In this document: positions 1-64,000 of the stretch, piece after piece
How the letters are laid out: the number at the start of each line of letters is the position of its first letter
Numbering within the stretch: position 1 is the first letter of the stretch
Source: Catellatospora paridis
GTDB lineage: Bacteria > Actinomycetota > Actinomycetes > Mycobacteriales > Micromonosporaceae
Direction: 5' to 3'
NCBI RefSeq assembly: GCF_009720365.1
Contig: NZ_WBZD01000017.1
Span: forward strand, 124,001 to 188,000
DNA length: 64,000 bases
The notes under the pieces: model-generated
The model's input: only the letters and a program-made list of their open reading frames with translations
What the model was told of the DNA's origin: nothing
The model's database searches: none
Translations under genes and position numbers: made by a program

Positions 1-305
1 AGGTCGAGGTGGAAGGCGTGGTACGAGCCGCCGTACACCGAGTCGAGGGTGAAGTGCGGGACGGCCGAGTCCTCGGGCGTGAACGCGAAGATCATGTGGC
101 TGTCCAGGTGGATCATCGGGACCACCAGGCCCACGTACACGACCTTGGCGACGGCCTCGCCGCGGAAGATCCGCACCGAGCCGACCGGGGCGGGCGACAT
201 CGGGCTGGTCAGCTCGGCCAGCGGCGTCTCCTGCGCGACCAGGTCGGGGTGGCGGGCGAGTAAACGTTGCAGGGTGCGCTCGCACAGGTCGGCGGGCAGG
301 CTCAC
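1..305 (-). CDS. Possible bilin-reductase-like protein, N-terminal part only
   Basis: The gene starts with GTG at 305, two bases after the TGA of the Rieske oxygenase gene, and runs off the window, so only about the first 100 residues are visible. No confident family can be named. The stretch containing PHFTLDSVYGG followed by FHLDL has the strand pattern seen in ferredoxin-dependent bilin reductases and red chlorophyll catabolite reductase, where an acidic strand sits in the bilin pocket. That would fit its position as last visible gene of an operon that also encodes an RCCR-like protein (2479-3279) and a PaO-like Rieske protein. The reading frame is certain; the family call is inference from pattern and context. 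Confidence 0.5.
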   Translation of the reverse strand, partial: MSLPADLCERTLQRLLARHPDLVAQETPLAELTSPMSPAPVGSVRIFRGEAVAKVVYVGLVVPMIHLDSHMIFAFTPEDSAVPHFTLDSVYGGSYHAFHLD

Positions 306-307
306 GG

Positions 308-1510
308 TCACTCCTCAGGGGTGGAATCGGACTCGGCCGCCGCGGCCGCGTCCCAGGCGGCCTGGACGGTCGGGTGCTCGCCCCGGGCCTTGTGCACCCA
401 GGCGCGGGCCAGCTCGGGGTTCTCCCGGCGGGCCGGGGACGCGATCACGGTCGCGGTGCGGCGCGGCACGTCGCCGGTGATGCTGTCCTCCTCGGACAGC
501 AGCCAGCCCTTCTCGGCCAGCTCCTGGCGGCGGCGGCGGTAGTGCACCGCGATCAGGTCGCTCTTGATGTGCAGCTCCGCGCCCAGGTCGAAGGGCAGCA
601 GCTCGGGCCGCACCTTGTTCACGACCTCCGCGTCCTCGTAGAAGATCTTCAGGGTGCGGCTGATCGCGTTCTTGTCGGCCCACCTGCCGGTGAAGAAGGT
701 GCGCAGTGCGACCCACTTGACCAGCGTGGTCGTCTCGTCGATCGGGATGTTCGTGTCGTAGATGATCAGCTCGCCGATCGGCAGCCGAACGTGCAGCTTG
801 ATCATGTTGGGCAGCATCCAGCCCGCCGACGTGCGCACCGGTGGCCGGTTGTTCAGATCGCCCTTGTTGCGGTTCAGCGCCGCCCAGATGCCCTTCGGCC
901 GCGGCGGGTACAGGTCCACCGTGGCGAACGCCGACCACTCGTCGGGGGTCTCCAGCTCGTACTCGGCGACCTCGGGGCGCTCCGGGTTGCCGAACGCGCC
1001 CGCGTGCACGAACGGCGCGTGCGCGATGTCGCAGCCGTTCTCCAGGATGCGCTCGTAGTTGGCCTGCCACAGGAACTCGCCGGTCACCGCCCGGAAGCGG
1101 CCGCCGTTCTCCTTCAGGTCGTCGAACTCCGGCCACACCGGGATCGGCGGGCGCTCGGACTCGGGCAGGTCGCCCATGAACACCCAGACGAAGCCGTACT
1201 TCTCCTGCACCGGGTACGAGTCGACGCGGGCCTTCTTCGGGATGCCGCGGCCGGGCAGGTTGGCCGGGATCTTCGTGACCTGGCCGTCGGCGTCGTACTC
1301 CCAGCCGTGGTACGGACAGACGAGGCAGCCGTCCTTGGTCCAGCCGCCGGACAGCGCCGCGCCGCGGTGCACGCACAGGTCGCTCAGCGCGACCGGGCGG
1401 CCCTTCGGGGTGCGGTAGAGGGCCAGGTGCTGGCCGAGCACGGTGACGCGGGCCGGCTTGACGGTGACCCGGTCGGCGAACTCGACCGCGTACCAGAAGT
1501 TCTTCAACAT
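308..1510 (-). CDS. Rieske non-heme iron oxygenase, pheophorbide a oxygenase/VanA-like
   Basis: This 400-residue protein has an N-terminal Rieske [2Fe-2S] domain with C46-x-H48 and C65-x2-H68, and a catalytic domain with a mononuclear-iron triad D161-x2-H164-x4-H169. The arrangement is that of the single-component-oxygenase branch that includes vanillate demethylase VanA and the plant pheophorbide a oxygenase/TIC55 family; such enzymes take electrons from a separate reductase. ATG at 1510 follows the upstream hydrolase stop by three bases, and GTG of the next gene lies two bases after its TGA, so it sits in a tight operon. No dedicated reductase is adjacent; the FAD oxidoreductase at 28255-28935 is a candidate. 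The substrate is inferred from the RCCR-like neighbour. Confidence 0.85.
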   Translation of the reverse strand: MLKNFWYAVEFADRVTVKPARVTVLGQHLALYRTPKGRPVALSDLCVHRGAALSGGWTKDGCLVCPYHGWEYDADGQVTKIPANLPGRGIPKKARVDSYPVQEKYGFVWVFMGDLPESERPPIPVWPEFDDLKENGGRFRAVTGEFLWQANYERILENGCDIAHAPFVHAGAFGNPERPEVAEYELETPDEWSAFATVDLYPPRPKGIWAALNRNKGDLNNRPPVRTSAGWMLPNMIKLHVRLPIGELIIYDTNIPIDETTTLVKWVALRTFFTGRWADKNAISRTLKIFYEDAEVVNKVRPELLPFDLGAELHIKSDLIAVHYRRRRQELAEKGWLLSEEDSITGDVPRRTATVIASPARRENPELARAWVHKARGEHPTVQAAWDAAAAAESDSTPEE

Positions 1511-1513
1511 CGG

Positions 1514-2482
1514 TTACCTCCGCTGGATCGACGCGACGCCGCCGTGGTCGGCGAGTTTGTCCCATTCGGTATACGACGCCTGATCGCCGGTGAGGTGCAT
1601 CCGGCAGAACGTGCCGAGCAGGTCGGCCAGCAGTTCGCGGTGGGCCGCCGGGTCGCCGTCGGCGGGCTGATCGAGGAAGGCGCGCGCGGCGGTGTGGTCG
1701 ACCGGGTGCACGATCGCGAAGTGGTTCGCCCCGGCCAGACGTACCAGCGCGTTGTCGCCTCCCCGGTCGGGCAGGGCCTCGTCGAAGGTCCGCGTGATCG
1801 GGTCGCGGCGGGTGGCCGCGTCCTCGCCGTAGCGGTCCGCCGAGCCGTTGATGACGCCGTCGTTGGTGCCCGCGACCAGCAGCACCGGGCAGTCGGCCTG
1901 GGCCGGCAGCACGGTGCCCGCGGGCCAGCCCAGCATGGTGGCGACCATGGTGTGCGCGCCGTAGGTCGCCACGGCCTTGACCTCGGTCACGAACCGCGCG
2001 GACTGGAGTGCGACCGTGCCGCCCGCCGAGTGTCCGATCAGTGCGACCCGTTGCAGGTCGAGCAGCCCGGCGACCGGCCCGGTCATCGCGGCCAGCGCGT
2101 CGAGCACCGGCCGCAGCGACGGCGTGGTGGGCCGCTTGCCATAGCCGTCGGGGCGGGCCGCGTCGAGGTCCACGCCCGGCGTGATGCCGTGCAGGCCGCC
2201 GAACAGCGTGCCCACCCAGTCGTAGGTCACCGCGACGATGCCCTGCTCGGCCAGCCGCACCGCGAGCCAGCGGTACGCCTCCTGGCCCACGTTCACCCCG
2301 GACACGATCACCGCCACCGGGTACGGCGCACCGGCCGGGTCGGCGGCCATCACGCCGGACAGGCGCTCGCGGTCCGAGCCGTCGGGCCGCGCCGGGTAGT
2401 AGACGCGCAGGTGCGCGGTGTCGAACGGGGCCTCGTGGCCCGGGATCGTCGTGGCCCACCAGACCGAGCGGATCACCTTCAC
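1514..2482 (-). CDS. Alpha/beta hydrolase, chlorophyllase-like
   Basis: This 322-residue protein has a serine-hydrolase nucleophile elbow GHSAGG with S152, an oxyanion region near SGVNVGQEAY, a later acidic strand VLLVAGTNDG and a C-terminal histidine in GANHFAIVHP. It has no signal peptide, so it is probably cytoplasmic. GTG at 2482 overlaps the upstream TGA by four bases (GTGA), which fixes the start. The fold and the YPVAVIVSG / GIVAVTYDW spacing resemble chlorophyllase and PET-hydrolase-like families. In this operon it could remove an ester, such as the phytyl or the C13 carboxymethyl ester, from a chlorophyll derivative. That role is inference; a general esterase is equally compatible with the sequence alone. 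Confidence 0.75.
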   Translation of the reverse strand: MKVIRSVWWATTIPGHEAPFDTAHLRVYYPARPDGSDRERLSGVMAADPAGAPYPVAVIVSGVNVGQEAYRWLAVRLAEQGIVAVTYDWVGTLFGGLHGITPGVDLDAARPDGYGKRPTTPSLRPVLDALAAMTGPVAGLLDLQRVALIGHSAGGTVALQSARFVTEVKAVATYGAHTMVATMLGWPAGTVLPAQADCPVLLVAGTNDGVINGSADRYGEDAATRRDPITRTFDEALPDRGGDNALVRLAGANHFAIVHPVDHTAARAFLDQPADGDPAAHRELLADLLGTFCRMHLTGDQASYTEWDKLADHGGVASIQRR

Positions 2483-3279
2483 GGCCGGGCCAGCTTCCGG
2501 TCGCCGCCCCACAGGCCGCGGACCAGCTTGTCCGTGGTCTCCTGGCCGAAGAAGCGCACACCCATCACGTTGGCCGGGTCGCGTTCGGCGATGTTGCGCC
2601 GGATGCGCAGGTCGGTCTCGGCCAGCGCGGCGCGCTCGTCCTGCGGCACCGGCGGGGCCTCGTCGACCCAGCGCAGCCACCGGTCCACGTGCTCGTGGGT
2701 GAGCTTGCGGACGATGTCGAGGTTGCGCGCGCTGCGACCGAACGAGTAGCAGTACGCCGTCGGGCTCAGGCTGGCGCGGATGAAGCCGGCCCGGCTGACG
2801 AAGTACTCGAACTCGGGGTCGGCGCGGTGGGCCAGCCAGTCGGCGTCGAGTGGGGCGTAGTAGCTGTCGTAGTACTCGCCGTCCGCCATGAGGTTCACCC
2901 GGGGCACGGAGTCGAGGTAGAACCAGCCCTCCGGCCACACCAGCAGGGCCAGGCCCAGGTGCGGCACCTTGACCTGTGGACCCAGCCAGACGGTCAGGTG
3001 CAGATTGGCGAAGCTCGCCGACGGGTTGCCCAGCCAGGAGTGCACCATCCAGTCGACCTCGGGTCCGCTGTACGCGGCCAGCGAGCCGCCGGGCCCGTCC
3101 GGGTACTGCCCGTACGACTCCAGCTCCAGAGTCGACGGATCACGCCGTAACTCGAACCGGGCGTCGATCTTCGCCTTCAGCTCGGCCAGCAGCTCCTGGT
3201 ACAGGTGGAACGTCTCGTGCACGTCGACGGCGGGGGAGTTGTCCACCATGTCCTCGACGTGCCGCAGGGTCTCGGCCAC
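2479..3279 (-). CDS. Red chlorophyll catabolite reductase (RCCR)-like protein
   Basis: This 266-residue protein shows, in the same order as plant RCCR, a GS..Y...EVDWMVHSWLG segment (about 65-84), a VPHL strand (105-108), YLDSVPRVNL followed by EYYDSYY (121-141), FIRASLSPTAY (166-176), an EHVDRWLRWVDE helix and a closing FGQETTDKLV helix. Plant RCCR has GSW, LILDLPHRKDL, FVRSAFSPTAS and FGEEVSSRVV at matching places (compared from memory). RCCR reduces the red linear tetrapyrrole formed by pheophorbide a oxygenase, using ferredoxin. GTG at 3279 follows an AAAGG site, seven bases after the nitrilase stop. The adjacent PaO-like gene recreates the plant enzyme pair. Actual bilin substrate is unknown. 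Confidence 0.72.
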   Translation of the reverse strand: MAETLRHVEDMVDNSPAVDVHETFHLYQELLAELKAKIDARFELRRDPSTLELESYGQYPDGPGGSLAAYSGPEVDWMVHSWLGNPSASFANLHLTVWLGPQVKVPHLGLALLVWPEGWFYLDSVPRVNLMADGEYYDSYYAPLDADWLAHRADPEFEYFVSRAGFIRASLSPTAYCYSFGRSARNLDIVRKLTHEHVDRWLRWVDEAPPVPQDERAALAETDLRIRRNIAERDPANVMGVRFFGQETTDKLVRGLWGGDRKLARP

Positions 3280-3286
3280 TGCCGGT

Positions 3287-4984
3287 CTACCTTTCTGTGA
3301 GGGCTTGCACGAGCCGCCAGGGGCGGCCGTCGACGAGGTCCGTCTGCCGCGACACCTGCCGGTTGGCAGCCTGTGCCGGTGCGACATCGGCCCGCCCGGA
3401 CACCTGACCGGCGGGCACGGTGGTGACGACCGGGTGGCTGATCCGCCCCGTGAACGGGCCCTGCCAAGCGGTCCACAACGTGAAGTCGGGCGACAACGCG
3501 AACACCGCGCTGTCCTGATCGAGCGGCGCGACGGCGACCACGTTGAGCCGGTTCTCCGCGGCCCGCTCCGGCAGCCCGAGGCTCAACTCCCACTGCTCCG
3601 CGGCCGAGAACGGCACCGCCACCACATCGGCGTCGGCGAGCGCGGCCAGCCGGAACACCTCGGGAAAGATCGAGTCAGCCCCGGACACCAGGGCCAGCCG
3701 TCCCCACGCCAGCTGCACCACACGCACCGCGTCGGCTTCTCCGAAGTCGTGCGCGGATGCCGCCGTCGCTCGGGTGGCTGCCGTCGTGGCAGACCCGGCC
3801 ATCGCGGGGGAAGCCGCTGCGGCTGCGCCGTCGGTTCGACTGCCGGCGAGCTGTCCGGCAGTTGCGGCAGGGTGCAGCACAGGCTGGTGGGCGACCTCGC
3901 CGTTGGCGTCGACGAGGACCGGGCCGTTCGTCGTCGCGGTGACCGCGTGGGCGCTGGTGCCGTCGAGGGCGGCGGCGAGCAGCGTCGGGTCGGTCTCGGT
4001 GGTGACGATGAGGCGGGCACCTGCGGCGGCGGCGCGGGCGGTCTCGCGGACCACGGTCGCGGTGTCCCCGCGGACGACCGCGACGGACAGCGTTTCCGCA
4101 CCGGATCCGTGGCGGCGGCCGGTCGGCGGGGCGGCGATGGGGGCGTAGAGCTCCGGGCGGCGGGCGGCGAAGATGTCGGTGCCGTCGGGGCGGCGCTTGT
4201 CGTCGGCCAGCGACGGGTCGATGTCGGCGATCACGACGGCCTCGCCGGTGCGCGGTCCCTTCGCGACCACCGTGCCGTCGGGGGCGACGATCTGACTCTC
4301 CCCGGCCCCGTGCAGCCACTCCGCGGGCACGCCCAGTGCGGCGCTGAGCCGGGGCAGGTGCTCCTCGGGCAGCAGCGGGCCGACCTTGTTGGCGGCGACG
4401 ACCCAGACCTTGTTCTCGGCCGCGCGGACCGGGATGTGCAGGCTCGCCTCGTCGGTGGCGAACGAGTTGAGGCTGTTGAGCAGCACCTGCGCACCGCGCA
4501 GGGCGAGCCCGCGGGCCACCTCGTTGATGACGCCCTCCATGCAGGCGTACATGCCGAGGCGGCCGAGCGGGGTGTCCAGCACCGGCCCGACCTCGCCGGC
4601 CGGGTCGAGGTGGTCGTTCTCCGCGCCCATCAGCGTCTGCTTGTCGCACTGGCCGAGCACCGTGCCGTCCGGTCCGAACATGAAGTTCGTGCCGCCGGTG
4701 CGCCCGTCCGGGTGCGCGTGCGTGACGTTGATCTTCACGTACGCCTTGTGCTTGCGGGCGCGCTCGGCGACCGCGGTCAGGAACGGGTCACCGGGCCGGG
4801 TCGCGATGCGGTGCGCCTGCGCGCGATCGGCGTAGTAGGACAGGTGGTTGCAGAACTCGGGCAGGACGATCAGCTGCGCACCCCGGGTCGCGGCCTCGTC
4901 GATCAGGCGCAGGCAGGCGGCGAGATTGGCGTCGACGTCCTGCGACGCCGCGAGCTGCACCGCGGCAACCCGTACTGGAGCCAT
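3287..4984 (-). CDS. Nitrilase-superfamily carbon-nitrogen hydrolase with degenerate second domain
   Basis: The protein has 565 residues, twice the usual length. Residues 1-270 are a complete nitrilase domain with the catalytic triad E43 (LPEFCNH), K115 (GQCDKQTL) and C148 (MYACMEG), expected to hydrolyse an amide, carbamoyl or nitrile group. Residues from about 295 to 540 repeat the nitrilase strand-helix pattern (VRVVQLAWGRLALVSG, ADVVAVPFSAAEQWE) but lack a convincing triad, suggesting a decayed duplicate kept for assembly or regulation. A Ser/Ala-rich linker near 385-415 splits this half. ATG at 4984 is the first gene of the operon, directly downstream of the operator at 5007-5021. The substrate is not deducible. 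Confidence 0.8.
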   Translation of the reverse strand: MAPVRVAAVQLAASQDVDANLAACLRLIDEAATRGAQLIVLPEFCNHLSYYADRAQAHRIATRPGDPFLTAVAERARKHKAYVKINVTHAHPDGRTGGTNFMFGPDGTVLGQCDKQTLMGAENDHLDPAGEVGPVLDTPLGRLGMYACMEGVINEVARGLALRGAQVLLNSLNSFATDEASLHIPVRAAENKVWVVAANKVGPLLPEEHLPRLSAALGVPAEWLHGAGESQIVAPDGTVVAKGPRTGEAVVIADIDPSLADDKRRPDGTDIFAARRPELYAPIAAPPTGRRHGSGAETLSVAVVRGDTATVVRETARAAAAGARLIVTTETDPTLLAAALDGTSAHAVTATTNGPVLVDANGEVAHQPVLHPAATAGQLAGSRTDGAAAAASPAMAGSATTAATRATAASAHDFGEADAVRVVQLAWGRLALVSGADSIFPEVFRLAALADADVVAVPFSAAEQWELSLGLPERAAENRLNVVAVAPLDQDSAVFALSPDFTLWTAWQGPFTGRISHPVVTTVPAGQVSGRADVAPAQAANRQVSRQTDLVDGRPWRLVQALTER

Positions 4985-5006
4985 GTGGAGTCTCCGGTTC
5001 CCCTAG

Positions 5007-5021
5007 CGAAACGCTGTTTCC
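5007..5021. promoter_or_regulatory. Putative IclR-type operator, site 1
   Basis: CGAAAC-GCT-GTTTCC is a near-perfect inverted repeat 23 bases upstream of the nitrilase ATG (minus) and 52 bases upstream of the Dabb gene (plus). It carries the extended left flank GGTTCCCCTAG shared with the sites at 41841 and 51091. It could control both directions. Confidence 0.7.
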
Positions 5022-5072
5022 CGAAACTACACTCGCTGGGGCGTTTACAACAGGGGTCGACCGGAGGTCGTG

Positions 5073-5354
5073 ATGCTTTCTCACGTGGTGCTGATGACGT
5101 TCACCGACGCAGACGATGCTGCCAAGGCGAAGGATCTTTTGGAAGGGCTGGTCGGCGTCGTTCCGCAGGTCCGAACGCTCCAGGCGCACCTGGACGAGCT
5201 GCACACCCCGGTCTCGGCGCACCTGTGCCTGATCACGACCCATGAGGACGAGGCCGACCTGCGCGGATACCAGGAGCACCCGGCGCATCTGGAGCTGGCG
5301 CAGTGGCTGCGCCCGCGCCTGGCCGCCCGGACGGTCGTCGACTTCAGCCAGTGA
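5073..5354 (+). CDS. Dabb-domain (stress-responsive A/B barrel) protein
   Basis: This 93-residue protein opens with MLSHVVLMTF and contains the HLCLITTHEDEADLRGYQEHPAH segment typical of the dimeric alpha/beta-barrel Dabb family, whose members include small polyketide cyclases and proteins of unknown role. GGAGG at 5063-5067 lies five bases before ATG 5073; a GTG at 5070 is in frame but too close to the ribosome site. It diverges from the nitrilase operon and shares operator site 1, so it is probably co-regulated. It ends two bases from the stop of the convergent hydrolase gene. A catalytic role on a pathway intermediate is possible, but no active-site residue can be assigned. Confidence 0.75.
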   Translation: MLSHVVLMTFTDADDAAKAKDLLEGLVGVVPQVRTLQAHLDELHTPVSAHLCLITTHEDEADLRGYQEHPAHLELAQWLRPRLAARTVVDFSQ

Positions 5355-5356
5355 CC

Positions 5357-5923
5357 TCAGCTCAGCGCGGCCAGGAAACGCAGGCAGCGCTCCCAGGTCA
5401 GCTCGCTGGACGCGGCGTCGTAGTCGGGTGAGGCGTCATCGGTGAACAGGTGCCCGCCCGCGTAGGTGAACACCTCCGGGTGCGTGCCCAGCCGGGCCAT
5501 GGCCATCTCCCAGGCCATGATCGCGTCGGCCGACTCGTACTCGTCGCGCTCGGCGACGTGCAGTTGGGCGTCCAGGCCGGACGGCATCCGGCGGGGCGTG
5601 CCCGCGGTGCCGTGCAGCAGGAGCAGGCCGCCCACCCTCGGCTCGCGCTCGGCGATGGCCTGCGCGAAGCTCGCGCCCATGGACAGCCCGGCCAGCACGC
5701 CGCCCCCCGGCAGGTGCGCCGCCGCCTGCCGGGCGCGCTGCTGCACCACCTCCGGGCCGATCTCGCGGAGCAGCTCGAAGCCCTCGTCGGCGGTGTCCAC
5801 CACGACGCCGTCGAACAGGTCGGGCGTCAGCACGGTGTGCCCCGCGGCCCGCAGTCGCTCGGCGGCGGTCAGCACGGCCGGGCGCAGCCCGATGACGGAG
5901 TGGAACAGCAGGACGTGGGCCAT
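5357..5923 (-). CDS. Dienelactone-hydrolase-family protein
   Basis: This 188-residue single-domain alpha/beta hydrolase has the nucleophile elbow GLSMGAS (S81) and a late histidine in YAGGHLFTD (H158). Classical dienelactone hydrolases use cysteine at the nucleophile, so this Ser version is more likely a general esterase or lactonase. The length is slightly shorter than the 230 or so of the family. It is transcribed toward the Dabb gene and its own start lies 110 bases from the divergent TspO gene. No signal peptide is visible. Confidence 0.72.
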   Translation of the reverse strand: MAHVLLFHSVIGLRPAVLTAAERLRAAGHTVLTPDLFDGVVVDTADEGFELLREIGPEVVQQRARQAAAHLPGGGVLAGLSMGASFAQAIAEREPRVGGLLLLHGTAGTPRRMPSGLDAQLHVAERDEYESADAIMAWEMAMARLGTHPEVFTYAGGHLFTDDASPDYDAASSELTWERCLRFLAALS

Positions 5924-5989
5924 CCGCCCATCCTGACAGGCCGCCCCGACGCCCCGCGCGGCACCGATCCGCGAATCGACGCAACATCG

Positions 5990-6004
5990 CGGAACGCCGT
6001 TTCC
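5990..6004. promoter_or_regulatory. Putative IclR-type operator, site 2
   Basis: CGGAAC-GCC-GTTTCC lies 29 bases upstream of the TspO ATG. Its reverse complement nearly equals site 8 (48688-48702). The right half is perfect and the left half has a shifted A. Confidence 0.55.
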
Positions 6005-6033
6005 CTGCCGGCCGGTTCGGCTATAGCGGAGTC

Positions 6034-6510
6034 ATGACTGTGGCACGACGTCCGGCGGCACAGTGGTGGGCACTGGCGGGCTTCTTCGCGGCGGTGCTCG
6101 TGGTGGCGCTGGTCGGCGGGCTGGCGGTGGCGCAACCCGCCGACGACTACGCGACCCTGGCCCGCCCCGGCTGGGCGCCGCCGTCCTGGCTGTTCGGGCC
6201 GGTCTGGACGGTGCTCTACGCGATGATCGCGGTGGCGGGCTGGCTGGTCTGGCGGCGGGCCGGCTGGGGACCGGCCATGGGGGCGTACGCCGTGCAACTG
6301 GTCCTCAACGCGATCTGGACGCCGCTGTTCTTCGGCGCGGGTCAACGCGGCCTGGCGTTCGCCGACATCGTGGCGCTGTGGCTGGCCGTCGGCATCACCG
6401 TGCTGCTGTTCCGCCGGATCTCGAACGTCGCGGCCTGGCTGCTCGTGCCCTACTGGCTCTGGGTCACCTTCGCGGCCGCGCTCAACTTCAGCATCTGGCG
6501 GCTCAACTAA
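6034..6510 (+). CDS. tspO: TspO/MBR-family tryptophan-rich membrane protein
   Basis: This 158-residue protein has five predicted membrane helices and the family hallmarks ARPGWAPPSWLFGPVWTVLY (helix 1-2 loop), LVLNAIWTPLFF and LLVPYWLWVTFAAALNFSIWRLN at the end. TspO proteins bind porphyrins; bacterial members have been reported to catalyse light-dependent breakdown of protoporphyrin IX. In this window, beside a PaO/RCCR-like operon and behind a copy of the same operator, a tetrapyrrole-handling role is attractive, though TspO genes are common and may be unconnected. ATG at 6034 matches the family N terminus. Confidence 0.9.
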   Translation: MTVARRPAAQWWALAGFFAAVLVVALVGGLAVAQPADDYATLARPGWAPPSWLFGPVWTVLYAMIAVAGWLVWRRAGWGPAMGAYAVQLVLNAIWTPLFFGAGQRGLAFADIVALWLAVGITVLLFRRISNVAAWLLVPYWLWVTFAAALNFSIWRLN

Positions 6511-6537
6511 ACGACGACGCCACCCGGAACCACCCCC

Positions 6538-6556
6538 GGGACCCCTGGCGGGGCCC
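6538..6556. terminator. Weak hairpin between convergent genes
   Basis: GGG-A-CCCC-TGGC-GGGG-CCC can fold with one mismatch between the TspO stop and the convergent TIGR03086 gene. There is no U-run, so activity as a terminator is uncertain. Confidence 0.35.
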
Positions 6557-6571
6557 AAGGGAGGGTTCGGG

Positions 6572-7177
6572 TCAGGACTGCGGCGTCCACTCGGGGCGGC
6601 GGCCCAGGTAGGCGAGCAGCACCGCGGTCGCGTCGGTGTCGGCGGCCACGGGCAGCTCGGCGGCGTACGCCCCGTAGGCGCGCAGCGGCTCGACGATCTG
6701 CTTCGCCACGGCGAGCAGCTGCTCGGCGTCCTGTGCGGTGAGCGGCGAGGGTCGGCCGGTGGCGACGGCGATGTCCCAGGCGTGCACCGCGGCGTCGAGC
6801 GCGCAGGCACCGGCGGCGACCCACAGTGGCAGCGGGCCCTGCGGCAGCGGCACGGGCACCTGCTCGGCGTCGGCGTCCACGGTCGCGAAGGCTGCCGCCG
6901 ACGCGGCGAGCGCCTGCTCCAGCAGTGCGGTGGCGTCTCCGTCGATGTTGCCCGACGGCTGGAACGGGTCCTCGCTCGGCCACGGGCCGCCGGTGATGGC
7001 CGCGGCGTAGCCGATCTGGTCGCCGGTCGCGTGCTGCAGCACCTGGGTGACGTTCCAGTGCTCGCAGGGCGTCGGCAGGTCCCAGCCGTCGGCCGGAATC
7101 CCCGCCACGGCCGTCCGCAACGCGGTGTGCGCCGCGCCGAGCAGGGTGATCGCGTTCGTGCCGGTGATGGTGGTCAT
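6572..7177 (-). CDS. TIGR03086-type metal-binding (DinB/mycothiol S-transferase-like) protein
   Basis: This 201-residue protein belongs to the maleylpyruvate-isomerase/DinB-like superfamily. It has TPCEHWNVTQVLQHATGDQ near 36-55, with a potential metal histidine, and ALDAAVHAWDIAVATGR near 127-143, the usual H...H...H triad region. Members bind a divalent metal and transfer mycothiol, or have unknown roles. Its start faces the TetR-type gene and the intergenic dyads at 7205-7257, so it is probably the target of that regulator. It may detoxify an electrophile rather than belong to the neighbouring catabolic pathway. Confidence 0.8.
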   Translation of the reverse strand: MTTITGTNAITLLGAAHTALRTAVAGIPADGWDLPTPCEHWNVTQVLQHATGDQIGYAAAITGGPWPSEDPFQPSGNIDGDATALLEQALAASAAAFATVDADAEQVPVPLPQGPLPLWVAAGACALDAAVHAWDIAVATGRPSPLTAQDAEQLLAVAKQIVEPLRAYGAYAAELPVAADTDATAVLLAYLGRRPEWTPQS

Positions 7178-7204
7178 GGCTCCGCCCTTCGTCTCGGCAA
7201 TTCC

Positions 7205-7257
7205 GGAACGGAATGCCTCGTTCCGTTTCAGCTTAGCAGAGCGGAACGATCCGTTCC
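7205..7257. promoter_or_regulatory. Two GGAAC/GTTCC dyads, probable TetR operators
   Basis: GGAACGATCCGTTCC at 7243-7257 is a perfect palindrome 17 bases before the regulator's GTG. A second dyad, CGGAA-N7-TTCCG at 7209-7225, lies nearer the divergent gene. Autoregulation and control of the TIGR03086 gene are expected. Confidence 0.6.
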
Positions 7258-7274
7258 ACTGTTATCCTGGGCCG

Positions 7275-7916
7275 GTGACGGAGACGGACGCGGCCCCGCT
7301 GTCGGGACGCAAACAGCAGGCGGCGCGCAATGACACGGTCATCCTCGACGCGGCCCGGGAGGTGTTCCTCGCCGACCCGAAGGCGCCCATAGCCGCCGTC
7401 GCCGCGCGGGCGGGCGTCGGCATCAGCGCGCTCTACCGCCGCTACAGCGGCAAGGAGGAACTGCTGCGCCGGCTGTGCCACGACGGGCTGCTGCTGTTCA
7501 CCGCCCGGGCGCAGACGGCGCTCGCCGAAGCGGACCCGTGGCAAGGCCTGACCGGCTTCCTGCAGGAGATCGTCGATGCCGACGTGCACTCGCTCACCGT
7601 GCACCTGGCCGGGACCTTCACGCCCACCCCCGAGATGGGCGCGACCGCGCGGCAGGCCGGCGAGCTGGTGGCGCGACTCGTGCAGCGCGCCCTCGCCGGC
7701 GGCAGCCTGCGGCCCGACGCCGTGCTCGGCGACATCACCCTGCTGCTGGAGAGCTGCGCCGCGGTGCGGGTGCCCGACCCCGCACGCACCCGCGAACTGC
7801 GCGCCCGCCACCTCGCGCTGCTGCTCGACGGCCTCGCCGCCGAACCCGACCGCACCGCGCTGCCCGGCCCCGCCCCGACCGCCCCCGAACTCAACTGGCG
7901 CTGGCGCACCCCCTGA
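7275..7916 (+). CDS. TetR-family transcriptional regulator
   Basis: This 213-residue protein has an N-terminal helix-turn-helix: AAREVFLADPKAPIAAVAARAGVGISALYRRYSGKEELLRRL (about 25-66) is the standard TetR HTH with the YRRY..KEEL end. The rest is an all-helical ligand/dimer domain. GTG at 7275 is preferred because upstream in-frame codons overlap the operator palindromes. It is divergent to the TIGR03086 gene and its stop lies eight bases from the convergent hydrolase. The effector is unknown. Confidence 0.85.
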   Translation: MTETDAAPLSGRKQQAARNDTVILDAAREVFLADPKAPIAAVAARAGVGISALYRRYSGKEELLRRLCHDGLLLFTARAQTALAEADPWQGLTGFLQEIVDADVHSLTVHLAGTFTPTPEMGATARQAGELVARLVQRALAGGSLRPDAVLGDITLLLESCAAVRVPDPARTRELRARHLALLLDGLAAEPDRTALPGPAPTAPELNWRWRTP

Positions 7917-7924
7917 CCGGGGAG

Positions 7925-8449
7925 TCAGTGGAGTTCGGTGAGCAGGGATTGGCCCTCCGGCCAGGAGCCGAGGCCTGAGCCGGCGTTGAGGTGGCCGCCG
8001 CGGGGGACCACGACCAGGCGGGAGCCCCAGGCCCGGGCGAAGGCCTCGCTGCGCGGCAGGGCCGCCCACGGGTCGTCGTCGCCGGCGACGAGGATGCTCG
8101 GGAAGGGCAGCGGCACGAGCGGCACCGGGCGGAAGTTCACCAGCTCGGGCACGTCCGCGGTGTCCACATCGGCGGGCGCCACCAGCAGCGCGCCGCGTAC
8201 CCGGGCGGTGTCGCCGCCACGGGCGACCCAGTGCGCCACGGTCACGCAGCCGAGGCTGTGCGCCACCAGGACCACCGGCTCGGGCGCGGCCGCCACGGCG
8301 GCGGCCAGCGTGTCGACCCAGTCGCCGACCAGGGGGTGGAACCAGTCGGCCTGCTCCACGCGCGAGAACCCCAGCTCCTGCTCCCACCGGGTCTGCCAGT
8401 GCGCCGGACCGGAGTCCTCGAAGCCGGGCAGGATCAGCACGCTCGTCAC
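7925..8449 (-). CDS. RBBP9/YdeN-family serine hydrolase
   Basis: This 174-residue protein opens with VLILPGFEDSGPAHWQTRWE, the RBBP9/YdeN signature around the oxyanion hole. It has the nucleophile in AHSLGC (S65), an acid in AGDDDPW (D124-D126) and the base in GGHLNAGSGLG (H153). These small cytoplasmic hydrolases mostly have unknown substrates. It is 31 bases beyond the stop of the aldehyde dehydrogenase gene on the same strand and could be the last gene of that operon, or independent. Confidence 0.82.
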   Translation of the reverse strand: MTSVLILPGFEDSGPAHWQTRWEQELGFSRVEQADWFHPLVGDWVDTLAAAVAAAPEPVVLVAHSLGCVTVAHWVARGGDTARVRGALLVAPADVDTADVPELVNFRPVPLVPLPFPSILVAGDDDPWAALPRSEAFARAWGSRLVVVPRGGHLNAGSGLGSWPEGQSLLTELH

Positions 8450-8480
8450 GTCAGCAGGGTAGACGGAACCCCACCCCGGA

Positions 8481-9929
8481 TCATGACGCCGGGTACGCGT
8501 TCGCCGCCGCGCCCGCCCCGCCCGCCCGGAACGCGGCCGGTGCGTGTACGACGCAGGTCTGCGCGTACTCGGCGATGCCCTCGTCGCCGTACTCGCGGCC
8601 GTAGCCGGACCGTTTCACCCCGCCGAACGGCGCGCGCAGCGACATGCCGGTGCGGTTGTGCGTGTTGACGAACACGAACCCGGCGTCCAGCCGCCGTGCC
8701 ACGGCGAACGCCCGCTCCTCGTCGGCCGACCACACCGACGCGCCGAGCCCCAGCTCACCCGCGTTCGCGCGGGCCACGAGGTCGTCCTCGTCGCGGTAGG
8801 ACAGCAGCGGCACGGTCGGCCCGAACTGCTCCTCGGCGACCACCGGGGCGTCCTCGGGCACGCCGGTGACCAGCGCCGGCGCGACGAAGTGCCCGGCCCG
8901 CAGGTCGGTGCCCGGATCGGCCCGGCCCACCGGCAGCGCCCGCCCGCCGCGCGCGACCGCGTCCTCGACCAGGCCGGTGATCCGGGCCGCCGCCTCGGCG
9001 GTCACCACCGGGCCCATGCTCACCCCGGCGGCGAGCGGATCGCCCAGGCACAGCACCTCGTCGGCGGCCTGGCGGTACGCGGCGACGAACTCGTCGTGGC
9101 GGGCCGCGGGCACGTACAGCCGTTTGGCCGCCATGCACACCTGCCCGCTGGTCGCGAACGAGGCCATGACCAGCCGCCGCATCGGTTCCGGGGACAGGTC
9201 GGCGTCGTCGAGCAGCAGCACCGGATCGTTGCCGCCCAGCTCCAGCACGGTCGGCGTGGTGTGGGTCGCGGCCGCCGCCGCGACGACCCGTGCCGTCGCG
9301 GCCCCGCCGGTGAACGCGACCTTGCCGACCAGCGGGTGCCCGACCAGCGCGGCACCCGCCTCGGCGTCGCCGTGCAGCACCTGCAGCACCGCGGCCGGCA
9401 GCGCCGACGACATCAGTCGCACCGTTCGGTCGACGGCCAGCGGGGCGAGCGGCGACGGCTTCACCACGACCGCGTTGCCCGCCGCCAGCGCCGGGGCGAT
9501 CTTCAGGAAGGACAGGATGATCGGGGCGTTCCACGGGGTGATCGCCGCGACCACGCCGTACGGCCGGCGGCGCAGCAGCAGCCGTCCCGCCGCGTCGTCG
9601 AGCGCCGTGTCGGCGAGCACCCGCGGGGCCTGGTCGGCCACCCAGCGCAGGAACGTCAGCGCGAAACCGAGCTCACCGCGGCAGTCGGCCAGCACCTTGC
9701 CCGACTCGCGGGCCAGCAGCTCGGCGAGCACCGCCAGGTCCGGCTCGACCGCGTCGGCGGCGGCCCGCAGCGCGGCCACCCGCTCCGCGGTCTCCACGCA
9801 CGCCCAGCCCCGCTGCGCCGCGTCGGCGGCCCGCACCACGGCGTCGACCCGTGCCGGGTTCGCCGACGGCACGGTGCCGACCAGCTCGTACACCCGCGCC
9901 GGGTTGTAGCGCGCGATCCGCTCGCTCAT
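8481..9929 (-). CDS. Aldehyde dehydrogenase family protein
   Basis: This 482-residue protein has the complete catalytic set: N134 (TPWNAP), E230 (TVLELGGNDP) and C265 (SGQVCMAAK). It also has a C-terminal PFGGVKRSGYGREYG motif. It oxidises an aldehyde to an acid with NAD(P). ATG at 9929 overlaps by four bases the stop of a 29-codon micro-ORF, which itself overlaps the upstream monooxygenase stop. It is therefore probably translated in a chain from the monooxygenase. SSADH/benzaldehyde-type enzymes are the closest in feel; the substrate cannot be read from sequence. Confidence 0.88.
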   Translation of the reverse strand: MSERIARYNPARVYELVGTVPSANPARVDAVVRAADAAQRGWACVETAERVAALRAAADAVEPDLAVLAELLARESGKVLADCRGELGFALTFLRWVADQAPRVLADTALDDAAGRLLLRRRPYGVVAAITPWNAPIILSFLKIAPALAAGNAVVVKPSPLAPLAVDRTVRLMSSALPAAVLQVLHGDAEAGAALVGHPLVGKVAFTGGAATARVVAAAAATHTTPTVLELGGNDPVLLLDDADLSPEPMRRLVMASFATSGQVCMAAKRLYVPAARHDEFVAAYRQAADEVLCLGDPLAAGVSMGPVVTAEAAARITGLVEDAVARGGRALPVGRADPGTDLRAGHFVAPALVTGVPEDAPVVAEEQFGPTVPLLSYRDEDDLVARANAGELGLGASVWSADEERAFAVARRLDAGFVFVNTHNRTGMSLRAPFGGVKRSGYGREYGDEGIAEYAQTCVVHAPAAFRAGGAGAAANAYPAS

Positions 9930-10015
9930 GCCGCCTCCCCGCCGCGCACGGCCCGCGAGCCCGGCCGCCCGCCGCGCACGGCCTGCGGGGCCGGTCGTTT
10001 ACCGCGGGCGCTCAC
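9926..10015 (-). CDS. Bridging micro-ORF (29 residues) between two operon genes
   Basis: It starts with GTG overlapping the monooxygenase TGA (GTGA) and ends with TGA overlapping the aldehyde dehydrogenase ATG (ATGA), so it spans the whole 82-base gap. The peptide is Arg/Gly/Pro-rich with a repeated AVRGG element. A GGGGAGG ribosome site lies at its 3' end for the next gene. The likely role is to carry ribosomes across the gap; a peptide function is not evident. Confidence 0.45.
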   Translation of the reverse strand: MSARGKRPAPQAVRGGRPGSRAVRGGEAA

Positions 10016-11157
10016 GCGGGCACCGGGCGCAGGGAGGAGATCATGCAGGCGCGCAGCAGGTGGGCGCGGGCGCGGGCCGGGTCGGCCGCGATGGCGCGGA
10101 TCTCGTCCAGGTACGCCGCGCGCGCCGCGGGCTCGGTGGCGGTGAGGCGCTGGTAGTTCTGGTGCGAGACGGTCTGCACGTACTCCAGCGCGATGCGGCG
10201 CCGCTGCGTCGTGGCCGGCCGGACCGCGCCGTCGCCGGTGACCAGCGCGCGGGCGTACGCCACCGCGTCGTGGATGCCCGAGTTCATGCCCAGCCCGCCC
10301 AGCGGGTTGTTGACGTGCGCGGCGTCCCCCGCCAGCAGCACCCGTCCGACCTGGAACGACTCGGCGACGCGCTGGTGTACGCGGTAGATGCTGGCGTGCG
10401 CGACCTGCCACGGCCGCCCCGGATCGGCGACCTGCCGCAGCCGCCCGTCGAGCCGGTCCAGCTCGTCGCGGTCGGGCGTGCCGTCGGGCGTCGGCAGCAG
10501 CACCCGCCAGTGATCCGGCGTACGCAGCAGCACCGACCAGTCCACCGGGTCGAACACGTAGTTGACCTCGGCGAGGTCGTCGAGCAGGCTCGGCAGGTCC
10601 TCGTCGGTGGACGCGACCAGGAAACGCTCCGGGTAGGTGATGCCCGCGAACTCCACGCCGAGCGAGCGGCGCACCGCCGAATGCGCCCCGTCGGCGGCGA
10701 TCAGCCAGCCGCCGCGCTCGGTCCGGCCGTCGGCGGCCCGGACCACCACGCCGTCGGCGACCTGGTCGACACCGGCCACCGGCCAGCCGAAGCGGACGAC
10801 ACCCCCGGCGGCTTCGACCTCGGCCAGCAGGATCGGGGTGAGTTTGGACTGCTCGCACTGCACCCGGTACGGGTACGGCGTGTCCCGGGCGAGCACGCCC
10901 AGGTCGAGCGTGGCGACGTGGCCTGCCCGGTCGCGGTGGGCGAACGTCGGCGCGATCAGGCCCCGGGCCAGCAGCGCGTCGACGACGCCCAGCTCGGCGA
11001 GCATCTCCAGGGTCGGCGGGTGGAACGTCGACGCCCGCGACTCGGCCGCCAGGCCGTCACCCGCCTCCAGCACGGTCACCGCGACACCCTGCCGCGCCAG
11101 CGCCAGCGCGGCGGTCAACCCGACCGGCCCCGCCCCGGCCACGATGATCCTGCTCAT
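10012..11157 (-). CDS. FAD-dependent aromatic-type monooxygenase (PheA/TfdB/UbiH-like)
   Basis: This 381-residue protein has the three motifs of class A flavoprotein hydroxylases: dinucleotide-binding GAGPVG (8-13), DGAHSAVRR (DG motif, about 156-164) and GRVLLAGDAAHVNNPLGGLGMN (GD motif with D278). These enzymes use NAD(P)H and O2 to hydroxylate aromatic or related rings, and some act on indoles or pyrrolic compounds. ATG 11157 follows GGGAGGAGAGGGC and overlaps a 26-residue micro-ORF by ATGA. It is shorter than the 500-600 of TfdB types. It lacks the C-terminal thioredoxin-like extension. Confidence 0.88.
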   Translation of the reverse strand: MSRIIVAGAGPVGLTAALALARQGVAVTVLEAGDGLAAESRASTFHPPTLEMLAELGVVDALLARGLIAPTFAHRDRAGHVATLDLGVLARDTPYPYRVQCEQSKLTPILLAEVEAAGGVVRFGWPVAGVDQVADGVVVRAADGRTERGGWLIAADGAHSAVRRSLGVEFAGITYPERFLVASTDEDLPSLLDDLAEVNYVFDPVDWSVLLRTPDHWRVLLPTPDGTPDRDELDRLDGRLRQVADPGRPWQVAHASIYRVHQRVAESFQVGRVLLAGDAAHVNNPLGGLGMNSGIHDAVAYARALVTGDGAVRPATTQRRRIALEYVQTVSHQNYQRLTATEPAARAAYLDEIRAIAADPARARAHLLRACMISSLRPVPA

Positions 11158-11234
11158 GCCCTCTCCTCCCGGCTTCCGGTCATGCTGCGTCGCTCGCTTT
11201 CGATGAGGGAGCGGGGTCGCGCCCGCTCCGCCAT
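11154..11234 (-). CDS. Leader micro-ORF (26 residues) upstream of the monooxygenase
   Basis: It starts with ATG at 11234 and ends ...SREERA with a TGA overlapping the monooxygenase ATG. The monooxygenase ribosome site (GGGAGGAGAGG) is inside its last codons. The left arm of a large inverted repeat starts four bases upstream of its ATG. No clear ribosome site of its own is visible. It could be a leader peptide or a remnant of a repeat cassette. Confidence 0.4.
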   Translation of the reverse strand: MAERARPRSLIESERRSMTGSREERA

Positions 11235-11237
11235 GCG

Positions 11238-11302
11238 ATAGACGTTGGCCTATCTGATCGAGTGTCCGTAGATCGAACTCGATCTGATAAGCCAACGTCT
11301 AT
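11238..11302. repeat. Large near-perfect inverted repeat
   Basis: Arms 11238-11263 and 11277-11302 match at 24 of 26 positions, separated by 13 bases. The arms begin ATAGACGTTGGC and end GATCGAGT. It lies in the only sizeable gap (11158-11316) of this minus operon, between the isocitrate-lyase-like gene and the monooxygenase. It could be an attenuator, a double operator or a small mobile-element remnant. No U-run follows. Confidence 0.85.
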
Positions 11303-11316
11303 GAAAGGGGGGTTGG

Positions 11317-12171
11317 TCATCGGCTGTTCTTGGCGTCCAGGGCCAGGGCTTCGTCTTGGCCGACGAGCCCGGTGAACTCGGCCCAGGGCAGCCGGTCCGT
11401 GCTCGCCCTGCCCGCCGTGGCGATCTCCCGGTAGGCGCGGGCGGCGGCGTGCAGGGCGGCCAGCAACGGGGCGACCGGGTGCAGCACGAGGCGCACTCCC
11501 ACCGCGGCCAGCGCGGCATCGCTCGCGGCGACGGTGTGCCCCGCTGCCTCGGACCGGTTCAGCACCAGTGGCACGCCGGGCAGCGCCGCCTGGGCGCGGG
11601 CCAGCTCGTCGAGCCCGGACACACCCTCCAGGAACACCGCGTCCGCGCCGGCCTCGGCGTAGCTCCGACCACGGGCGATCGCGTCGTCCAACCCGGTCAC
11701 CGTGTACGCGTCGGTGCGCGCCACCACCACGATGCCGGTGCCGTCGGACACCACTGCCCGGATCTTGCGGGCGGCTGTGTCTGCGTCGACCAGTTCCTTG
11801 CCCGCGAGGTGGCCGCAGCGCTTCGGCATCACCTGGTCCTCCAGGTGCAGGCCGGACACGCCCGCCGCCGCGTAGCGCCTGGCCGTCCACACCGCCTGCA
11901 GCGCGTCGCCGTAGCCGGTGTCGGCGTCGGCCAGCAGCGGCACGCCGCTCAGCGCGGGCGTGATCCGGGCGGCGCGTTCGGCGATGTGCGTGCCGTGCAC
12001 GTAGCCCAGGTCGGGCAGCCCCAGGTCGAGGGCGGCGCAGGCGGCCCCGGACAGGTGCGCGGCCCGGTGCCCGGCGCGTACGGCCAGGGCCGCGGTGGGC
12101 GGGTCGTACACACCGGGCAGGTGGGTGACGCCGCCGGAGGCGAGCAGGGCCCGCAGCGCCGCGGCGGTCAC
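11317..12171 (-). CDS. Isocitrate lyase/PEP mutase superfamily protein (methylisocitrate-lyase-like)
   Basis: This 284-residue protein has the superfamily signature with the catalytic loop KRCGH (117-121, C119) and metal-binding DADTGYG (82-88), followed by LHLEDQ. The intact KRCGH loop indicates a C-C lyase (methylisocitrate, dimethylmalate or oxaloacetate type) rather than a mutase. GTG at 12171 overlaps the aldehyde dehydrogenase stop (GTGA), which decides the start. It is adjacent to CoA-pathway genes handling branched dicarboxylates, so a substituted malate or citrate is a reasonable substrate. Dimethylmalate lyase of nicotinate degraders belongs to this family. Confidence 0.87.
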   Translation of the reverse strand: MTAAALRALLASGGVTHLPGVYDPPTAALAVRAGHRAAHLSGAACAALDLGLPDLGYVHGTHIAERAARITPALSGVPLLADADTGYGDALQAVWTARRYAAAGVSGLHLEDQVMPKRCGHLAGKELVDADTAARKIRAVVSDGTGIVVVARTDAYTVTGLDDAIARGRSYAEAGADAVFLEGVSGLDELARAQAALPGVPLVLNRSEAAGHTVAASDAALAAVGVRLVLHPVAPLLAALHAAARAYREIATAGRASTDRLPWAEFTGLVGQDEALALDAKNSR

Positions 12172-13643
12172 GGGCGGCCGTGCAGCGCGAAGCCGCCCTC
12201 GACGCCGACGACCCGCGGGTTGGTGAAGAAGCGCAGCGTCTCGGCCGTGCCCTCCTCCGAGTATCCGGACAGCCCCCACGCCGGGCGCGGCGTCAACAGG
12301 TGCAGGCTCATCACGCTGGACCCGTTGACCTTCACCTCGCCCGCGCGCAGCCGCCGCGCGACCGCGAGCGCGGCCTGCTCGTCGGCGCCGGACACGTACG
12401 CCTCCAGCCCGTACGGCGTGCCGTTGGCCAGCGCCACGGCCTCGTCGACGGTCGTGTAGGTGTGTACGGCGGCGACCGGGCCGAAGATCTCGTGCGTGGT
12501 GTGCGCCGGTTCGACGCCGGTGACCAAGGTCGGGCTGAGGTAGTTGCCCCGATCGGGCACGGTCATCGGCGCGTGCGCGGTGCCGCCGTGGCCGACGAGC
12601 GCGTCGCGGGCCGCGGCGACCCGATCGCGGTGTCCGGAGTGGACCAGCGGGCCGAAGTCGGTGTCCGGGTCGAGCGGTGCGCCGACCCGGAGTGCGGCCA
12701 GCCGGGACAGGGTCGCGTCGAGGATCTCGGCGGCCCGGTCGGCGGGCACGATCAGGCGGCCCAGCGCCCGGCACCACTGCCCGTTGAGTGTGGTGAGCAG
12801 GTCGGCGGCGGCACGGGCGGCATCCGCGGTGTCCGCGTCGGGCAGCACCAGCAGCGGGTTGTTGCCGCCGAGTTCCAGCTGCACCGGCTTGATGTCGTAC
12901 GCGCAGGCCGCCGCGACGGCCCGACCGCCGGCCAGCCCGCCGGTGAACGACACGGCCCGCACCCGCGGGTCGCTTACCAGCCGCGTGCCGGTGTCCGCGT
13001 CGCCGTGCACGAGCTGGAACAGCCCGCCGGGCAGCCCCGCCTCGGCCAGCGCCGCGTGCACGGCCCGCGCCAGCAGTTGCGTGCCGTACGGGGCGTACTC
13101 GCTGGGTTTGACGATCGTGGGGCAGCCTGCCGCGAGCGCGTTGGCGGCCTTGTGCGCGGCCATCGGCGCGGGTGCGTTCCACGGCACCAGGCAGGCCGCC
13201 GGTCCCCAGGGCAGCCGGTCGACGTGGGCGAGGCGGCCGTCCTCGCGCGGCATCGCGCTGCTCAGCCAGCCGTCGCGCAGCTGCATCGCGGCCAGGCGGA
13301 ACGCGCCGCCGAGGATGACCGACAGCGGCATGGTCTGCGAGATCGGCACGCCGGTGGCGAACGACTCGATCGCGGCGATGTCGGCTCCGGCCGCCTCGAC
13401 CCGGGTCGCGACCGCGTCGAGCACGTCGGCGCGCTCGGTCGCGGGCAGGCCGGACCAGACGCCGGAGTCGTGCACCGCAGTCGCCGCGGCGACGGCCGCG
13501 TCGACCCGGGCGGGGTTGCTGCCCACGGCCGCGCCGACGGGCTCGCCGGTGGCCGGATCCTGCAGCGTGAAGCCGAGCGGGGCGGCACAGGCCTGCCATT
13601 GCCCGTCGACCAGGTCGGCGACGGCCTCGGGCCGGGCGCTCAC
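12168..13643 (-). CDS. Aldehyde dehydrogenase family protein
   Basis: This 491-residue protein has E257 (VQLELGGNNP) and the nucleophile C291 (LNGQWCRALGR). The surrounding sequence differs from the common QxC consensus, so this is a distinct subfamily from the enzyme at 8481-9929. GTG at 13643 overlaps the preceding gene's TGA by four bases, and its own stop overlaps the isocitrate-lyase-like gene. An oxidised product could feed the lyase. The substrate is unknown. Confidence 0.87.
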   Translation of the reverse strand: MSARPEAVADLVDGQWQACAAPLGFTLQDPATGEPVGAAVGSNPARVDAAVAAATAVHDSGVWSGLPATERADVLDAVATRVEAAGADIAAIESFATGVPISQTMPLSVILGGAFRLAAMQLRDGWLSSAMPREDGRLAHVDRLPWGPAACLVPWNAPAPMAAHKAANALAAGCPTIVKPSEYAPYGTQLLARAVHAALAEAGLPGGLFQLVHGDADTGTRLVSDPRVRAVSFTGGLAGGRAVAAACAYDIKPVQLELGGNNPLLVLPDADTADAARAAADLLTTLNGQWCRALGRLIVPADRAAEILDATLSRLAALRVGAPLDPDTDFGPLVHSGHRDRVAAARDALVGHGGTAHAPMTVPDRGNYLSPTLVTGVEPAHTTHEIFGPVAAVHTYTTVDEAVALANGTPYGLEAYVSGADEQAALAVARRLRAGEVKVNGSSVMSLHLLTPRPAWGLSGYSEEGTAETLRFFTNPRVVGVEGGFALHGRP

Positions 13644-14926
13644 TTGGGCACGCTCGCGAACAGGTCGTTGGAGCGGTCGGCGGTGATCATGCCGGCCGCC
13701 TCCAGCCGGCCGCGCTCCGGCGGGAAGGTCATGACCAGGCCCATCGACAGGTCACGCAGGGCGCGGCCCATGGTCCCGTGCAGGGTCGCGCCGGACGTGC
13801 CGCACGCCTTGACCGCGCCGACCGCGACCGCGAACGCGTTCTCGCAGATGGAGCCCTTGGCCAGCCGCCACTGCCGGTAGACCTCGGCCTTGGGCGCGAT
13901 GGGCGGCTCGGACGTCTCCAGCAGCAGCTGGCGGCGCAGCCACAGGTACGCCGTCTCCAGGTTCTCGGTCATGTCCCCGATGATCACCTGGTGCATGGGG
14001 GACTCGGCAATGGGCCGTCCGGTGTCGGCGAACGTCTTGCTGGTCAGCCGCTGCAGCGTCTCGTCATAGACGCCCTGGGCGCAGCCGACGTACACGGCGG
14101 TGATGGCGAGCTGGTTGCCGACGAAGCTGCCCCGGCTGCACTGCAGCATCTTCACGAACGCGCCGGGCACGGTCAGCGCCTCGGTCGCGGGCACCCACAC
14201 GTCGCGCAGGGTGATGCCGTGGTTGGCCGAGCCGCGCATGCCCAGGCCGTCCCAGGCCGGACGAGAGGCGACGCCCTCGGCCTCGCGCGGCACCAGGAAC
14301 AGGGCCAGCCCGGCGGCCGTGTCGGTGCCGTCGAGCCGGGCGGTGACCAGGTAGGTGTCGGCGACGCCGGTGGCGCAGCCGAACGACTTCTCGCCGGTGA
14401 TCAGCCAGCCCTCGACGCCGTCGCGGGTCGCCGGGCGGGCCGTGGTGGAGATGGCGATGTTGGCGCTCGCGCTCTTGACCGACTCGCTGGCGAAGTTGGC
14501 CAGCCACATGCCGCCCGCCATGCGGCGCAGCACCTGCTCGGCGAAGGCCCGCACCACCGGCCCGTCGCCGTCGTCGAACAGCCCGGCGTCGATCGCCTCC
14601 AGCGGCAGCAGCCCGCGCGACGCGCTGGTGTTGTGGAAGAAGAAGGCCAGCGCGGTCGACGGGCAGGCGCTGCCCATGGCGAACGTCGCCGCGGCCAGGT
14701 CGCGCAGTCCCCCGCCGAGACCGCCGTACTCCTGCGGCACGACCAGGCCGAGCAGCCCCGCCTCGCGCAGCAGCGCGACGTGGCCGACCGGGAACTGCCC
14801 GGACGCGTCGGCCTGCTCGGCCGCGGCGCGCAGCGCGGGCAGCACCGCTTCCACGCGGGCCGCGCGGTCGAGTTCGGCGTCGGTCATGTCGTCGACGAGG
14901 CGCTGGCCGATGAGCCGGTCTGCCAT
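13640..14926 (-). CDS. Acyl-CoA-dehydrogenase-fold flavoprotein, atypical
   Basis: This 428-residue protein has the acyl-CoA dehydrogenase domain order: an N-terminal helical domain with GLLGLVVPQEYGGLGGG, a middle beta domain and a C-terminal helical bundle. The usual mid-domain LTEP.AGSD motif is replaced by ASESVKSASANIA. Near the C terminus, LRDLSMGLVMTFPPERGR replaces the segment that normally carries the catalytic Glu. With a flavin reductase domain encoded directly upstream, it may be the oxygenase of a two-component flavin monooxygenase of the DszC/HpaB structural class instead of a dehydrogenase. ATG 14926 has AAGGGAG eight bases upstream; the in-frame GTG at 14935 does not. Confidence 0.8.
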   Translation of the reverse strand: MADRLIGQRLVDDMTDAELDRAARVEAVLPALRAAAEQADASGQFPVGHVALLREAGLLGLVVPQEYGGLGGGLRDLAAATFAMGSACPSTALAFFFHNTSASRGLLPLEAIDAGLFDDGDGPVVRAFAEQVLRRMAGGMWLANFASESVKSASANIAISTTARPATRDGVEGWLITGEKSFGCATGVADTYLVTARLDGTDTAAGLALFLVPREAEGVASRPAWDGLGMRGSANHGITLRDVWVPATEALTVPGAFVKMLQCSRGSFVGNQLAITAVYVGCAQGVYDETLQRLTSKTFADTGRPIAESPMHQVIIGDMTENLETAYLWLRRQLLLETSEPPIAPKAEVYRQWRLAKGSICENAFAVAVGAVKACGTSGATLHGTMGRALRDLSMGLVMTFPPERGRLEAAGMITADRSNDLFASVPK

Positions 14927-14962
14927 TTCTTGCACTCCCTTGTGGATGGTCAGGCGAGTTCT

Positions 14963-15949
14963 TCAGGGGCTGAGGCCGGGCAGCGGCGCGCATGCCACAC
15001 CGAGTTGCCGGGCCAGCAGCAGCAGGTCCTGCGCGGGCAGGCCGCCGGAACCGGGGTCGAGCACGGTGTCGAAGCGGTGGACCCCGCTCTTCATCGCCAC
15101 CAGCGCGTTGACCAGACCGAGGCCGTGGTGCGCGAGCAGCCGCACCCGCACCGGCGCGGGTCGGGTGCGCACCACCGCGTCCTGTAGCACCCGGCGCACC
15201 TGCAGCGGGGACGCCGGGCTGGTCTCGGCGCAGCCCAGCGTCACACCCGGCAGCCCGGCCAGCGCGTCGATCGCGGCGAGCACGTCGGCCTCGCGCGCGG
15301 GGGAGAAGGCATCGGCGACGTACGCCAGCACGGGCGCGTGCGCCGCCGCGGCCGCCACCTGCGCGACGTCGCCGTGGTCGCGGACGAGCAGCGTGTGCGC
15401 CTGTTCGGCGGCGGGATCGTCGAGCACCGTCATGGTGATCTCCTCGGGCAGCGGGTCGGCCAGCTGGCCCCACGCGCGCGAGTGGAACAGCAGCGGCGCG
15501 GTGATCCGCGGCACCGCCGCGTCGACGACCCGGCCGACGAAGATGGTGTGGTCGCCGCCGGGGTACGCGTGCTCGACGGTGCAGTCCAGGCGGCCGGTCG
15601 CGTCGGCGAGCATGGGGCAGCCGGTCGGCCCGGTCAGCCAGTCGAGTCCGGCGAAGCGGTCCTCGCCCGGTCGCGCGCCCGCGAAGCGGCGGCCGATCTC
15701 GGCCTGGTCCTTGCCGAGGAAGCTCAGCGCGAACACTCCTGCCTGCTCGATCATCAGCCGGGTGGGCAGATGATTGCCCAGGCAGACCGAGACCAGTGGC
15801 GGATCGAGGCTGACCGAGGAGAATGAGCTGGCGGTCATGCCGTGGGGGCGGCGGGCGCCGTCCGGCTCGGTCACCATGGTGGTGACCACGGCGACGCCGC
15901 TGGGCCACTGGCTCAGCACCGAACGCAGGTGTGCGCCGTCCACCGCCAT
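14963..15949 (-). CDS. Flavin reductase fused to an HMG-CoA-lyase-like segment
   Basis: Residues 5-160 are a flavin reductase-like (FMN-binding split barrel) domain: SQWPSGVAVVTTM, HGMTASSFSSVSLDPPLVSVCLG, FALSFLGKDQ and the HTIFVGRVVDA strand. Residues about 185-320 look like the C-terminal half of a DRE-TIM (HMG-CoA lyase-type) barrel: LLAHHGLGLVNALVAMKSGVHRFDTVLDPGSGGLPAQDLLLLARQLG aligns with the H-x-H...GG segment of the true HMG-CoA lyase at 40936, but the first metal histidine pattern is altered and the catalytic GGC cysteine is absent. It probably supplies reduced flavin to the neighbouring ACAD-fold protein. The fused half is likely non-catalytic. It is the first gene of the minus operon, with operator 15969-15983 upstream. 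Confidence 0.75.
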   Translation of the reverse strand: MAVDGAHLRSVLSQWPSGVAVVTTMVTEPDGARRPHGMTASSFSSVSLDPPLVSVCLGNHLPTRLMIEQAGVFALSFLGKDQAEIGRRFAGARPGEDRFAGLDWLTGPTGCPMLADATGRLDCTVEHAYPGGDHTIFVGRVVDAAVPRITAPLLFHSRAWGQLADPLPEEITMTVLDDPAAEQAHTLLVRDHGDVAQVAAAAAHAPVLAYVADAFSPAREADVLAAIDALAGLPGVTLGCAETSPASPLQVRRVLQDAVVRTRPAPVRVRLLAHHGLGLVNALVAMKSGVHRFDTVLDPGSGGLPAQDLLLLARQLGVACAPLPGLSP

Positions 15950-15968
15950 CGCCCTCCGTTTCGCATTA

Positions 15969-15983
15969 GGAAACGCTGTTGCC
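15969..15983. promoter_or_regulatory. Putative IclR-type operator, site 3
   Basis: GGAAAC-GCT-GTTGCC has one mismatch from the palindrome. It covers the predicted start point of the minus-strand operon and lies 106 bases upstream of the iclR-type gene, placing both under possible control of that regulator. Confidence 0.65.
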
Positions 15984-15987
15984 GTGA

Positions 15988-16016
15988 AGGTAACGACTCG
16001 GTCGCGCACCTGTCAA
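15988..16016 (-). promoter_or_regulatory. Probable sigma-70-like promoter of the 8481-15949 operon
   Basis: On the minus strand TTGACA (16016-16011) is followed after 17 bases by TTACCT (15993-15988). Transcription would start near 15981, inside the operator at 15969-15983, which fits repression. Confidence 0.5.
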
Positions 16017-16089
16017 CGCCCGTGCGGCCTCTGCGCGCGGAACGCGGCTGGATCTACACTGGCGACCGTCCGCGCTCTCAGGAGGACCC

Positions 16090-16902
16090 GTGCCCACTGC
16101 CGCTGCGAAGTCGACCGTCACCGCTGACGACGACAGCCAGTCCCGCTCCATCGCCGCCGTCGAGCGCGCCATGGACGTGCTGCTCTACTTCGGCCGCAGC
16201 GGTCACCCCGACCTGGGCGTCACCGAGATCGCGACCGCGCTGGGGCTGACCAAGGCCGCGGTGCACCGCATCCTCACCGCGCTGCGCAGCCGCGACCTGA
16301 TCACGGTCGACCCGGTGACGCGGCGATACGCCCTCGGTCACGCCGCGGTCTCGCTGGGCCGGGCCTACCTGGCCCGCACCGACCTGCGCGCGATGGCCGC
16401 GCCCGAGCTGCGCCGGCTCGCCGAGGCGACCGGCGAGACGGCGACCCTGTCGCTGCGCCGCGGCGACACCCGCCTCTACGTCGACCAGGTCGTGCCCGAC
16501 CAGGAGCTGCGTATGGAGGTGACGCTCGGCATCCCGTACCCGCTGCACGCGGGCGGGTCGTCGAAGGCGTTCCTGGCCTTCCTGCCCGACAGCGACGTCG
16601 ACGCCTATCTGGAGCGCCACCCGCTGCAGCCGCTGACCGACAAGACCGTCACCGACCCGGCGAAGCTGCGCAAGGAGCTGGCCGCGATCCGCAAGCGCGG
16701 CTACGCGACGTCGCTCGGCGAGCGGCAGGCCGGGGCCGCGTCGATCGCCGCGCCGGTGTTCGACCACGACGGTCACGTGGTCGCCGTGCTCAGCGTCGCC
16801 GGCCCGGCCGCGCGCTTCAAGCCCGAGCAATCCGGCAACGCCCAGGAGTTGACGGCCGCGGCCGCCCGGATCTCGGAGCAGCTCGGCTACGTGGCGGCCT
16901 GA
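16090..16902 (+). CDS. IclR-family transcriptional regulator
   Basis: This 270-residue protein has an N-terminal winged helix, with RSIAAVERAMDVLLYF, LGVTEIATALGLTKAAVHRILTALRSRDLI and RRYALGHAAVSLG (about 19-93). The C-terminal GAF-like IclR effector domain shows YPLHAGGSSKAFLAFL and GYATSLGERQAGAASIAAPVF. GTG at 16090 has AGGAGG four bases upstream. IclR proteins often bind palindromes of the type TGGAAATNATTTCCA, close to the nine repeats found in this window, and usually respond to an aromatic or small-acid intermediate. It is the only IclR-type gene seen here and lies centrally in the cluster, so it is the prime candidate for regulon control. Confidence 0.92.
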   Translation: MPTAAAKSTVTADDDSQSRSIAAVERAMDVLLYFGRSGHPDLGVTEIATALGLTKAAVHRILTALRSRDLITVDPVTRRYALGHAAVSLGRAYLARTDLRAMAAPELRRLAEATGETATLSLRRGDTRLYVDQVVPDQELRMEVTLGIPYPLHAGGSSKAFLAFLPDSDVDAYLERHPLQPLTDKTVTDPAKLRKELAAIRKRGYATSLGERQAGAASIAAPVFDHDGHVVAVLSVAGPAARFKPEQSGNAQELTAAAARISEQLGYVAA

Positions 16903-16905
16903 CGG

Positions 16906-17691
16906 TCAGAGCCGTCGGCGGCGGCCGCCCTGCGGTTCGTAGCGGCGGGTGCCGTCGTATCCGGCGTGCTCGGCTTCGGGCCACTGCCGGTCGACGGTGT
17001 CGGCGTCGGTGAAGTCCTTGCCCTTGCCCTTCACTGCGCGGTAGGTGAGCAGCGCCGCGACGAAGAAGATGCCCTGGGCCATGGTGTTCATGCCCTGCTG
17101 CACCCACTGGAAGGCCAGGGCGTCGCTGGCCGCGTGGCCGCGCAACGGGACCAGCACGATCACGGCCAGCACGCTGACCGGGAAGAGCCCGGCCGCGAGC
17201 GCGTTGCCGTGCTTCCAGGCGCGCACCGTGCCGAGCACGCTGATCCAGATCACGATCGCGGTGGCGAAGACGAACGCGGGCTGCACCGATCGGGCCTGCA
17301 CGGCGAGGGTCGCGACGCCCGTGCCGATCAGCAGCAGCGGCCAGCGCCACCACCGCAGCGACCGGTGCAGCGACAGCGCCAGCAGCAGGCCGCCCGCGGC
17401 CAGCAGCGGGAAGAGCAGGTCGTCGAGCCAGTCGACGTCGATCGACCAGGCGGCGTGCAGCAGCTTCCAGGTGGACTTCGACGCACCGCCCGCGCCCATC
17501 AGGACGGCGCCGACCCGGCCCAGCGCGGACGGGGCCAGCAGCAGGAACCCGGCGAACGCCAGCAGCGTGGGGGCGAAGTCCTCCACCGCCAGCGCCACGC
17601 TGAGCGCGGGGGGCTGCTCCTCCGCCGCCGACGCCAGGATCGGCAACACATCCATGAACATGCGCGCGAGCCTATGCGCATTCAGGGACAT
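16906..17691 (-). CDS. Integral membrane protein of unknown function
   Basis: This 261-residue protein has about seven hydrophobic helices (for example APTLLAFAGFLLLAPSALG, LLFPLLAAGGLLLALSL, WPLLLIGTGVATLAV, FVFATAIVIWISVLG, FPVSVLAVIVLVPL, GIFFVAALLTYRAV) and a charged cytoplasmic tail. I do not recognise the family. ATG 17691 is chosen from several in-frame starts; ATG 17661 is an alternative. It converges with the IclR gene, three bases apart, and is not clearly tied to the pathway. Confidence 0.6.
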   Translation of the reverse strand: MSLNAHRLARMFMDVLPILASAAEEQPPALSVALAVEDFAPTLLAFAGFLLLAPSALGRVGAVLMGAGGASKSTWKLLHAAWSIDVDWLDDLLFPLLAAGGLLLALSLHRSLRWWRWPLLLIGTGVATLAVQARSVQPAFVFATAIVIWISVLGTVRAWKHGNALAAGLFPVSVLAVIVLVPLRGHAASDALAFQWVQQGMNTMAQGIFFVAALLTYRAVKGKGKDFTDADTVDRQWPEAEHAGYDGTRRYEPQGGRRRRL

Positions 17692-17816
17692 CGTTCCAGC
17701 CTGCGAAACAGACAAGAATCCGACGGTCTACTTTGGATGTTCCGACCTTGCGCGGACGACTTCCCTGCGCAGTTACTTAAGGGTGGTCCTCCCTGGCCGC
17801 CCCGAGTCGCCGGCGG

Positions 17817-18524
17817 TCACAACTCCGCGAACGGCTTCAGGACGCCGAGGGCGGCGGCGGCCAGCACGCTGCCCCAGATGCCCCACACGTACGGCAGGCA
17901 CCCGTCGATGGACCGCTTCAGCGCGCTCTCCACCTCGGGCGTGGAGCCCGTGGTCATCAGTGCGCCGAAGGCCGGGCCGAACGGGCGCAGGGTCAGCCGG
18001 ATGCCCAGGCCGCAGCCGATGGCCACGGTGTAGAGCAGCAGCTTCGCGCCCAGCCAGCGCGGGTTCGTGTCCACCCCGAACGGCCGGTCCGCGACCAGCG
18101 TGTAGGCGGCCGTGGCGCCCAGCGCCGCGATCAGGGTGAGCCGGATCGTCCAGTCGGCGCGGCGCACCCACGGCCGGCGGCCCGGGTGGTGGTGGTCGGT
18201 GATCGTCGCGGCCAGCCACGCGGCGGCGAACAGCCACACCGCCACGACGACCGGCCAGCCGAACGGGTTGACCCCGAACACCGTCGCGCCGTGCGGTTCC
18301 AGGGCCATCAGCGTGACACCGCTGGGCAGGAACAGCACCAGGCAGATCTTCGGGCCGAGGTCGAGCCCGCCCATGATCTTCAGGGCGGTGGCGCGGGCGG
18401 CGGGAGTGAGGTCGGGCCGGAGGACGAACCGGCTCGACCAGAACACGCCCAGGTCACCGCCGAGCCAGAAGACGAAGAGGATGATGTGGAGCAGAATCCA
18501 CCAGCCGTGCGTATGCGATCCCAC
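17817..18524 (-). CDS. Integral membrane protein, CopD/DUF2269-like
   Basis: This protein of about 235 residues has six or so membrane helices, starting with HGWWILLHIILFVFWLGGDLGVFW. The early His in a helix and the LGGDLG motif recall CopD/DUF2269 membrane proteins, some of which bind heme. GTG 18524 is taken as the start; the upstream TTG at 18560 would place the operator-like sequence 18533-18547 inside the gene. The function is unknown. It diverges from the MaoC-led operon. Confidence 0.6.
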   Translation of the reverse strand: MGSHTHGWWILLHIILFVFWLGGDLGVFWSSRFVLRPDLTPAARATALKIMGGLDLGPKICLVLFLPSGVTLMALEPHGATVFGVNPFGWPVVVAVWLFAAAWLAATITDHHHPGRRPWVRRADWTIRLTLIAALGATAAYTLVADRPFGVDTNPRWLGAKLLLYTVAIGCGLGIRLTLRPFGPAFGALMTTGSTPEVESALKRSIDGCLPYVWGIWGSVLAAAALGVLKPFAEL

Positions 18525-18532
18525 CGCGTAAT

Positions 18533-18547
18533 GGAAACACTGATTCG
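18533..18547. promoter_or_regulatory. Putative IclR-type operator, site 4 (degenerate)
   Basis: GGAAAC-ACT-GATTCG has a perfect left half and a poor right half. It lies between divergent genes, 54 bases before the MaoC-type gene that opens the 18602-28236 operon. Confidence 0.4.
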
Positions 18548-18601
18548 CTGTGAGAAACAAGCCCTTGACGGGCTGCTCAACGCATGGCTAGCGTCGGCGC
18601 C

Positions 18602-19102
18602 ATGGTCGGCCGTTATTTCGAGGACTTCACCGTGGGTGACGTCTACCAGCACCCGCTCGGCCGCACGATCAGCGAGGCCGACAACACCTGGTTCACCCTG
18701 CTCACGATGAACACCAACCAGAACCACTTCAACGAGCACTTCGCCAGCCGCGCCCCGTACGGCCGGCTCATCGTCAACTCCGGGCTGTCCGTGGCGATCG
18801 TCCTGGGCCTGTCCGTCTCGGACATGAGCCAGAACGCCCTGATGAACCTCGGCTGGCACGGCATCCGGCTCACCCATCCGGTGTTCGTCGGCGACACTCT
18901 CTACGCCGAGTCCCTGGTCACCGCGCTGCGCGAGTCGGGCAGCCGCCCGTACGCCGGAATCGTCACCTGCCGCACCCGGGGTCTCAACTCCGACGGCGAC
19001 GAGGTCATGTCGTGGACCCGCACCGTCATGGTCTACAAGCGCGACGCCCCGCACGACAAGGACCTCTTCCCGGTCGCCAAGACCGGCCCGATGACCGCAT
19101 GA
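18602..19102 (+). CDS. MaoC-family acyl-CoA hydratase, itaconyl/mesaconyl-CoA hydratase-like
   Basis: This 166-residue hotdog-fold protein has GRYFEDFTVGDVYQHPLGRTISEADNTWF, then NTNQNHFNEHFA, NLGWHGIRLTHPVFVGDTLYAES and WTRTVMVYKRD. The order and spacing match MaoC-type hydratases of itaconate and mesaconate breakdown, which hydrate C5 dicarboxylyl-CoA esters. It is followed by an overlapping monooxygenase gene and, in the same operon, by a CoA-transferase and a citramalyl-CoA-lyase-like gene. That is the logic of itaconate/mesaconate catabolism. A branched C5-C7 dicarboxylyl-CoA is the proposed substrate. Confidence 0.82.
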   Translation: MVGRYFEDFTVGDVYQHPLGRTISEADNTWFTLLTMNTNQNHFNEHFASRAPYGRLIVNSGLSVAIVLGLSVSDMSQNALMNLGWHGIRLTHPVFVGDTLYAESLVTALRESGSRPYAGIVTCRTRGLNSDGDEVMSWTRTVMVYKRDAPHDKDLFPVAKTGPMTA

Positions 19103-20103
19103 TCCGCCTGGACTTCCAGCCCTGGGGCGAGAGCCTGACCGAGCTGACCGACGCGGCCCGCCGCGCCGAGGACGCCGGTGCGGGCGTGCTGTGGGCCGCG
19201 GAGCTGCACCGCAGCGCCCCGGTGACCGCCGCCGCGCTAGCCGCCACGACCACCCGGGCAGGCGTGGGCACCGGCATCGCGCTGGCGTTCGCCCGCAGCC
19301 CCATGCTGACCGCACTGTCCGCGCTCGACCTGGACGAGCTGTCCGGCGGGCGGTTCCGGCTCGGCCTGGGCACGGGGGTGCGCCGCCTGATCGGCGACTG
19401 GCACGGCATGCCGTTCGACCCGCCCGTGGCCCGGCTGCGCGACACCGTCGCGATCGTCCGGGCCGTGGTCGCGGGCGCGTACGCCGGTGAGCCGATCGAG
19501 CACACGGGCGAGGCCTCGATCGCGGTGCGCGGCTGGCGTCGGCCCTACCCGCCGGTCCGCGAGCGCATCCCGGTGTACCTGGCCGCGATGGGCCCGGCGA
19601 TGACGGCGCTGGCCGGGGAGATCGGCGACGGCTGGCTGTCGCACGAGCTGTGCCCGCCCGCGCACCTGGCCGACACGATCCTGCCCATGCTGCGCAAGGG
19701 CTCCGCCCGCACCGGCAGGACCCCGGAGGTCGTGGTGTCGGCCTGCTGCTCCGTCGACGCCGACGCGGCCGTGGCCCGGGACCGGGCACGCGGTGTCGTC
19801 GGCTTCTACGCCAGCGTGCAGACCTACGTCGACCTGTTCGCCGAGTACGCCGACGAGCACACGGCCATCGTCGCCGCGCGCCGCGAGGGTCGGGCCGCCG
19901 AGGCACTCGCGGAGTTCGTGCCCGCGCCGATGGCGGCCGCGTACACCCTCAGCGGCACCCGCGACGACGTCGCCGCAGGGATCGCCCGCTACGACGGGCT
20001 CGCCGACGCGGTGAAGCTGTCGCCGCCCACGCACGGGCTCGCCCCGGCGCAGATCCGGGCTGCCCAGAACGCGATCATCGACCTCATCCGGGAGCTGGTG
20101 TGA
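19099..20103 (+). CDS. Luciferase-like (LLM) flavin-dependent oxidoreductase
   Basis: This 334-residue TIM-barrel protein has AAELHRSAPVTAAALAATTTRAGVGTGIALAFARSP near the N terminus, LDELSGGRFRLGLGTGV (the LLM glycine-rich phosphate-binding turn) and IPVYLAAMGPAMTALAGEIGDGWL. The family uses FMN or F420, as monooxygenases or dehydrogenases; the F420 types are frequent in actinobacteria. ATG 19099 overlaps the MaoC stop by ATGA. Its place among CoA-ester genes suggests an oxidation of a pathway intermediate. Which cofactor it uses cannot be settled from the sequence. Confidence 0.87.
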   Translation: MIRLDFQPWGESLTELTDAARRAEDAGAGVLWAAELHRSAPVTAAALAATTTRAGVGTGIALAFARSPMLTALSALDLDELSGGRFRLGLGTGVRRLIGDWHGMPFDPPVARLRDTVAIVRAVVAGAYAGEPIEHTGEASIAVRGWRRPYPPVRERIPVYLAAMGPAMTALAGEIGDGWLSHELCPPAHLADTILPMLRKGSARTGRTPEVVVSACCSVDADAAVARDRARGVVGFYASVQTYVDLFAEYADEHTAIVAARREGRAAEALAEFVPAPMAAAYTLSGTRDDVAAGIARYDGLADAVKLSPPTHGLAPAQIRAAQNAIIDLIRELV

Positions 20104-21287
20104 GACCACTGGCCGACCTTCGCGTGATCGCCGTCGAGCAGTACGGTGCGGGCCCGTTCGGCAGCCTGCACCTGGCCGACCTCGGCGCGGAGATCATCAA
20201 GATCGAGGACCCGTCGTCGGGCGGCGACGTCGGCCGCTACGTGCCGCCGTACACCGACGGCGAGGACTCGCTGTTCTTCGAGTCCTTCAACCGGGGCAAG
20301 CGCTCGCTGTCGCTCGACCTGTCCACGACCGCGGGGCGCGAGGTGTTCGAGGACCTGGTCGCCGAGTCCGACGCCGTCTACTCCAACCTGCGCGGCGACG
20401 TGCCCGCACGGATGGGCCTGACCTACGCCGACCTCAAGCACGTCAACCCGCGCATCGTGTGCTGCTCGCTGACCGGCTTCGGGATGACCGGCCCACGTGC
20501 CAAGCAGCCCGGCTACGACTACATCCTGCAGGGCCTGGCCGGCTGGATGTCGCTGACGGGCGAACCCGACGGGCCGCCCGCGAAGTCCGGCCTGTCCATG
20601 GTGGACTACTCCGGCGGCTTCGTCGCGGCGATGGCGCTGCTCGCGGGCGTGCACGCGGCCCGGCGCGACGACCAGGGCATGGACTGCGACCTGAGCCTGT
20701 TCGACACCGCCATCGGCCTGCTCACCTACCCGGCGACCTGGCACCTCAGCGCCGGGTTCGCCCCCGCGCGCACCCGCCACTCGGCACACCCGTCGCTGGT
20801 GCCCTTCCAGGTGTTCGCGGCCGCCGACGGGTGGCTGGTGGTGGGCTGCGCCAAGGAGAAGTTCTGGCGGCGGCTGGCCGAGGTGCTGGAGCTGCCGGAC
20901 GACCCGCGCTTCGCCACGTTCGCGCTGCGGCAGCAGCACCGCGACGAGCTGCTGGAGATCCTGGAGCGGGCGTTCGCGACCCGGACCGTGGCCGACTGGC
21001 TCGCCGTGCTGGAGCCCGCCGGAGTGCCCTGCGGGCCGGTCAACGACGTCGCCGCCGCGCTGGCCGAGCCGCACACACGGGCCCGCAACATGATCGTGCA
21101 GACCGAGCACCCGGCCTTCGGCACGGTCACCCAGGTCGCCTCGCCGGTGCGGGTCGGCGACGAGCCGCCCGCCTACCGCCGTGCCCCGCGCCGCAACGAG
21201 GACTTCGGCTACGTCACCGACGGCCTGCTCGGCTACAGCCCGGAGCAGGTCGCGCGGCTGCGCGCGGCAGGGGCCTTCGGTGCCTGA
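20100..21287 (+). CDS. CaiB/BaiF class III CoA-transferase
   Basis: This 395-residue protein has the class III transferase features ADLGAEIIKIEDPSSGGD (about 26-43), ESFNRGKRSLSLDL, the catalytic aspartate D169 in AKSGLSMVDYSGG, and the C-terminal GVPCGPVNDVAAAL. It moves CoA between carboxylates, as in succinyl-CoA:itaconate or mesaconate transferases. GTG at 20100 overlaps the LLM stop by GTGA. One of three paralogs in the window (also 34013-35224 and 41874-43067), suggesting several acids need activation. Confidence 0.9.
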   Translation: MRPLADLRVIAVEQYGAGPFGSLHLADLGAEIIKIEDPSSGGDVGRYVPPYTDGEDSLFFESFNRGKRSLSLDLSTTAGREVFEDLVAESDAVYSNLRGDVPARMGLTYADLKHVNPRIVCCSLTGFGMTGPRAKQPGYDYILQGLAGWMSLTGEPDGPPAKSGLSMVDYSGGFVAAMALLAGVHAARRDDQGMDCDLSLFDTAIGLLTYPATWHLSAGFAPARTRHSAHPSLVPFQVFAAADGWLVVGCAKEKFWRRLAEVLELPDDPRFATFALRQQHRDELLEILERAFATRTVADWLAVLEPAGVPCGPVNDVAAALAEPHTRARNMIVQTEHPAFGTVTQVASPVRVGDEPPAYRRAPRRNEDFGYVTDGLLGYSPEQVARLRAAGAFGA

Positions 21288-22617
21288 CCTGATCACCTGG
21301 GCGGCGGGCCTGACCTGGGCGGAGATCCCCGAGCCGGTGCGCGCCGCCGCGCGCTTGCGGCTCCTCGACGGGCTGGGCTGCCTGATCGCGGGGGTACGCC
21401 GAGCCGAAGCCCCCGCCGCGACGCAGGTCGCCCGCAGCCTCGGCGGCCCACCCGAGGCAACTCTGTTCGGCCACGCTGCGCCGCATGCTCCGATCAGGGT
21501 CGGCGCGGCCGCTGCCGCGTTCGGCAACGCGGTCGCGATGCACGCGCTGGACTTCGACGACACCCATGCCACCGGCCTGGTGCACGCGACGACGGTCACC
21601 GCGCCGGTCGCGCTGGCGCTGGCCGAGCAGACGGGTGCGAGCGGCGAGCAACTGCTGGCCGCGTACACGGCAGGCTTGGAGGTCGTGTGCCGCCTCGGCG
21701 CGGCGGCTCCGCATGCCTTCCACGCCAGGGGTGTGCACGCCACCTCGGCCTGCGGCACGGTCGCCGGGGCCGTGGTCGCGGCGCGGCTGCTGGGCCTGCC
21801 CGCCGCGACCGCCGCACACGCCGCGGGCATCGCCGCGAGCGGCTCGTCCGGGCTGCTGGAGTTCCTGCACACCGGCGGCTCGACCAAGCAGCTGCACCCC
21901 GGCTTCGCGGCCCACGCGGCGATCGTCGCCGCCCGGCTGGCGGCAGCGGGTGCGACCGGTCCGGCGGGTTTCCTCGACGGCACGAACGGGCTGTTCGCGG
22001 CACTGGCCGGACGCGCCCCGGACGCCGGGATGCTGCACGGCGGGCTGGGCGAGCGCTGGGAGGCTGCGCGGATCACCGTGAAGCCGTATCCGGCCTGCCG
22101 GCTCAGCCACGCCGTGATCGACGCGGCCGCGCTGCTGCGCCGCGACGTGGACGTCTCGCGGATCACCGCCGTCGTCGTGCGGCTGCACCCCGACGCGCTG
22201 CCGATCGTCGGCGGGGCCGGGCTGCCGTCCACGCCGTACGCGGCGAAGTTCTCCGCGGCCTGGTGTGTGGCGGCGATGCTGCGCGACGGCGCGCTGCCTG
22301 TCGAGGTGTTCGACGACCCGTTCCGCCCCGACATCGTCGCGCTGGCCCGGCGGGTGGCGATCGAGCCGCTGCGCCAGGACGTGCCGACCGCCGCCGCGGA
22401 CGCGCCGGGTCACCTCCGCGCGCAGCTGGCGCACGGTGGCGTACGCGAGGTCGGCGTGCCCCGGTGCGGCGGCGGGGCCGACGACCCCGGCCTGGACGAG
22501 CTGCTGGTGGCCAAGGCCCGCGCCAACCTGGGCGAGCGGGCCGACGCGGTGCTCGCGGCGCTGGCCGCGCTACCCACCGCACCCGACGTGAAGGAGCTGG
22601 TGACGTGCCTGGCCTGA
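21280..22617 (+). CDS. MmgE/PrpD-family protein
   Basis: This 445-residue protein carries the family landmarks AMHALDFDDTHATGLVHATTVTAPVALALAE, the FHARGVHATSACGTVAGAVVAARLLGL block and TGGSTKQLHPGFAAHAAIVAA, then KPYPACRLSHAVIDAA. Relatives are 2-methylcitrate dehydratase, cis-aconitate decarboxylase and iminodisuccinate epimerase, which act on branched di- and tricarboxylates. GTG at 21280 overlaps the CoA-transferase end by eight bases. A second paralog lies at 31723-33099. Dehydration or isomerisation of a substituted malate or maleate is the likely chemistry. Confidence 0.85.
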   Translation: MPDLITWAAGLTWAEIPEPVRAAARLRLLDGLGCLIAGVRRAEAPAATQVARSLGGPPEATLFGHAAPHAPIRVGAAAAAFGNAVAMHALDFDDTHATGLVHATTVTAPVALALAEQTGASGEQLLAAYTAGLEVVCRLGAAAPHAFHARGVHATSACGTVAGAVVAARLLGLPAATAAHAAGIAASGSSGLLEFLHTGGSTKQLHPGFAAHAAIVAARLAAAGATGPAGFLDGTNGLFAALAGRAPDAGMLHGGLGERWEAARITVKPYPACRLSHAVIDAAALLRRDVDVSRITAVVVRLHPDALPIVGGAGLPSTPYAAKFSAAWCVAAMLRDGALPVEVFDDPFRPDIVALARRVAIEPLRQDVPTAAADAPGHLRAQLAHGGVREVGVPRCGGGADDPGLDELLVAKARANLGERADAVLAALAALPTAPDVKELVTCLA

Positions 22618-23606
22618 CGATCCACCTGCCCGCGGTCGGCGGACACGCCCACGCGGCGGCCGCTCTGGCGGCGCACGAGCTGGAGCCCTCCGACATCGTG
22701 CACGTCGTCGAGTACGTCACCCCGGCGGTCGATCCCGCCAGCGTCGCCGCGGGGCGGGACGTGCTGCTGGACGGCACGGTGGTGCCGGTGTCGACGATCC
22801 CGGTGCGCGGTTTCCCCGGCAGCGCCGACCAGTACCGCGTCGCCGTCACGGCGTACCCCGGCGGCGGCATGCTGCGCGGCACGGACCGCGACGTGCTGCG
22901 CGTCGCCGACGGCGTGGTCTACCTGCCCAGCGTGTTCACCACCGAGGGCGAGTTCGCCGAGCAGTACCGGGCCTGCCTGCTGCGGGTGCGGGAGCTGCTG
23001 TCCCCGCTGCGGCTCGGCCTGGACGCGCTGGTGCTCACCACCGACTACACCGCCACCGCCACCCGCGCCTCGTACCCGCGCTGCGGGCGGCCGCGCCGCG
23101 AGCTGCTCGGCGACGGTCCCGTGCACCCGGGCGCGGCCGGCATCCTGGTGGACGTGCCGCTCGCGCCCGGTGCGATGGTGGCGCTCGACGCGGTCGCCGC
23201 CACCGGCCCGCTGCACGCGGTCAACCCCGGCTGGGCCAGGTACGACACGCTCACCTACAAGCCTGCGGTGGTCGCCGGGCGGCACGTGTTCGGCGCCGGC
23301 TTCGGCGCGCTCGACCCGGTCACCCAGGCCGCGGTGCACGAGCACGACCTGCTCGCCCAGGCCGCGTTCGTGTACGGCAACATCGCCGCGGTGTTCGGCG
23401 CGGCCGGTGGCGCGCAGACGGTGTCGCTGCTGGAGTACGTCACCCCGGACGCGGTGGCGGACTACCCGCGACTGGCCGAACTGCGCGCCGAGTACTTCCC
23501 CGGCGCGGTGGTGACCTCGGTGGTCTGCGACGCGCTGCTGCGCCCGGAGTTCCTCATCGAGGTCGTGCCGCGAGGACTGCTGCCGGAGCGGGTGGAGGCG
23601 GCGTGA
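22605..23606 (+). CDS. RidA/YjgF-like protein with two recognisable domains
   Basis: This 333-residue protein contains two RidA-like units: residues about 95-205 (VVYLPSVFTTEGEFAEQYRACLLRVRELL, DYTATATRASYP, HPGAAGILVDVPLAPG) and 220-333 (KPAVVAGRHVFGAGFGAL, HEHDLLAQAAFVYGNIAAVFGAAG, FLIEVVPRGLLP). The N-terminal 90 residues hold a VVEYVTPAVDP strand that reappears as LLEYVTPDAVAD in unit two, suggesting a further partial copy. RidA proteins hydrolyse enamines/imines or have other small-molecule roles. GTG 22605 overlaps the preceding gene by 13 bases. A deaminase-type step in a nitrogen-containing pathway is possible. Confidence 0.7.
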   Translation: MPGLTIHLPAVGGHAHAAAALAAHELEPSDIVHVVEYVTPAVDPASVAAGRDVLLDGTVVPVSTIPVRGFPGSADQYRVAVTAYPGGGMLRGTDRDVLRVADGVVYLPSVFTTEGEFAEQYRACLLRVRELLSPLRLGLDALVLTTDYTATATRASYPRCGRPRRELLGDGPVHPGAAGILVDVPLAPGAMVALDAVAATGPLHAVNPGWARYDTLTYKPAVVAGRHVFGAGFGALDPVTQAAVHEHDLLAQAAFVYGNIAAVFGAAGGAQTVSLLEYVTPDAVADYPRLAELRAEYFPGAVVTSVVCDALLRPEFLIEVVPRGLLPERVEAA

Positions 23607-23641
23607 GCGCGCGTGCCACGAGCCGCGAGGTGAGGTCGTGA
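23603..23641 (+). CDS. Bridging micro-ORF (12 residues)
   Basis: GTG overlaps the RidA-like gene's TGA and its own TGA overlaps the next gene's GTG, both by four bases. Its 3' half contains GAGGTGAGG, the ribosome site for the next gene. The likely purpose is translational coupling across a 31-base gap. Confidence 0.35.
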   Translation: MSARATSREVRS

Positions 23642-24108
23642 CCATGCTGACCGAGCAGTTGCGGGCGCAGCTCGGGCGCGAGGTGGTCTACACCGCGCCC
23701 GAGGAGATCGGGCGGGCCGCGATCCGGTACTTCGCCCAGGCGATCGGAGCCGTCGACCCGGCGTACACCAGCGGCGACGATCCGATCGCGCCGCCGACGA
23801 TGATCTGCGAGACGAACCAGTACGCGAACCTGCCCGCCGACGCCGACGGCTACCCGGGCCACGGCTGGCATCTGGACGTGCCCGGCGCGCGGCTGGTGCG
23901 CGGCGGCAACGCCTACGAGTTCCACCAGCCCGCCCGCGCGTCCGACGTGCTCACCGTGACCTGGCGGCTGGAGTCGGTGACCGAGCGCGTCACCGGCGGC
24001 GGCACGCCGATGCTGGTGGTGCTGTCCACCGCGACCTACCGCAACCAGCGCGCCGAGCTGCTGGCCGTGAACACCGAGACGCTGATCTACCTGGGTGGTG
24101 GCGCATGA
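23638..24108 (+). CDS. FAS1-like/MaoC-type dehydratase-domain protein
   Basis: This 156-residue hotdog-fold protein shows GREVVYTAPEEIGRAAIRYFAQAIGAVDPAY, IAPPTMICETNQY and ARLVRGGNAYEFHQPARASDVLTVTWRLESVTER, the N-terminal-half pattern of FAS1-like dehydratases. Such halves usually form a heterodimer with a MaoC partner, here encoded at 24300-24698 beyond three micro-ORFs. GTG 23638 is chosen because it keeps the GTGA overlap; ATG 23644 is also possible. The pair would hydrate or dehydrate an acyl-CoA. Confidence 0.78.
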   Translation: MTMLTEQLRAQLGREVVYTAPEEIGRAAIRYFAQAIGAVDPAYTSGDDPIAPPTMICETNQYANLPADADGYPGHGWHLDVPGARLVRGGNAYEFHQPARASDVLTVTWRLESVTERVTGGGTPMLVVLSTATYRNQRAELLAVNTETLIYLGGGA

Positions 24109-24303
24109 GCGAGCGAGTCAGCGGGCCCGGTGATGCCGCTGACGAGCGTGGCGAGGAGAAGGCATGAGCGAGCATCGCGAGCGAGTCAGCAGGCCCGGTG
24201 ATGCCGCTGACGAGCGTGGCGAGGAGAAGGCATGAGCGAGCATCGCGAGCGAGTCAGCAGGCCCGGTGATGCCGCCGACGAGCGCAGCGAGGAGAAGGCA
24301 TGA
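24105..24303 (+). repeat. Three tandem translated micro-ORF cassettes (...ERGEEKA/ERSEEKA)
   Basis: Three near-identical units encode micro-ORFs at 24105-24167 (20 residues), 24164-24235 (23) and 24232-24303 (23). Each begins ATGAGCGAG, contains ...GDAADER[GS]EEKA and ends GAGGAGAAGGCATGA, so the last codons double as the ribosome site and the stop overlaps the next ATG. The first overlaps the FAS1-like gene stop and the last the MaoC gene start. The same cassette occurs at 56201-56275 and 58824-58921. Units 2 and 3 differ by only a few bases. Confidence 0.85.
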
Positions 24304-24698
24304 CCGCGGTGGGCGAGCGGCTGCCGGAGCTGCGGCGCACGATCACACTGCCCGACATGATTGCGTACGCGGGCGCGACCTGGGACTGGCACCGCCTGCA
24401 CTACGACCCTGACTACCTCGCCGGGCGCGGCCTGACCCGGCCCGTCGTCGACGGGCAGCTGTTCGGCGCACTGCTGGCCGAACTGGTGCGCGGCTGGGCC
24501 GGACCGGGTGCCGTGCTGACCCGGCTGCATCTGCGCTTCGCCGCCCTGGTCTTCGCCGGGGAGACGATCGCCGCCACCGGCGAGGTCGTCGAGGTCGACG
24601 GCGACACGGTGGTCCTCACCCTGAAGGTCACCGTGGCCGACGACGGCCGGGTCGCCGTGCACCCGGCCGGCGCGACCGTGGTGCTGGTGGCACCGTGA
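24300..24698 (+). CDS. MaoC-like dehydratase
   Basis: This 132-residue protein has the MaoC hydratase motif in MIAYAGATWDWHRLHYDPDYLAGRGLTRPVVDGQLFGALL (about 20-59), where D-W-H-x3-H...D/H supplies the catalytic pair. It is probably the catalytic partner of the FAS1-like protein at 23638-24108. ATG 24300 overlaps the third micro-ORF stop. It is the last in the line of hydratases in this operon and precedes a thiolase-like gene with GTGA overlap, consistent with a beta-oxidation-type or aldol sequence. Confidence 0.82.
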   Translation: MTAVGERLPELRRTITLPDMIAYAGATWDWHRLHYDPDYLAGRGLTRPVVDGQLFGALLAELVRGWAGPGAVLTRLHLRFAALVFAGETIAATGEVVEVDGDTVVLTLKVTVADDGRVAVHPAGATVVLVAP

Positions 24699-25807
24699 GC
24701 GTCGCGATCGTCGGGGCGGCCGAGTGCGATCTCGGGCATACCGGCCTGTCCACTCAGCAACTGTTGGCGCAGGCGGTGAAACGGGCACTGGACGACGCGG
24801 GGCTGCGGGTGTGCGACGTGGACGGCATCGCCACCACCGGGCACGGCCGCTTCCCCGCGACGCAGCTGGCCGACCAGCTGGGCCTGTGCCCGTCGTGGAC
24901 GGACTCGACCGCCGCCGGGGGAGCCGTCTTCGAGATGTACGTCGCCCGCGCCGCGCAGGCCATCGAGGCCGGGCAGTGCAGCGTCGCGGTGATCGCGTTC
25001 GCGTCCAACCAGCGCTCGGCTCGCTCCCGCAGCATCGGCGGCGTCTACGACGCGGCCACCCCGGAAGCTCAGTTCGAGCAGCCGTACCAGCCGCTGTGGC
25101 CGCTGTCGTACTACGCCATGACCGCCCAGCGCTACCTGCACACCTACCGGCTGGACCGGGCCGACCTGGCCCGCGTCGCCGTCGCCGCGCGCGAGCACGC
25201 GCTGCGCAATCCTGCCGCGTTCCGGCACGCCGCCGGGCCGCTGACCGTCGACGACGTGCTTGCCGCGCCGATGATCTCCAGCCCGCTCGGCGCGCTGGAC
25301 TGCTGCCTGGTCACCGACGGCGGCGGCGCGATCGTGCTGACCTCCCTGGACCGCGCCCGGCACCTGGCGAAGACCCCGGTGCGTGTGCTCGGCTACGGCG
25401 AGTCGGTCACCCACGCGGCGATGGCCACGCCGGACGATCTGCTCAGCACGGGCGCGGCCGCGTCCGGGGCGCGCGCGTTCGCCCGCGCGGCGGTGCGACC
25501 GGAGGAGATCGACGTCATCCAGCTCTACGACTCGTTCACCGTCAGCGTGCCGCTGGGCCTGGAGCAGCTCGGCTTCTGCCCGCCCGGCACGGGTGTGCAC
25601 TGGGCGGGCGTGCCCGTGAACACCACCGGCGGCGGCCTGTCCTACTGCCACCCCGGCCAGCTCGGCGTGCTGCTGCTGGTCGAGGCGGTGCGCCAGCTGC
25701 GCGGCGAGTGCGGCGCACGCCAGGTCCCCGGCGCGGCCACCGCCCTGGTTCACGGCACCGGCGGCATCGCCTCCAGCCATGCCACCGTCATCCTGGGGGT
25801 CCGGTGA
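24695..25807 (+). CDS. Thiolase-like protein lacking the nucleophilic cysteine (possible retro-aldolase)
   Basis: This 370-residue thiolase-fold protein of the SCP2/lipid-transfer type has the segment STAAGGAVFEMYVARAA where thiolases have the nucleophilic Cys (usually C-x-S-G), here Ala. The second-half motifs YDSFTVSVPLGLEQLGF, GGGLSYCHPGQLG and VHGTGG are present. It is followed by a DUF35 gene with GTGA overlap. The steroid retro-aldolase Ltp2 of mycobacteria is also thiolase-like, acts with a DUF35 partner and cleaves a C-C bond by aldol chemistry. An aldolase cleaving a beta-hydroxyacyl-CoA is therefore more likely than thiolysis. Confidence 0.78.
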   Translation: MSVAIVGAAECDLGHTGLSTQQLLAQAVKRALDDAGLRVCDVDGIATTGHGRFPATQLADQLGLCPSWTDSTAAGGAVFEMYVARAAQAIEAGQCSVAVIAFASNQRSARSRSIGGVYDAATPEAQFEQPYQPLWPLSYYAMTAQRYLHTYRLDRADLARVAVAAREHALRNPAAFRHAAGPLTVDDVLAAPMISSPLGALDCCLVTDGGGAIVLTSLDRARHLAKTPVRVLGYGESVTHAAMATPDDLLSTGAAASGARAFARAAVRPEEIDVIQLYDSFTVSVPLGLEQLGFCPPGTGVHWAGVPVNTTGGGLSYCHPGQLGVLLLVEAVRQLRGECGARQVPGAATALVHGTGGIASSHATVILGVR

Positions 25808-26187
25808 TCGACATCCCCGAGGACGAGGTCACCGCGCCCTGGTGGGACGCCACGCGGCAGCGGCGGTTGACCGTGCAGCGGTGCGCCCGGTGCGAGCTGG
25901 CCCAACTGCCGCCGCGTGTGCTGTGCACCGGGTGCGGCAGCACGGCATCCCGGCTGGAGACCGTGGACGGGCGGGGCGTCGTGGACTCGTACACCGTGAT
26001 CCACCGCGCCCCCGACCCGGCGACCGAAGTGCCCTACACCGTGGCCCGGGTGCGCCTGATCGAAGGGCCGATCCTGCTCACCGCGCTGGTGGGCATACCC
26101 GAGCCGCGGTGCGACCTGCCCGTGACCCTGGCCTGGCGGGTGCTGCCCGACGGGCGGGCGCTGCCTGTCTTCACCACCGAGGAGTGA
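25804..26187 (+). CDS. Zn-ribbon/OB-fold DUF35 protein
   Basis: This 127-residue protein has a rubredoxin-like zinc ribbon C27-x2-C30...C41-x2-C44 and a C-terminal OB fold (VDSYTVIHRAPDPATEVPYTVARVRL). DUF35 proteins bind acyl-CoA and form complexes with thiolase-like proteins. GTG 25804 overlaps the thiolase-like gene stop, so the two are translationally coupled and presumably form the complex. It is four bases from the next acyl-CoA dehydrogenase gene. Confidence 0.88.
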   Translation: MIDIPEDEVTAPWWDATRQRRLTVQRCARCELAQLPPRVLCTGCGSTASRLETVDGRGVVDSYTVIHRAPDPATEVPYTVARVRLIEGPILLTALVGIPEPRCDLPVTLAWRVLPDGRALPVFTTEE

Positions 26188-26191
26188 ACCC

Positions 26192-27355
26192 GTGGACTTC
26201 GAGCTCAACGACGAGCAGCGGCTGCTGCGCGAGACCATCCGCGCCTTCGCCGACCGCGAGATCCGTCCGGTGGCCCGGGAATGGGAGGCGTCCGGCCGGT
26301 ACCCGACGGAGATCGTCGCGACCATGCGCGAGCTGGGCCTGTTCGGCCTGACCGTGCCGGAGCAGTACGGCGGCCTCGGCGCCGACCTAGTCTCCTTCTC
26401 GATCGTCTTCGAGGAGATCGCCAGGGCGTGGATGGGCATCGCCGGGATCCTGGGCAGCCACTCGCTGTCCTGCTGGCTCATCGCCCGGCACGGCACCGAC
26501 GAGCAGAAGGACCGCTACCTGCCCGAACTCGCCTCTGGGGCGCGCCGCACCGGCATCGCGCTGACCGAACCCGACGCGGGCACCGACCTGCAGGGCATCC
26601 GCACCACGGCCCGCCGCGACGGCGACCACTACGTGCTGAACGGACGCAAGACCTGGATCACCAACGCCCGGCACGCCGACCCGCTGCCGGTGCTGTGCAA
26701 GACCGACCCGTCCGCCGAGCCTGCGCACCGGGGCATGTCGGTGCTGCTCGTCGAGGCCGGCACACCCGGCTTCGAGGTGCTACGCGACCTGCCGAAACTC
26801 GGCTACAAGGGGCCCGAGTCGTGCGAGATCGTGTTCGACGAGGTGCGGGTGCCCGCGACGCACCTGCTCGGCGGGGTCGAGGGGCGCGGCATGCAGCAGG
26901 TGCTGTCCGGGTTGGAGATCGGGCGGATCAACGTCGCCGCGCGGGCGCTCGGCATCGCGCAGGAGGCCTACGACACCGCACTGGCGTACGCGAACCAGCG
27001 GGAGGCGTTCGGGCAGAAGATCGGCGAGTTCCAGGCGATCCAGCTCAAACTGGCCGACATGGCGATGAAGGTGCAGTCGTCGCGGCTGCTGGTGCACTGG
27101 GCCGCCTCGCGCGCCGACGCCGGACACCGCGTCGACCTGGAGGCGGGCATGGCCAAGGCGCACGCGTCGGAAGCGGCCGTCGACTGCGCCCTGCTGTCCA
27201 TGCAGGTCCACGGCGGGTACGGGTACTCACCCGAGTTCGGCGTCGAGCGCCTCTACCGCGACGCGCCGCTGATGATGATCGGCGAGGGGACGAACGACAT
27301 CCAGCGCATCGTCATCGCCCGCGCGCTGCTGGCCGGCAAGGGCGCGATCGGATGA
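26192..27355 (+). CDS. Acyl-CoA dehydrogenase
   Basis: This 387-residue canonical acyl-CoA dehydrogenase has GLTVPEQYGGLGAD, TEPDAGTD (substrate and FAD contact), KTWITNARHAD, and the catalytic Glu E365 in MMIGEGTNDIQR. The arginine-rich C terminus IQRIVIARALL is typical. It introduces a 2,3-double bond in an acyl-CoA using FAD and electron-transfer flavoprotein. GTG 26192 is preceded by GAGGAGTG. Unlike the atypical protein at 13640-14926, every catalytic feature is present. It probably acts between CoA activation and MaoC hydration. Confidence 0.9.
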   Translation: MDFELNDEQRLLRETIRAFADREIRPVAREWEASGRYPTEIVATMRELGLFGLTVPEQYGGLGADLVSFSIVFEEIARAWMGIAGILGSHSLSCWLIARHGTDEQKDRYLPELASGARRTGIALTEPDAGTDLQGIRTTARRDGDHYVLNGRKTWITNARHADPLPVLCKTDPSAEPAHRGMSVLLVEAGTPGFEVLRDLPKLGYKGPESCEIVFDEVRVPATHLLGGVEGRGMQQVLSGLEIGRINVAARALGIAQEAYDTALAYANQREAFGQKIGEFQAIQLKLADMAMKVQSSRLLVHWAASRADAGHRVDLEAGMAKAHASEAAVDCALLSMQVHGGYGYSPEFGVERLYRDAPLMMIGEGTNDIQRIVIARALLAGKGAIG

Positions 27356-28236
27356 GGTCCTACCTGTACGTGCCCGGCGACAACCCGGCGAAGCTGGCCA
27401 AGGCGCTGACCGTCGGCGCGGACGCCCTCATCGTCGACCTCGAGGACGCCGTACCCCCGTCCGGCAAGGACGCCGCCCGAACCGCGGTGGCGGCCTTCCT
27501 GGCCGACACAGCCGCCGCCGTCGTGGACGGGGCGGCAGGCGGCTCGGGGGAGGGGTCGGTGTGGCCGCGGGTGTGGGTGCGGGTGAATCCGGGGGAGTGG
27601 GGGCACGTCGACGCGGCGGCGGTGGTCGGGCCGGGGCTGGCCGGGTTGTGTGTGGCCAAGACGGAGTCGGTGGCGCAGTTGTCCGCGCTGGACGGTGTGC
27701 TGGCCGGGCTGGAGGAGGCGGCGGGGCTGGTGGTCGGCTCGACGAAGGTCGTGCCGCTGCTGGAGTCGGCGGCGGCGGTGCTGGCCGCCCCGGCCATCGC
27801 GCGCGGGCCTCGGGTTGCGCGATTACAGCTCGGTGAGGCGGATCTGGCCGCCGACCTGGGCGTCACTCTCGGGCCGGACGAGCGCGAGCTGCTCTGGGCC
27901 CGCTCGCAGGCCGTGCTGGCCAGTGCCGCGGCGGGCATCGCCCCGCCGGTCGCGCCGGTCTCGGTGAACTTCCGGGACCTCGACGCCCTGCGCGCTTCGA
28001 CGGTCGCCCTCAAGCGGCTGGGCTTCCGCGGTCGGGCCTGCATCCACCCCGCGCAGCTCCCGGTGGTGCACGACGTCTTCACCCCGACGGAGCCGGAGCT
28101 GGCCGTGGCCCGTGACCTGGTGGCCCGGCACGAGCAGGCCATGCGCGACGGTTCCGGCGTCTGCCTGGACGCCCAAGGCCGCCTGGTCGACGAGGCCGTG
28201 GTCCGCTCCGCCCGCCGCCTCCTCACCCTGGACTGA
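27352..28236 (+). CDS. HpcH/HpaI-family lyase, CitE/citramalyl-CoA-lyase-like
   Basis: This 294-residue TIM-barrel lyase opens with RSYLYVPGDNPAKLAKAL and has DALIVDLEDAV, VRVNP, VPLLESAAAV (E138, metal) and LGEADLAADLG (E162/D164). This is the CitE/MclA/citramalyl-CoA lyase arrangement, which splits beta-hydroxy dicarboxylyl-CoA into an acyl-CoA and glyoxylate or pyruvate. ATG 27352 overlaps the dehydrogenase stop. A Gly/Val-rich stretch around 27530-27780 has codon use shifted toward G, perhaps an expanded loop. It would be the terminal C-C-cleaving step of the operon. Confidence 0.87.
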   Translation: MRSYLYVPGDNPAKLAKALTVGADALIVDLEDAVPPSGKDAARTAVAAFLADTAAAVVDGAAGGSGEGSVWPRVWVRVNPGEWGHVDAAAVVGPGLAGLCVAKTESVAQLSALDGVLAGLEEAAGLVVGSTKVVPLLESAAAVLAAPAIARGPRVARLQLGEADLAADLGVTLGPDERELLWARSQAVLASAAAGIAPPVAPVSVNFRDLDALRASTVALKRLGFRGRACIHPAQLPVVHDVFTPTEPELAVARDLVARHEQAMRDGSGVCLDAQGRLVDEAVVRSARRLLTLD

Positions 28237-28254
28237 CTCCCGGATCGCGGGTGG

Positions 28255-28935
28255 TCACGGGGTGACGGCGATGGCGTCGTCGGGTAAGCCCTTGAAGGTG
28301 TCGGTCTGGACCGAGCCGTCCGGGACGCCGGCGTTGCGCAGGTGCTCGACCGAGCTGGAGATGAACGCCTCCGAACCCGCCACCAGGTATTCCGCGGGCG
28401 GCTCGACGTCGGCCACGGCCGCGAGGGTGTCGGCCAGCTCGGCCCGGCCGACCTGGTGGTACGCGATCGGCATGGCCGCGAACTCCTCGCCGAACAGGTA
28501 GTCCCCGCGCGCCGCGTGTACCAGCGCGACCGGTGTCTGCGGCTGGTGCACCCGCAGGTGGCGCAGGATCGAGCGGAACGGCGTCACGCCGATCCCGCCG
28601 CCGACCAGCACCAGGGGCCGGGCCGGGTCGTCGGGCAGCGTCAAGTGGCCACCGATGCCGAACACCTGCATCGCAGCACCGGGGGCCAGCGACCGGAAAT
28701 GCTCCTGGAAAGGCGAGCCCGAGCTGTGGTCGAGGGTGAACCACACCTCGTCGTCGCCGGGCGCGGAGGCGAACGAGATCTCCCGCACCGGCTTGGTGAA
28801 CCGGCGCAGCAGCTGCGGGAAGAACAGGTGCCCGTACTCGCCGGGCCGGAAGGACAGCGTGCCCTGTGGACGGAAGCGGTACGTGAACACGTCGCCGTAC
28901 TCGCGGGTGCTGCCGGCCAGGTGCAGTCGTGCCAT
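28255..28935 (-). CDS. FAD-binding oxidoreductase (ferredoxin reductase-like)
   Basis: This 226-residue protein has the FNR-fold motifs FRPGEYGHLFFP and SFASAPG (FAD binding), then LVLVGGGIGVTPFRSILRHL (NAD(P)-binding GGxGxTP) and YLVAGSEAFISSS. No iron-sulfur domain is attached, so it hands electrons to or from a separate partner. ATG 28935 follows GAGGAGG by eight bases. It is 84 bases downstream of the membrane-protein gene on the same strand. It could be the reductase missing from the Rieske oxygenase operon, but there is no direct link. Confidence 0.82.
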   Translation of the reverse strand: MARLHLAGSTREYGDVFTYRFRPQGTLSFRPGEYGHLFFPQLLRRFTKPVREISFASAPGDDEVWFTLDHSSGSPFQEHFRSLAPGAAMQVFGIGGHLTLPDDPARPLVLVGGGIGVTPFRSILRHLRVHQPQTPVALVHAARGDYLFGEEFAAMPIAYHQVGRAELADTLAAVADVEPPAEYLVAGSEAFISSSVEHLRNAGVPDGSVQTDTFKGLPDDAIAVTP

Positions 28936-29019
28936 CAGGTGGTCCTCCTCGTGGGGCGCTGCCGCACATCCTCGCCCGTCCCGGCCGGTCCGGTCCAGCA
29001 TCCCCGGGCGGGCGGCGGA

Positions 29020-29442
29020 TCAGACCGGGGTCGGCGCGGTCCCCGCACGGGCGAGCGCGAAACACAGTGCGGCGAGGGTGAACGCGTACGGTCCCCAGAA
29101 CCAGCGTTCCCATGGGCTGCTCGAGGCCAGGTTCATCAGGGTGCCCAGGGCCAGCAGACCGGCCAGTACCCATACGCCCCAGTGGGCCAGGCCGCCGGGC
29201 AGCGCGGTCACGCCCAGCCCGGTCTGTCGCAGCGCGAGCAGCGCGCCGAACGTCCACACCGCGCAGGCCACGGCGCTCGCGACCCGCAATCCGGCGGGCA
29301 GCGTGCCGGTGTGGAATCCGCCGTAGGCGGCCCGACCCCAGGGCGCGCCGGCGGCGAGGGCCAGTTGGAACAGGGCCAGCACGATCATGCCGGTGGCGGC
29401 GGCGACCGCCGTGACGCGTACCGGCGACCAGTCGATGTTCAT
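29020..29442 (-). CDS. Small integral membrane protein of unknown function
   Basis: This 140-residue protein has four hydrophobic helices (VRVTAVAAATGMIVLALFQLAL, LRVASAVACAVWTFGALLAL, WGVWVLAGLLALGTLMNLAS, GPYAFTLAALCFALAR). I do not recognise the family. ATG 29442 overlaps the PadR-type gene stop by four bases, so the pair is one transcription unit and the regulator probably controls this protein. Confidence 0.65.
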   Translation of the reverse strand: MNIDWSPVRVTAVAAATGMIVLALFQLALAAGAPWGRAAYGGFHTGTLPAGLRVASAVACAVWTFGALLALRQTGLGVTALPGGLAHWGVWVLAGLLALGTLMNLASSSPWERWFWGPYAFTLAALCFALARAGTAPTPV

Positions 29443-29993
29443 GCGGTGTGCTCCTGGGTGTCGATGGTGTCGAGCGCGGACAGGCACTCGTCGGCCCACG
29501 CGATCGCGGCTTGGGCGCTGTGTCGTCCGGCGGAGATGGTCAGCTGCCAGAACGGCGCGTCCGTGGCATGCCGCTCCTCGCCCGCGACCTGCGCCGCCAG
29601 CGCCTCGTACTCCCGCAGGCGCTGCTGCGCCTCGGTCTTGGCCTGGGTGACCAGGTCGCGGCAGGCCGCGACGCCGAGCGTGCGCCCGAAGAACAACCGC
29701 AGCAGCAGCCCGTTGCGTGGCGGCCCGGTCTGGATCGGCTGCATCAGCAGCTCCCGCAGACGTGCATGGCCGGTCTCGGTGACGGCGTAGACCGCGCCCC
29801 GGCCGTCCCCGCCCTGGCGTTCGACCAAGCCCTGCTGCTCCAGCCCCGCCAGTGCGGGGTAGATCTGCCCGAAGCTCTCGCTCCAGAAGTGTCCGAGCAC
29901 GTCGCGGATCGCCTCACGCAGCGCGTATCCGGTCATCGGCTCAGTGGCCAGCGCGCCCAGCACCGCGACCTCGGTCTGGCTCGACCGTGCCAT
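29439..29993 (-). CDS. PadR-family transcriptional regulator
   Basis: This 184-residue protein has the PadR winged helix AVLGALATEPMTGYALREAIRDVLGHFWSESFGQIYPALAGLEQQGLVERQ (about 10-62) and the C-terminal helical dimer domain (subfamily 2 type). ATG 29993 is preferred over GTG 29996 because GGAGG lies at good spacing. A perfect ATATATCT-ACC-AGATATAT dyad sits just upstream, so autorepression is likely. PadR proteins often sense phenolic or hydrophobic compounds. Confidence 0.88.
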   Translation of the reverse strand: MARSSQTEVAVLGALATEPMTGYALREAIRDVLGHFWSESFGQIYPALAGLEQQGLVERQGGDGRGAVYAVTETGHARLRELLMQPIQTGPPRNGLLLRLFFGRTLGVAACRDLVTQAKTEAQQRLREYEALAAQVAGEERHATDAPFWQLTISAGRHSAQAAIAWADECLSALDTIDTQEHTA

Positions 29994-30008
29994 CACGACC
30001 TCCCTTCT

Positions 30009-30036
30009 ATCTGCCAGATATATCTACCAGATATAT
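30009..30036. promoter_or_regulatory. PadR operator
   Basis: ATATATCT-ACC-AGATATAT at 30018-30036 is a perfect dyad, and an overlapping ATCT-GCC-AGAT at 30009-30019 adds a second. Both are 15-45 bases upstream of the PadR-type start and about 130 bases before the divergent symporter gene. Confidence 0.7.
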
Positions 30037-30166
30037 GTCGGCGCGGCCAGAGCCGGGTCCGATGTGGCCGACCTACTGTTCGTGGTGAATGCAACCGTTT
30101 GGGGGTATTGGGCGACCGCACGGGCTGACAATCGAGCGGGACCATGGCGTCGGCGGAGGGTGCACG

Positions 30167-31597
30167 GTGGACTTCATCCAGCAGTCGCTGATCGACCCGA
30201 TCAGCGCGTTCCTCTGGAACTACGTGCTGGTCTACCTGCTCATCGGCGCGGGCCTCTACTTCACCCTGCGGACCAGGGCCGTGCAGTTCCGGCTGTTCCC
30301 CAAGATGATCTCCGAGATGCGGGGGTCGCGCTCCGGCGAGGACACCGGCGTCTCGTCGTTCCAGGCGTTCTGCGTGGGACTGGCGTCCCGGGTGGGCACC
30401 GGCAACATCGCCGGGGTGGCCATCGCGCTGACCCTCGGCGGGCCCGGCGCGATCTTCTGGATGTGGATCGTCGGCCTGGTCGGCATGGCGACCGCGTTCG
30501 TGGAGGCGACCCTCGCGCAGGTGTTCAAGGTGCGCGGCCCCGACGGCGCGTTCCGCGGTGGTCCCGCCACCTACATCCAGCGCGGGCTGGGCTCGCGGAC
30601 CTGGGGCAAGGTCTTCGCGGTGCTGCTGATCCTCACCTTCGGCATCGCGTTCAACATGGTGCAGGCCAACACGATCGCCGACGTGGTCAGCACCCTGCGC
30701 TCCAGCGACCGCCAGCTCGGGGTGGCGCTGGTGCTGGTGCTGGCGACCGCGCCCGTGCTGTTCGGCGGCATCCGGCGCATCGCGCGGGTCGCCGAATACG
30801 TGGTGCCGGTCATGGCGGCGGTCTACCTGCTGCTGGCCGCGCTGATCGTGGTGCTCAACCTCGGCGAGGTGCCGGGCATGCTCGCCACGATCGTGAAGTC
30901 GGCGTTCGGCCTGGACCCGGCGCTGGCCGGCGTCGCGGGCGGGATCAGTGCCGCGCTGCTCAACGGCGCCAAGCGCGGCCTGTTCTCCAACGAGGCAGGC
31001 ATGGGCAGCGCCCCCAACGCGGCGGCCACCGCGACCACGAGCCATCCCGCGCGGCAGGGCCTGATCCAGTCGCTGGGCGTCTTCGTCGACACCATCCTGA
31101 TCTGCACCGCCACGGCCTTCATCGTCATGCTCGGCGGGGACGACGTGTACCGGCCGGGCCAGGCGACCGCGGACACCGGCGCGTCACTGACCCAGGCGGC
31201 CGTCGCGGCCCAGCTCGGCGGCTGGAGCAACTGGCTGATGGCCGTGCTGGTCACCGTGTTCGCGTTCTCGTCGATCCTCGGCAACTCGTCATACGCCCTC
31301 GTCAACCTGGACTTCCTGCGGGCCAGCCCGGCCGTCGAGACGGCGTTCCGGATCGTGGTGCTGGTGGCGGTCGCGATCGGCTCGGCGGTGGCGCTGGAGC
31401 CGGTATGGGCGCTCGCCGACGTCGCGATGGCACTGATGGCGCTCGTGAACCTGACCGCGATCCTGCTGCTCGGCAAATGGGCGTTCGGGATGCTCGACGA
31501 CTTCGAGGCGGCCGCCCGCGGCGGCCGCGAACCCGTCTTCACCGCGACCGGCAACCCGCACCTGCCCCGGCCGCTCGTCGGCGACGTCTGGCCCTGA
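30167..31597 (+). CDS. Alanine/glycine:cation symporter (AGCS family)
   Basis: This 476-residue membrane transporter has about 11 helices and family segments FQAFCVGLASRVGTGNIAGVAIALTLGGPGAIFWMW, KRGLFSNEAGMGSAPNAAATA and VFAFSSILGNSSYA. It imports small amino acids with sodium. GTG 30167 follows GGCGGAGGG; an in-frame start 78 bases upstream would add a charged non-membrane extension. It is monocistronic and may be unrelated to the catabolic genes on either side. Confidence 0.9.
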   Translation: MDFIQQSLIDPISAFLWNYVLVYLLIGAGLYFTLRTRAVQFRLFPKMISEMRGSRSGEDTGVSSFQAFCVGLASRVGTGNIAGVAIALTLGGPGAIFWMWIVGLVGMATAFVEATLAQVFKVRGPDGAFRGGPATYIQRGLGSRTWGKVFAVLLILTFGIAFNMVQANTIADVVSTLRSSDRQLGVALVLVLATAPVLFGGIRRIARVAEYVVPVMAAVYLLLAALIVVLNLGEVPGMLATIVKSAFGLDPALAGVAGGISAALLNGAKRGLFSNEAGMGSAPNAAATATTSHPARQGLIQSLGVFVDTILICTATAFIVMLGGDDVYRPGQATADTGASLTQAAVAAQLGGWSNWLMAVLVTVFAFSSILGNSSYALVNLDFLRASPAVETAFRIVVLVAVAIGSAVALEPVWALADVAMALMALVNLTAILLLGKWAFGMLDDFEAAARGGREPVFTATGNPHLPRPLVGDVWP

Positions 31598-31634
31598 CCG
31601 CCCGAACGTGGATCGCGGCCCCAAAGATCGCCCG

Positions 31635-31691
31635 ACTTGCCTGGCACCTGTGCGTATCTTGAACGCGGATTCGCCCATGTGCCAGGCAAGT
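31635..31691. repeat. 13-bp inverted repeat between convergent genes
   Basis: ACTTGCCTGGCAC (31635-31647) and GTGCCAGGCAAGT (31679-31691) are perfect complements separated by 31 bases containing CTTGAACGCGG. It sits between the symporter and the convergent PrpD-type gene. It could be a bidirectional terminator or a small mobile-element remnant. The long loop is against a simple terminator. Confidence 0.65.
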
Positions 31692-31722
31692 TCGACGATC
31701 ATGCGGGCCGGTCGGGGGTGGG

Positions 31723-33099
31723 TCAGCGGGGGTGGGTCAGTGCCAGCAGTTCGGCGGCAGGGCGAAGAGCGCGCGCGGCCGCCGACACCGCGGCAGCCTG
31801 CTCGGCGGACAGGGCGGCGGCGTTCAGCCGGAACTTGAGGTCGAGGTCGCCGGGGCGCAGCGGGTGGGCCGCGCTGCCGCGCGACGCGTCGACCCGGTGC
31901 TCCAGCAGCTCACCGCCGAAGGTGCGCACCCGCAGCACGGCCGCGAACGCGTTCGGGAAGATCTCGGTGGCGCGTTGGTCGGCCACGCAGGTCACCCGCG
32001 CCGCCAGTGCCAGCACCGCCGCGTCGAGGTCGCGGAAGTCGGCCGTGCCCACGCCCAGCCCGCTGCCGCCGAGCAGCGCCGCCGCGACCGTATACGGCCC
32101 GGAGAACTTCCCGTGGTAGGCCGTCCGCGGCCGTGCCTTCTCCGCCGCCGGCTCGGCGATCGTGCGCAGCACCGGCGCGGCCACCCCCAGCTCCACCGAC
32201 GCCACGTCCGCGGCGCGCAGCCCGGCCGCCCGCAGCGCGAGCGCGCAGTCGATGCCCGGATGCGTGAAATGGTTGGTCGGGTAGGGCTTGTAGACGGTCC
32301 GGGACAGCTCCCATCGCTCGCCCAGGCCACCGAGCAGGGCGTCGGCGTCGAAGACCCCCGAGGTGTACGCGGCGAAGAAGCCGAAGCGCCCCTCCAGCAC
32401 CGTCGGTGGTCCGGTGAGCCCGTCGGCGGCGAACACGGCGGCGCTGACCCCGGCGTGCGCGGCCCAACCGCAGTGCGTCTTCTTGACCGTGCCACCGGTC
32501 CGGTTGGCCTCCAGCAGCCCCGCGCCCATGGACGCCGCGATGCCCATGGCGTGCCCGATCCCGGCCGCGTCCAGCCCGTACAACAGTCCCGCGGCGGCGG
32601 CCCCGCCGATCGTGCCGCAGATAGAGGTGGCGTGCAGGCCGCGTTCGAAGAAGACGGAGTTGCGCAGCTCCCGATCGTAGGCGGCCATGCCGAGCCGGTT
32701 GCAGATCTCGATCCCGGCGGCGACGGCGCGGACCAGCGCGGGCCCGTCCGCGCCGGTGGCCTCGGCGGCGGCCAGCGCGGCGGGCACGATGCTCGCGCTC
32801 GGGTGCAGCACCGAGGGCAGGTGCGTGTCGTCGAAGTCGAGCGCGTGCGCCATGACCCCGTTGACCAGCGCCGCGGCGGGCGCGGGCAGCCGGTCGCCGG
32901 CACCGATCACGGACGCCTCGGGCGTGCCGCCCCAGCGGCGCACCGACGCGAGCACGGCCCGCACCGCGGGATCGTCCTGCGCGGCCAGCGCCAGCCCGAG
33001 GATGTCGAGGATGCGCCCCGGCACCCCGTCCGGGATCCCGCCGTCACGGCAGCCCACGGCGAACTCGGCGAGCCTGCCGACCGCCGTCTCCGCCGTCAT
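31723..33099 (-). CDS. MmgE/PrpD-family protein, second copy
   Basis: This 458-residue protein is a paralog of the one at 21280-22617. It has AHALDFDDTHLPSVLHPSASIVPAALAAAEATG, FFERGLHATSICGTIGGAAAAGLLYGLDA, TGGTVKKTHCGWAAHAGVSAAVF and YKPYPTNHFTHPGIDCALAL. ATG 33099 overlaps the cyclase stop (ATGA). It is last in a three-gene operon with a cyclase and a CoA-transferase. Two different copies in one cluster suggest two branched acids or two steps. Confidence 0.87.
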   Translation of the reverse strand: MTAETAVGRLAEFAVGCRDGGIPDGVPGRILDILGLALAAQDDPAVRAVLASVRRWGGTPEASVIGAGDRLPAPAAALVNGVMAHALDFDDTHLPSVLHPSASIVPAALAAAEATGADGPALVRAVAAGIEICNRLGMAAYDRELRNSVFFERGLHATSICGTIGGAAAAGLLYGLDAAGIGHAMGIAASMGAGLLEANRTGGTVKKTHCGWAAHAGVSAAVFAADGLTGPPTVLEGRFGFFAAYTSGVFDADALLGGLGERWELSRTVYKPYPTNHFTHPGIDCALALRAAGLRAADVASVELGVAAPVLRTIAEPAAEKARPRTAYHGKFSGPYTVAAALLGGSGLGVGTADFRDLDAAVLALAARVTCVADQRATEIFPNAFAAVLRVRTFGGELLEHRVDASRGSAAHPLRPGDLDLKFRLNAAALSAEQAAAVSAAARALRPAAELLALTHPR

Positions 33100-34013
33100 G
33101 CGAGCACCGCCAGCGGTCGGACCGGCGCGCCCGTGGCGCCGACCAGGGGCAGCGGGTTGAGCACGAGCAGGATCTCGCGGGCGCCGGTGGTCAGCAGCGG
33201 GTCCAGGTTCATCGTCTCGACGATGTGCACGCCGTGCTCGACCAGCAGCACCCGGTGTGCGGGCAGCACGGCGTGGCCGCGCCCGGCGGGGATGTGCTCG
33301 AAGGCGATGGTCTCCGCGCCGACGGCGGCCGGGGAGTGCGCGGCGAGCCAGTGCGCGGCGGCCTCGTCCGGCCCCGGGGTGCCGTCGCGGAGGCCGATGA
33401 AGGCGTCGTGTTCGGACCAGCGACGGGACCAGCCGGTGCCGATGAGGATCACCTCGCCGGGGGCGAGCGTCAGGCCCGCCGCGGCCCGGTCGAGGTCCTC
33501 GGGTGTTATCGCGTACCCGGCGGGCAGCACGTCCACGCCGTGCACCCGGGCCACGTCGAGGATCACGGCGCGGCCCAGGTAGGGCGGGAACGTGTCGATG
33601 CCGAGGTCGCTGAAGCCCAGATGGGACTGCAGCGGGCCGGTGGGTCGGCCGCCGTGCAGCAGGCCGTCCTGCGACACGTGCGACAGCGCGTCGACGTGCG
33701 TGCCGACGTGGCCCCCGGTGACGATCAGCTCGTTGGCCGCCGAGCCGCCGTCGGGCCGGGTCATGTCGCCGTGCCGGCGCTCCAGCGCCATCCGGAACGG
33801 CGGATGGTTGGGCGACTGCGGCATGCCCCGGCGCATCGGCTGCGCCAGGTCGATCACCTGTCGACCCCGCAGCGCCTGCCACGGCGCTGGGTCGGGGCTT
33901 GCCGCCGGGGTGCGGTGCTGCGCGGCGGGGCCGGTCGCGGTGGTGGCGGGCGGCGTCGGACGGCCGCTCGGGGCGGGCAGCAGTGCGTGCCGGTCCTGGT
34001 CGAGGCCCTGCAT
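33096..34013 (-). CDS. Cyclase-family metal hydrolase (kynurenine-formamidase-like)
   Basis: This 305-residue protein has the cyclase signature H102-x3-H106-x-D108-x3-H112 in GGHVGTHVDALSH, which binds the catalytic metal, and a late histidine in AFEHIPAGRGHAVLP. Members hydrolyse N-formylkynurenine, isatin or other lactams and amides. An N-terminal extension of about 45 Pro/Ala-rich residues precedes the domain and may be partly non-coding, though no better start is supported. ATG 34013 overlaps the CoA-transferase stop by one base (TGATG). Opening of a lactam or maleimide-type ring would fit the cluster. Confidence 0.82.
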   Translation of the reverse strand: MQGLDQDRHALLPAPSGRPTPPATTATGPAAQHRTPAASPDPAPWQALRGRQVIDLAQPMRRGMPQSPNHPPFRMALERRHGDMTRPDGGSAANELIVTGGHVGTHVDALSHVSQDGLLHGGRPTGPLQSHLGFSDLGIDTFPPYLGRAVILDVARVHGVDVLPAGYAITPEDLDRAAAGLTLAPGEVILIGTGWSRRWSEHDAFIGLRDGTPGPDEAAAHWLAAHSPAAVGAETIAFEHIPAGRGHAVLPAHRVLLVEHGVHIVETMNLDPLLTTGAREILLVLNPLPLVGATGAPVRPLAVLA

Positions 34014-35224
34014 CAGATCACTCCGGTGTCGCGCAGTGCGGTCAGCTCGTCGTCGGTGAGGCCGAGCCGGTCGCGGTAGACGGTGTCGTTGTCGGCTCCG
34101 CGGGGCCGCCCGGTCCAGCCGATCCGGCCGGGCGTCTGCGACATCCGGTAGAGCACGTTGGGCATGCGCAGCGGCCCGAGCGCGGGGTCCTCGACGGTGG
34201 TGATCGAGTTCAGGGCGGTGTATTGCGGGTCGGCGAAGATGTCGGCGATGTCGTAGATCGGCGCGACCGCGGCCTGGGCCCCGTCGAACGCCTTGGCCAC
34301 CTCGTCCAGGTCGCGCTGCGCGATCCAGCCGCCGACGTGGGCGTCCAGCTCGTCGGCGTGCGCGGCGCGGCCCGCGCCGGTGGCGAACCAGGGTTCGCCG
34401 ATCACCTCGGGGTGCCCGACCAGGTGCATGACGCGTTCGGCGATGGCCTGGGCGCTGGTCGACACGGCGACCCAGCGGCCGTCGCGGGTGCGGTACGTGT
34501 TGCGCGGCGCGTTGTTGACCGAGCGGTTGCCGGTGCGCTGCTGCACGAGCCCGAGCTGGTCGTACGCCATGGCCTGCATGCCCAGCACGGTGAGCATCGG
34601 CTCGACGATGGCCAGGTCGATGACCTGCCCGGTGCCCCCTCGCGCGTCGCGGTGGTAGAGCGCGGTCAGCACCGCCTGCGCGCAGGTCAGCGCGGAGATG
34701 CCGTCAGCCAGCCCGAACGGTGGCAGAGTGGGCGGTCCGTCGGGCGCGCCGGTGATCGCGGCGAACCCGCTCATCGCCTCGGCGAGCGTGCCGAACCCGG
34801 GCCGGTGGGCGTACGGGCCGTGCTGGCCGAACGCGGTGATCCGGGCGACGACCAGGCGGGGATTGAGCTCGTGCAGCACATCGGGGGACAGGCCCCAGCG
34901 CTCCAGGGTGCCGGGCCGGAAGTTCTCGATGAGCACGTCGGCTTCGGACAGCAGGCGCTTGGCCAGCGCCGCCCCCTCGGCGCGGCCGAGGTCGAGGGTG
35001 ACCGTCTGCTTGTTGCGGCCCAGCATGGTCCACCACAGCGGCACGCCGTCGCGGGCCGGGCCGTGTCCCCGGGACGGGTCGCCCTTGGCCGGATGCTCGA
35101 TCTTGATCACGTCCGCGCCGTAGTCGCCGAGGATCGTCGCGGCGAGGGGTCCGGCGAAGAGCGTCGCGGCGTCGACGACGGTGACGCCGGACAGGGCGGC
35201 GGGCGGCATGGGGGCACCGTACAC
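34013..35224 (-). CDS. CaiB/BaiF class III CoA-transferase, second copy
   Basis: This 403-residue protein shows LGDYGADVIKIEHPAKGDPSR, MLGRNKQTVTLDL, NFRPGTLERWGL and the catalytic aspartate D174 in LPPFGLADGISA. GTG 35224 has GAGGG six bases upstream; ATG 35209 is an alternative giving 398 residues. It is the first gene of the minus operon and diverges from the dihydropyrimidinase-like gene across operator site 5. The acceptor acid is unknown. Confidence 0.87.
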   Translation of the reverse strand: MYGAPMPPAALSGVTVVDAATLFAGPLAATILGDYGADVIKIEHPAKGDPSRGHGPARDGVPLWWTMLGRNKQTVTLDLGRAEGAALAKRLLSEADVLIENFRPGTLERWGLSPDVLHELNPRLVVARITAFGQHGPYAHRPGFGTLAEAMSGFAAITGAPDGPPTLPPFGLADGISALTCAQAVLTALYHRDARGGTGQVIDLAIVEPMLTVLGMQAMAYDQLGLVQQRTGNRSVNNAPRNTYRTRDGRWVAVSTSAQAIAERVMHLVGHPEVIGEPWFATGAGRAAHADELDAHVGGWIAQRDLDEVAKAFDGAQAAVAPIYDIADIFADPQYTALNSITTVEDPALGPLRMPNVLYRMSQTPGRIGWTGRPRGADNDTVYRDRLGLTDDELTALRDTGVI

Positions 35225-35240
35225 GCCCTACCCTCAAAAA

Positions 35241-35255
35241 GGAAACCTCGTTACA
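35241..35255. promoter_or_regulatory. Putative IclR-type operator, site 5 (degenerate)
   Basis: GGAAAC-CTC-GTTACA has a perfect left half and two mismatches on the right. It lies between divergent CoA-transferase and imidase-type genes, 16 and 31 bases from their starts. Confidence 0.5.
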
Positions 35256-35286
35256 GTGTGCGAAACGCACTTCTGGGAGGACCGCT

Positions 35287-36714
35287 GTGGCACGATACGA
35301 TCTGCTGGTCAAGGACGGAACACTGGTGCTGCCGTATGTCGGCACGGTACGCGCCGATCTCGCCGTACGCGACGGGAAGATCGCGGCGATCGGCGACGAC
35401 CTCGACCCGGCCTCGGCCGACGAGGTGCTCTCGGCAAAGGACCGGCTGGTCTTCCCCGGCGCCGTCGACGCCCACTACCACCTGGGCATCTACCGGGACC
35501 TGGCGCTCGACGCGGCCGAGGAGACCCGGTCCTCGATGGTCGGCGGCGTGACCACGGTGCTGTCCTACTTCCGCACCGGCCAGCACTACCTCAACCGCAC
35601 CGGTCCGTACGGCGAGATCTTCCCGCAGGTGCTGGCCGCCGTCGCCGGGCACGCCTGGACCGACTACGGCTTCCACCTCGCGCCGATGGACACCGCGCAG
35701 GTCGGCGAGGTGCCCGCGCTGATCGACGAGCACGGCGTCAGCTCGTTCAAGTACTACATGTTCTACAAGGGATTCAACCTGTCCGCCGACTCCCGCGACG
35801 CCAAGTCGTTCACCATGAGCGACGAGTACGACCTCGGCCACCTGTACCAGATCATGGAGGCGGTCGCGGCCAACCAGCGCGCGGGCCGCCGGGTCTCGCT
35901 GTCGCTGCACTGCGAGCAGGCCGAGCTGATGCGGCTGTTCATCGACCGGGTCCGGGCCGCGGGCGACCCGCAGACGCTGAAGGCGTACTCCGACGCCCGC
36001 CCGCCGCTGACCGAGCAGGTGGCCATCGGCGAGGCGACGACGCTGGCCGGCGCGACCGGCTGCCCGGTCAACCTGCTGCACCTGTCGTCGGCCGAAGCCA
36101 TCGCCGCGGCGGCCGCCGCCAAGGCCACCGGACGCCTGGACCTGCGCTGCGAGGTCACCCTGCACCACCTGTGCCTGGACCACGAGAGCCTGGACCGCCG
36201 CGGCGGCCTGGGCGCGAAGGTCAACCCGCCGATCCGGTCCGTGTCGGACACCGAGGCGCTGTGGGCCGCGGTGCTCGACGGCACCGTGGACTGGGTCGCC
36301 TCCGACCACGCCTGCTGCCTGGAGGAGAACAAGGGCGACGCGCTGTGGCCCGCGCTGCCCGGCTTCGGCGGCACCGCCCTGCTGTACCCGATCCTGCTCA
36401 GCGAGGGCATGCACAAGCGCGGCCTGTCCCCGCAGCGCGTCGCCGAGCTGGCCGCGGGCAACCCGGCCCACGCCTACGGCCTGGCCGGCCGCAAGGGCAA
36501 CCTGATGGTCGGCATGGACGCCGACCTGACCATCGTGGACCCGCAGCTGGAGCAGGAGGTCACCACCGACCTGCTGCTCTCGGGCCAGGACCACTGCCCC
36601 TTCGAGGGCCACAAGGTCAAGGGCTGGCCGGTCGCCACCGTCGTCGGCGGCCGCCTCGCCTACCGCGACGGCTCGGTCCTCGGCGCGCCCTCGGGCCGCT
36701 TCGTCGCCCGCTGA
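35287..36714 (+). CDS. Dihydropyrimidinase/hydantoinase-family cyclic amidohydrolase
   Basis: This 475-residue amidohydrolase has every binuclear-zinc ligand of the dihydropyrimidinase group: H63 and H65 (DAHYHLG), a bridging lysine K155 in SSFKYYMFYKG, H208 (LSLHCE), H265 (NLLHLSSAE) and D340 (WVASDHACC). It opens cyclic amides and imides such as dihydropyrimidines, hydantoins, succinimide or maleimide. GTG 35287 has GGGAGG six bases upstream. Placed with an isochorismatase-type amidase (43067-43687), it suggests imide opening followed by half-amide hydrolysis. It is probably one transcript alone; a hairpin lies 80 bases downstream. Confidence 0.9.
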   Translation: MARYDLLVKDGTLVLPYVGTVRADLAVRDGKIAAIGDDLDPASADEVLSAKDRLVFPGAVDAHYHLGIYRDLALDAAEETRSSMVGGVTTVLSYFRTGQHYLNRTGPYGEIFPQVLAAVAGHAWTDYGFHLAPMDTAQVGEVPALIDEHGVSSFKYYMFYKGFNLSADSRDAKSFTMSDEYDLGHLYQIMEAVAANQRAGRRVSLSLHCEQAELMRLFIDRVRAAGDPQTLKAYSDARPPLTEQVAIGEATTLAGATGCPVNLLHLSSAEAIAAAAAAKATGRLDLRCEVTLHHLCLDHESLDRRGGLGAKVNPPIRSVSDTEALWAAVLDGTVDWVASDHACCLEENKGDALWPALPGFGGTALLYPILLSEGMHKRGLSPQRVAELAAGNPAHAYGLAGRKGNLMVGMDADLTIVDPQLEQEVTTDLLLSGQDHCPFEGHKVKGWPVATVVGGRLAYRDGSVLGAPSGRFVAR

Positions 36715-36793
36715 GCCATACGGCGACGCTGAACCGCGTGGCGATCCGGGCTTGCGCGGCGATGCCGGGCCGTGCGGCGGCGGCAGTTCGCCT

Positions 36794-36846
36794 GGAGGCT
36801 TATGCGTTTCGGAATACACGTATATCCCCGAAATGCATAAGCCTCC
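36794..36846. repeat. Long inverted repeat, possible terminator of the imidase gene
   Basis: Arms 36794-36812 and 36828-36846 (GGAGGCTTATGCGTTTCGG and its complement) match at 18 of 19 positions, with a 15-base loop containing ATACACGTATAT. No U-run follows. It begins 80 bases after the amidohydrolase stop. It may be a terminator or a mobile-repeat remnant. Confidence 0.75.
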
Positions 36847-37123
36847 AGCACAACACCTCACCGCGTACTGCGTGACATTCCGGTATGGGGCGGCACCGAA
36901 CCGTGTTGTCGGATTGGCGGCGACCGATCGCCCCGGCCGTGTGCGTCGTCACGATCGTGGGCATCCATCCACTGTTCAGTAAGGATCGTCATCGGCAGTC
37001 GCCACGCCGCACTGGCCACGCTTGCCGTGGTCGCCGCCCTCGTGCCGACCGTGCCGGCGGCCGCGGTGCCCGGAAGGGTCGGGGTCTCCACGATCACCCC
37101 GACCTTAGGAGGGAGTCTGTTCC
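36847..37123 (+). other. Gene-poor stretch with a signal-peptide-like frame
   Basis: No convincing gene is present. On the plus strand from about 36985 a frame reads ...SRHAALATLAVVAALVPTVPAAAVPG, which looks like a secretion signal ending in an AxA cleavage site, but it has no proper start codon and the frame afterwards is not protein-like. It may be the decayed start of a secreted protein gene. Confidence 0.3.
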
Positions 37124-37231
37124 ATGGTCAGCGTGCCAGCGAAGGTCGACCTCGACACAGGCGTCGTTGTCACAGCAGCACCATGCGCGCCACTTCGCGC
37201 GGGCCACTACCTGATCATGGGGCTGCTGTAA
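37124..37231 (+). CDS. Possible small protein (35 residues)
   Basis: ATG 37124 is preceded by AGGAGGGAG at a spacing of about 8-10 bases. The 35-residue product contains VPAKVDLDTGVVV and ends AGHYLIMGLL. It has no family I recognise. The strong ribosome site is the main support. Codon third positions are less GC-biased than neighbours, so it may be part of foreign or decaying DNA. Confidence 0.3.
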   Translation: MVSVPAKVDLDTGVVVTAAPCAPLRAGHYLIMGLL

Positions 37232-37449
37232 TGGATTCCTGCTTGCAGGCAAGGCGCTCCTGCCAGCCGTAGATGGATCCGCCTGCGGTGATGTTTCTGC
37301 TGGTAGAACGTCAGCGCTGGACGCGGTAGGCATAGCGGTTCGAGTCGCTCCCAAGCGGTTCATTGGGCGAGTTCCGGTAAGGGACACCGATGCGACATGA
37401 TCGAGTTTGGAGTCGTTCCCGCAGGTAGTGCGATGTAAGAACTTTACCT

Positions 37450-37469
37450 AGCCCCCTGTTGCGGGGGCT
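37450..37469. terminator. Hairpin AGCCCCC/GGGGGCT
   Basis: A seven-base perfect stem with a six-base loop lies in the gene-poor stretch. No clear U-run follows. It could end transcription of the small upstream gene. The rest of 37232-37588 shows nothing I can identify apart from a tRNA-like fragment near 37290-37370 that does not fold properly and an imperfect palindrome at 37538-37556. Confidence 0.4.
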
Positions 37470-37588
37470 GCCGGAGGCGAACGGTAGTTTGGTGGTCGGT
37501 CGCAACGCCTGCAGAACTTCTCGTGAAGCCGGAAGCCGTTCCTCCCCGGGGGGAACGTCCCCCGTCGCTTCACGATCAAGGAGCACTA

Positions 37589-37750
37589 ATGGCCGAGCCG
37601 ACCCCCGGAACCGACCCCGAGCCAGACTCGGAAGGTCAACGGCGCCGCAGACCCAACCGGGCCTGGCGGCGCTGGGCCAAGCCGATGATCCGGCTGGTCG
37701 CGACTTTCACGGCTGAGTTCGTGCGGGCATGGTTCAGGGCTGACGGCTAA
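37589..37750 (+). CDS. Small Arg/Trp-rich protein (53 residues)
   Basis: ATG 37589 has AAGGAG at six bases. The product has an acidic, Pro-rich start, a basic middle (RRRRPNRAWRRWAKP) and a hydrophobic/aromatic end (MIRLVATFTAEFVRAWFRADG), resembling a small membrane-associated or nucleic-acid-binding protein. No family is recognised. Two hairpins, the second a strong terminator with a T-run, follow immediately, which supports a real transcript. Confidence 0.5.
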   Translation: MAEPTPGTDPEPDSEGQRRRRPNRAWRRWAKPMIRLVATFTAEFVRAWFRADG

Positions 37751-37784
37751 GGCCCCACGTAAGCGCATCGCTTACGCAGGGCCT
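37750..37784. repeat. Nested hairpin directly after the small gene
   Basis: AGGCCC...GTAAGCG-CAT-CGCTTAC...GGGCCT folds as a perfect seven-base inner stem and a six-base outer stem separated by three-base internal loops. It begins at the stop codon of the 53-residue gene. Confidence 0.6.
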
Positions 37785-37798
37785 CAGCACTTCAGGCG

Positions 37799-37850
37799 AA
37801 GGCGCTCCCGCTACGTCCGGCAAGATCGACGCGGGGGCGCTTTCGTTTTG
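37799..37850 (+). terminator. Intrinsic terminator
   Basis: A 13-pair stem (37799-37811 with 37831-37843, allowing G-U pairs) is followed by CGTTTTGTTG. This is the best canonical terminator in the window and ends the small-gene transcript. Confidence 0.7.
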
Positions 37851-38099
37851 TTGAACGGCCGAAGTCTAAACATGTTCACTAACGTCGATGTCTTCGGGGT
37901 GCCATTTCGGGGCGCAATCACACAGCTGCTTGTGATCGCCTTCCCTGCTCAGCGCTGCAATCGCAAGCCTGTCATCACTGTGACACATCCGCGAGATCCC
38001 ACGATGTAGACGCGTCATGAGACGCGCCTAATCGACAGTAGCCGATCTGGTCGTACTTGCTCGGATGCTGACCTCTGCGATCGGTCTATCCGACCCGAT
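37851..38099. other. Lower-GC stretch without a gene
   Basis: No ORF with codon bias, no RNA gene and no clear repeat is visible. It borders the decayed transposase and is probably insertion-derived. Confidence 0.4.
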
Positions 38100-38402
38100 C
38101 ATCAACGTCGGCGACGGCCCTGCTGACGAGTGGCCGAGCGGCTCCGGCAATCCCGAATGTACTCGGCAGCGGCACATCGACGTGAGCACTCGCCCGACAT
38201 CACGGCCGCGGCCCGTACTGTTCAGGCAGGTCACGCAGCGACCAACCGGTGTGCTTCATGCACTAGATCGCGTTAACCACCTGCCGACGGTCGCGAGGCA
38301 CTGACCACCACGAGTGGGCAGTGCCGGAAGCAGCGGCTCCAGCGCAGCCCACTCGTGATCGCTCGGGTCTTGGTGGGTTATAACCCGTCTAACGACCGAC
38401 AT
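38100..38402 (-). pseudogene. Decayed IS5-type transposase N terminus
   Basis: Read on the minus strand from ATG 38402, one frame gives DPSDHEWAALEPLLPALPTRGG, the usual start of IS5/IS4-type transposases (DAEWALLEPLLP). After a frameshift near 38295 another frame gives RDRRQVVNAI, then an in-frame stop, then KHTGWSLRDLPEQYGPRP, matching the familiar HTGCSWRDLPERYGPW block. The downstream catalytic part is absent. Terminal inverted repeats were not found. It is a fragment of an old insertion. Confidence 0.75.
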
Positions 38403-38521
38403 TCATGATCCGCGGGCCAGGGCCGAGGTTGATCCGGCCGTCGGCGGTTCGGATTAGATGGAAGCGAACGCCGGGCGCACCCGGGCCGTCGCGCGGTCGG
38501 CGTAGACCGGGCACATTACGG

Positions 38522-39373
38522 TCACATGCCGTCGCCGCTCCACTGCCCGCGCGAGCGGGAGCGGACGGGGAGGGTGGAGATTACCGGCAGGTGGTCGTGG
38601 TTGTGGTCGTCGTAGTTCTCGGCGTGGCCGCCCCACTTGACCCACTCTTCGGTGGTGTACCAGTTGATCAGCTCGCCGTCCGAGCGGATGATCCAGTCGA
38701 TGTCGGTCTCGGCGATGAAGTGGCCGTGCTTCACCCCGGCCGGGCGGAAGCAGTACGTGCCGTCGTCGATGTCGCCGAAGTTGTACGCCATCTTGCCGCC
38801 GAGGGTGTAGAACTCCTCGTAGCACGGGTGGTGCGCGAGCCGGTGGTCGGTCCAGCCCTTCTTCGCCCGGATGAGCCGGGTGTAGAAGCCGGTCTTCGGG
38901 TCGCGGTGCAGCAGCTTGATGTACAGCGGCGTGAGCGGCCCGACGCTCGGCGCCTCGGTCCACTCCATCTTGTTGGAGTCCACCACGGTCACCTCGCCCA
39001 CCGCGTCGGCCCACCGCCGCGCCTCGGGGTCGAAGCCGCAGTCGCCGTACTCGCGCCAGTGCAGCACCCGGCTGCCCTCGCGCACCTTGATCCAGTCCAT
39101 CGGCACGCCGCGCGGCACCTGCACGTAGCCGCCCGCCCCGATCTCGGTGCCGCCGTAGCTGAGCGAGCCCGAGACCACGTAGAACTCGGTGTTCGCGTGG
39201 GGCACGCCGCCCCCGCGGCCCCAGTCGGCGGGGAAGTCGAGCGACAGCGAGGACGAGCCGTCCTCCTCGTCGACGGACAGGCGGCGCTCGCGCACCTTGC
39301 CCTCGCCGTACGGCAGCTCGCCGACGTGCCAGATGTAGTCGTCCTCGTGGATCAGTTCTACGTGCGCTCTCAC
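38522..39373 (-). CDS. Bicupin protein of unknown function
   Basis: This 283-residue protein has two cupin domains. The first has PHANTEFYVVSGSLSYGG (H59 and E63 as metal ligands), then YVQVPRGVPMDW. The second has HHPCYEEFYTLGGKMAYN and GVKHGHF. The His/Glu pattern suggests a bound metal and a dioxygenase, hydrolase or isomerase role. GTG 39373 overlaps the acyl-CoA ligase stop by four bases, so the ligase and cupin work in the same unit. No specific family function is known to me. Confidence 0.7.
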   Translation of the reverse strand: MRAHVELIHEDDYIWHVGELPYGEGKVRERRLSVDEEDGSSSLSLDFPADWGRGGGVPHANTEFYVVSGSLSYGGTEIGAGGYVQVPRGVPMDWIKVREGSRVLHWREYGDCGFDPEARRWADAVGEVTVVDSNKMEWTEAPSVGPLTPLYIKLLHRDPKTGFYTRLIRAKKGWTDHRLAHHPCYEEFYTLGGKMAYNFGDIDDGTYCFRPAGVKHGHFIAETDIDWIIRSDGELINWYTTEEWVKWGGHAENYDDHNHDHLPVISTLPVRSRSRGQWSGDGM

Positions 39374-40860
39374 TGCGGTTCGCTCCTCAACTGTCGTTTC
39401 AACACCTTTCCGGCGGCGTTGCGGGGCAGCGTGCCGGGGAATTCGTAGGTCTTGGGCACCTTGTAGCCGGCCAGCCGGGTGCGCAGGTGCGCGTCGAGAT
39501 CGGCGGTCGCGACGGCCTCGCGGCATACCACGTGCGCGACGATCCGTTCGCCCCAGTGCTCGTCGGGCACCCCGACGACGGCGGCCTCGACCACGCCGGG
39601 ATAGGTGACCAGCGCTTCCTCGACGTCACGCGGGTACACGTTGACGCCGCCGGTGATGATCACGTCCTTCTTGCGGTCGACGATGGAGATGAACCCCTCG
39701 TCGTCGACCACCACGACGTCGCCGCTGGTCATGAACCCGTCCGGGGTGGTGCAGGCGGCGGTGGCGGCGTCGTTGTCCAGGTAGCCGTTCATCAGGTACG
39801 GCGAGCGGCTGAACAGCTCACCGGGCGTGCCCGGCGGCACCGGTTGCCCCTCGTCGTCGACGACCCGCACCTGCGTGGCGAACCACGGGTGGCCGACCGA
39901 TCCGGCCTTGCGGCGGGCGTCGGCCGGGCGCAGGTTGGTGATCACGCCGGCTTCGGTGGAGCCGTAGAGCTCGTGCACGCCGACGCCGGGGAACGCGTCG
40001 AGCACCCACTCCTTGAGCGGGCGAGGCAGCGCGGCGGCGTTGAAGTAGAGGGTGTCCAGGCTGGACAGCTCGGCGTGCGCCGCCGGTTCGGCGGTCAGCG
40101 AGCGGATCAGCTGCGCGTGCGTGGGCACCAGGAATACCGACTGGGCCCGGTCCCGGGCGATCATCTCCAGCACGTTCCCGGCGTCGAAGCTGCGCAGCAT
40201 GCTCACCGTGCCACCGCAGAACACCGCCGCGTACGCGAAGGCGAACCCGGCCCCGTGGTACATCGGCGCGACGGCGATGGTGCGCCGCCCCGGTCCCAGG
40301 CCCCACTCCAGGGCGGCGGCGTAGAAGGTCAGCACCCGGGAGCGGTGCGAGATCTGCACGCCCTTGGGGTCGCCGGTGGTCCCCGAGGTGTACGCGACGC
40401 AGAACGGGTCGCGTTCGGACACCGCCGCCCACGGGTCGCGCGCATCGGCGGCGGCCAGGATCTGCTCGTACTGCTCGCCGACGGCGATGGACACGTCGAG
40501 CACGGGAGCGAGGTGGGCCAGCGCCTCGTCGGCGAGGATCGCGCGGGCCCGCGAGTGTCCGACGATGAACGCGATCTCGGGTCCGGCCAGCCGGGGGTTG
40601 AGCGGCACCAGGACCAGTCCAGCCTTGGCCAGCCCGGCGGCGATCTCGGGATACTCCAGACGGTTGCCGAGCAGCACCGCGACCCGGTCCCCGGCGCGCA
40701 GCCCGCGGGCCAGCAGCGCCTGCGCGAGCCGGGACGAGCGTTCGTCGAGCTGGGCGTAGTTCAGCCGACGTTCGCCGTCGATCACCGCGGTGACACCCGG
40801 GGTCGCCTGGGCGAACTCCCGCACACCTCCGGCGATGTTCAGATCGGCAGCATCCACCAT
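39370..40860 (-). CDS. AMP-dependent acyl-CoA synthetase
   Basis: This 496-residue adenylate-forming enzyme has the P-loop-like YTSGTTGDPKGVQISH, the ELYGSTEAGVI motif, TSGDVVVVDDEGFISIVDRKKDVIITGG (hinge) and the catalytic lysine near AAGKVLKRQLRSE at the C terminus. It activates a carboxylic acid to its CoA thioester. ATG 40860 is preferred because an in-frame upstream extension would run through the operator palindrome at 40870-40884. An aromatic or medium-chain acid is likely. Confidence 0.88.
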   Translation of the reverse strand: MVDAADLNIAGGVREFAQATPGVTAVIDGERRLNYAQLDERSSRLAQALLARGLRAGDRVAVLLGNRLEYPEIAAGLAKAGLVLVPLNPRLAGPEIAFIVGHSRARAILADEALAHLAPVLDVSIAVGEQYEQILAAADARDPWAAVSERDPFCVAYTSGTTGDPKGVQISHRSRVLTFYAAALEWGLGPGRRTIAVAPMYHGAGFAFAYAAVFCGGTVSMLRSFDAGNVLEMIARDRAQSVFLVPTHAQLIRSLTAEPAAHAELSSLDTLYFNAAALPRPLKEWVLDAFPGVGVHELYGSTEAGVITNLRPADARRKAGSVGHPWFATQVRVVDDEGQPVPPGTPGELFSRSPYLMNGYLDNDAATAACTTPDGFMTSGDVVVVDDEGFISIVDRKKDVIITGGVNVYPRDVEEALVTYPGVVEAAVVGVPDEHWGERIVAHVVCREAVATADLDAHLRTRLAGYKVPKTYEFPGTLPRNAAGKVLKRQLRSEPQ

Positions 40861-40869
40861 GCCGAGAAT

Positions 40870-40884
40870 GGAAACACCGTTTCC
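40870..40884. promoter_or_regulatory. Putative IclR-type operator, site 6 (perfect palindrome)
   Basis: TGGAAAC-ACC-GTTTCCA (40869-40885 with flanks) is a perfect 17-base palindrome 10 bases upstream of the acyl-CoA ligase start. It is the best copy of the motif and is very close to the known IclR consensus TGGAAATNATTTCCA. Confidence 0.75.
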
Positions 40885-40935
40885 ATCTGGTGGCAACCCC
40901 CGTCCCGCCTGCGCCCTGGCGGGCAGGGGCGAAGC

Positions 40936-41820
40936 CTAGGCGGGAAAGCTCCCGGCGCGGCCGAGCATGGCCGGGGCCGTGATGCCGAGTCGTTCGGCGA
41001 TCCAGGCGCCGGTCACCGCCAGCCCGTCGAGCTGCACGCCGGTGTCGATCCCCGAGCGGTCCAGCAGGTAGGCGAGGTCCTCGGTGGCGATGTTGCCGGT
41101 CGCGGCCGGGGCGAACGGGCAGCCCCCGATGCCGCCGATGCTGGCGTCCAGTGCCAGGACCCCGTGCTCCAGCGCGGCCAGCGCGTTGGCGTATCCCGTG
41201 TTGCGGGTGTTGTGGAAGTGTGCCCGCAGCGCGACGTCCGGCGCGACCTCGCGTACGGCGGTGACCAGCGCGGCGACCTGGCGGGGCACGCCGACGCCGA
41301 TGGTGTCGGCCAGGCAGATCTCGTCCGGCGCGACCCGCGCGGCGGCGATCAGCCCGGCCACGTGCCCAACGGCGACCTCTCCCGTGAACGGGCAGCCGAA
41401 CGCGGCGGCGACGGTCAGTGTGGTGCGCAGCCCCGCCGCGCGGGCGTCGGCGGCGACGGCATCCCACTGGGCGAGGGACGCGGCGGTGGTCATGCCCTGG
41501 TTGCGCTGTGAGAACTCGTCGGTGGCGACCAGCACGTAGTTGACCTCGTCCACGCCAGCCGAGGCCAGCGCACGATCGAGGCCGCGCCGGTTGAGCACCA
41601 GGCCGATGTAGGAGACGTCCGCGCGCCGGGGGACCGCCGCGAGCACCGCCTCGGCGTCGGCCAGCTGCGGCACCCGCGCCGGATGGGCGAACGCGACGGC
41701 CTCGACGCGGTGCACTCCCGCGGCGAGCGCGCGCGTGATGTACTCGACCTTCACCTCGGTGGACAGCAGCGTCTTCTCGTTCTGCAGCCCGTCGCGCGGG
41801 CCGACCTCCACGATCTCCAC
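40936..41820 (-). CDS. HMG-CoA-lyase-family protein
   Basis: This 294-residue DRE-TIM barrel has R9 and D10 with Q13 in EVGPRDGLQNE, the metal histidines H201 and H203 (RAHFHNTRNTGYAN) and the catalytic cysteine C234 in GIGGCPFAP. It cleaves a 3-hydroxy-3-methyl-dicarboxylyl-CoA into acetyl-CoA or a homologue and a keto acid. GTG 41820 has a GAGGG site; longer in-frame starts run through operator site 7. A substrate other than HMG-CoA is possible given the pathway. It is the intact counterpart of the fused segment at 14963-15949. Confidence 0.9.
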   Translation of the reverse strand: MEIVEVGPRDGLQNEKTLLSTEVKVEYITRALAAGVHRVEAVAFAHPARVPQLADAEAVLAAVPRRADVSYIGLVLNRRGLDRALASAGVDEVNYVLVATDEFSQRNQGMTTAASLAQWDAVAADARAAGLRTTLTVAAAFGCPFTGEVAVGHVAGLIAAARVAPDEICLADTIGVGVPRQVAALVTAVREVAPDVALRAHFHNTRNTGYANALAALEHGVLALDASIGGIGGCPFAPAATGNIATEDLAYLLDRSGIDTGVQLDGLAVTGAWIAERLGITAPAMLGRAGSFPA

Positions 41821-41840
41821 GGCACCCTCGGTTCCTCTAG

Positions 41841-41855
41841 CGAAACGGCGTTTCC
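41841..41855. promoter_or_regulatory. Putative IclR-type operator, site 7, with promoter
   Basis: CGAAAC-GGC-GTTTCC lies between divergent HMG-CoA-lyase and CoA-transferase genes. On the plus strand TAGGAT (41862-41867) is a reasonable -10 seven bases after it, so the operator would occupy the -35/-10 spacer. The flank GGTTCCTCTAG is shared with sites 1 and 9. Confidence 0.72.
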
Positions 41856-41873
41856 AAAGCATAGGATGCGGCC

Positions 41874-43067
41874 GTGACAGGCGCACTATCCGACGTCAGG
41901 GTGATCGAGACCGGCACGCTGCTGGCCGGCCCGTTCTGCGGCCAGCTGCTCGGCGACTTCGGCGCCGAGGTCATCAAGCTCGAGGACCCGGGCAAGGGCG
42001 ACCCGATGCGCCAGTGGGGCCGGGAGAAGCCGCACGGGCAGTCGCTGTGGTGGCCGGTGGTGGCCCGCAACAAGAAGTCGGTCACCTGCAACCTGCGCGT
42101 ACGCGAGGGCCAGGACCTGGTGCGCCGCCTGGTCGCCGACGCGGACGTGCTGCTGGAGAACTTCCGTCCCGGCACCCTGGAGCGCTGGGGGCTGGGCTGG
42201 GCCGAGCTGTCCGCGATCAACCCGCGGCTGATCCTGGTCCGGGTCACCGGCTACGGCCAGACCGGGCCGTACGCGCCGCGCGCCGGGTTCGGCTCGATCG
42301 GCGAGGCGATGGGTGGCATCCGCTACGTCACCGGCGAACCCGACCGGCCGCCGTCGCGCTCCGGCATCTCGCTGGGCGACTCCCTGGCGGCGACGTACGC
42401 CGCGAACGGCGCCCTGGCGGCCCTGCACGCCCGCGAGCGGACCGGGCGCGGGCAGGTCGTCGACTCGGCGATCTACGAGGCGGTGCTGGCCATGATGGAG
42501 TCGCTGCTGCCCGAGTGGGCGGTGGCCGGCTACCAGCGCGAGCGCACCGGCGCGGTGCTGCCCAACGTCGCCCCGAGCAACGCCTACCCGACCGCCGACG
42601 GCACCGAGGTGCTGGTCGCCGCCAACCAGGACACCGTGTTCGGGCGGCTGTGCGAGGTCATGGGGACGCCGGAGCTGGCCGCCGACCCGCGATACGCTAC
42701 CCACGGCGCCCGCGGCGCGCACCAGACCGAGCTGGACGACCTGATCGCCGCGTGGACCCGCACCCAGCCCGCGGACAGGCTGCTGGCCGCGCTGCACGAG
42801 GCGGGGGTCCCGGCGGGCGGCGTCTACACGGCCAAGGACATGCTGGCCGACCCGCACATCGCCGCCCGGGAGGCGATCGTGCGCGTGCCGCACCCCGACT
42901 TCGGCGAGCTGCCGATGCAGAACGTCGCCCCGCGCCTGTCCGCCGACCCCGGCTCGGTGCGCTGGGCCGGACCTGCGCTGGGCCAGCACAACGACGAGGT
43001 GTACGGCAGCCTGCTGGGACTGTCCGAGACCGAGCGGGCGCAGCTGCGCGAGCGGGGCGTCATCTGA
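41874..43067 (+). CDS. CaiB/BaiF class III CoA-transferase, third copy
   Basis: This 397-residue protein has LGDFGAEVIKLEDPGKGDPMRQWGR, ENFRPGTLERWGLGW and the catalytic aspartate D169 in SRSGISLGDSLAA. It resembles the second copy closely in the NFRPGTLERWG region. GTG 41874 lies six bases after a possible TAGGAT -10, so the message may have little or no leader. Its stop overlaps the isochorismatase start by TGATG. It could activate the dicarboxylate released by that amidase. Confidence 0.9.
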   Translation: MTGALSDVRVIETGTLLAGPFCGQLLGDFGAEVIKLEDPGKGDPMRQWGREKPHGQSLWWPVVARNKKSVTCNLRVREGQDLVRRLVADADVLLENFRPGTLERWGLGWAELSAINPRLILVRVTGYGQTGPYAPRAGFGSIGEAMGGIRYVTGEPDRPPSRSGISLGDSLAATYAANGALAALHARERTGRGQVVDSAIYEAVLAMMESLLPEWAVAGYQRERTGAVLPNVAPSNAYPTADGTEVLVAANQDTVFGRLCEVMGTPELAADPRYATHGARGAHQTELDDLIAAWTRTQPADRLLAALHEAGVPAGGVYTAKDMLADPHIAAREAIVRVPHPDFGELPMQNVAPRLSADPGSVRWAGPALGQHNDEVYGSLLGLSETERAQLRERGVI

Positions 43068-43687
43068 TGGCGCTGGACGCCGACTACGCGCGGGCCGGGT
43101 TCGCCCGGCGGCTCGGCTGGGGCGAGCGGCCCGCGGTGCTGCTGGTCGACCCGGTGGCCGCGTACACGGTGGACGGTTCGCCGCTGCGGCTCGACACCGG
43201 GCAGGCCGCGCTGGACGCGATGGCCGCGCTGCTGGCGGCCGCGCGCGCGGCCGGGCTGCCGGTGGTGCTGACCGGCGTGCGGTACGCCGACGCCAGTTGC
43301 GCCGAGGCCCCGCTGTTCGCCGCGAAGGTGCCCGCGCTGGCGGCGTTCGCCGCGGGCAGCCCGCTGGGGGAGTTCCCGGCGGAGGTCGCCCCCGCGCGGG
43401 GGGAGCACGTCGTGCTCAAGCACTACGCGAGCGCGTTCGCCGGCACCTCGCTGCCGGCCTGGTTGACCGCCCACCGCGTGGACACCCTCGTCATCGGCGG
43501 CTTCTCGACCAGCGGCTGCGTGCGGGCCTCCGCCGTGGACGCGCTGCAGCACGGCTTCCGGCCCATGGTGGTGCGCGAGGCCTGCGCCGACCGCGACCCC
43601 GGCCCGCACGAGGCCAACCTGTTCGACCTCGACGCCAAGTACGCCGACGTGGTGAGCCTGGCCGAGGCACTGACCCGGCTCGGGTGA
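43067..43687 (+). CDS. Isochorismatase-family cysteine amidohydrolase (maleamate amidase-like)
   Basis: This 206-residue protein has the catalytic triad D28 (LLVDPVAAY), K118 (VVLKHYASAF) and C151 (FSTSGCVRASAVDAL). The Cys places it with amidases of the N-carbamoylsarcosine and maleamate (NicF) type rather than isochorismatase proper. It releases ammonia from an amide such as a half-amide of maleate. ATG 43067 overlaps the CoA-transferase stop, and that coupling fits amide hydrolysis followed by CoA activation of the resulting dicarboxylate. A perfect hairpin terminator lies ten bases after the stop. Confidence 0.88.
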   Translation: MALDADYARAGFARRLGWGERPAVLLVDPVAAYTVDGSPLRLDTGQAALDAMAALLAAARAAGLPVVLTGVRYADASCAEAPLFAAKVPALAAFAAGSPLGEFPAEVAPARGEHVVLKHYASAFAGTSLPAWLTAHRVDTLVIGGFSTSGCVRASAVDALQHGFRPMVVREACADRDPGPHEANLFDLDAKYADVVSLAEALTRLG

Positions 43688-43696
43688 GCGCGGGTA

Positions 43697-43725
43697 CTCC
43701 CCGGCCCGGTGCGCGGGCCGGGGAG
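43697..43725. terminator. Bidirectional hairpin terminator
   Basis: CTCCCCGGCCCG and CGGGCCGGGGAG form a perfect 12-base stem with a five-base loop between convergent amidase and fasciclin genes. U-tracts are absent, as is common in high-GC actinobacteria. Confidence 0.75.
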
Positions 43726-43738
43726 CGGTTCGGTCAGG

Positions 43739-44347
43739 TCAGGACTGCGGCATCAGCACGGTGTCGACGATGTACACGGTGCCGTTGCGGGTCTGCACGT
43801 TGCCGCAGACCACCTTCGCGCTGTCGTTGACCTTGAAGTCGGCGCCGCTGCCGGACACGGTCAGGTCCTGGCCCTCCAGGGTCTTGTGGGTGCCCGCGAG
43901 CTGCTCGGGTGCGGTCTTCCCGGCCACCACGTGGTAGGTCAGGATCTTCGTGAGCAGTTCCTTGTCGGCCAGCACCTTGTCCAGGTCGGCCTTCGGGATC
44001 TTCGCGAAGGCGTCGTTGGTCGGCGCGAAGACGGTGACCGCCTCGGCGTTGTTGAGCGTGTCGACCAGGCCGGCCTGCTTTACCGCGGTGACCAGCGTGG
44101 ACAGCAGCGGGTTGCCCGAGGCGGCGGTCGCCACCGGTTGCTGGGCCATCGCCTCGAAGCTGCCCGGGTTGCTCGAGTCCTGCGGTACGGCCGCGCAGCC
44201 GGGCCCGAACTCCTCCGCGGCCATCGCGGATACGGTGCCGCCCGTGGTCTGGGTGGCCATGGTGTCGGCGCCACAGGCCGTCAGGGCCAGCGGGAACGCA
44301 AAGGCGCCGGCTGCCGCGAGCGCGGTCAGCCTCCTCTTGCCGAGCAT
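43739..44347 (-). CDS. Fasciclin (FAS1) domain lipoprotein
   Basis: This 202-residue protein starts with a lipoprotein signal MLGKRRLTALAAAGAFAFP and a lipobox LTAC (Cys25). It continues with a single FAS1 domain: NPLLSTLVTAVKQAGLVDTL, VTVFAPTNDAFAKI, ILTYHVVAGK and NGTVYIVDTVLMP. It is anchored to the outer face of the membrane and probably mediates adhesion or cell-surface contacts. It is separate from the catabolic genes. Confidence 0.9.
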   Translation of the reverse strand: MLGKRRLTALAAAGAFAFPLALTACGADTMATQTTGGTVSAMAAEEFGPGCAAVPQDSSNPGSFEAMAQQPVATAASGNPLLSTLVTAVKQAGLVDTLNNAEAVTVFAPTNDAFAKIPKADLDKVLADKELLTKILTYHVVAGKTAPEQLAGTHKTLEGQDLTVSGSGADFKVNDSAKVVCGNVQTRNGTVYIVDTVLMPQS

Positions 44348-44427
44348 GTCGGTGTCCTTCCTCCGGTGAGACTTCAGGAGGGATTCGGCACCGGGCCTGG
44401 CACGGTTTGGTCAGATAGCCGGATTTT

Positions 44428-46245
44428 TTAGTTTTCTGCTTTCTGAGTGCTTTGGGAATATCTTTCGGGTGATGCGTAGAGCGCGTCGATCTCGGAGGCG
44501 TACTTGCGGACGATCGCCGCTCGGCGCAGCTTCAGCGTCGGCGTCAGCTCGTCCCCGCCCGGCGCCCACACCGCGTCCAGCACCTCGTACCGCTTGATCT
44601 GTTCGACCCGGGACAGCTCGGCGTTGCCGGCGGCGACCCCGGCCGCGATCGCGTCGGCGACCGTCTCCGCGCCGTGCCGCGCGGTGTGCGACGCCACCGT
44701 CTCCGGGTCGACCACGATCAGAGCCACGTTGTACGGTCGCCCGTCACCCACCACGACCAGCGCGCCGATCAGCGGGCACGCCGACTTGACCACGCCCTCG
44801 ATGTTGGCCGGGGACATGTTCTTGCCCGCCGCGTTGATGATCAGTTCCTTCTTGCGGTCCACGATGGACACGTAGCCCTCGGCGTCGATCGTGGCCACGT
44901 CCCCGGTGCGCAGCCAGCCGTCGGCGTCGAACGCCTCGGCGGTGCGGGCCGGGTCGCGATGGTAGCCGCGGGTCACCAGCGGCCCGCGGATCAGCAGCTC
45001 GCCGTCGTCGGCCAGGCGCACCTGCACCCCGGGCGCGGGGATGCCGACGGTGCCGGGGCGGATCGCCTCGGGCGGGTTGAGCGTGCTCGCGCCGCAGGTC
45101 TCCGACATGCCCCAGATCTCGCAGACGGGCAACCCGAGGTCGAGGAAGAACTCCAGCACCGGCACGGGCAGCGCGGCCGCCCCGCACATCGCCCAGCGCA
45201 TGCGGTCCATGCCCAGCCGGGCCAGCACCTGACCGAGCACCAGCCGGTCCGCCAGGCGCGCCAGCGCCCGCGATCCCGGCCCGCCTCGCCTGCCTCGGCC
45301 CCACCGCAGCGCGAGCCGGAACGCCCACCGCCGCGGCGCGGGCGCGTCGAGCAGGGCGTCGGAGATCCGGGCGCGCATCTTCTCGAACACCCGCGGCACC
45401 GCCGCCCAGTACGTCGGGCGCACCTGGGCCAGGGCCGCACCGAGCTGGGTCAGGTCGGCCAGGCAGGTGATCCGCGCGCCGTAGAGCAGCTGCAGGTAAT
45501 GGCTGGCCAGGCGATCGGCGACGTGCGCGGCGGGCAGGTAGGACAGCCCGTGGTCGGTCCGGTGCAGCGGGAACAGCGCGGTCACCGCGTCGGCCTCGGC
45601 CAGCAGGTTGGCGTGGGTCAGCTCGACGCCCTTGGGCGGGCCGGTGGTGCCCGAGGTGTAGATGAGGGTGAGCAGGTCGTCGGGCTGCACGGCACGCCAC
45701 GCGGCGTCGAAGTCGAAGCCAGGCTCGGCCAGCGCGCACAGCTCGTCCAGCGTGATCGTGCCCGCGGGCCGGCCGTCCACGCAGACCAGGTGGTCATAGT
45801 CGGCCCCGCTGGCCACGATGCGCGCCGCGTACTGCTGCTCGCAGACGACGATCCGGGCCTGCGCGTTGTCGAGCACGTACGCGATCTGCGCCGGCGACGA
45901 GGTGTTGTAGACGGAGAACGGCACCGCGCCCAGGTGGATCGCGGCGGTGTCGGCGAGGTGGAACTCAGGCCGGTTGGCCAGCATCAGCGCCACGGTCTGC
46001 CCCCGGCGCACGCCCGCACCCGCCAGGCCCGCCGCGATGGCGCGCACCCGCGCGGCGTACTCGCGCCAGGTCAGCTCGGTGTCGGAGCCGTATGCGCCGA
46101 GCGCGACGGTGTCCGGCTGCACCGCTGCGGTGGCCTGGAAGGCCGCGCACAGGGTCGCGGCACGCGGTGCCGGGCCGGGCAGGACCGCCCCGGGCGACAG
46201 TGCCGGAGCGGGGCTGTCTCCGTCGGTCGGGCTGGCGGGGTGCAT
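44428..46245 (-). CDS. Long-chain acyl-CoA synthetase (AMP-forming)
   Basis: This 605-residue adenylate-forming enzyme has YTSGTTGPPKGVELTH, the long-chain-type YLPAAHVADRL, EIWGMSETCGAS, DGWLRTGDVATIDAEGYVSIVDRKKELII and a late lysine in LTPTLKLRRAAIV. It activates long-chain or branched fatty acids. ATG 46245 follows GGAAAGGA. Phytol released from chlorophyll would need such activation after oxidation, but general fatty-acid use is equally likely. The last 40 bases are AT-rich compared with the rest. It lies 20 bases from the upstream dehydrogenase stop, as an operon. Confidence 0.88.
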   Translation of the reverse strand: MHPASPTDGDSPAPALSPGAVLPGPAPRAATLCAAFQATAAVQPDTVALGAYGSDTELTWREYAARVRAIAAGLAGAGVRRGQTVALMLANRPEFHLADTAAIHLGAVPFSVYNTSSPAQIAYVLDNAQARIVVCEQQYAARIVASGADYDHLVCVDGRPAGTITLDELCALAEPGFDFDAAWRAVQPDDLLTLIYTSGTTGPPKGVELTHANLLAEADAVTALFPLHRTDHGLSYLPAAHVADRLASHYLQLLYGARITCLADLTQLGAALAQVRPTYWAAVPRVFEKMRARISDALLDAPAPRRWAFRLALRWGRGRRGGPGSRALARLADRLVLGQVLARLGMDRMRWAMCGAAALPVPVLEFFLDLGLPVCEIWGMSETCGASTLNPPEAIRPGTVGIPAPGVQVRLADDGELLIRGPLVTRGYHRDPARTAEAFDADGWLRTGDVATIDAEGYVSIVDRKKELIINAAGKNMSPANIEGVVKSACPLIGALVVVGDGRPYNVALIVVDPETVASHTARHGAETVADAIAAGVAAGNAELSRVEQIKRYEVLDAVWAPGGDELTPTLKLRRAAIVRKYASEIDALYASPERYSQSTQKAEN

Positions 46246-46265
46246 CGGGTCCTTTCCGGAACGGG

Positions 46266-47768
46266 TCAGCGCAGGTGCAGCAGTTGCACGGCGCGCACGG
46301 CGACGGTCAGCGCGCGGGCGTAGCGGGCCTGTCCGGGGCCGGTCGGCGGGGCGAGGTTCAGGCGCTGGTGGGCGATGGTCTGCGGGGCGGTGTAGGCGAG
46401 CAGTCCGGCCGTGCCATGGCGGCGGCCCAGCCCCGACGACTTCATGCCGCCCATGGGTGCGTCGTGCGAGGCGTACGCGGCGGCGTAGCCCTCGTTGATG
46501 TTCACGGTCCCGGCCCGCAGCCGCCGGGCCAGCGCCCGTGCCGCGCCGGTGTCCCGGCTGAACACGGCGGCGTTGAGGCCGTACTCGGTGTCGTTGGCCA
46601 GCTCGACGGCGGCGTCGTCGCCGGACACCGCGAACACGGCCACCACCGGCCCGAACGTCTCCTCGCGATACACCGCCATGGCCGGGGTGACCCCGGCCAG
46701 CACGGTCGGTTCGTGGAACAGCGGCCCGAGGTCGGGGCGGGCCGCACCGCCGGCCAGCACCACCGCGCCGCGCCCGGTCGCGTCCTCGACGTGGCGGCGG
46801 ACCGTGGCCAGCACGCGCGGCAGGCTCAGCGAGCCCATCTGCGGGCCGTAGTCCAGGTCGGCGGCCAGCCGCAGCCCGCGCACCAGCGGCAGGAAGCGGT
46901 CCAGGAAGGCGTCGTGCACGCGCTCGTGCACGATGATGCGCTCGGCGGACAGGCACAGCTGCCCGGCGCTGGCGAAGCACGCCCGGACGGCGGCGTGGGC
47001 GGCCTGGTCGAGGTCGGCGTCGGCGCGCACCAGCAGGGAGTTCTTGCCGCCGAGCTCCAGCGAGCAGCCGATGAGCCGCCGCCCGGCCCCGGTCGCGACC
47101 GCCCGGCCCGCGGCCGTGGAACCGGTCAGGCACAGGTGGTCCGCGCCGTCGAGGAGGGCGTCGCCGATGTCCGCGGGCTCGCCGGTCACCTGCTGCCACA
47201 CCCCGTCCGGCAGCCCGGCCTCGGTCATCAGGTCCCGTGCCCAGGCCGCGGTCCGCGCGGTCTGGGTGTCCGGCTTGTGCACCACCGCGTTCCCGGCCAG
47301 CAGCGCGGGCACGATGTCGGTCACGGCCAGCGCCAGCGGATAGTTCCACGGCGTGATCACGGCGACCACGCCGAGCGGATGGCGCACCTCGACCGCGTAC
47401 GTCAGCAGCGGCAGCGCGCCACCACGGCGGCGCGGCCGCAGCAGGCGGGGCGCGCGGCGGGCGTAGTACGTGCTGACCAGCGCCGCGTCCAGCACCTCCT
47501 CGTGCGCGTGCAGCCGGGCCTTGCCGGTCTCGCGCTGCACCAGGTCGAGGATCTCGTCCTGGCGGCGCAGCAGCAGCTCCGCGAAGCGGCGCACCGGCCG
47601 GGCGCGCTCGCGCGGCGGCAGCGCCGCCCAGCCCGACTGGGCCGCGCGGGCTCGGGCGTACGCCAGCGCGACATCGTCGGCAGTGGACTGCCGCACGGGC
47701 GGGAGGGGCTCGCCGGTGAGCGGCGCCAGTGGCACGGCGTCGGCCCCACGGCATGCAGGGGTGCCCAT
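46266..47768 (-). CDS. Aldehyde dehydrogenase, succinate-semialdehyde-dehydrogenase-like
   Basis: This 500-residue protein has GVVAVITPWNYPLAL, the catalytic Glu in CSLELGGKNSLLV, the nucleophilic Cys in SAGQLCLSAERI and the C-terminal PMGGMKSSGLGRRHG. It matches the succinate-semialdehyde dehydrogenase (GabD2-like) group. ATG 47768 is preferred to upstream in-frame starts. With the acyl-CoA ligase it can convert a fatty aldehyde into an acyl-CoA in two steps. It is divergent to the enoyl-CoA hydratase, sharing the palindrome at 47840-47853. Confidence 0.88.
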   Translation of the reverse strand: MGTPACRGADAVPLAPLTGEPLPPVRQSTADDVALAYARARAAQSGWAALPPRERARPVRRFAELLLRRQDEILDLVQRETGKARLHAHEEVLDAALVSTYYARRAPRLLRPRRRGGALPLLTYAVEVRHPLGVVAVITPWNYPLALAVTDIVPALLAGNAVVHKPDTQTARTAAWARDLMTEAGLPDGVWQQVTGEPADIGDALLDGADHLCLTGSTAAGRAVATGAGRRLIGCSLELGGKNSLLVRADADLDQAAHAAVRACFASAGQLCLSAERIIVHERVHDAFLDRFLPLVRGLRLAADLDYGPQMGSLSLPRVLATVRRHVEDATGRGAVVLAGGAARPDLGPLFHEPTVLAGVTPAMAVYREETFGPVVAVFAVSGDDAAVELANDTEYGLNAAVFSRDTGAARALARRLRAGTVNINEGYAAAYASHDAPMGGMKSSGLGRRHGTAGLLAYTAPQTIAHQRLNLAPPTGPGQARYARALTVAVRAVQLLHLR

Positions 47769-47839
47769 GCGTGCACGGTAGCCCTTCGTGCCGCAAACGC
47801 AAGAGGTTGCCGAATCAATGCAGGTCAACGCGAGATAAA

Positions 47840-47853
47840 TCAAGCGCGCTTGA
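47840..47853. promoter_or_regulatory. Palindrome TCAAGCGCGCTTGA, possible operator
   Basis: A perfect 14-base palindrome lies between divergent aldehyde dehydrogenase and enoyl-CoA hydratase genes, 71 bases and 33 bases from their likely starts. It differs from the IclR-type motif, so a different regulator is implied. Confidence 0.5.
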
Positions 47854-47885
47854 CTTTTATGGACGCGATGATGAGGGTGGACGCC

Positions 47886-48641
47886 GTGCCGAACCTCGTG
47901 ACTTCGACCGTGGAGCGCGGCGTCGCGACGCTGACGCTCGACTCCCCGCACAATCGCAACGCCCTGTCCGCGGCGCTCGTCGCGCAGCTCGGCGAGGCGC
48001 TGGCCGCCGCGGCGGCGGACCCCGGCGTGCGCGCCGTGGTGCTGACCCACACCGGCCGCGTCTTCTGCGCGGGCGCGGACCTGACCGAGGCCGCCGGCGG
48101 CGGGCTCGCCGAGGGCACGGCGCGCCTGTTGGGGCTGCTGCGAGCCATCGTCGAACTGCCGAAACCGGTGGTGGCGCGGGTGGACGGCCAGGTGCGCGCG
48201 GGCGGGCTGGGCCTGCTCGGGGCGTGTGACATCGCGCTGGCCGGGCCCGCGTCCGGGTTCGCGTTCACCGAGGCCAGGCTGGGCGTCGCCCCCGCGGTGA
48301 TCTCGCTGACCACGCTCACCCGGATGCCCGAACGCGCCGCCGCCCGCTACTACCTGACCGGCGAGGTGTTCGACGCCGCGGCCGCCGTTGCCTGCGGCCT
48401 GGTCACCCAGGCCGGGGACGACGTCGACGTGCTGCTGTCCGAGGTGCTGGCCGGGCTGCGTGCGGCCTCGCCGCAGGGCCTGGCCGCGTCCAAGCTGCTG
48501 ACCACGGCGGCGGTGCGGCGCGCGCTGGACGAACACGGGACGCGGCTGGCCGAGGAGTCGGCGCGGCTGTTCGCCACGGACGAGGCGGTCGAGGGTATGA
48601 CGGCGTTCCTGCAACGGCGCAAGCCGTCGTGGGCGGCCTGA
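47886..48641 (+). CDS. Enoyl-CoA hydratase/isomerase family protein
   Basis: This protein of about 251 residues has the crotonase oxyanion motifs RVFCAGADL and GQVRAGGLGLLGACDIALAG, and a Glu at FTEARLGVAPAV corresponding to the second catalytic acid. The first acid of classical hydratases (in GGGCELAM) is replaced in AGGLGLLG, so water addition may be weaker or the reaction different. GTG 47886 follows GAGGGTGG; in-frame ATGs at 47859, 47868 and 47871 are alternatives. It faces the succinate-semialdehyde-dehydrogenase-like gene. Confidence 0.82.
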   Translation: MPNLVTSTVERGVATLTLDSPHNRNALSAALVAQLGEALAAAAADPGVRAVVLTHTGRVFCAGADLTEAAGGGLAEGTARLLGLLRAIVELPKPVVARVDGQVRAGGLGLLGACDIALAGPASGFAFTEARLGVAPAVISLTTLTRMPERAAARYYLTGEVFDAAAAVACGLVTQAGDDVDVLLSEVLAGLRAASPQGLAASKLLTTAAVRRALDEHGTRLAEESARLFATDEAVEGMTAFLQRRKPSWAA

Positions 48642-48687
48642 CCTGCATATCGATATGTTGGCATAAGTCATTTCTTGTCTCGTCACG

Positions 48688-48702
48688 GGAAACGGTGTTC
48701 CA
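48688..48702. promoter_or_regulatory. Putative IclR-type operator, site 8
   Basis: GGAAAC-GGT-GTTCCA has a perfect left half and a one-base deletion-like right half. It lies 37 bases upstream of the secreted hydrolase start. Confidence 0.5.
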
Positions 48703-48739
48703 CTGTGCGAACCAGATTCCCTCGACGAGAGGAACAGCG

Positions 48740-49636
48740 ATGTACAGACGAGCGATCCTCGTGCTGGCAATGATCGCCGCCGCGGTGGCGGGCGTGGGCT
48801 CGCCCGCCGCGGCCGACAGCTCCACCCCCGGTGCGTACGCCGTGGGTTACGTCGACGCCTCGGTCAGCGCCTCCGGCCGCTCCTTCAGTGCCCGGATCTA
48901 CTACCCGGCGGCGGCCGCGGGGCAGAACGCAGCCGTGGCCGCCGGACGGTTCCCGGCCATCGCCTTCGGGCACGGCTTCCTGCAGAGCGTCAGCAAGTAC
49001 TACAGCACCATGCAGCACCTGGCCTCGTGGGGCTTCGTGGTGGCCGCGCCGACCTCGCAGGGCAGCCTGTTCCCGAGCCACAGCGCCTTCGCCGACGACC
49101 TCAACGCGCAGCTCACCTGGCTGGTCGCGCAGGACAGCACGGCGGGTTCGCGCTTCAATGCGCACATCGTCACCACGAAGCTGGGACTGTCCGGCCACTC
49201 CATGGGCGCCGGCGCGAGCGTGCTGGCCGCGGCCCGCAACCCGGCGGTCACCACCGTGGCCAACCTCGCCGCCGCGGAGACCAACCCGTCGGCGGCCACG
49301 GCGGCGGCCGCGGTACGCGTGCCGATGATGCTGGTCGCCGGGGAGAAGGACGGCACCGCGCCGATCGCGAGCCACCAGCGCCCGATCTACAATGCCAAGC
49401 CCGCGCCCAAGCAGCTGCGCACCATCGTGGGCGGCTTCCACTGCGGCTTCATCGACTCGTCGTCGGTCTTCTGCGACAGCGGCACCATCACCCGCGCGAT
49501 CCAGCTGCAGATCACCCGGCGGGTGCTGACCGACTGGTTCCGTTACTACCTGGCAGGGGACACCACGGCCTACAGCGCCGTGTGGGGCCCCGGCGCGACG
49601 GGCGACCCACAGGTCGTGTTCGAGGGCGTCGCCTAG
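48740..49636 (+). CDS. Secreted alpha/beta hydrolase, chlorophyllase/PET-hydrolase-like
   Basis: This 298-residue protein has a signal peptide (MYRRAILVLAMIAAAVAGVGSPAAA). It is a serine hydrolase with RFPAIAFGHGFLQSVSKYYSTMQHLASWGFVVAAP, the nucleophile S154 in GHSMGAG, D204 in VAGEKDG and H234 in GGFHCGF. The arrangement FPAIAFGHG / GFVVAAP / GHSMG is shared by plant chlorophyllases and by bacterial cutinase-like polyester hydrolases. It acts outside the cell. Because it carries an upstream operator-like site, extracellular de-esterification of a chlorophyll-type substrate is an attractive inference; a polyester or lipid ester is the alternative. Confidence 0.82.
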   Translation: MYRRAILVLAMIAAAVAGVGSPAAADSSTPGAYAVGYVDASVSASGRSFSARIYYPAAAAGQNAAVAAGRFPAIAFGHGFLQSVSKYYSTMQHLASWGFVVAAPTSQGSLFPSHSAFADDLNAQLTWLVAQDSTAGSRFNAHIVTTKLGLSGHSMGAGASVLAAARNPAVTTVANLAAAETNPSAATAAAAVRVPMMLVAGEKDGTAPIASHQRPIYNAKPAPKQLRTIVGGFHCGFIDSSSVFCDSGTITRAIQLQITRRVLTDWFRYYLAGDTTAYSAVWGPGATGDPQVVFEGVA

Positions 49637-49753
49637 GTGGGCACGGGGTGCCGGGCGCGTCCGCCGATCGCGGCACGCACCCGGCACCGCCGTCTCCGAC
49701 CGGCCCCGGTCTGCGCAAGGCCCGACGGCCCCGCCGTCCGCAACAGCCGGGAG

Positions 49754-51010
49754 TCAGACCCGGCCTGCCGCGTAGACCCGTGCTCCGAGGTCGGCCAGGA
49801 CCGCGTTCGCCGCACGTCGGCCGGAGACCAGGGCGCCCTGGATCGAGCTGGTGTCGCGGTGGTCGCCGCAGACGTAGCGGCCGTAGCCGTGGCGCACCGG
49901 ACGGCGCATCCGGTGCGGGGCGGGCATTGCGGGCAGCGCGTGCGGGATGCGGTACGCGTCGAGGAACTCCCAGCCCGCGGTCGGCACCTCGTACAGCACG
50001 GACAACCGGGACCGGACCGCCCGTTCCAGCTCGTCGATCGGCGTCGTCGTGTCCAGGGTGGACGTCGCGATCAGCGCCCGGCCGTCGGTGGCGTACCCGG
50101 CCGCGGCCGCGGTGAGCACCACGGTGTTGGCCACCAGCCGGCCGCCCTCGGGGTCCAGGGTCAGCATCGGTTGGACGGACGGGGGGCCGAAGCAGGCGTG
50201 GTAGAACGTGGTCACGCCGTGCCAGGCGGGCGCACGCAGGCCGGGCAGCAGCGCCGCGGCCGAGGTCCCGTCCGTGGCCACCACGACGGCCCGCGCGGTG
50301 ACCTCCTCGCCGCCGTGCACCGCCACGCCGTGCGGGGTCAGCCCGTCCACCCGCGCACCGGTGCGGATCGTGCCCGCGGGCAGCCGGGACGCCAGCAGCC
50401 GGGGCAGGGCCCGCATGCCCTGGGCGGGCACGGCCGCCCCGCCACGCAGGAACATGCGCCACATGAGATGGAAGAATCGGCCCGAGGTGTCGAGCCGGTC
50501 CTCCAGGAACACTCCGGCCAGGAACGGGCGCAGCACCCGGTCCACCGTCGCCGGGGCCAGGTCGGCCGCCTTCAGTTCGTCGAGGGTGGACAGGTCGGGC
50601 TGGCGCAGCACCGCGGCGGTGGAGCCGAGCGTGTCCCGGGCTGCCAGCTCGACCAGCGTCAGCGCGTCCGCGGGCGGCACCAGCCCGGCGGCCAGCGCCA
50701 GGAACGCGGTCGGGCCGGGGCGCAGCTGGTGGGTGCGCCCGCCCCAGCGCACCGCCACCCCGCGGGTGAACGGCCGCAGGTGCAGGTCGGTCAGGTCGCA
50801 CTCGTCCTGCAGTGCCGGGTACGACGGGCACAGTGTCTGGAAGCCGCGGTCGAGCAGGAAGCCGTCGACGTGGTCGGTGCGCACCCGCCCGCCGATGTCG
50901 TCGGCCGCCTCCAGCACGGTCACTCGCAGCCCCGCCTCGGTGATCCGCCGGGCGGCGACCAGGCCGGCCAGGCCGGCGCCGACGACGGCGACGTCGCAGT
51001 GTTCCGCCAT
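49754..51010 (-). CDS. FAD-dependent amine-oxidase/phytoene-desaturase-type oxidoreductase
   Basis: This 418-residue protein has the Rossmann motif VAVVGAGLAGLVAARRI and the following VLEAADDIGGRVRTD, typical of amine oxidase, protoporphyrinogen oxidase and carotenoid desaturase flavoproteins. It ends with RYVCGDHRDTSSIQGALVSGRRAANAVL. It probably oxidises C-N or C-C bonds of a hydrophobic compound. ATG 51010 is divergent to the MFS gene, with operator site 9 between. Membership in the protoporphyrinogen-oxidase-like clan is notable beside tetrapyrrole-type genes, but the exact role is open. Confidence 0.82.
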   Translation of the reverse strand: MAEHCDVAVVGAGLAGLVAARRITEAGLRVTVLEAADDIGGRVRTDHVDGFLLDRGFQTLCPSYPALQDECDLTDLHLRPFTRGVAVRWGGRTHQLRPGPTAFLALAAGLVPPADALTLVELAARDTLGSTAAVLRQPDLSTLDELKAADLAPATVDRVLRPFLAGVFLEDRLDTSGRFFHLMWRMFLRGGAAVPAQGMRALPRLLASRLPAGTIRTGARVDGLTPHGVAVHGGEEVTARAVVVATDGTSAAALLPGLRAPAWHGVTTFYHACFGPPSVQPMLTLDPEGGRLVANTVVLTAAAAGYATDGRALIATSTLDTTTPIDELERAVRSRLSVLYEVPTAGWEFLDAYRIPHALPAMPAPHRMRRPVRHGYGRYVCGDHRDTSSIQGALVSGRRAANAVLADLGARVYAAGRV

Positions 51011-51090
51011 GCCCTCAGGCTAGGCCGCCGCACCTGCGGCGCAGCAGGTTTCGCCGGAGTGCGTCGATCGGCCGCTCCTGGTTCCTCTAG

Positions 51091-51105
51091 CGAAACGCCG
51101 TTTCC
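51091..51105. promoter_or_regulatory. Putative IclR-type operator, site 9
   Basis: CGAAAC-GCC-GTTTCC lies between the divergent FAD oxidoreductase and MFS genes. A CATAGGAT element six bases later matches the -10 region at site 7, and the left flank GGTTCCTCTAG is identical to that of site 7. Confidence 0.72.
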
Positions 51106-51164
51106 CGTACATAGGATGCTCGGCACCGGACCGGACCGCCCGGTCGAGCCCTGGAGGTAGGCGC

Positions 51165-52631
51165 ATGGCCGTCCCCGCCGTCGACGAGCAGGTCCGCGAG
51201 ATCGCCGCGTATCCGGGGCGGCCACCGGTGCGGGTGACGCGTGGCCGCGCCGCCCCGTTCGGCTGGTGGCCCGCGGTCTGCATCGCGCTGGTCGCGCTGG
51301 TCGACCGGATCGAGTACAACCTGCTCGCCGGGGCGCTGCCCGCGATCCAGCGCGAGTTCGGGTTCGACGACGGCGCGGCCGGGGCCATCGCCACCGCGGG
51401 TGCGATCGCGGCGGTGCTCCTGCTGCTGCCCGCCGGGCGGCTGGCCGACACCGGGCGGCGCACCTGGACCGTGGCCGCCGTGGTCGCGGTGTGGGCGCTG
51501 CTCACCCTCGGCACCGGCCTGGCCGGCTCCTACGCGATGCTGTTCGGGGTGCGGGTGCTGCTCGGCGCGGCCGGGCAGCTCTACAACCCGCCGTCGTCCA
51601 GCCTGCTCGGCGACCTCTACCCGGGCCCCAGCCGGGCCCGCGCCTACGGGCTCGAACGCGCCGCGTACTTCGCCGGGCTGCCGATCGGGGTCATCGCGGG
51701 CGGGGCGCTGGCCAAGGCGTACGACTGGCGCACCGGCTTCTTCCTCGTCGCGATCCCCGGCGCGGTCATCGCGGTGCTCATGCTCACCGTGCGCGAGCCG
51801 GTCCGCGGCGTCGGCGACCGGCTCAGCGCCTGGTACGCCGACCCCGCCCCGGAGACGGCCGCCGCGTCGCAGCCTGCGGGCGGGGCGGCACCGCCCGTGG
51901 CGGGCTCCGCGGTCGCAGTGGACACCGGGCCGGCGATCCCGGCCGAGGTGGCCGTGCCCGGCAAGGGCGCCGCGGGACTGGCGGGCCTGGCGGCGCAGGT
52001 GCGCGAGCTGTGGGGCATCCGCACGCTGCGGTCCGTGGTGAGCGGGCTGAGCATCCTGTTCTTCGGGCTGGGCGGGCTGTTCTTCTGGATGCCGTCGTTC
52101 TACCAGCGCGAATTCGGGCTCGACGAGGCCGCGTCGGCCGCGGTCGGCGGCGGCGCGGGCCTGGTCGGCATCCTCGCGGGCATCGGCCTGGGCAGCTGGC
52201 TCGGCGACCGCGGGCACGGCCGCCGTCCCGGCTGGCGGGTGCGGCTCGGAGGCTGGTCGCTGCTGTTCGGCACCGTTGCGCTGGCCGGGGCCGTGGCGGT
52301 CGGTCCGTTCGTGCCGCAGGTGGTCTGCTTCGGACTCGCCAACGTCGGCTTCGCCGGGGCCATCGCGAACCTGACCGCGGCCAACGCCGACGTGGTCGCC
52401 GCCTCCCGCCGCGGCCTGGGCTTCGCGGTGCTCCAATCGGTGATCACCCTGGGCGGCGCGCTCGGTCCCTGGCTCATCGGCGAGGCCTCCGACGCCACCG
52501 GCTCGCTGCGCCTGGCGTACGCCGTGGTCATCGCGCCGCTGGTGATCGGCAGCCTGATCGTGCTCCGGGCCTGGCGCGGCTACGACGCCGACGCCGCGGC
52601 CGCCCTGTCCCCCCGCGACACGCCCTCTTGA
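51165..52631 (+). CDS. MFS transporter, spinster-like
   Basis: This 488-residue protein has 12 predicted membrane helices. The first loop motif ALVDRIEYNLLAGALPAIQREFGFDDGAAGAI and LPAGRLADTGRRTW (MFS motif A) are typical of the spinster-like MFS branch. A central hydrophilic loop of about 80 residues is Pro/Ala-rich. ATG 51165 has GGAGGT seven bases upstream. Its expression from an IclR-type operator suggests import of the pathway substrate or export of a product. Confidence 0.87.
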   Translation: MAVPAVDEQVREIAAYPGRPPVRVTRGRAAPFGWWPAVCIALVALVDRIEYNLLAGALPAIQREFGFDDGAAGAIATAGAIAAVLLLLPAGRLADTGRRTWTVAAVVAVWALLTLGTGLAGSYAMLFGVRVLLGAAGQLYNPPSSSLLGDLYPGPSRARAYGLERAAYFAGLPIGVIAGGALAKAYDWRTGFFLVAIPGAVIAVLMLTVREPVRGVGDRLSAWYADPAPETAAASQPAGGAAPPVAGSAVAVDTGPAIPAEVAVPGKGAAGLAGLAAQVRELWGIRTLRSVVSGLSILFFGLGGLFFWMPSFYQREFGLDEAASAAVGGGAGLVGILAGIGLGSWLGDRGHGRRPGWRVRLGGWSLLFGTVALAGAVAVGPFVPQVVCFGLANVGFAGAIANLTAANADVVAASRRGLGFAVLQSVITLGGALGPWLIGEASDATGSLRLAYAVVIAPLVIGSLIVLRAWRGYDADAAAALSPRDTPS

Positions 52632-52644
52632 TCGTCCGGCGGCG

Positions 52645-54279
52645 TCAGCCGCGTTCGACGACCAGCAGCTTCTGCGCGGTGACCACGGCGACCGCCAGGG
52701 TCTTGTAGCCGACCTCGTCGAACAGCACCGTCATCCGGTCCTTCTCGTAGCCGAGCACCATGCCGGTGCCCCAGTCGGCGTGGCGCACCGTGCAGTGCAG
52801 CGGGTACGGCACGTCGTCGGGCAGCACCTCCGAGGTGCCCTCGTGGCAGCTGTCGCAGTGGCCGCAGGTGTCGTTGAGCTGCTCGCCGAAGTAGCCCAGC
52901 AGCGCCTGCACCCGGCAGCCGCGCATCTCGGCGAACCGGCGCATCATGTCGGTGCGCGAGCGCTGGCCCGCCTGGTATCGCCCGTGCTCGGCGATCGCGT
53001 CCCGGGCGGCCTGGTCGGGAAGCGGCGCGAAGCGCGGCACGCTCAGCTCGCCCTTGTTGCCGGTCGCCACCGCGCCCACCTGCTCCAGCAGGCTCAGGTG
53101 CGCGGCGAGCTTGCGGGCGTTGTATCCGGTGGTCTTGGCCAGCGCAGTCTTGGTGACCGGGCCGCTGTGCAGGGCCGCGGCCACGGTGCGCAGCTCGGCG
53201 AGATCGGGCGCGCCGCCGTTGAAGAAGCGTTGCAGGGCCACGTCCTCGGCGCGGTGCAGCAGCAGCGCGTGCGCCGGGTCGCCGTCGCGGCCGGCCCGGC
53301 CGATCTCCTGCAGGTAGCTGTCGGGGGAGTCCGGCAGGGCCATGTGCGCCACGAAGCGGATGTTCGGCTTGTCGATGCCCATGCCGAAGGCCGACGTGGC
53401 GACCATGATCGGCACCCGGTCGGCGAGGAACGCCTCGTGCGCGCGGGCGCGCACCCCGGCCGCCAGGCCCCCGTGGTACGCCGTGGCCTCGTGGCCGGCG
53501 TCGCTGAGTCGCTGGGCCAGTTCCTCGGCGGCCCGCCGGGTCGGCACGTACACGATGCCCGGCGGGGTGGCCTCCTCCAGCAGCTTGAGCAGCCGCCGCC
53601 AGCGGTAGTCCTCGCTGGGGCAGTGGGTGGCCTCCAGGAACAGGTTGGGCCGGTCCAGCCCGGTCAGCACCACCTTGGGCTTGCGCAGCCCGAGGCGGGC
53701 GATGATGTCCTCGCGCATCGGCGGCGATGCGGTGGCCGTCAGCGCCACCACCGGCGGGCGGCCCAGGGCCCGGATCAGATGCCCGATGGTGAGGTAGTCG
53801 GGCCGGAAGTCGTGGCCCCAGGACGAGATGCAGTGCGCCTCGTCCACCGCGACCAGCTTCGGGCGCAGCGCCTTGACCTCGGCCATCCGCTCCGGCGAGC
53901 TGAGCTGCTCCGGGGTGATGAACAGGAACCGGGCGGTGCCCGCCCGCAGCTCCTGCAGGGCTGCGGCCTGCTTCGCGGGGGTCTCCGCGGAGCTGATCCG
54001 CACCGCCCGCAGGGCCGGGTTGCCGCGGTCGTTGAGGTTGGCGATCTGGTCCTGCTGCAGTGCCAGCAGCGGGGAGATCACCACGGTGGGTCCCTTCAGG
54101 AGGGACGCGGTGACCTGGTAGACGGCCGACTTTCCGCCACCGGTGGGCAGCACCACCACCGCGTCGCGGCCGCGCAGCAGGGCGCGCATGGCGTCCAGCT
54201 GCGCGGGCCGCAACCGGTTCCAGCCGAAGTGGTCACGGGCGGCGCGACGCAGGCGCAGGGAGCGGAATAAGAACATCAT
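52645..54279 (-). CDS. recQ: RecQ-family ATP-dependent DNA helicase
   Basis: This 544-residue protein has Walker A PTGGGKSAVYQ, Walker B VAVDEAHCISSWGHDFRPDY, motif III ALTATAS, motif V ATSAFGMGIDKPNIR and motif VI QEIGRAGRDG. It is followed by a RecQ zinc-binding domain ending C-x2-C (CGHCDSC) and a short C-terminal domain. It unwinds DNA in recombination repair. ATG 54279 is the best start, with 54276 next to it. No HRDC domain is present, which is a common shorter form. It is unrelated to the catabolic genes. Confidence 0.92.
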   Translation of the reverse strand: MMFLFRSLRLRRAARDHFGWNRLRPAQLDAMRALLRGRDAVVVLPTGGGKSAVYQVTASLLKGPTVVISPLLALQQDQIANLNDRGNPALRAVRISSAETPAKQAAALQELRAGTARFLFITPEQLSSPERMAEVKALRPKLVAVDEAHCISSWGHDFRPDYLTIGHLIRALGRPPVVALTATASPPMREDIIARLGLRKPKVVLTGLDRPNLFLEATHCPSEDYRWRRLLKLLEEATPPGIVYVPTRRAAEELAQRLSDAGHEATAYHGGLAAGVRARAHEAFLADRVPIMVATSAFGMGIDKPNIRFVAHMALPDSPDSYLQEIGRAGRDGDPAHALLLHRAEDVALQRFFNGGAPDLAELRTVAAALHSGPVTKTALAKTTGYNARKLAAHLSLLEQVGAVATGNKGELSVPRFAPLPDQAARDAIAEHGRYQAGQRSRTDMMRRFAEMRGCRVQALLGYFGEQLNDTCGHCDSCHEGTSEVLPDDVPYPLHCTVRHADWGTGMVLGYEKDRMTVLFDEVGYKTLAVAVVTAQKLLVVERG

Positions 54280-54354
54280 CGCCGCGACTCTAACCAGTTC
54301 CGCCGACACGCAAACGTCACCGCCATGCCATCCGTAGACGCGTATGGATGAAGA

Positions 54355-54834
54355 TCAGCTGTCGACAGCGCCCGTGACCAGGTTCGCTATCGCGGCGGCG
54401 GCCTCTGGCAGATTTTCGTCACCGGGGCAGTCGGTGAACGTGACGGTGACCGTTCCGGGGTCTCCTGTCCGGTCCACGGTCACCGTGTACTGGAAGGCGT
54501 CGGCGCAGTTGGTCGGCGTGGTGGGACGCGCGGCCTCGGTGTCCAGGCGCGGATCGGCGGCGAGAGTCTGCAACTGCTCGCGCTCCGATGTGGTCAGCTT
54601 GCCCGATTTGCTGGTTCTGGCGCGGTCCGTCGCGGTCCACGCGCCCGCCGGGTCGACCGTGATCTGGTCGTCGACCCCGGCAAAGCCGCCGGTGCGGTGC
54701 ACGACGACCGAGGCCGGGCTGGGCGAGACCCATCCGCCGGGGCCAGGCGAGGCGCCGGGATCCGCGGGGCCGGACGCGCAGGCGGTGGTGAGCGACAGCA
54801 GTGCCGCGAGGGCGGCGATACGCAGTGCGGTCAT
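54355..54834 (-). CDS. Lipoprotein, possible emfourin-like
   Basis: This 159-residue protein has a lipoprotein signal ending in the lipobox LTTAC, then a Pro/Ser-rich spacer. Its small domain RTGGFAGVDDQITVDPAGAWTATDRARTSKSGKLTTSEREQLQTLAADPRL resembles the emfourin-type protease-inhibitor fold as I recall it. ATG 54834 is chosen; the longer start would add an uncharacteristic basic extension. A paralog of the same layout is the next gene (54902-55453). Confidence 0.6.
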   Translation of the reverse strand: MTALRIAALAALLSLTTACASGPADPGASPGPGGWVSPSPASVVVHRTGGFAGVDDQITVDPAGAWTATDRARTSKSGKLTTSEREQLQTLAADPRLDTEAARPTTPTNCADAFQYTVTVDRTGDPGTVTVTFTDCPGDENLPEAAAAIANLVTGAVDS

Positions 54835-54901
54835 GTGCCGTTGGACGGCCCGGATCGCGGGCCGGTTGCCCGCCGGCGGTGCTTCATTCATGACCATCAG
54901 T

Positions 54902-55453
54902 CTATGCGCCCTGGTGGGCCGGCGGGCCGGCGGCCATGGCCCGGGCTCCGACCCAGTCCGTCGCGTCCATCAGCAGGTTGGCGATGCCCGCGGCGACCGG
55001 TGGCGCCGCGGCGTCCGGGCACTCGGCGTAGCCGATCGTGACGTTGCGGTCCGGGTGCACGACATACAGCCAGACGCGGAAGGCGTCCGGGCACGAGGTC
55101 GGCGGGTGGCTCTGGCGACCCTCGTCGCGCAGGCGCGGATCGGCCAGCAGCGCGGTCAACTGCGCCTGCTGCTCCCAGGTCAGCGTGCCGGACGCCTTGT
55201 CCCGGCCGCCCCGGTAGGTGCGCCAGGAGCCGTCCGGCAGCACCATGGCGCTCTCGTCGCGAAACGGCCGCCCGCCGTTGCGGACCACGTTGATGAGGGC
55301 GCCGTGCTCGACCGGGTCGGGGTCGCGCACGGCCTGCTCGCCGCCGGTGCACGCGGCGAACACCGGCAGCATCGCGGCGACCACGGCCGCCGCCCGCAGC
55401 CTTCGGCCGGGACCTGTGCGGCGTGCCCGGTGGGATGTCGGTGAACGGTGCAC
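54902..55453 (-). CDS. Lipoprotein, paralog of 54355-54834
   Basis: This protein of about 183 residues has a lipoprotein signal with the lipobox FAACTGG, and a domain with GRPFRDESAMVLPDGSWRTYRGGRDKASGTLTWEQQAQLTALLADPRL matching the neighbour's layout (L..EQ.QL..L.ADPRL). Two cysteines in the C-terminal part (TSCPDAF and YAECPDAA) match NCADAF and TDCPGDE in the neighbour, so a disulfide is likely. The duplicated pair is probably extracytoplasmic. The function is unknown. Confidence 0.6.
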   Translation of the reverse strand: MHRSPTSHRARRTGPGRRLRAAAVVAAMLPVFAACTGGEQAVRDPDPVEHGALINVVRNGGRPFRDESAMVLPDGSWRTYRGGRDKASGTLTWEQQAQLTALLADPRLRDEGRQSHPPTSCPDAFRVWLYVVHPDRNVTIGYAECPDAAAPPVAAGIANLLMDATDWVGARAMAAGPPAHQGA

Positions 55454-55535
55454 ACAGGGCAATCTACTCAACCGGGCAACCCGGCGCGCGCTCGCAACGC
55501 GGCCGAGTCCCGCCGGGCCGGTGACACCGGGCCGA

Positions 55536-56204
55536 TCAGTCGGAGATTCCGGCACGTGCCCGCAGCGCGGCAAGATCCAGCACGGCCACCGACATCCGGC
55601 TGGTGCGGATCCAGCCGGCGCTGCGCAGCACGCCCAGCGCCTTGCTGACCGCCTCGCGGGACGCGCCCACCCAGCCCGCCAGCTCGTCCTGCGACAGCGG
55701 CAGCGCGATGGCGATCACGTCGCCGTCGGGCCGGCCGAACCGCTCGGCCAGCTCGACCAGCCGCGCGGCGACCCGGCCGGTGCTGTCCTGCGCGCCGAAC
55801 TCGACGCGTTTGCGGTCGGCGTCGCGCAGCCGCTCGGTGAGCAGCCGCATCAGCAGGAACGCCACCCGGCCGTGGGCCTGCAGGTAGGCCTCGAACTCCG
55901 GCAGCGCCATGACCAGCGCCGTCACCGGCTCCAACGCGGTCAGCGTGGCCGACCGCGGCGCCCGGTCCACCGCCGACAGCTCGCCGAGCAGCGCGCCGGG
56001 TCCGCGTACGGCGAGCACGACCTCGCCGCCCGCGGCGGTGTGCGAGGACGCCTTGACCCGCCCGGCGCGTAGCATGGCGACCCAGTCCGAGCGGTCGGCC
56101 TCCCGGCACAGCACCTCGCCGCGGCTCCACCGCCGCAGCGCGCTGCGCCGGGTGAACTGCTCCTGCTCAGCGGGAGTGAGCAGGCTCCAGAAATCCCCAC
56201 TCAC
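55536..56204 (-). CDS. Crp/Fnr-family transcriptional regulator
   Basis: This 222-residue protein has an N-terminal cyclic-nucleotide-binding domain (VLCREADRSDWVAMLRAGRVKASSHTAAGGEVVLAVRGPGALLGELSAVDRAPRSATLTAL) with the phosphate-binding GELSAVDRAPRSAT, a long dimer helix and a C-terminal HTH (LSQDELAGWVGASREAVSKALGVLRSAGWI). The GELS...RSAT pattern matches a cAMP-binding Crp. GTG 56204 overlaps a micro-ORF by GTGA, which links it to the adenylate cyclase gene. The pair is a cAMP signalling unit. Confidence 0.9.
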   Translation of the reverse strand: MSGDFWSLLTPAEQEQFTRRSALRRWSRGEVLCREADRSDWVAMLRAGRVKASSHTAAGGEVVLAVRGPGALLGELSAVDRAPRSATLTALEPVTALVMALPEFEAYLQAHGRVAFLLMRLLTERLRDADRKRVEFGAQDSTGRVAARLVELAERFGRPDGDVIAIALPLSQDELAGWVGASREAVSKALGVLRSAGWIRTSRMSVAVLDLAALRARAGISD

Positions 56205-56275
56205 GCCTTCTCCTCGCTGCGCTCGTCGGCGGCATGAGTGCAGGCCGTCATGGTTCGCTCGCTGCGCTCGCTCAC
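56201..56275 (-). CDS. Bridging micro-ORF (24 residues) of the ERSEEKA type
   Basis: It starts GTGA-overlapped with the adenylate cyclase stop and ends GTGA-overlapped with the Crp start. It contains HAADERSEEKA, identical in pattern to the repeats at 24105-24303 and 58824-58921. The cyclase itself ends with ...HAADARSEEKA, so its last codons are another copy of the cassette. Confidence 0.5.
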   Translation of the reverse strand: MSERSERTMTACTHAADERSEEKA

Positions 56276-57996
56276 GCCTTCTCCTCGCTGCGCGCGTCGG
56301 CGGCATGGGCAGGGGCCCGCGCCACGGTGTGCATCCCCGTGACGGCGTACGCGCGTACCGTGGCGATCCGGCCCTTGACGGGCAGGTCGCCCAGCGGCTG
56401 GGCGATGATCGCGCGCCCGGCGGCCAGGCGGGTCGCCTCGCCGATGACGACCTGGCCGGGCTCGGCGAGGGTCTGCAGGCGGGCTGCGACGTTGACGGCG
56501 TCGCCCATCGCGTTGAAGCCGCGCAGCTGCTCGCTGCCGATGTTGCCGACCAGCGCCGGGCCGGTGTTCGCGCCGACCCGGAAGCGCGGCCAGTCGGGGT
56601 GCCCGGCGGCGATCGCGTCGACCCCGCGCTGCATGGCCAGTGCCGCGCGCACCGCCCGCAGCGCGTGGTCGGGCTGCCGGGCCGGGGCGTTGAACAGCGC
56701 CAGCAGGGCGTCGCCGACGAACTGCACCACGGTGCCGCCGTTGTCGAGGATCGCCGGCACCGCCACGCCGTGGTAGCGGTTGAGCATCCGCACGATCTCG
56801 GCCGGTTCGACGCCCTCGGAGAACGTGGTGAAGCCGCGCAGGTCGGCGAAGAGCGCGGTCACCTCGACCACCTCGCCGCCGAGCGCGGCCTGGTCGGGGT
56901 CGGCCAGCAGTGCGGCGGCCACGTCCGGTGACAGGTAGTGCCGGAACAGGGTGCCCAGCGTGCGCGACACCTCCCGCTCGGCCGACAGTGCCGCCGCGGC
57001 CCGGTCCAGCACCGCGGTCTGGCCTTCGGTGAGCCCGAAGCGTTCGGCCAGGCGGGCGGCGACCGGCCGGGTGGCCGCCCCGGTGCGCTCGCGCTCCTGC
57101 AGCGCGGTGACCAGCTCCTCCAGCGCCGCACCGTATTCGGCGCGGATCGCGCGGGCCGTCTGGTCCAGGGTGATCGCGTCGAACAGGCCGGCGCTGCCGC
57201 CCTCGCGGCCGTACTGCACGTACGCGCTGTAGGCGACGAAGCCGAACGCGAACGCCAGCAGCAGGTGCCACTCCCACCAGGACAGCTGCCACTTGTACGC
57301 CAGCAGCACCGCCACGCTCGACTCGGCCAGCAGCGTGAACGCGGTGACGATGCTGATCAGCATGGCGGCGGGCTTGCGCCGGTGCATGGCGAAGTAGCGC
57401 AGCGCGGCGACCAGGTAGAGCACGACGGTGGCCGCGGTGACCCAGGCCATCGCGCCCTGCACGTCGCGCGGGCCGGGCCGGGCACTGAGCGGCGGCAGGT
57501 CCAGCAGCTCGACGACGCCCCAGCCCAGGATCAGCAACCACAGCCCGCCTTGCAGGTATGGCCGCGCCCGCAGTACCGCCGCGCCCCGCGCCCCCTCCAA
57601 GGGCAGCGACGAGACCAGCGCGAACACCGACGCCACGGCCAGGCCCACCGGCTGCGACAGGTCAAAGCCGACGGAGGCGTGGTGCACCAGCACGCCCGGC
57701 GTGGCCAGCGCGTGCAGCAGCAGGAAACCGGCGCTGGCCAGGAACGCCAGCGACACCAGCAGCAGTCGCGCGTCGGCCCGCTTGCGCGCCACGGCGGAGA
57801 TCCGGATGCCCAGCACCACGTTCACCGCGGCGACGACCAGCACCAGCCAGAAGTGGCTGTGCGAGTCGTGCCAGGAGATGTCCGCGCCCGGCACGGCCAG
57901 CAGCAGCCACAGCCCCGCCATCGGCAGCGCGAGGTGCAGCAGCCAGACCAGGGCGCGCACCGGCTGGACGGCGGGAGGGAGGAAGGGCCGCGACAC
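56272..57996 (-). CDS. Membrane-bound class III adenylate cyclase
   Basis: This 574-residue protein has about six N-terminal membrane helices (1-260), a linker helix and a class III cyclase domain from about 360: LFADLRGFTTFSEGV (metal Asp), GGTVVQFVGDALLALFNAP (second metal Asp), GANTGPALVGNIGSEQLRGFNAMGDAVNVAARLQ. It makes cAMP from ATP in response to a membrane signal. Its last residues HAADARSEEKA are derived from the repeat cassette. GTG 57996 is the only convincing start. It is followed through a micro-ORF by the Crp gene, so both are made from one message. Confidence 0.9.
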   Translation of the reverse strand: MSRPFLPPAVQPVRALVWLLHLALPMAGLWLLLAVPGADISWHDSHSHFWLVLVVAAVNVVLGIRISAVARKRADARLLLVSLAFLASAGFLLLHALATPGVLVHHASVGFDLSQPVGLAVASVFALVSSLPLEGARGAAVLRARPYLQGGLWLLILGWGVVELLDLPPLSARPGPRDVQGAMAWVTAATVVLYLVAALRYFAMHRRKPAAMLISIVTAFTLLAESSVAVLLAYKWQLSWWEWHLLLAFAFGFVAYSAYVQYGREGGSAGLFDAITLDQTARAIRAEYGAALEELVTALQERERTGAATRPVAARLAERFGLTEGQTAVLDRAAAALSAEREVSRTLGTLFRHYLSPDVAAALLADPDQAALGGEVVEVTALFADLRGFTTFSEGVEPAEIVRMLNRYHGVAVPAILDNGGTVVQFVGDALLALFNAPARQPDHALRAVRAALAMQRGVDAIAAGHPDWPRFRVGANTGPALVGNIGSEQLRGFNAMGDAVNVAARLQTLAEPGQVVIGEATRLAAGRAIIAQPLGDLPVKGRIATVRAYAVTGMHTVARAPAHAADARSEEKA

Positions 57997-58135
57997 GCCG
58001 ACACCCTACGCCCCGCGACACCGCCGCAGAACTGTCGCGAATGCGCTGTGTGGACTAGTACGCAGACTCCCGCCCGCTCACGCGGTTGGCTGGACCCGTC
58101 GCCGGTGCTGTGTCCGGCGGCGTTAGGAGCTGACC

Positions 58136-58822
58136 ATGAAGCGCAACGGACCTCTGCTCACGCTGCTGGCCGGCCTGGCCCTCGCGGCCGTGCTGATCAC
58201 CGTGAACCTGACGGTCACCGCACGCGGCGGCGACGACCCGGACCCGGTCGGGTTCGGCGCCGCGCCGGCCACGAGCGCGCCCGCCGCGGCCGCGCCCTCG
58301 GCCTCACCTTCGGCGGAGGCGTCCCCCACCGCCGCGCCCGCGGCCAAGGTGAACGCCATCTGGGCGGGCACCGTGAACGGCGGCGGCGCGACCATCGCGA
58401 TCTCGGTCACCGACGGCGTCGCGGTGGCGTACCTGTGTGACGGCAAGAAGGCCGAGGTGTGGCTGCAGGGCACCGCGGCGGACGGCAAGCTGTCGCTGAC
58501 CGGCAAGAACGGCGCCACCCTCGTCGGCACCTTCGGCGGCGGCAAGGCCACCGGCACGGTCACCGCGAGCGGCCGCAAGTGGACCTTCACCGTCAAGGCC
58601 GTCGCCAAGCCGTCCGGCCTCTACCGCGCCACCGCGACCGTACGCAACGCCAAGGTCGTCGGCGGCTGGATCGTGCTGCCCGACGGCAGCCAGGTCGGTG
58701 TCGTCACCGTCGACGACGTGCCGCGGCCCGCACCCGCGATCGACCCGGCCACCGGCGCGGTCACCGTCGACGGTGCGGCGCTGACCGCCGAGCCCGTCAC
58801 CGGCGCCCTGACCGCGAACTGA
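58136..58822 (+). CDS. Secreted or membrane-anchored protein of unknown function
   Basis: This 228-residue protein has an N-terminal signal anchor (KRNGPLLTLLAGLALAAVLITVNLTV) and a Pro/Ala/Ser-rich spacer. A beta-rich domain follows with INAIWAGTVNGGGATIAISVTDGVAVAYLCDGKKAEVWLQGTAADGKLSLTGKNG. No family is recognised; the domain looks like a small all-beta binding module. ATG 58136 follows GTTAGGAGC. Its stop is two bases from the first micro-ORF of the next cassette. Confidence 0.7.
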   Translation: MKRNGPLLTLLAGLALAAVLITVNLTVTARGGDDPDPVGFGAAPATSAPAAAAPSASPSAEASPTAAPAAKVNAIWAGTVNGGGATIAISVTDGVAVAYLCDGKKAEVWLQGTAADGKLSLTGKNGATLVGTFGGGKATGTVTASGRKWTFTVKAVAKPSGLYRATATVRNAKVVGGWIVLPDGSQVGVVTVDDVPRPAPAIDPATGAVTVDGAALTAEPVTGALTAN

Positions 58823-58823
58823 C

Positions 58824-58921
58824 ATGGACGAGCGCAGCGAGGAGAAGGCATGAGCGAGCAGTGCGAGCGAATCGGCAGGCTCGGTGATGCCGCCGACGAG
58901 CGCAGCGAGGAGAAGGCATGA
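58824..58921 (+). repeat. Two micro-ORF cassettes (ERSEEKA type)
   Basis: Micro-ORFs at 58824-58853 (9 residues) and 58850-58921 (23 residues) overlap each other and the next gene by ATGA. The first is a truncated unit consisting only of the 3' half (DERSEEKA). Both end GAGGAGAAGGCATGA. They lead into the cytochrome-like membrane-protein gene. Confidence 0.8.
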
Positions 58922-59472
58922 GCGAGCAGACCAGGCGCACCAGGGTCTCGGCGGCAGGGCTGTACGTGCCGCTGCTGCTCGGCGCGGTGGTGACGGTGAC
59001 CCTGGGTGTGTACGGCAGCGTGCACACGCCGACCGGGATCGCGGTGAACGTGGCCGGCTTCTCCGGCCCGCAGACGGTGAAGGTCTGGCTGGCCACCGGC
59101 GCGGCGCTGCTCGCACTGGTGCAGCTGGTCAGCGCGTTCGCGATGTGGGGCAAGTTCGGATCGCGGGTGCCGTCCTGGATCGGGCCCCTGCACCGCTGGT
59201 CGGGCCGGTTCGCCTTCCTGCTGACCGTGCCGGTGGCCGTGCACTGCCTGTACGCGCTGGGTTTCGCCACCTACGACACCCGCACCCTGGCCCACTCCCT
59301 GCTGGGCTGCTTCTTCTTCGGCGCGTTCACGGTGAAGATGCTGAGCCTGCCCAAACGCGGGCTGCCCGGCTGGACCCTGCCGCTGCTGGGCGGCGCCGTG
59401 TTCACCGCCCTGATCGGACTGTGGCTGACCTCGTCGTTCTGGTACTTCACCACGATCGGGGTGCGTTTCTGA
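58918..59472 (+). CDS. Cytochrome-b-like membrane protein (DUF6529-like)
   Basis: This 184-residue protein has four or five helices with histidines inside or at helix ends: GPLHRWSGRFAFLLTVPVAVHCLYALGF and TRTLAHSLLGCFFFGAFTVKML. Such His pairs can coordinate heme. It is followed by a Rieske lipoprotein with ATGA overlap. Together they suggest a small membrane electron-transfer pair. ATG 58918 overlaps the preceding micro-ORF. Confidence 0.75.
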   Translation: MSEQTRRTRVSAAGLYVPLLLGAVVTVTLGVYGSVHTPTGIAVNVAGFSGPQTVKVWLATGAALLALVQLVSAFAMWGKFGSRVPSWIGPLHRWSGRFAFLLTVPVAVHCLYALGFATYDTRTLAHSLLGCFFFGAFTVKMLSLPKRGLPGWTLPLLGGAVFTALIGLWLTSSFWYFTTIGVRF

Positions 59473-60056
59473 TGAGCCGGGAGACCGCGATGCACGACGA
59501 CACGACCACGGGCGGCTGCGCGGCCGGCTGCGCGTCCCGGCGGGCCGTGCTGGCCGGCGTGGCCGGGGCGGCCGCCCTGCTGGCAGGCTGCCAGACGTAC
59601 GGGGAGAACACCGCCGCGGAGCCGCTGCCCGAGCCGGCCCCGGCCACGACCGGCCCCGGCAACCCCGCGCCGCGCACGACGGGTCCCGGTCCCGCACCAG
59701 GCACCACCGGTCCCGGTCCCGCACCGGGCACCACGGGTCCGGGCGCCACCGCCGCGGCCCCGCCGGCGGCCAAGCCGCTGGTCGAGGCGGGCAAGGTGCC
59801 GGTGGGCGGCGGCGTGGTGCTCGAGGCCGAGCGCCTGGTCGTCACCCAGCCGCAGGCGGGCGTGTTCAAGGCGTTCTCCGCCGTGTGCACCCACCAGGGC
59901 TGCATCGTCACCAGCGTCGCCGACGGCGTCATCGAGTGCGGCTGCCACGGCAGCCGCTTCCGCGCCGCCGACGGCACCGTGGCCGGCGGCCCCGCCAACC
60001 GCCCCCTCCGCGAAATCCGCGTCAGATCCGACGCCACCGGCATCTTCCGCGCCTGA
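59472..60056 (+). CDS. Rieske [2Fe-2S] lipoprotein with Tat-type signal
   Basis: This 194-residue protein has a twin-arginine-like signal CASRRAVLAGVAGAAALLAG with a lipobox LAGC. A Pro/Thr/Gly-rich linker with three imperfect TTGPGPAPG repeats follows, then a Rieske domain with CTHQGC and CGCHGSRF as cluster ligands. It is exported folded and anchored outside. ATG 59472 overlaps the membrane-protein stop. It probably passes electrons to or from the neighbouring cytochrome-b-like protein. Confidence 0.9.
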   Translation: MSRETAMHDDTTTGGCAAGCASRRAVLAGVAGAAALLAGCQTYGENTAAEPLPEPAPATTGPGNPAPRTTGPGPAPGTTGPGPAPGTTGPGATAAAPPAAKPLVEAGKVPVGGGVVLEAERLVVTQPQAGVFKAFSAVCTHQGCIVTSVADGVIECGCHGSRFRAADGTVAGGPANRPLREIRVRSDATGIFRA

Positions 60057-60064
60057 CCGCCACG

Positions 60065-60111
60065 AAGGAAGGGCACCTTCTTATCGTTATCGGTAGTGGA
60101 AGGTGCCTTCC
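60065..60111. repeat. GGAAGGGCACCTTC-type hairpin repeat, copy 1
   Basis: Arms 60065-60080 and 60098-60111 are nearly complementary with a loop containing TTATCGTTATCGGTAGT. A second copy is at 63626-63672. It lies eight bases after the Rieske stop and may end that transcript. Confidence 0.75.
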
Positions 60112-60136
60112 AACCGGCGGCCGTGCGGGGGACGCG

Positions 60137-60637
60137 ATGAGCTTCAGCTATGCCGAAGTCGGCGCCACCCGGGCCGGCGAGCTTCCGCGCGGCTACCACC
60201 ACCTGCGCTACCGGACCCGCATCGGCGACGCCTCGGTGATGGCGGCCGCCGCGGACGCGGTGCTGACCTTCGCGCCGCAGCGCGCGGTCGGGGTGCGTAT
60301 CACCGCGGCCGGGCCGCGCGCGGTCGAAGGGCTCGCGGTGACCTCGGGGCTCGGCGTCGGCTCGCTGCGCATCGCCGCCCCCTGCCTGGTGGTATGGGTC
60401 GAGGACGGGCCCCAGCGGGCCGGGTTCGGCTACGGCACGCTGGCCGGCCACCCCGAGAGCGGCGAGGAGGCGTTCCTCGTCGAGCTGGTCGACGGGGCGG
60501 TGTGGTACTCGGTGATCGCGTTCAGCCGCCCCGCCCGCTGGTACACCAGAGCGGCCGGACCGATCGTGGTCGGCTTCCAGCACACGTACGCCCGCCTGCT
60601 CGGTCGCGCCCTGCGCCGCCTCGCCGCCCGGGCGTGA
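60137..60637 (+). CDS. DUF1990-family protein
   Basis: This 166-residue protein has FSYAEVGATRAGELPRGYHHLRYRTRIG and the closing FSRPARWYTRAAGPIVVGFQHTYARLLGRALRRL. It matches the DUF1990 pattern, a small cytoplasmic protein of unknown role found in plants and bacteria. ATG 60137 is the only good start. A strong hairpin terminator is 33 bases downstream. Confidence 0.8.
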   Translation: MSFSYAEVGATRAGELPRGYHHLRYRTRIGDASVMAAAADAVLTFAPQRAVGVRITAAGPRAVEGLAVTSGLGVGSLRIAAPCLVVWVEDGPQRAGFGYGTLAGHPESGEEAFLVELVDGAVWYSVIAFSRPARWYTRAAGPIVVGFQHTYARLLGRALRRLAARA

Positions 60638-60669
60638 CATCCCGCCCGCGGTGGTCGGGCAACGGTGAC

Positions 60670-60700
60670 GGCCACGCCCGGTAGGGAGCCGGGCGTGGCC
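60670..60700. terminator. Bidirectional hairpin terminator
   Basis: GGCCACGCCCGG and CCGGGCGTGGCC form a perfect 12-base stem with a seven-base loop between convergent genes. Confidence 0.8.
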
Positions 60701-60708
60701 GCGGGCCG

Positions 60709-61761
60709 TTAGATGCGCGAACTGGCGCTGACGGTGAAGCCGGTGTTCACGGCCGCGCCCGCGTTGGTGTAGCAGCTGACGTCACGCACGTACAGGTCGA
60801 CGCCCGAGATCGTCCACGGGAAGTTCAGGCCGCAGAAGTTCGAGTTCGAGCCGGCCGCGGTGACCTGCACGGTCAGCGGCGCGAAGCCGATCTGCCGGAA
60901 GGTGACCAGGGACAGGCCGGGACCTGCCGAGATGAGGGTGTTCGCGCCGTAGCCGAGCACCGAGTTGAAGTTGGTGAGCGCGGGGCCCACCGGCGGCGCG
61001 TTCCAGAGGTAGCCGAAGTACTGCGGCGGGAATCCGGCGCCGTAGAGCGACGCCTTCTGCTGGTACGACACCGTGAAGCGGCTGTTGACCAGGGCGCCCG
61101 CCGAGTTGAAGCAGAGCACCGTGACCTCCTGCTGCGCCGGGATCGAGGTCCAGTTGCGGATCTTGCAACGGGTGCCCACGGTGCCGACGGCGGTCACCTG
61201 CGCGCTGCCGTCGATCGGGCCGCCGGAGCCGATGCTCGGGAACTTCACGCTCCACTGGCCCACGCCCAACGGCGTGACCAGGTTGCCCGCGCCCGCCGCG
61301 TTGTACTGGCTGATGATCACGCCGGTCGGCTGGGTGTCCACGTAACCGTAGGGCCCGGACGCGCCGGCACCCGAGCTGCTGGTGAAGATGGCGCTGAAGC
61401 CGCTGTTGTCGGGCACCCCGCCCACCCGGTAGCAGCGAATGATCGCGATCTCGTTGACGCCGGAGGGGAACCAGGTCTCGGCCTGGCACCAGCGTGGCCC
61501 GGTGGTGATCGCGGTGACGTGCACGACGCCGCCGCTGAATCCCTGGCCGGGGAACGTGACCTGGTAGCGGCCGACGGCCAGCGGCACGACCGTGGTGGCC
61601 GCCGGGGTGGTGCCCCCGGCCACCACCGCCGCGCCGTTCCACAGGACGAACCCGAACCGGTTCGGCACGGCAGCCTGCGAGGGCGTGCCGGCGACCAGCA
61701 GCGTGCCGAGCATGGCGGCGATCCCCACCAGGGTGGAGAGCACGCGAGTCGGTCTTAGCAT
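60709..61761 (-). CDS. Secreted protein with three internal repeats
   Basis: This 350-residue protein has a signal peptide ending TPSQAA. Three units of about 100 residues follow, each with a RFGFVLWN/YGYV/YFGYLWN opening strand, a VTAxG..C......W core and a C-terminal C[YF]xxAGAxVNxxFT closing strand. Conserved cysteines in each unit probably form disulfides. I do not recognise the family; the repeats look like extracellular beta domains. ATG 61761 is chosen over an upstream in-frame start. Confidence 0.75.
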   Translation of the reverse strand: MLRPTRVLSTLVGIAAMLGTLLVAGTPSQAAVPNRFGFVLWNGAAVVAGGTTPAATTVVPLAVGRYQVTFPGQGFSGGVVHVTAITTGPRWCQAETWFPSGVNEIAIIRCYRVGGVPDNSGFSAIFTSSSGAGASGPYGYVDTQPTGVIISQYNAAGAGNLVTPLGVGQWSVKFPSIGSGGPIDGSAQVTAVGTVGTRCKIRNWTSIPAQQEVTVLCFNSAGALVNSRFTVSYQQKASLYGAGFPPQYFGYLWNAPPVGPALTNFNSVLGYGANTLISAGPGLSLVTFRQIGFAPLTVQVTAAGSNSNFCGLNFPWTISGVDLYVRDVSCYTNAGAAVNTGFTVSASSRI

Positions 61762-61882
61762 GTCCGATACCTTTCCGTGACGGGACGGTAACTCGATACA
61801 TGCAAACATGTGGATCTAACGATCTCAATGAATCTGTCGGAACCTGGCTGGAGAGTGAATCCGCCGGGCGCAACCGCCGCGG

Positions 61883-62806
61883 CTACAGGTCGTCGGCGCG
61901 GTACTGCTCGACGACCTGGTAGCCCATCGAGTCGTAGAGGCGCATGGCGATCGTGTTGTGGCCGAAGACGTTCAGCCCGAGCTGGGCGTCGCCGGCCGCC
62001 GCGGTCGCCTGCTCGCCGACGAGCATCGCCGCGCGCCCGTAGCCGCGGCCCCGGTGCTCCGGTTCCACGTCCACGCCGAACACGAAGCTCATCCCGGGCA
62101 GGAAGCCGTGCCGCAGCCACACCGTGCCGACGACCTCGTCTCCGGCGGTCACGCACCAGAGGGCGTGGCCGGCGGTGCGCAGACCCTCCGGGAGCAGTTC
62201 GTCGTGCTCGGCGACGGACGCGGCCAGCGCGTCGGCGGGGGAGCGGCTGCCGGAGGCGGCCATCTCCTCTGCGTACATCCGGATCGCCTGGTCCCGCCAC
62301 AGCCCGAAATCGACCGGGGTCATCGGCCGGCCGGTGACCCCGGCGGGCAGGGACACCCCGGTGGGCACCGTCTTGACCATCTGCTGCGCCCGCAGGGGGT
62401 ACGCGCCGAAGAGCGCGTCGGCGGCGGGGTTGCCGGGTGCCAGCACCACGGCCAACCGGCTGCCGCCGTCCGCGGCGGCGCGTTCGCGGGCCCACGCTAC
62501 CGCCGCGCGGCCCAGACCCCGGCTGCGGTGCTCGGGTGCCAGCCACAGGTCGTGCAGGCTGCGCTGCTCGGGCCGGCGCGGCCGTGACCCGCCGAGGGCC
62601 AGGAAACCCGCCGCCGCGCCGCCGACCTCGATCGCGTACACCCGACCGCCCGCGTCGTCGCGCTGGTTGCCGAGGCTGCGCTCGACCTCCCTGGTGATCG
62701 TCGCCGGGTCGGTGTAGCACCGGACGTACCGCTCCCGCAGCCGCCGCGCCCACTCCGCCCGCCACTGCTCGATCTCCGGCCCCGTCGCCTCGCGCACGCT
62801 GATCAT
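61883..62806 (-). CDS. Double GNAT-fold acetyltransferase
   Basis: This 307-residue protein has two GNAT domains. The first has LHDLWLAPEHRSRGLGRAAVAWARE (motif A). The second has FGVDVEPEHRGRGYGRAAMLVGEQ with the acetyl-CoA loop RGRGYG and a late LYDSMGYQVVEQYR. A tandem arrangement is seen in mycothiol synthase and antibiotic acetyltransferases, but the substrate here cannot be told. It is divergent to the F420-reductase-like gene. Confidence 0.85.
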   Translation of the reverse strand: MISVREATGPEIEQWRAEWARRLRERYVRCYTDPATITREVERSLGNQRDDAGGRVYAIEVGGAAAGFLALGGSRPRRPEQRSLHDLWLAPEHRSRGLGRAAVAWARERAAADGGSRLAVVLAPGNPAADALFGAYPLRAQQMVKTVPTGVSLPAGVTGRPMTPVDFGLWRDQAIRMYAEEMAASGSRSPADALAASVAEHDELLPEGLRTAGHALWCVTAGDEVVGTVWLRHGFLPGMSFVFGVDVEPEHRGRGYGRAAMLVGEQATAAAGDAQLGLNVFGHNTIAMRLYDSMGYQVVEQYRADDL

Positions 62807-62954
62807 GCCGCGACCCTACGAGGCCGGTCCCCGCCCGGTCCATTCGTCACGCCGGGACGCGGCGCCGGCGGGGCCCGGAACCGTCGGCGCGGGTCGACCG
62901 TTGACCACCGTGGTGCCGGCGATCATGCCGGGCGACGGCGGAAGGCAGTGGGCG

Positions 62955-63620
62955 ATGACGACCATCGGGATGATCGGCAGTGGGCACATCGGCGGCACCG
63001 TGGCCAGGCTGGCCGTGGCCGCCGGGTACGACGTGGTGCTGAGCAACTCACGCGGCCCGCAGACACTGGCCGACCTGGCCGCGGAACTGGGCCCGCGGGC
63101 CCGCGCGGGCACCGTCGCCGAGGCCGCCGCGGCGGGTGATCTGGTGCTGGTCAGCGTGCCGCTGCACGCCTACGACAGCGTCCCGCCGGAGCCGCTGTCC
63201 GGCAAGGTCGTGATGGACACCAACAACTACTACCCCGAGCGCGACGGGCAGATCGAGGTGCTCGACGACGGCAGTTCCACCAGCAGCGAGCTGCTGCAGC
63301 GCCACCTGGCCGGCGCGCAGGTGGTGAAGGTGTTCAACAACATCTACTTCATGCACCTGGGTTCGCTGGCACGCCCGGCCGGCGCGGCTGACCGCACCGC
63401 ACTGCCCGTCGCCTCCGACGACCCCGCGGCCAAGGCGGCCGTGACGGCGTTCCTGGACGCGATCGGCTACGACGCGGTCGACGCCGGCCCCCTGGGCGCG
63501 GGCGGCCGCAAATACCAGCCGGACACCCCCGCCTACGGAACCCCCTACGGCCCGTTCAGCAACGAGCTGGGCACCCCCGCCCCCGCCGCCGCCGTCCGCG
63601 CCGCCGTCGAAGCCGCCTGA
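62955..63620 (+). CDS. NADPH-dependent F420-reductase-like protein
   Basis: This 221-residue protein has a Rossmann start IGMIGSGHIGGTVARLAVAAGYDVVLSNSRG and DTNNYYPERDG later, matching F420H2:NADP oxidoreductase-like proteins and related NADP-binding oxidoreductases. ATG 62955 is chosen; the upstream region is GC-rich but lacks codon-like structure. A GGAAGGGCACCT-type hairpin lies just after the stop. Confidence 0.8.
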   Translation: MTTIGMIGSGHIGGTVARLAVAAGYDVVLSNSRGPQTLADLAAELGPRARAGTVAEAAAAGDLVLVSVPLHAYDSVPPEPLSGKVVMDTNNYYPERDGQIEVLDDGSSTSSELLQRHLAGAQVVKVFNNIYFMHLGSLARPAGAADRTALPVASDDPAAKAAVTAFLDAIGYDAVDAGPLGAGGRKYQPDTPAYGTPYGPFSNELGTPAPAAAVRAAVEAA

Positions 63621-63625
63621 GGAAA

Positions 63626-63672
63626 GGAAGGGCACCTGCACATCGCCATGTGTTGGTAGAAGGTGCCCTTCC
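63626..63672. repeat. GGAAGGGCACCT-type hairpin repeat, copy 2
   Basis: Arms GGAAGGGCACCT (63626-63637) and AGGTGCCCTTCC (63661-63672) are perfect complements with a 23-base loop. It is the same family as the copy at 60065-60111 and begins six bases after the F420-reductase-like stop. Confidence 0.8.
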
Positions 63673-63743
63673 CAACGTGCTGGTGGGCGCCGCCTGCGGA
63701 AACCTCGGTGCGGTGGCGAGGTGCCCGTGGCAGGATCGACCGC

Positions 63744-63968
63744 GTGCCCGCCCCCCACGGATTCGACTTCGCCGTACGCGCCGACGGAACCGTCGCCGTG
63801 TCGCACCACCGTGCCGTCGTGACGCTGCTGCGCGGGGAGCGTGCCAAGCGCTTCCTGGACGAGGTGCGGGCCGGTGACCCGCAGGAGGTCATGGCCCGCT
63901 GGACCGGCAACTACCGGCACGGCAACGAGCGCACCGCGCGCAACCACCCGCGCAACGCGGGACGCTGA
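63744..63968 (+). CDS. Small hypothetical protein (74 residues)
   Basis: GTG 63744 opens a 74-residue protein with PHGFDFAVRADGTVAVSHHRAVVTLLRGERAKRFLDEVRAGDPQEVMARWTGNYRHGNERTARNHP. The codon bias is strong and the composition is that of a real protein. No family is recognised; small soluble proteins of this layout occur widely in actinobacteria. It is the last gene in the window. Confidence 0.6.
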   Translation: MPAPHGFDFAVRADGTVAVSHHRAVVTLLRGERAKRFLDEVRAGDPQEVMARWTGNYRHGNERTARNHPRNAGR

Positions 63969-64000
63969 GCCGGTCTAACCGGACGCTCGGCGCGTCAGGC

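What the first reader, a model, noticed from the sequence alone, without database searches (positions are those of the whole stretch)
1..4984. Bacterial PaO/RCCR-like operon: a possible chlorophyll or linear-tetrapyrrole breakdown system
One tight minus-strand operon encodes an RCCR-like protein next to a pheophorbide a oxygenase-like Rieske protein, plus a chlorophyllase-like hydrolase and a nitrilase. In plants these two enzyme types act in sequence to open pheophorbide and reduce the red linear product. Seeing both side by side in an actinobacterium suggests soil degradation of chlorophyll-derived pigments or another bilin. Seen: the motifs and operon structure. Inferred: the substrate.
Basis: partly seen in the sequence, partly recalled or inferred. 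Interest (0 to 1): 0.95.

Follow-up and report, generated by a model that had tools for sequence, protein, structure and literature searches.

The report
Bacterial operon for linear-tetrapyrrole (bilin) breakdown
Soil actinobacteria share a conserved gene cluster built around two relatives of the plant enzyme that detoxifies chlorophyll's red breakdown product, an oxygenase and a binding protein, which probably breaks down chlorophyll- or heme-derived pigments.

Summary
The minus-strand operon is real; its RCCR-like gene (2479-3279) passes Pfam's RCC_reductase cut-off and matches solved Arabidopsis RCCR. The gene cut by the window edge (1-311) is a second, divergent RCCR: its AlphaFold model's first 43 PDB hits are RCCR and bilin reductases. 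A quartet RCCR-A/Rieske/RCCR-B/lipocalin-like protein occurs in 77 of 80 related loci examined (eight genes collinear in 70) and in two more deep lineages; in 397 genomes of the order the Rieske orthologue occurs only in the six with RCCR. The operon's SDR is the genome's best match to plant chlorophyll b reductase (sequence recalled). Flavin monooxygenases, aldehyde dehydrogenases, lactam/imide-type hydrolases and a mesaconate/itaconate-like CoA module lie around it, so catabolism is likely. Not supported: the Rieske lacks the PaO domain (VanA_C instead) and the hydrolase is no chlorophyllase by Pfam. RCCR-A has Ala at plant Glu154, RCCR-B Asp. Best reading: aerobic catabolism of a linear tetrapyrrole; chlorophyll or heme origin undecided. 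The paper searches listed found no description. New variant of a known kind.

The parts
1..311 (-). RCCR-B, start of the gene; runs off the window (full gene L002 13598-14311, 237 aa)
   Evidence: paralogue of RCCR-A; Pfam RCC_reductase 15.1 bits, below cut-off; AF2 model pLDDT 95.3, top Foldseek hit RCCR 3agc E 7.1e-12
308..1510 (-). Rieske [2Fe-2S] oxygenase, VanA_C type
   Evidence: Pfam Rieske 76.3 and VanA_C 99.8 bits; conserved Rieske ligand motifs C-H/C-H and mononuclear-iron motif N..E.N..D..H.PFVH
1514..2482 (-). alpha/beta hydrolase (GHSAGG), possible esterase
   Evidence: Pfam Hydrolase_4 and DLH over cut-off; Chlorophyllase below cut-off
2479..3279 (-). RCCR-A, red chlorophyll catabolite reductase family
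   Evidence: Pfam PF06405 over cut-off; PDB RCCR E 3.8e-16
3287..4984 (-). nitrilase-superfamily C-N hydrolase, first gene of the operon, second half degenerate
   Evidence: Pfam CN_hydrolase 142.7 bits; conserved VLPEFC, DK, YACMEG motifs
5070..5354 (+). divergent A/B-barrel (Dabb) protein
   Evidence: Pfam Dabb 57 bits; found in 49 of 80 loci
8481..9929 (-). aldehyde dehydrogenase 1
   Evidence: Pfam Aldedh; 68 of 80 loci within the flank held
10012..11160 (-). FAD-dependent monooxygenase
   Evidence: Pfam FAD_binding_3; 63 of 80 loci
11317..12171 (-). methylisocitrate-lyase/PEP-mutase-type lyase
   Evidence: Pfam PEP_mutase; best NCBIfam PrpB 222.8 bits, below its cut-off; 19 of 80 loci
12168..13643 (-). 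aldehyde dehydrogenase 2
   Evidence: Pfam Aldedh; 60 of 80 loci
13640..14935 (-). acyl-CoA-dehydrogenase-fold protein, perhaps an FMN monooxygenase component
   Evidence: Pfam; 48 of 80 loci
14963..16009 (-). flavin reductase domain protein
   Evidence: Pfam Flavin_Reduct; 28 of 80 loci
16090..16902 (+). IclR-family regulator, divergent
   Evidence: Pfam IclR_C/HTH_IclR; 26 of 80 loci; also in deep lineages L098 and L092
18584..19102 (+). mesaconyl-CoA-hydratase-like MaoC protein
   Evidence: Pfam MC_hydratase 80.2 bits, cut-off 26.5; NCBIfam RipB/Ich 181 bits, below its cut-off
20088..21287 (+). class III CoA-transferase
   Evidence: Pfam CoA_transf_3
21271..22617 (+). MmgE/PrpD-family protein
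   Evidence: Pfam MmgE_PrpD_N and _C
27352..28236 (+). CitE-type malyl-CoA-like lyase
   Evidence: Pfam HpcH_HpaI; CitE-type genes also near RCCR in L098, L099, L092, G193, G214
32248..33072 (-). second MmgE/PrpD-type gene (N-terminal region as matched)
   Evidence: Pfam MmgE_PrpD_N
33096..34013 (-). cyclase-family (PF04199) amide/lactam-type hydrolase
   Evidence: Pfam Cyclase 92 bits; near RCCR in G193, G214, G641, L092, but homologues also in RCCR-less genomes
34013..35224 (-). second class III CoA-transferase
   Evidence: Pfam
35287..36714 (+). allantoinase/dihydropyrimidinase-type cyclic amidohydrolase
   Evidence: Pfam Amidohydro_1; NCBIfam up to 242 bits, below cut-offs; relatives near RCCR in G193, G214, L092
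40936..43067 (.). HMG-CoA-lyase-like gene (-) and divergent third CoA-transferase (+)
   Evidence: NCBIfam HMG-CoA lyase 286.5 bits over cut-off 246; the pair also near RCCR in G214, G641 and G681, the lyase alone in L092

Best explanation
A conserved actinobacterial catabolic cluster for a linear tetrapyrrole. Proposed working: the Rieske oxygenase uses O2 to open or oxidise the tetrapyrrole; RCCR-A and RCCR-B, two ancient paralogues found together in 78 of 80 loci, carry out ferredoxin-type reductions of the resulting bilin, either as a heteromeric pair or on two different double bonds; the lipocalin-like protein binds or shields the photoactive intermediate; the SDR reduces a formyl or keto group; the alpha/beta hydrolase and nitrilase remove ester and amide/lactam groups; the upstream flavin monooxygenases, aldehyde dehydrogenases, cyclic-amide hydrolases and the mesaconate/itaconate-like CoA module turn pyrrole-derived fragments into central metabolites under an IclR regulator. 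Shown: family membership or fold of the proteins, conservation and co-occurrence of the quartet. Inferred: substrate, order of steps, electron donor. Within this reading I put chlorophyll-derived pigment at about 0.35 and heme-derived or other bilins at about 0.3.
For: RCCR-A over the Pfam cut-off and matching solved RCCR; RCCR-B model: first 43 Foldseek hits all RCCR or bilin reductases; Arabidopsis RCCR positions P149, D168, R172, W254, D280, R284 and G301 at least 99% conserved in both paralogues; tree splits A from B at 100/99 with the deep lineages on both sides. Quartet in 77 of 80 loci, eight genes collinear in 70 of 80, quartet again in L098 and L099; Rieske orthologue in exactly the 6 of 397 genomes with RCCR. 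The 316-aa protein's model resembles DUF3598/BFA1, read as two lipocalin-like barrels. The SDR is the best of 34 genome matches to recalled NYC1, 97.6 against 48.5 bits; the operon-SDR profile scores recalled NYC1 185.7 bits, above the two genome SDRs and the flank ORFs put in the same pool (128.3 and lower). Catabolic surroundings recur.
Against: No activity or substrate data. The Rieske protein is not of the PaO family; 10 of 19 members also match KshA_C weakly, and the best solved relatives are saxitoxin-pathway, methylxanthine and dicamba oxygenases. RCCR-A has Ala at the Glu154 position. RCCR-B's profile reaches solved RCCR only at E 0.007. No ferredoxin, heme oxygenase or dechelatase among the operon proteins scanned; the genome's heme oxygenase lies elsewhere. 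Cyclase homologues occur in many genomes without RCCR, so the CoA/imide module may serve other pathways. Of the ten proteins only HMG-CoA lyase passed a curated cut-off among the rows shown.
Confidence: 0.64

Rival explanations
1. The RCCR/bilin-reductase fold has been repurposed: the cluster degrades a non-tetrapyrrole compound (a steroid, terpenoid, aromatic or N-heterocycle), and the two RCCR-like proteins reduce an intermediate of that pathway.
For: Rieske protein is VanA_C type with non-tetrapyrrole solved relatives; thiolase-like plus ChsH2-like pair and acyl-CoA dehydrogenases nearby; RCCR-A lacks Glu154; no heme oxygenase in the operon.
Against: Of the 50 solved chains shown for the RCCR-B model, all but two Ycf2-FtsHi chains are RCCR, bilin reductases or coproporphyrinogen oxidases, which act on tetrapyrroles (substrates from general knowledge). 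An NYC1-like SDR and a lipocalin-like protein also fit pigment chemistry better.
Confidence: 0.2
2. The cluster makes or modifies a bilin-like metabolite (pigment, signal or chromophore) instead of degrading one.
For: The bacterial bilin reductases studied in PMC10151467 make phytobilins (passages); carotenoid-type genes next door show pigment biosynthesis.
Against: IclR regulator, aldehyde dehydrogenases, CoA-transferases, lyases and amide hydrolases recur around the quartet. None of the neighbours scanned with Pfam is a phytochrome, V4R or globin protein, but not every gene of the window was scanned.
Confidence: 0.08
3. A bacterial version of the plant PaO/RCCR pathway in the strict sense: pheophorbide a is opened by the Rieske protein to RCC and reduced by RCCR, as the first reader proposed (a narrower form of the best explanation, so the odds overlap).
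For: RCCR plus Rieske pairing; NYC1-like SDR; the recalled PAO sequence finds only this Rieske protein in the genome, 54.1 bits, next 12.3.
Against: PaO domain absent, though PMC2716323 says this is general for bacterial PaO-like sequences (passages); Glu154 absent in RCCR-A; chlorophyllase not supported; Staygreen not found, its control silent.
Confidence: 0.22

Closest known systems
Plant PaO/phyllobilin pathway (PAO, RCCR, NYC1/NOL)
   Same: A Rieske oxygenase with an RCCR-family reductase and an NYC1-like SDR; [quoted passage not shown]
   Different: Two RCCR paralogues, VanA_C-type Rieske without the PaO domain, no recognised chlorophyllase, added lipocalin-like protein, and a CoA-type cluster around it that plants lack (last point from general knowledge)
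Ferredoxin-dependent bilin reductases (PcyA, PebA/B, HY2) and heterotroph pre-PcyA clusters
   Same: Fold; RCCR-B has Asp where Arabidopsis RCCR has Glu154, by recall the position of the bilin-reductase catalytic Asp (PcyA Asp105)
   Different: RCCR-A falls below the Fe_bilin_red cut-off (17.2 against 31); none of the neighbours scanned is a globin, V4R or heme oxygenase protein as in the pre-PcyA clusters of PMC10151467 (passages)
Cyanobacterial RCCR-like genes (Nostoc punctiforme Npun_R3277 and Npun_R3279, side by side)
   Same: Bacterial RCCR-family genes in neighbouring pairs (PMC2716323, passages)
   Different: The word actinobacteria does not occur in that paper's main text, and the passages seen describe no Rieske-linked operon; whether the Nostoc pair is orthologous to A and B could not be tested here
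BFA1 / DUF3598 proteins of chloroplasts and cyanobacteria
   Same: Model of the 316-aa protein resembles 5yvf and 2o62
   Different: 10-13% identity and TM 0.52-0.58 normalised by the query; no Pfam match

Membership tests
RCC reductase (RCCR) | Pfam PF06405 curated cut-off (24.9 bits) | tested here: met
   RCCR-A 52.2 bits; RCCR-B only 15.1, not met for B
RCC reductase (RCCR) | RCCR/bilin-reductase fold | tested here: met
   RCCR-B model: top nine hits RCCR, then bilin reductases to rank 43; RCCR-A by profile only, E 3.8e-16
RCC reductase (RCCR) | Glu154 (catalytic role recalled) | tested here: not met
   Ala in 99% of 81 RCCR-A; Asp in all 79 RCCR-B
RCC reductase (RCCR) | Asp291 (catalytic role recalled) | tested here: inconclusive
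   an invariant Asp in both paralogues aligns with D293 in one alignment, with D291 for RCCR-A in another
RCC reductase (RCCR) | reduces RCC to pFCC | not testable with these tools
   needs enzyme assay
Pheophorbide a oxygenase (PaO) | Rieske and mononuclear-iron ligand motifs | tested here: met
   conserved in 78 sequences
Pheophorbide a oxygenase (PaO) | PaO C-terminal domain PF08417 | tested here: not met
   0 of 19 members, VanA_C in 19 of 19; none in own genome, 2 of 14 control genomes ring, 1 over the cut-off
Ferredoxin-dependent bilin reductase | Pfam PF05996 cut-off (31 bits) | tested here: not met
   RCCR-A 17.2 bits; not listed for RCCR-B at E up to 1
Chlorophyllase | Pfam PF07224 cut-off (26 bits) | tested here: not met
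   12.8 bits
NYC1/NOL chlorophyll b reductase | closest SDR subgroup by sequence | tested here: inconclusive
Maleate cis-trans isomerase | two catalytic cysteines (recalled) | tested here: not met
   AMDase/EutA-like protein has conserved QCGTNLSM but MGMSAETF without Cys at the other site

The most novel reading that the evidence does not exclude
The cluster is a complete aerobic route by which non-photosynthetic soil bacteria mineralise chlorophyll (or its phyllobilins): Rieske and paired RCCRs open and reduce the pigment, amide hydrolases open the pyrrole-derived lactams and maleimides, and a mesaconate/itaconate-like CoA module feeds the carbon into central metabolism; the plant RCCR and NYC1 steps would then share ancestry with bacterial pigment catabolism.
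Probability: 0.22. Interest if true: 0.95.

Novelty: new variant of a known kind. Interest (0 to 1): 0.82.

Why it matters
Chlorophyll and heme pigments are made and destroyed on a vast scale, yet I know of no described enzymatic route by which bacteria finish them off aerobically in soil (general knowledge, plus the searches). RCCR is treated as a land-plant enzyme with odd cyanobacterial relatives; a widespread actinobacterial operon with two RCCR paralogues and its own Rieske oxygenase gives a testable system in cultured strains and bears on where the plant pathway came from.

Tried and rejected
Maleate-isomerase role for the last operon gene: considered because it would complete a maleimide route; weakened, since the conserved protein lacks one of the two cysteines that I recall as required.

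Exclusive link of the cyclase/CoA module with RCCR: rejected. Cyclase matches at E 1e-20 or better in 153 of 397 order genomes, many at 50-57% identity without RCCR; only the three same-family RCCR genomes reach 68-70%, the two others 53-54%.

Chlorophyllase and PaO labels: rejected by Pfam. Staygreen search: inconclusive, the control was silent. TspO (window 6034-6510) as part of the system: found in 4 of 80 loci, so rejected as conserved. Plasmid carriage: no match to RCCR-A in the plasmid collection. PDB profile search with the 316-aa protein found nothing credible. A PDB search with the SDR at 1e-25 found nothing and was repeated at a looser limit.

Limits: the genome-contig scan confirmed 110 relatives but kept 80; the other 30 were not examined. 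Alignments A4-A6 used 55, 54 and 57 sequences, a selection of those; the tree used 25 of the 80 loci plus the window, L098 and L099; the Rieske Pfam scan 19 sequences. Flanks were 10 kb or less, so counts for outer genes are lower bounds. In some searches only six and four candidates per genome were scored. 'DUF2269' in my scripts is a label by eye; Pfam found no family there. Gene calls in L092, L098, L099 and beyond 27 kb in the window came from a crude GC3-based script. The Nostoc RCCR pair could not be fetched.
Full report
What is there. The first five minus-strand genes of the window form a tight operon: nitrilase, RCCR-A, alpha/beta hydrolase, Rieske oxygenase and, cut by the window edge, a second RCCR-like gene. 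The neighbouring sequence of the same contig (L002) shows the operon going on: RCCR-B (237 aa), a 316-aa protein without a Pfam family, an SDR, a membrane protein and an AMDase/EutA-like protein. The host is probably a Catellatospora: RCCR-A is 97% identical to that of two Catellatospora species.

RCCR-A is a real RCCR-family protein: 52.2 bits against a Pfam cut-off of 24.9, Arabidopsis RCCR in the PDB at 3.9e-7 from one sequence and 3.8e-16 from a 57-sequence profile, the next different protein being a plastid bilin reductase at 1e-8. It is the only PF06405 match in the 9-Mb genome. RCCR-B is a paralogue (25% identity, E 1e-9). It stays below Pfam's cut-off (15.1 bits) and its profile reaches solved RCCR only weakly (E 0.007), but its AlphaFold model (pLDDT 95) hits nine RCCR chains first; hits 1-43 are all RCCR or bilin reductases, followed by two chains of a chloroplast Ycf2-FtsHi complex and, among the 50 shown, coproporphyrinogen oxidases and one more bilin reductase.

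Conservation. A scan of genome contigs with the RCCR-A profile confirmed 110 relatives, of which the best 80 were kept and studied: Micromonosporaceae, Thermomonosporaceae, Streptosporangiaceae, Nocardiaceae, some Streptomycetaceae and one Acidimicrobiales MAG (family names of a part of them). RCCR-A, Rieske, RCCR-B and the 316-aa protein occur together in 77 of 80; all eight genes (without the variable membrane gene) stand on one strand in one order in 70 of 80; the Rieske gene lies on the same strand within 1.5 kb of the end of RCCR-A in 78 of 80, one of these (L043) only a fragment. RCCR-B is found in 78 of 80; L056 has RCCR-A alone and L043 a remnant. Two further deep lineages, from an even draw of 396 genomes of the phylum (3 with RCCR-A, one of them the own genome), carry the quartet as neighbours (L098, L099). 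In a tree of 28 A, 28 B and the Arabidopsis fragment the split between A and B has 100/99 support, and the deep lineages lie on both sides: the duplication is old and both copies have been kept together. The Arabidopsis branch is very long, so its place beside A is unsure.

Specificity of the pairing. In 397 genomes of the order PF06405 rings in 6. The Rieske protein finds full-length relatives of 57-84% identity in exactly those 6; all other matches listed are at most 42% identical (119 of 397 genomes have some match at E 1e-20). This clade of Rieske proteins therefore goes with RCCR.

What kind of Rieske. It carries the Rieske and mononuclear-iron motifs, matches VanA_C in 19 of 19 members tested, KshA_C weakly in 10 and PaO in none; its best solved relatives are SxtDIOX/SxtT, NdmA and DdmC. 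So it may do what PaO does, but it is not of the PaO family.

Active sites. Aligned with Arabidopsis RCCR, both paralogues keep P149, D168, R172, W254, D280, R284, an Asp near D291/D293 and G301; at Glu154, whose catalytic role I recall, RCCR-A has Ala (99% of 81) and RCCR-B Asp (all 79). I read this as a division of labour: B keeps the acid, as bilin reductases do (recalled), A lost it. A heterodimer or two consecutive reductions would explain why they are so rarely separated. This is inference.

Other operon members. The model of the 316-aa protein (pLDDT 92) resembles chloroplast BFA1 and a cyanobacterial DUF3598 protein, which I read as two lipocalin-like barrels: a fold fit for carrying a bilin. 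The SDR is by a wide margin the genome's best match to recalled NYC1 (97.6 bits, next 48.5, of 34 matches); the operon-SDR profile scores recalled NYC1 at 185.7 bits, against 128.3 and 123.2 for the two other genome SDRs that I put in the same pool with flank ORFs. Against this, FabG-type SDRs of the PDB match the operon SDR at up to 93.7 bits.

Wider cluster. Upstream, aldehyde dehydrogenase 1, an FAD monooxygenase, aldehyde dehydrogenase 2, an acyl-CoA-dehydrogenase-like protein and a flavin reductase are found in 68, 63, 60, 48 and 28 of 80 loci, beside an IclR regulator in 26 (flanks limited to 10 kb). Further along the window lie a mesaconyl-CoA-hydratase-like protein over its Pfam cut-off, CoA-transferases, MmgE/PrpD proteins, a CitE-type lyase, an HMG-CoA lyase, a cyclase-family hydrolase and an allantoinase/dihydropyrimidinase-type hydrolase. 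Parts of this set stand within about 30 kb of the quartet in Micromonospora (G193), Nocardia (G214), G641, G681 and the Acidimicrobiales MAG; G641 also has hydantoinase A/B, and G681 showed no cyclase in the stretch held. The cyclase occurs in many RCCR-less genomes too, so this module is associated, not exclusive. Chemically it would suit 2-methyl-3-alkyl maleimides and lactams, the expected pieces of broken tetrapyrroles; that link is my inference.

Chlorophyll or heme. For chlorophyll: RCCR-A is nearer RCCR than bilin reductases, and the SDR is NYC1-like. Against a strict plant-like pathway: no PaO domain, no chlorophyllase, Staygreen not found with a silent control. A heme oxygenase exists elsewhere in the genome, so heme-derived bilin is available. 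I leave this open.

Literature. Searches gave no report of such an operon in titles and abstract starts; the library lacks most subscription papers. PMC10151467 (outline and passages) uses RCCR as outgroup to bilin reductases and mentions Schekmanbacteria sequences. PMC4950323 (passages) describes the PaO/RCCR steps. PMC2716323 (passages) reports RCCR-family genes in Nostoc and Anabaena, two of them side by side in Nostoc punctiforme, and says that bacterial PaO-like sequences generally lack the PaO motif. Other papers were seen only in the listings.

Verdict. A real, old and widespread actinobacterial system that I did not find described; most likely linear-tetrapyrrole catabolism (0.64), chlorophyll origin possible but not shown.

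Noticed in passing
L002 2092-10258 (left of the window on the same contig): Carotenoid-type gene set (polyprenyl synthase-, CrtI- and CrtB-like genes by eye, P450 by Pfam) with a MerR/B12-binding regulator, possibly light-responsive, right next to the RCCR operon.
   Followed up: partly
window 6034-6510 (+): TspO/MBR membrane protein (Pfam 158 bits); such proteins bind tetrapyrroles (recalled). Found in only 4 of 80 RCCR loci.
   Followed up: partly
L092 13799-16726: Acidimicrobiales MAG has further small genes beside the quartet, three of them scanned without Pfam match, one weakly like the 316-aa lipocalin-like protein.
   Followed up: partly
L043 and L056: Actinoplanes couchii keeps RCCR-A with only remnants of nitrilase and Rieske; Nonomuraea corallina has RCCR-A alone: cases of operon loss.
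   Followed up: no
L063-L090 (several Nocardia): A second AMDase/EutA-like gene about 55-58% identical to the window's lies within a few kb of the operon.
   Followed up: no
window 30089-31597 (+): Sodium:alanine symporter family protein (Pfam 488 bits) inside the wider cluster, a possible importer.
   Followed up: no
RCCR-B model, ranks 44-45: Two chains of the chloroplast Ycf2/Orf2971-FtsHi motor complex are hit by the RCCR/bilin-reductase fold model.
   Followed up: no
window 24695-26187 (+): Thiolase-like and ChsH2-like (DUF35) gene pair, as in sterol side-chain retro-aldol cleavage (recalled).
   Followed up: no
window 28255-29001 (-): Protein with an oxidoreductase NAD-binding domain (Pfam 27 bits), a possible electron-transfer partner for the Rieske or RCCR proteins.
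   Followed up: no
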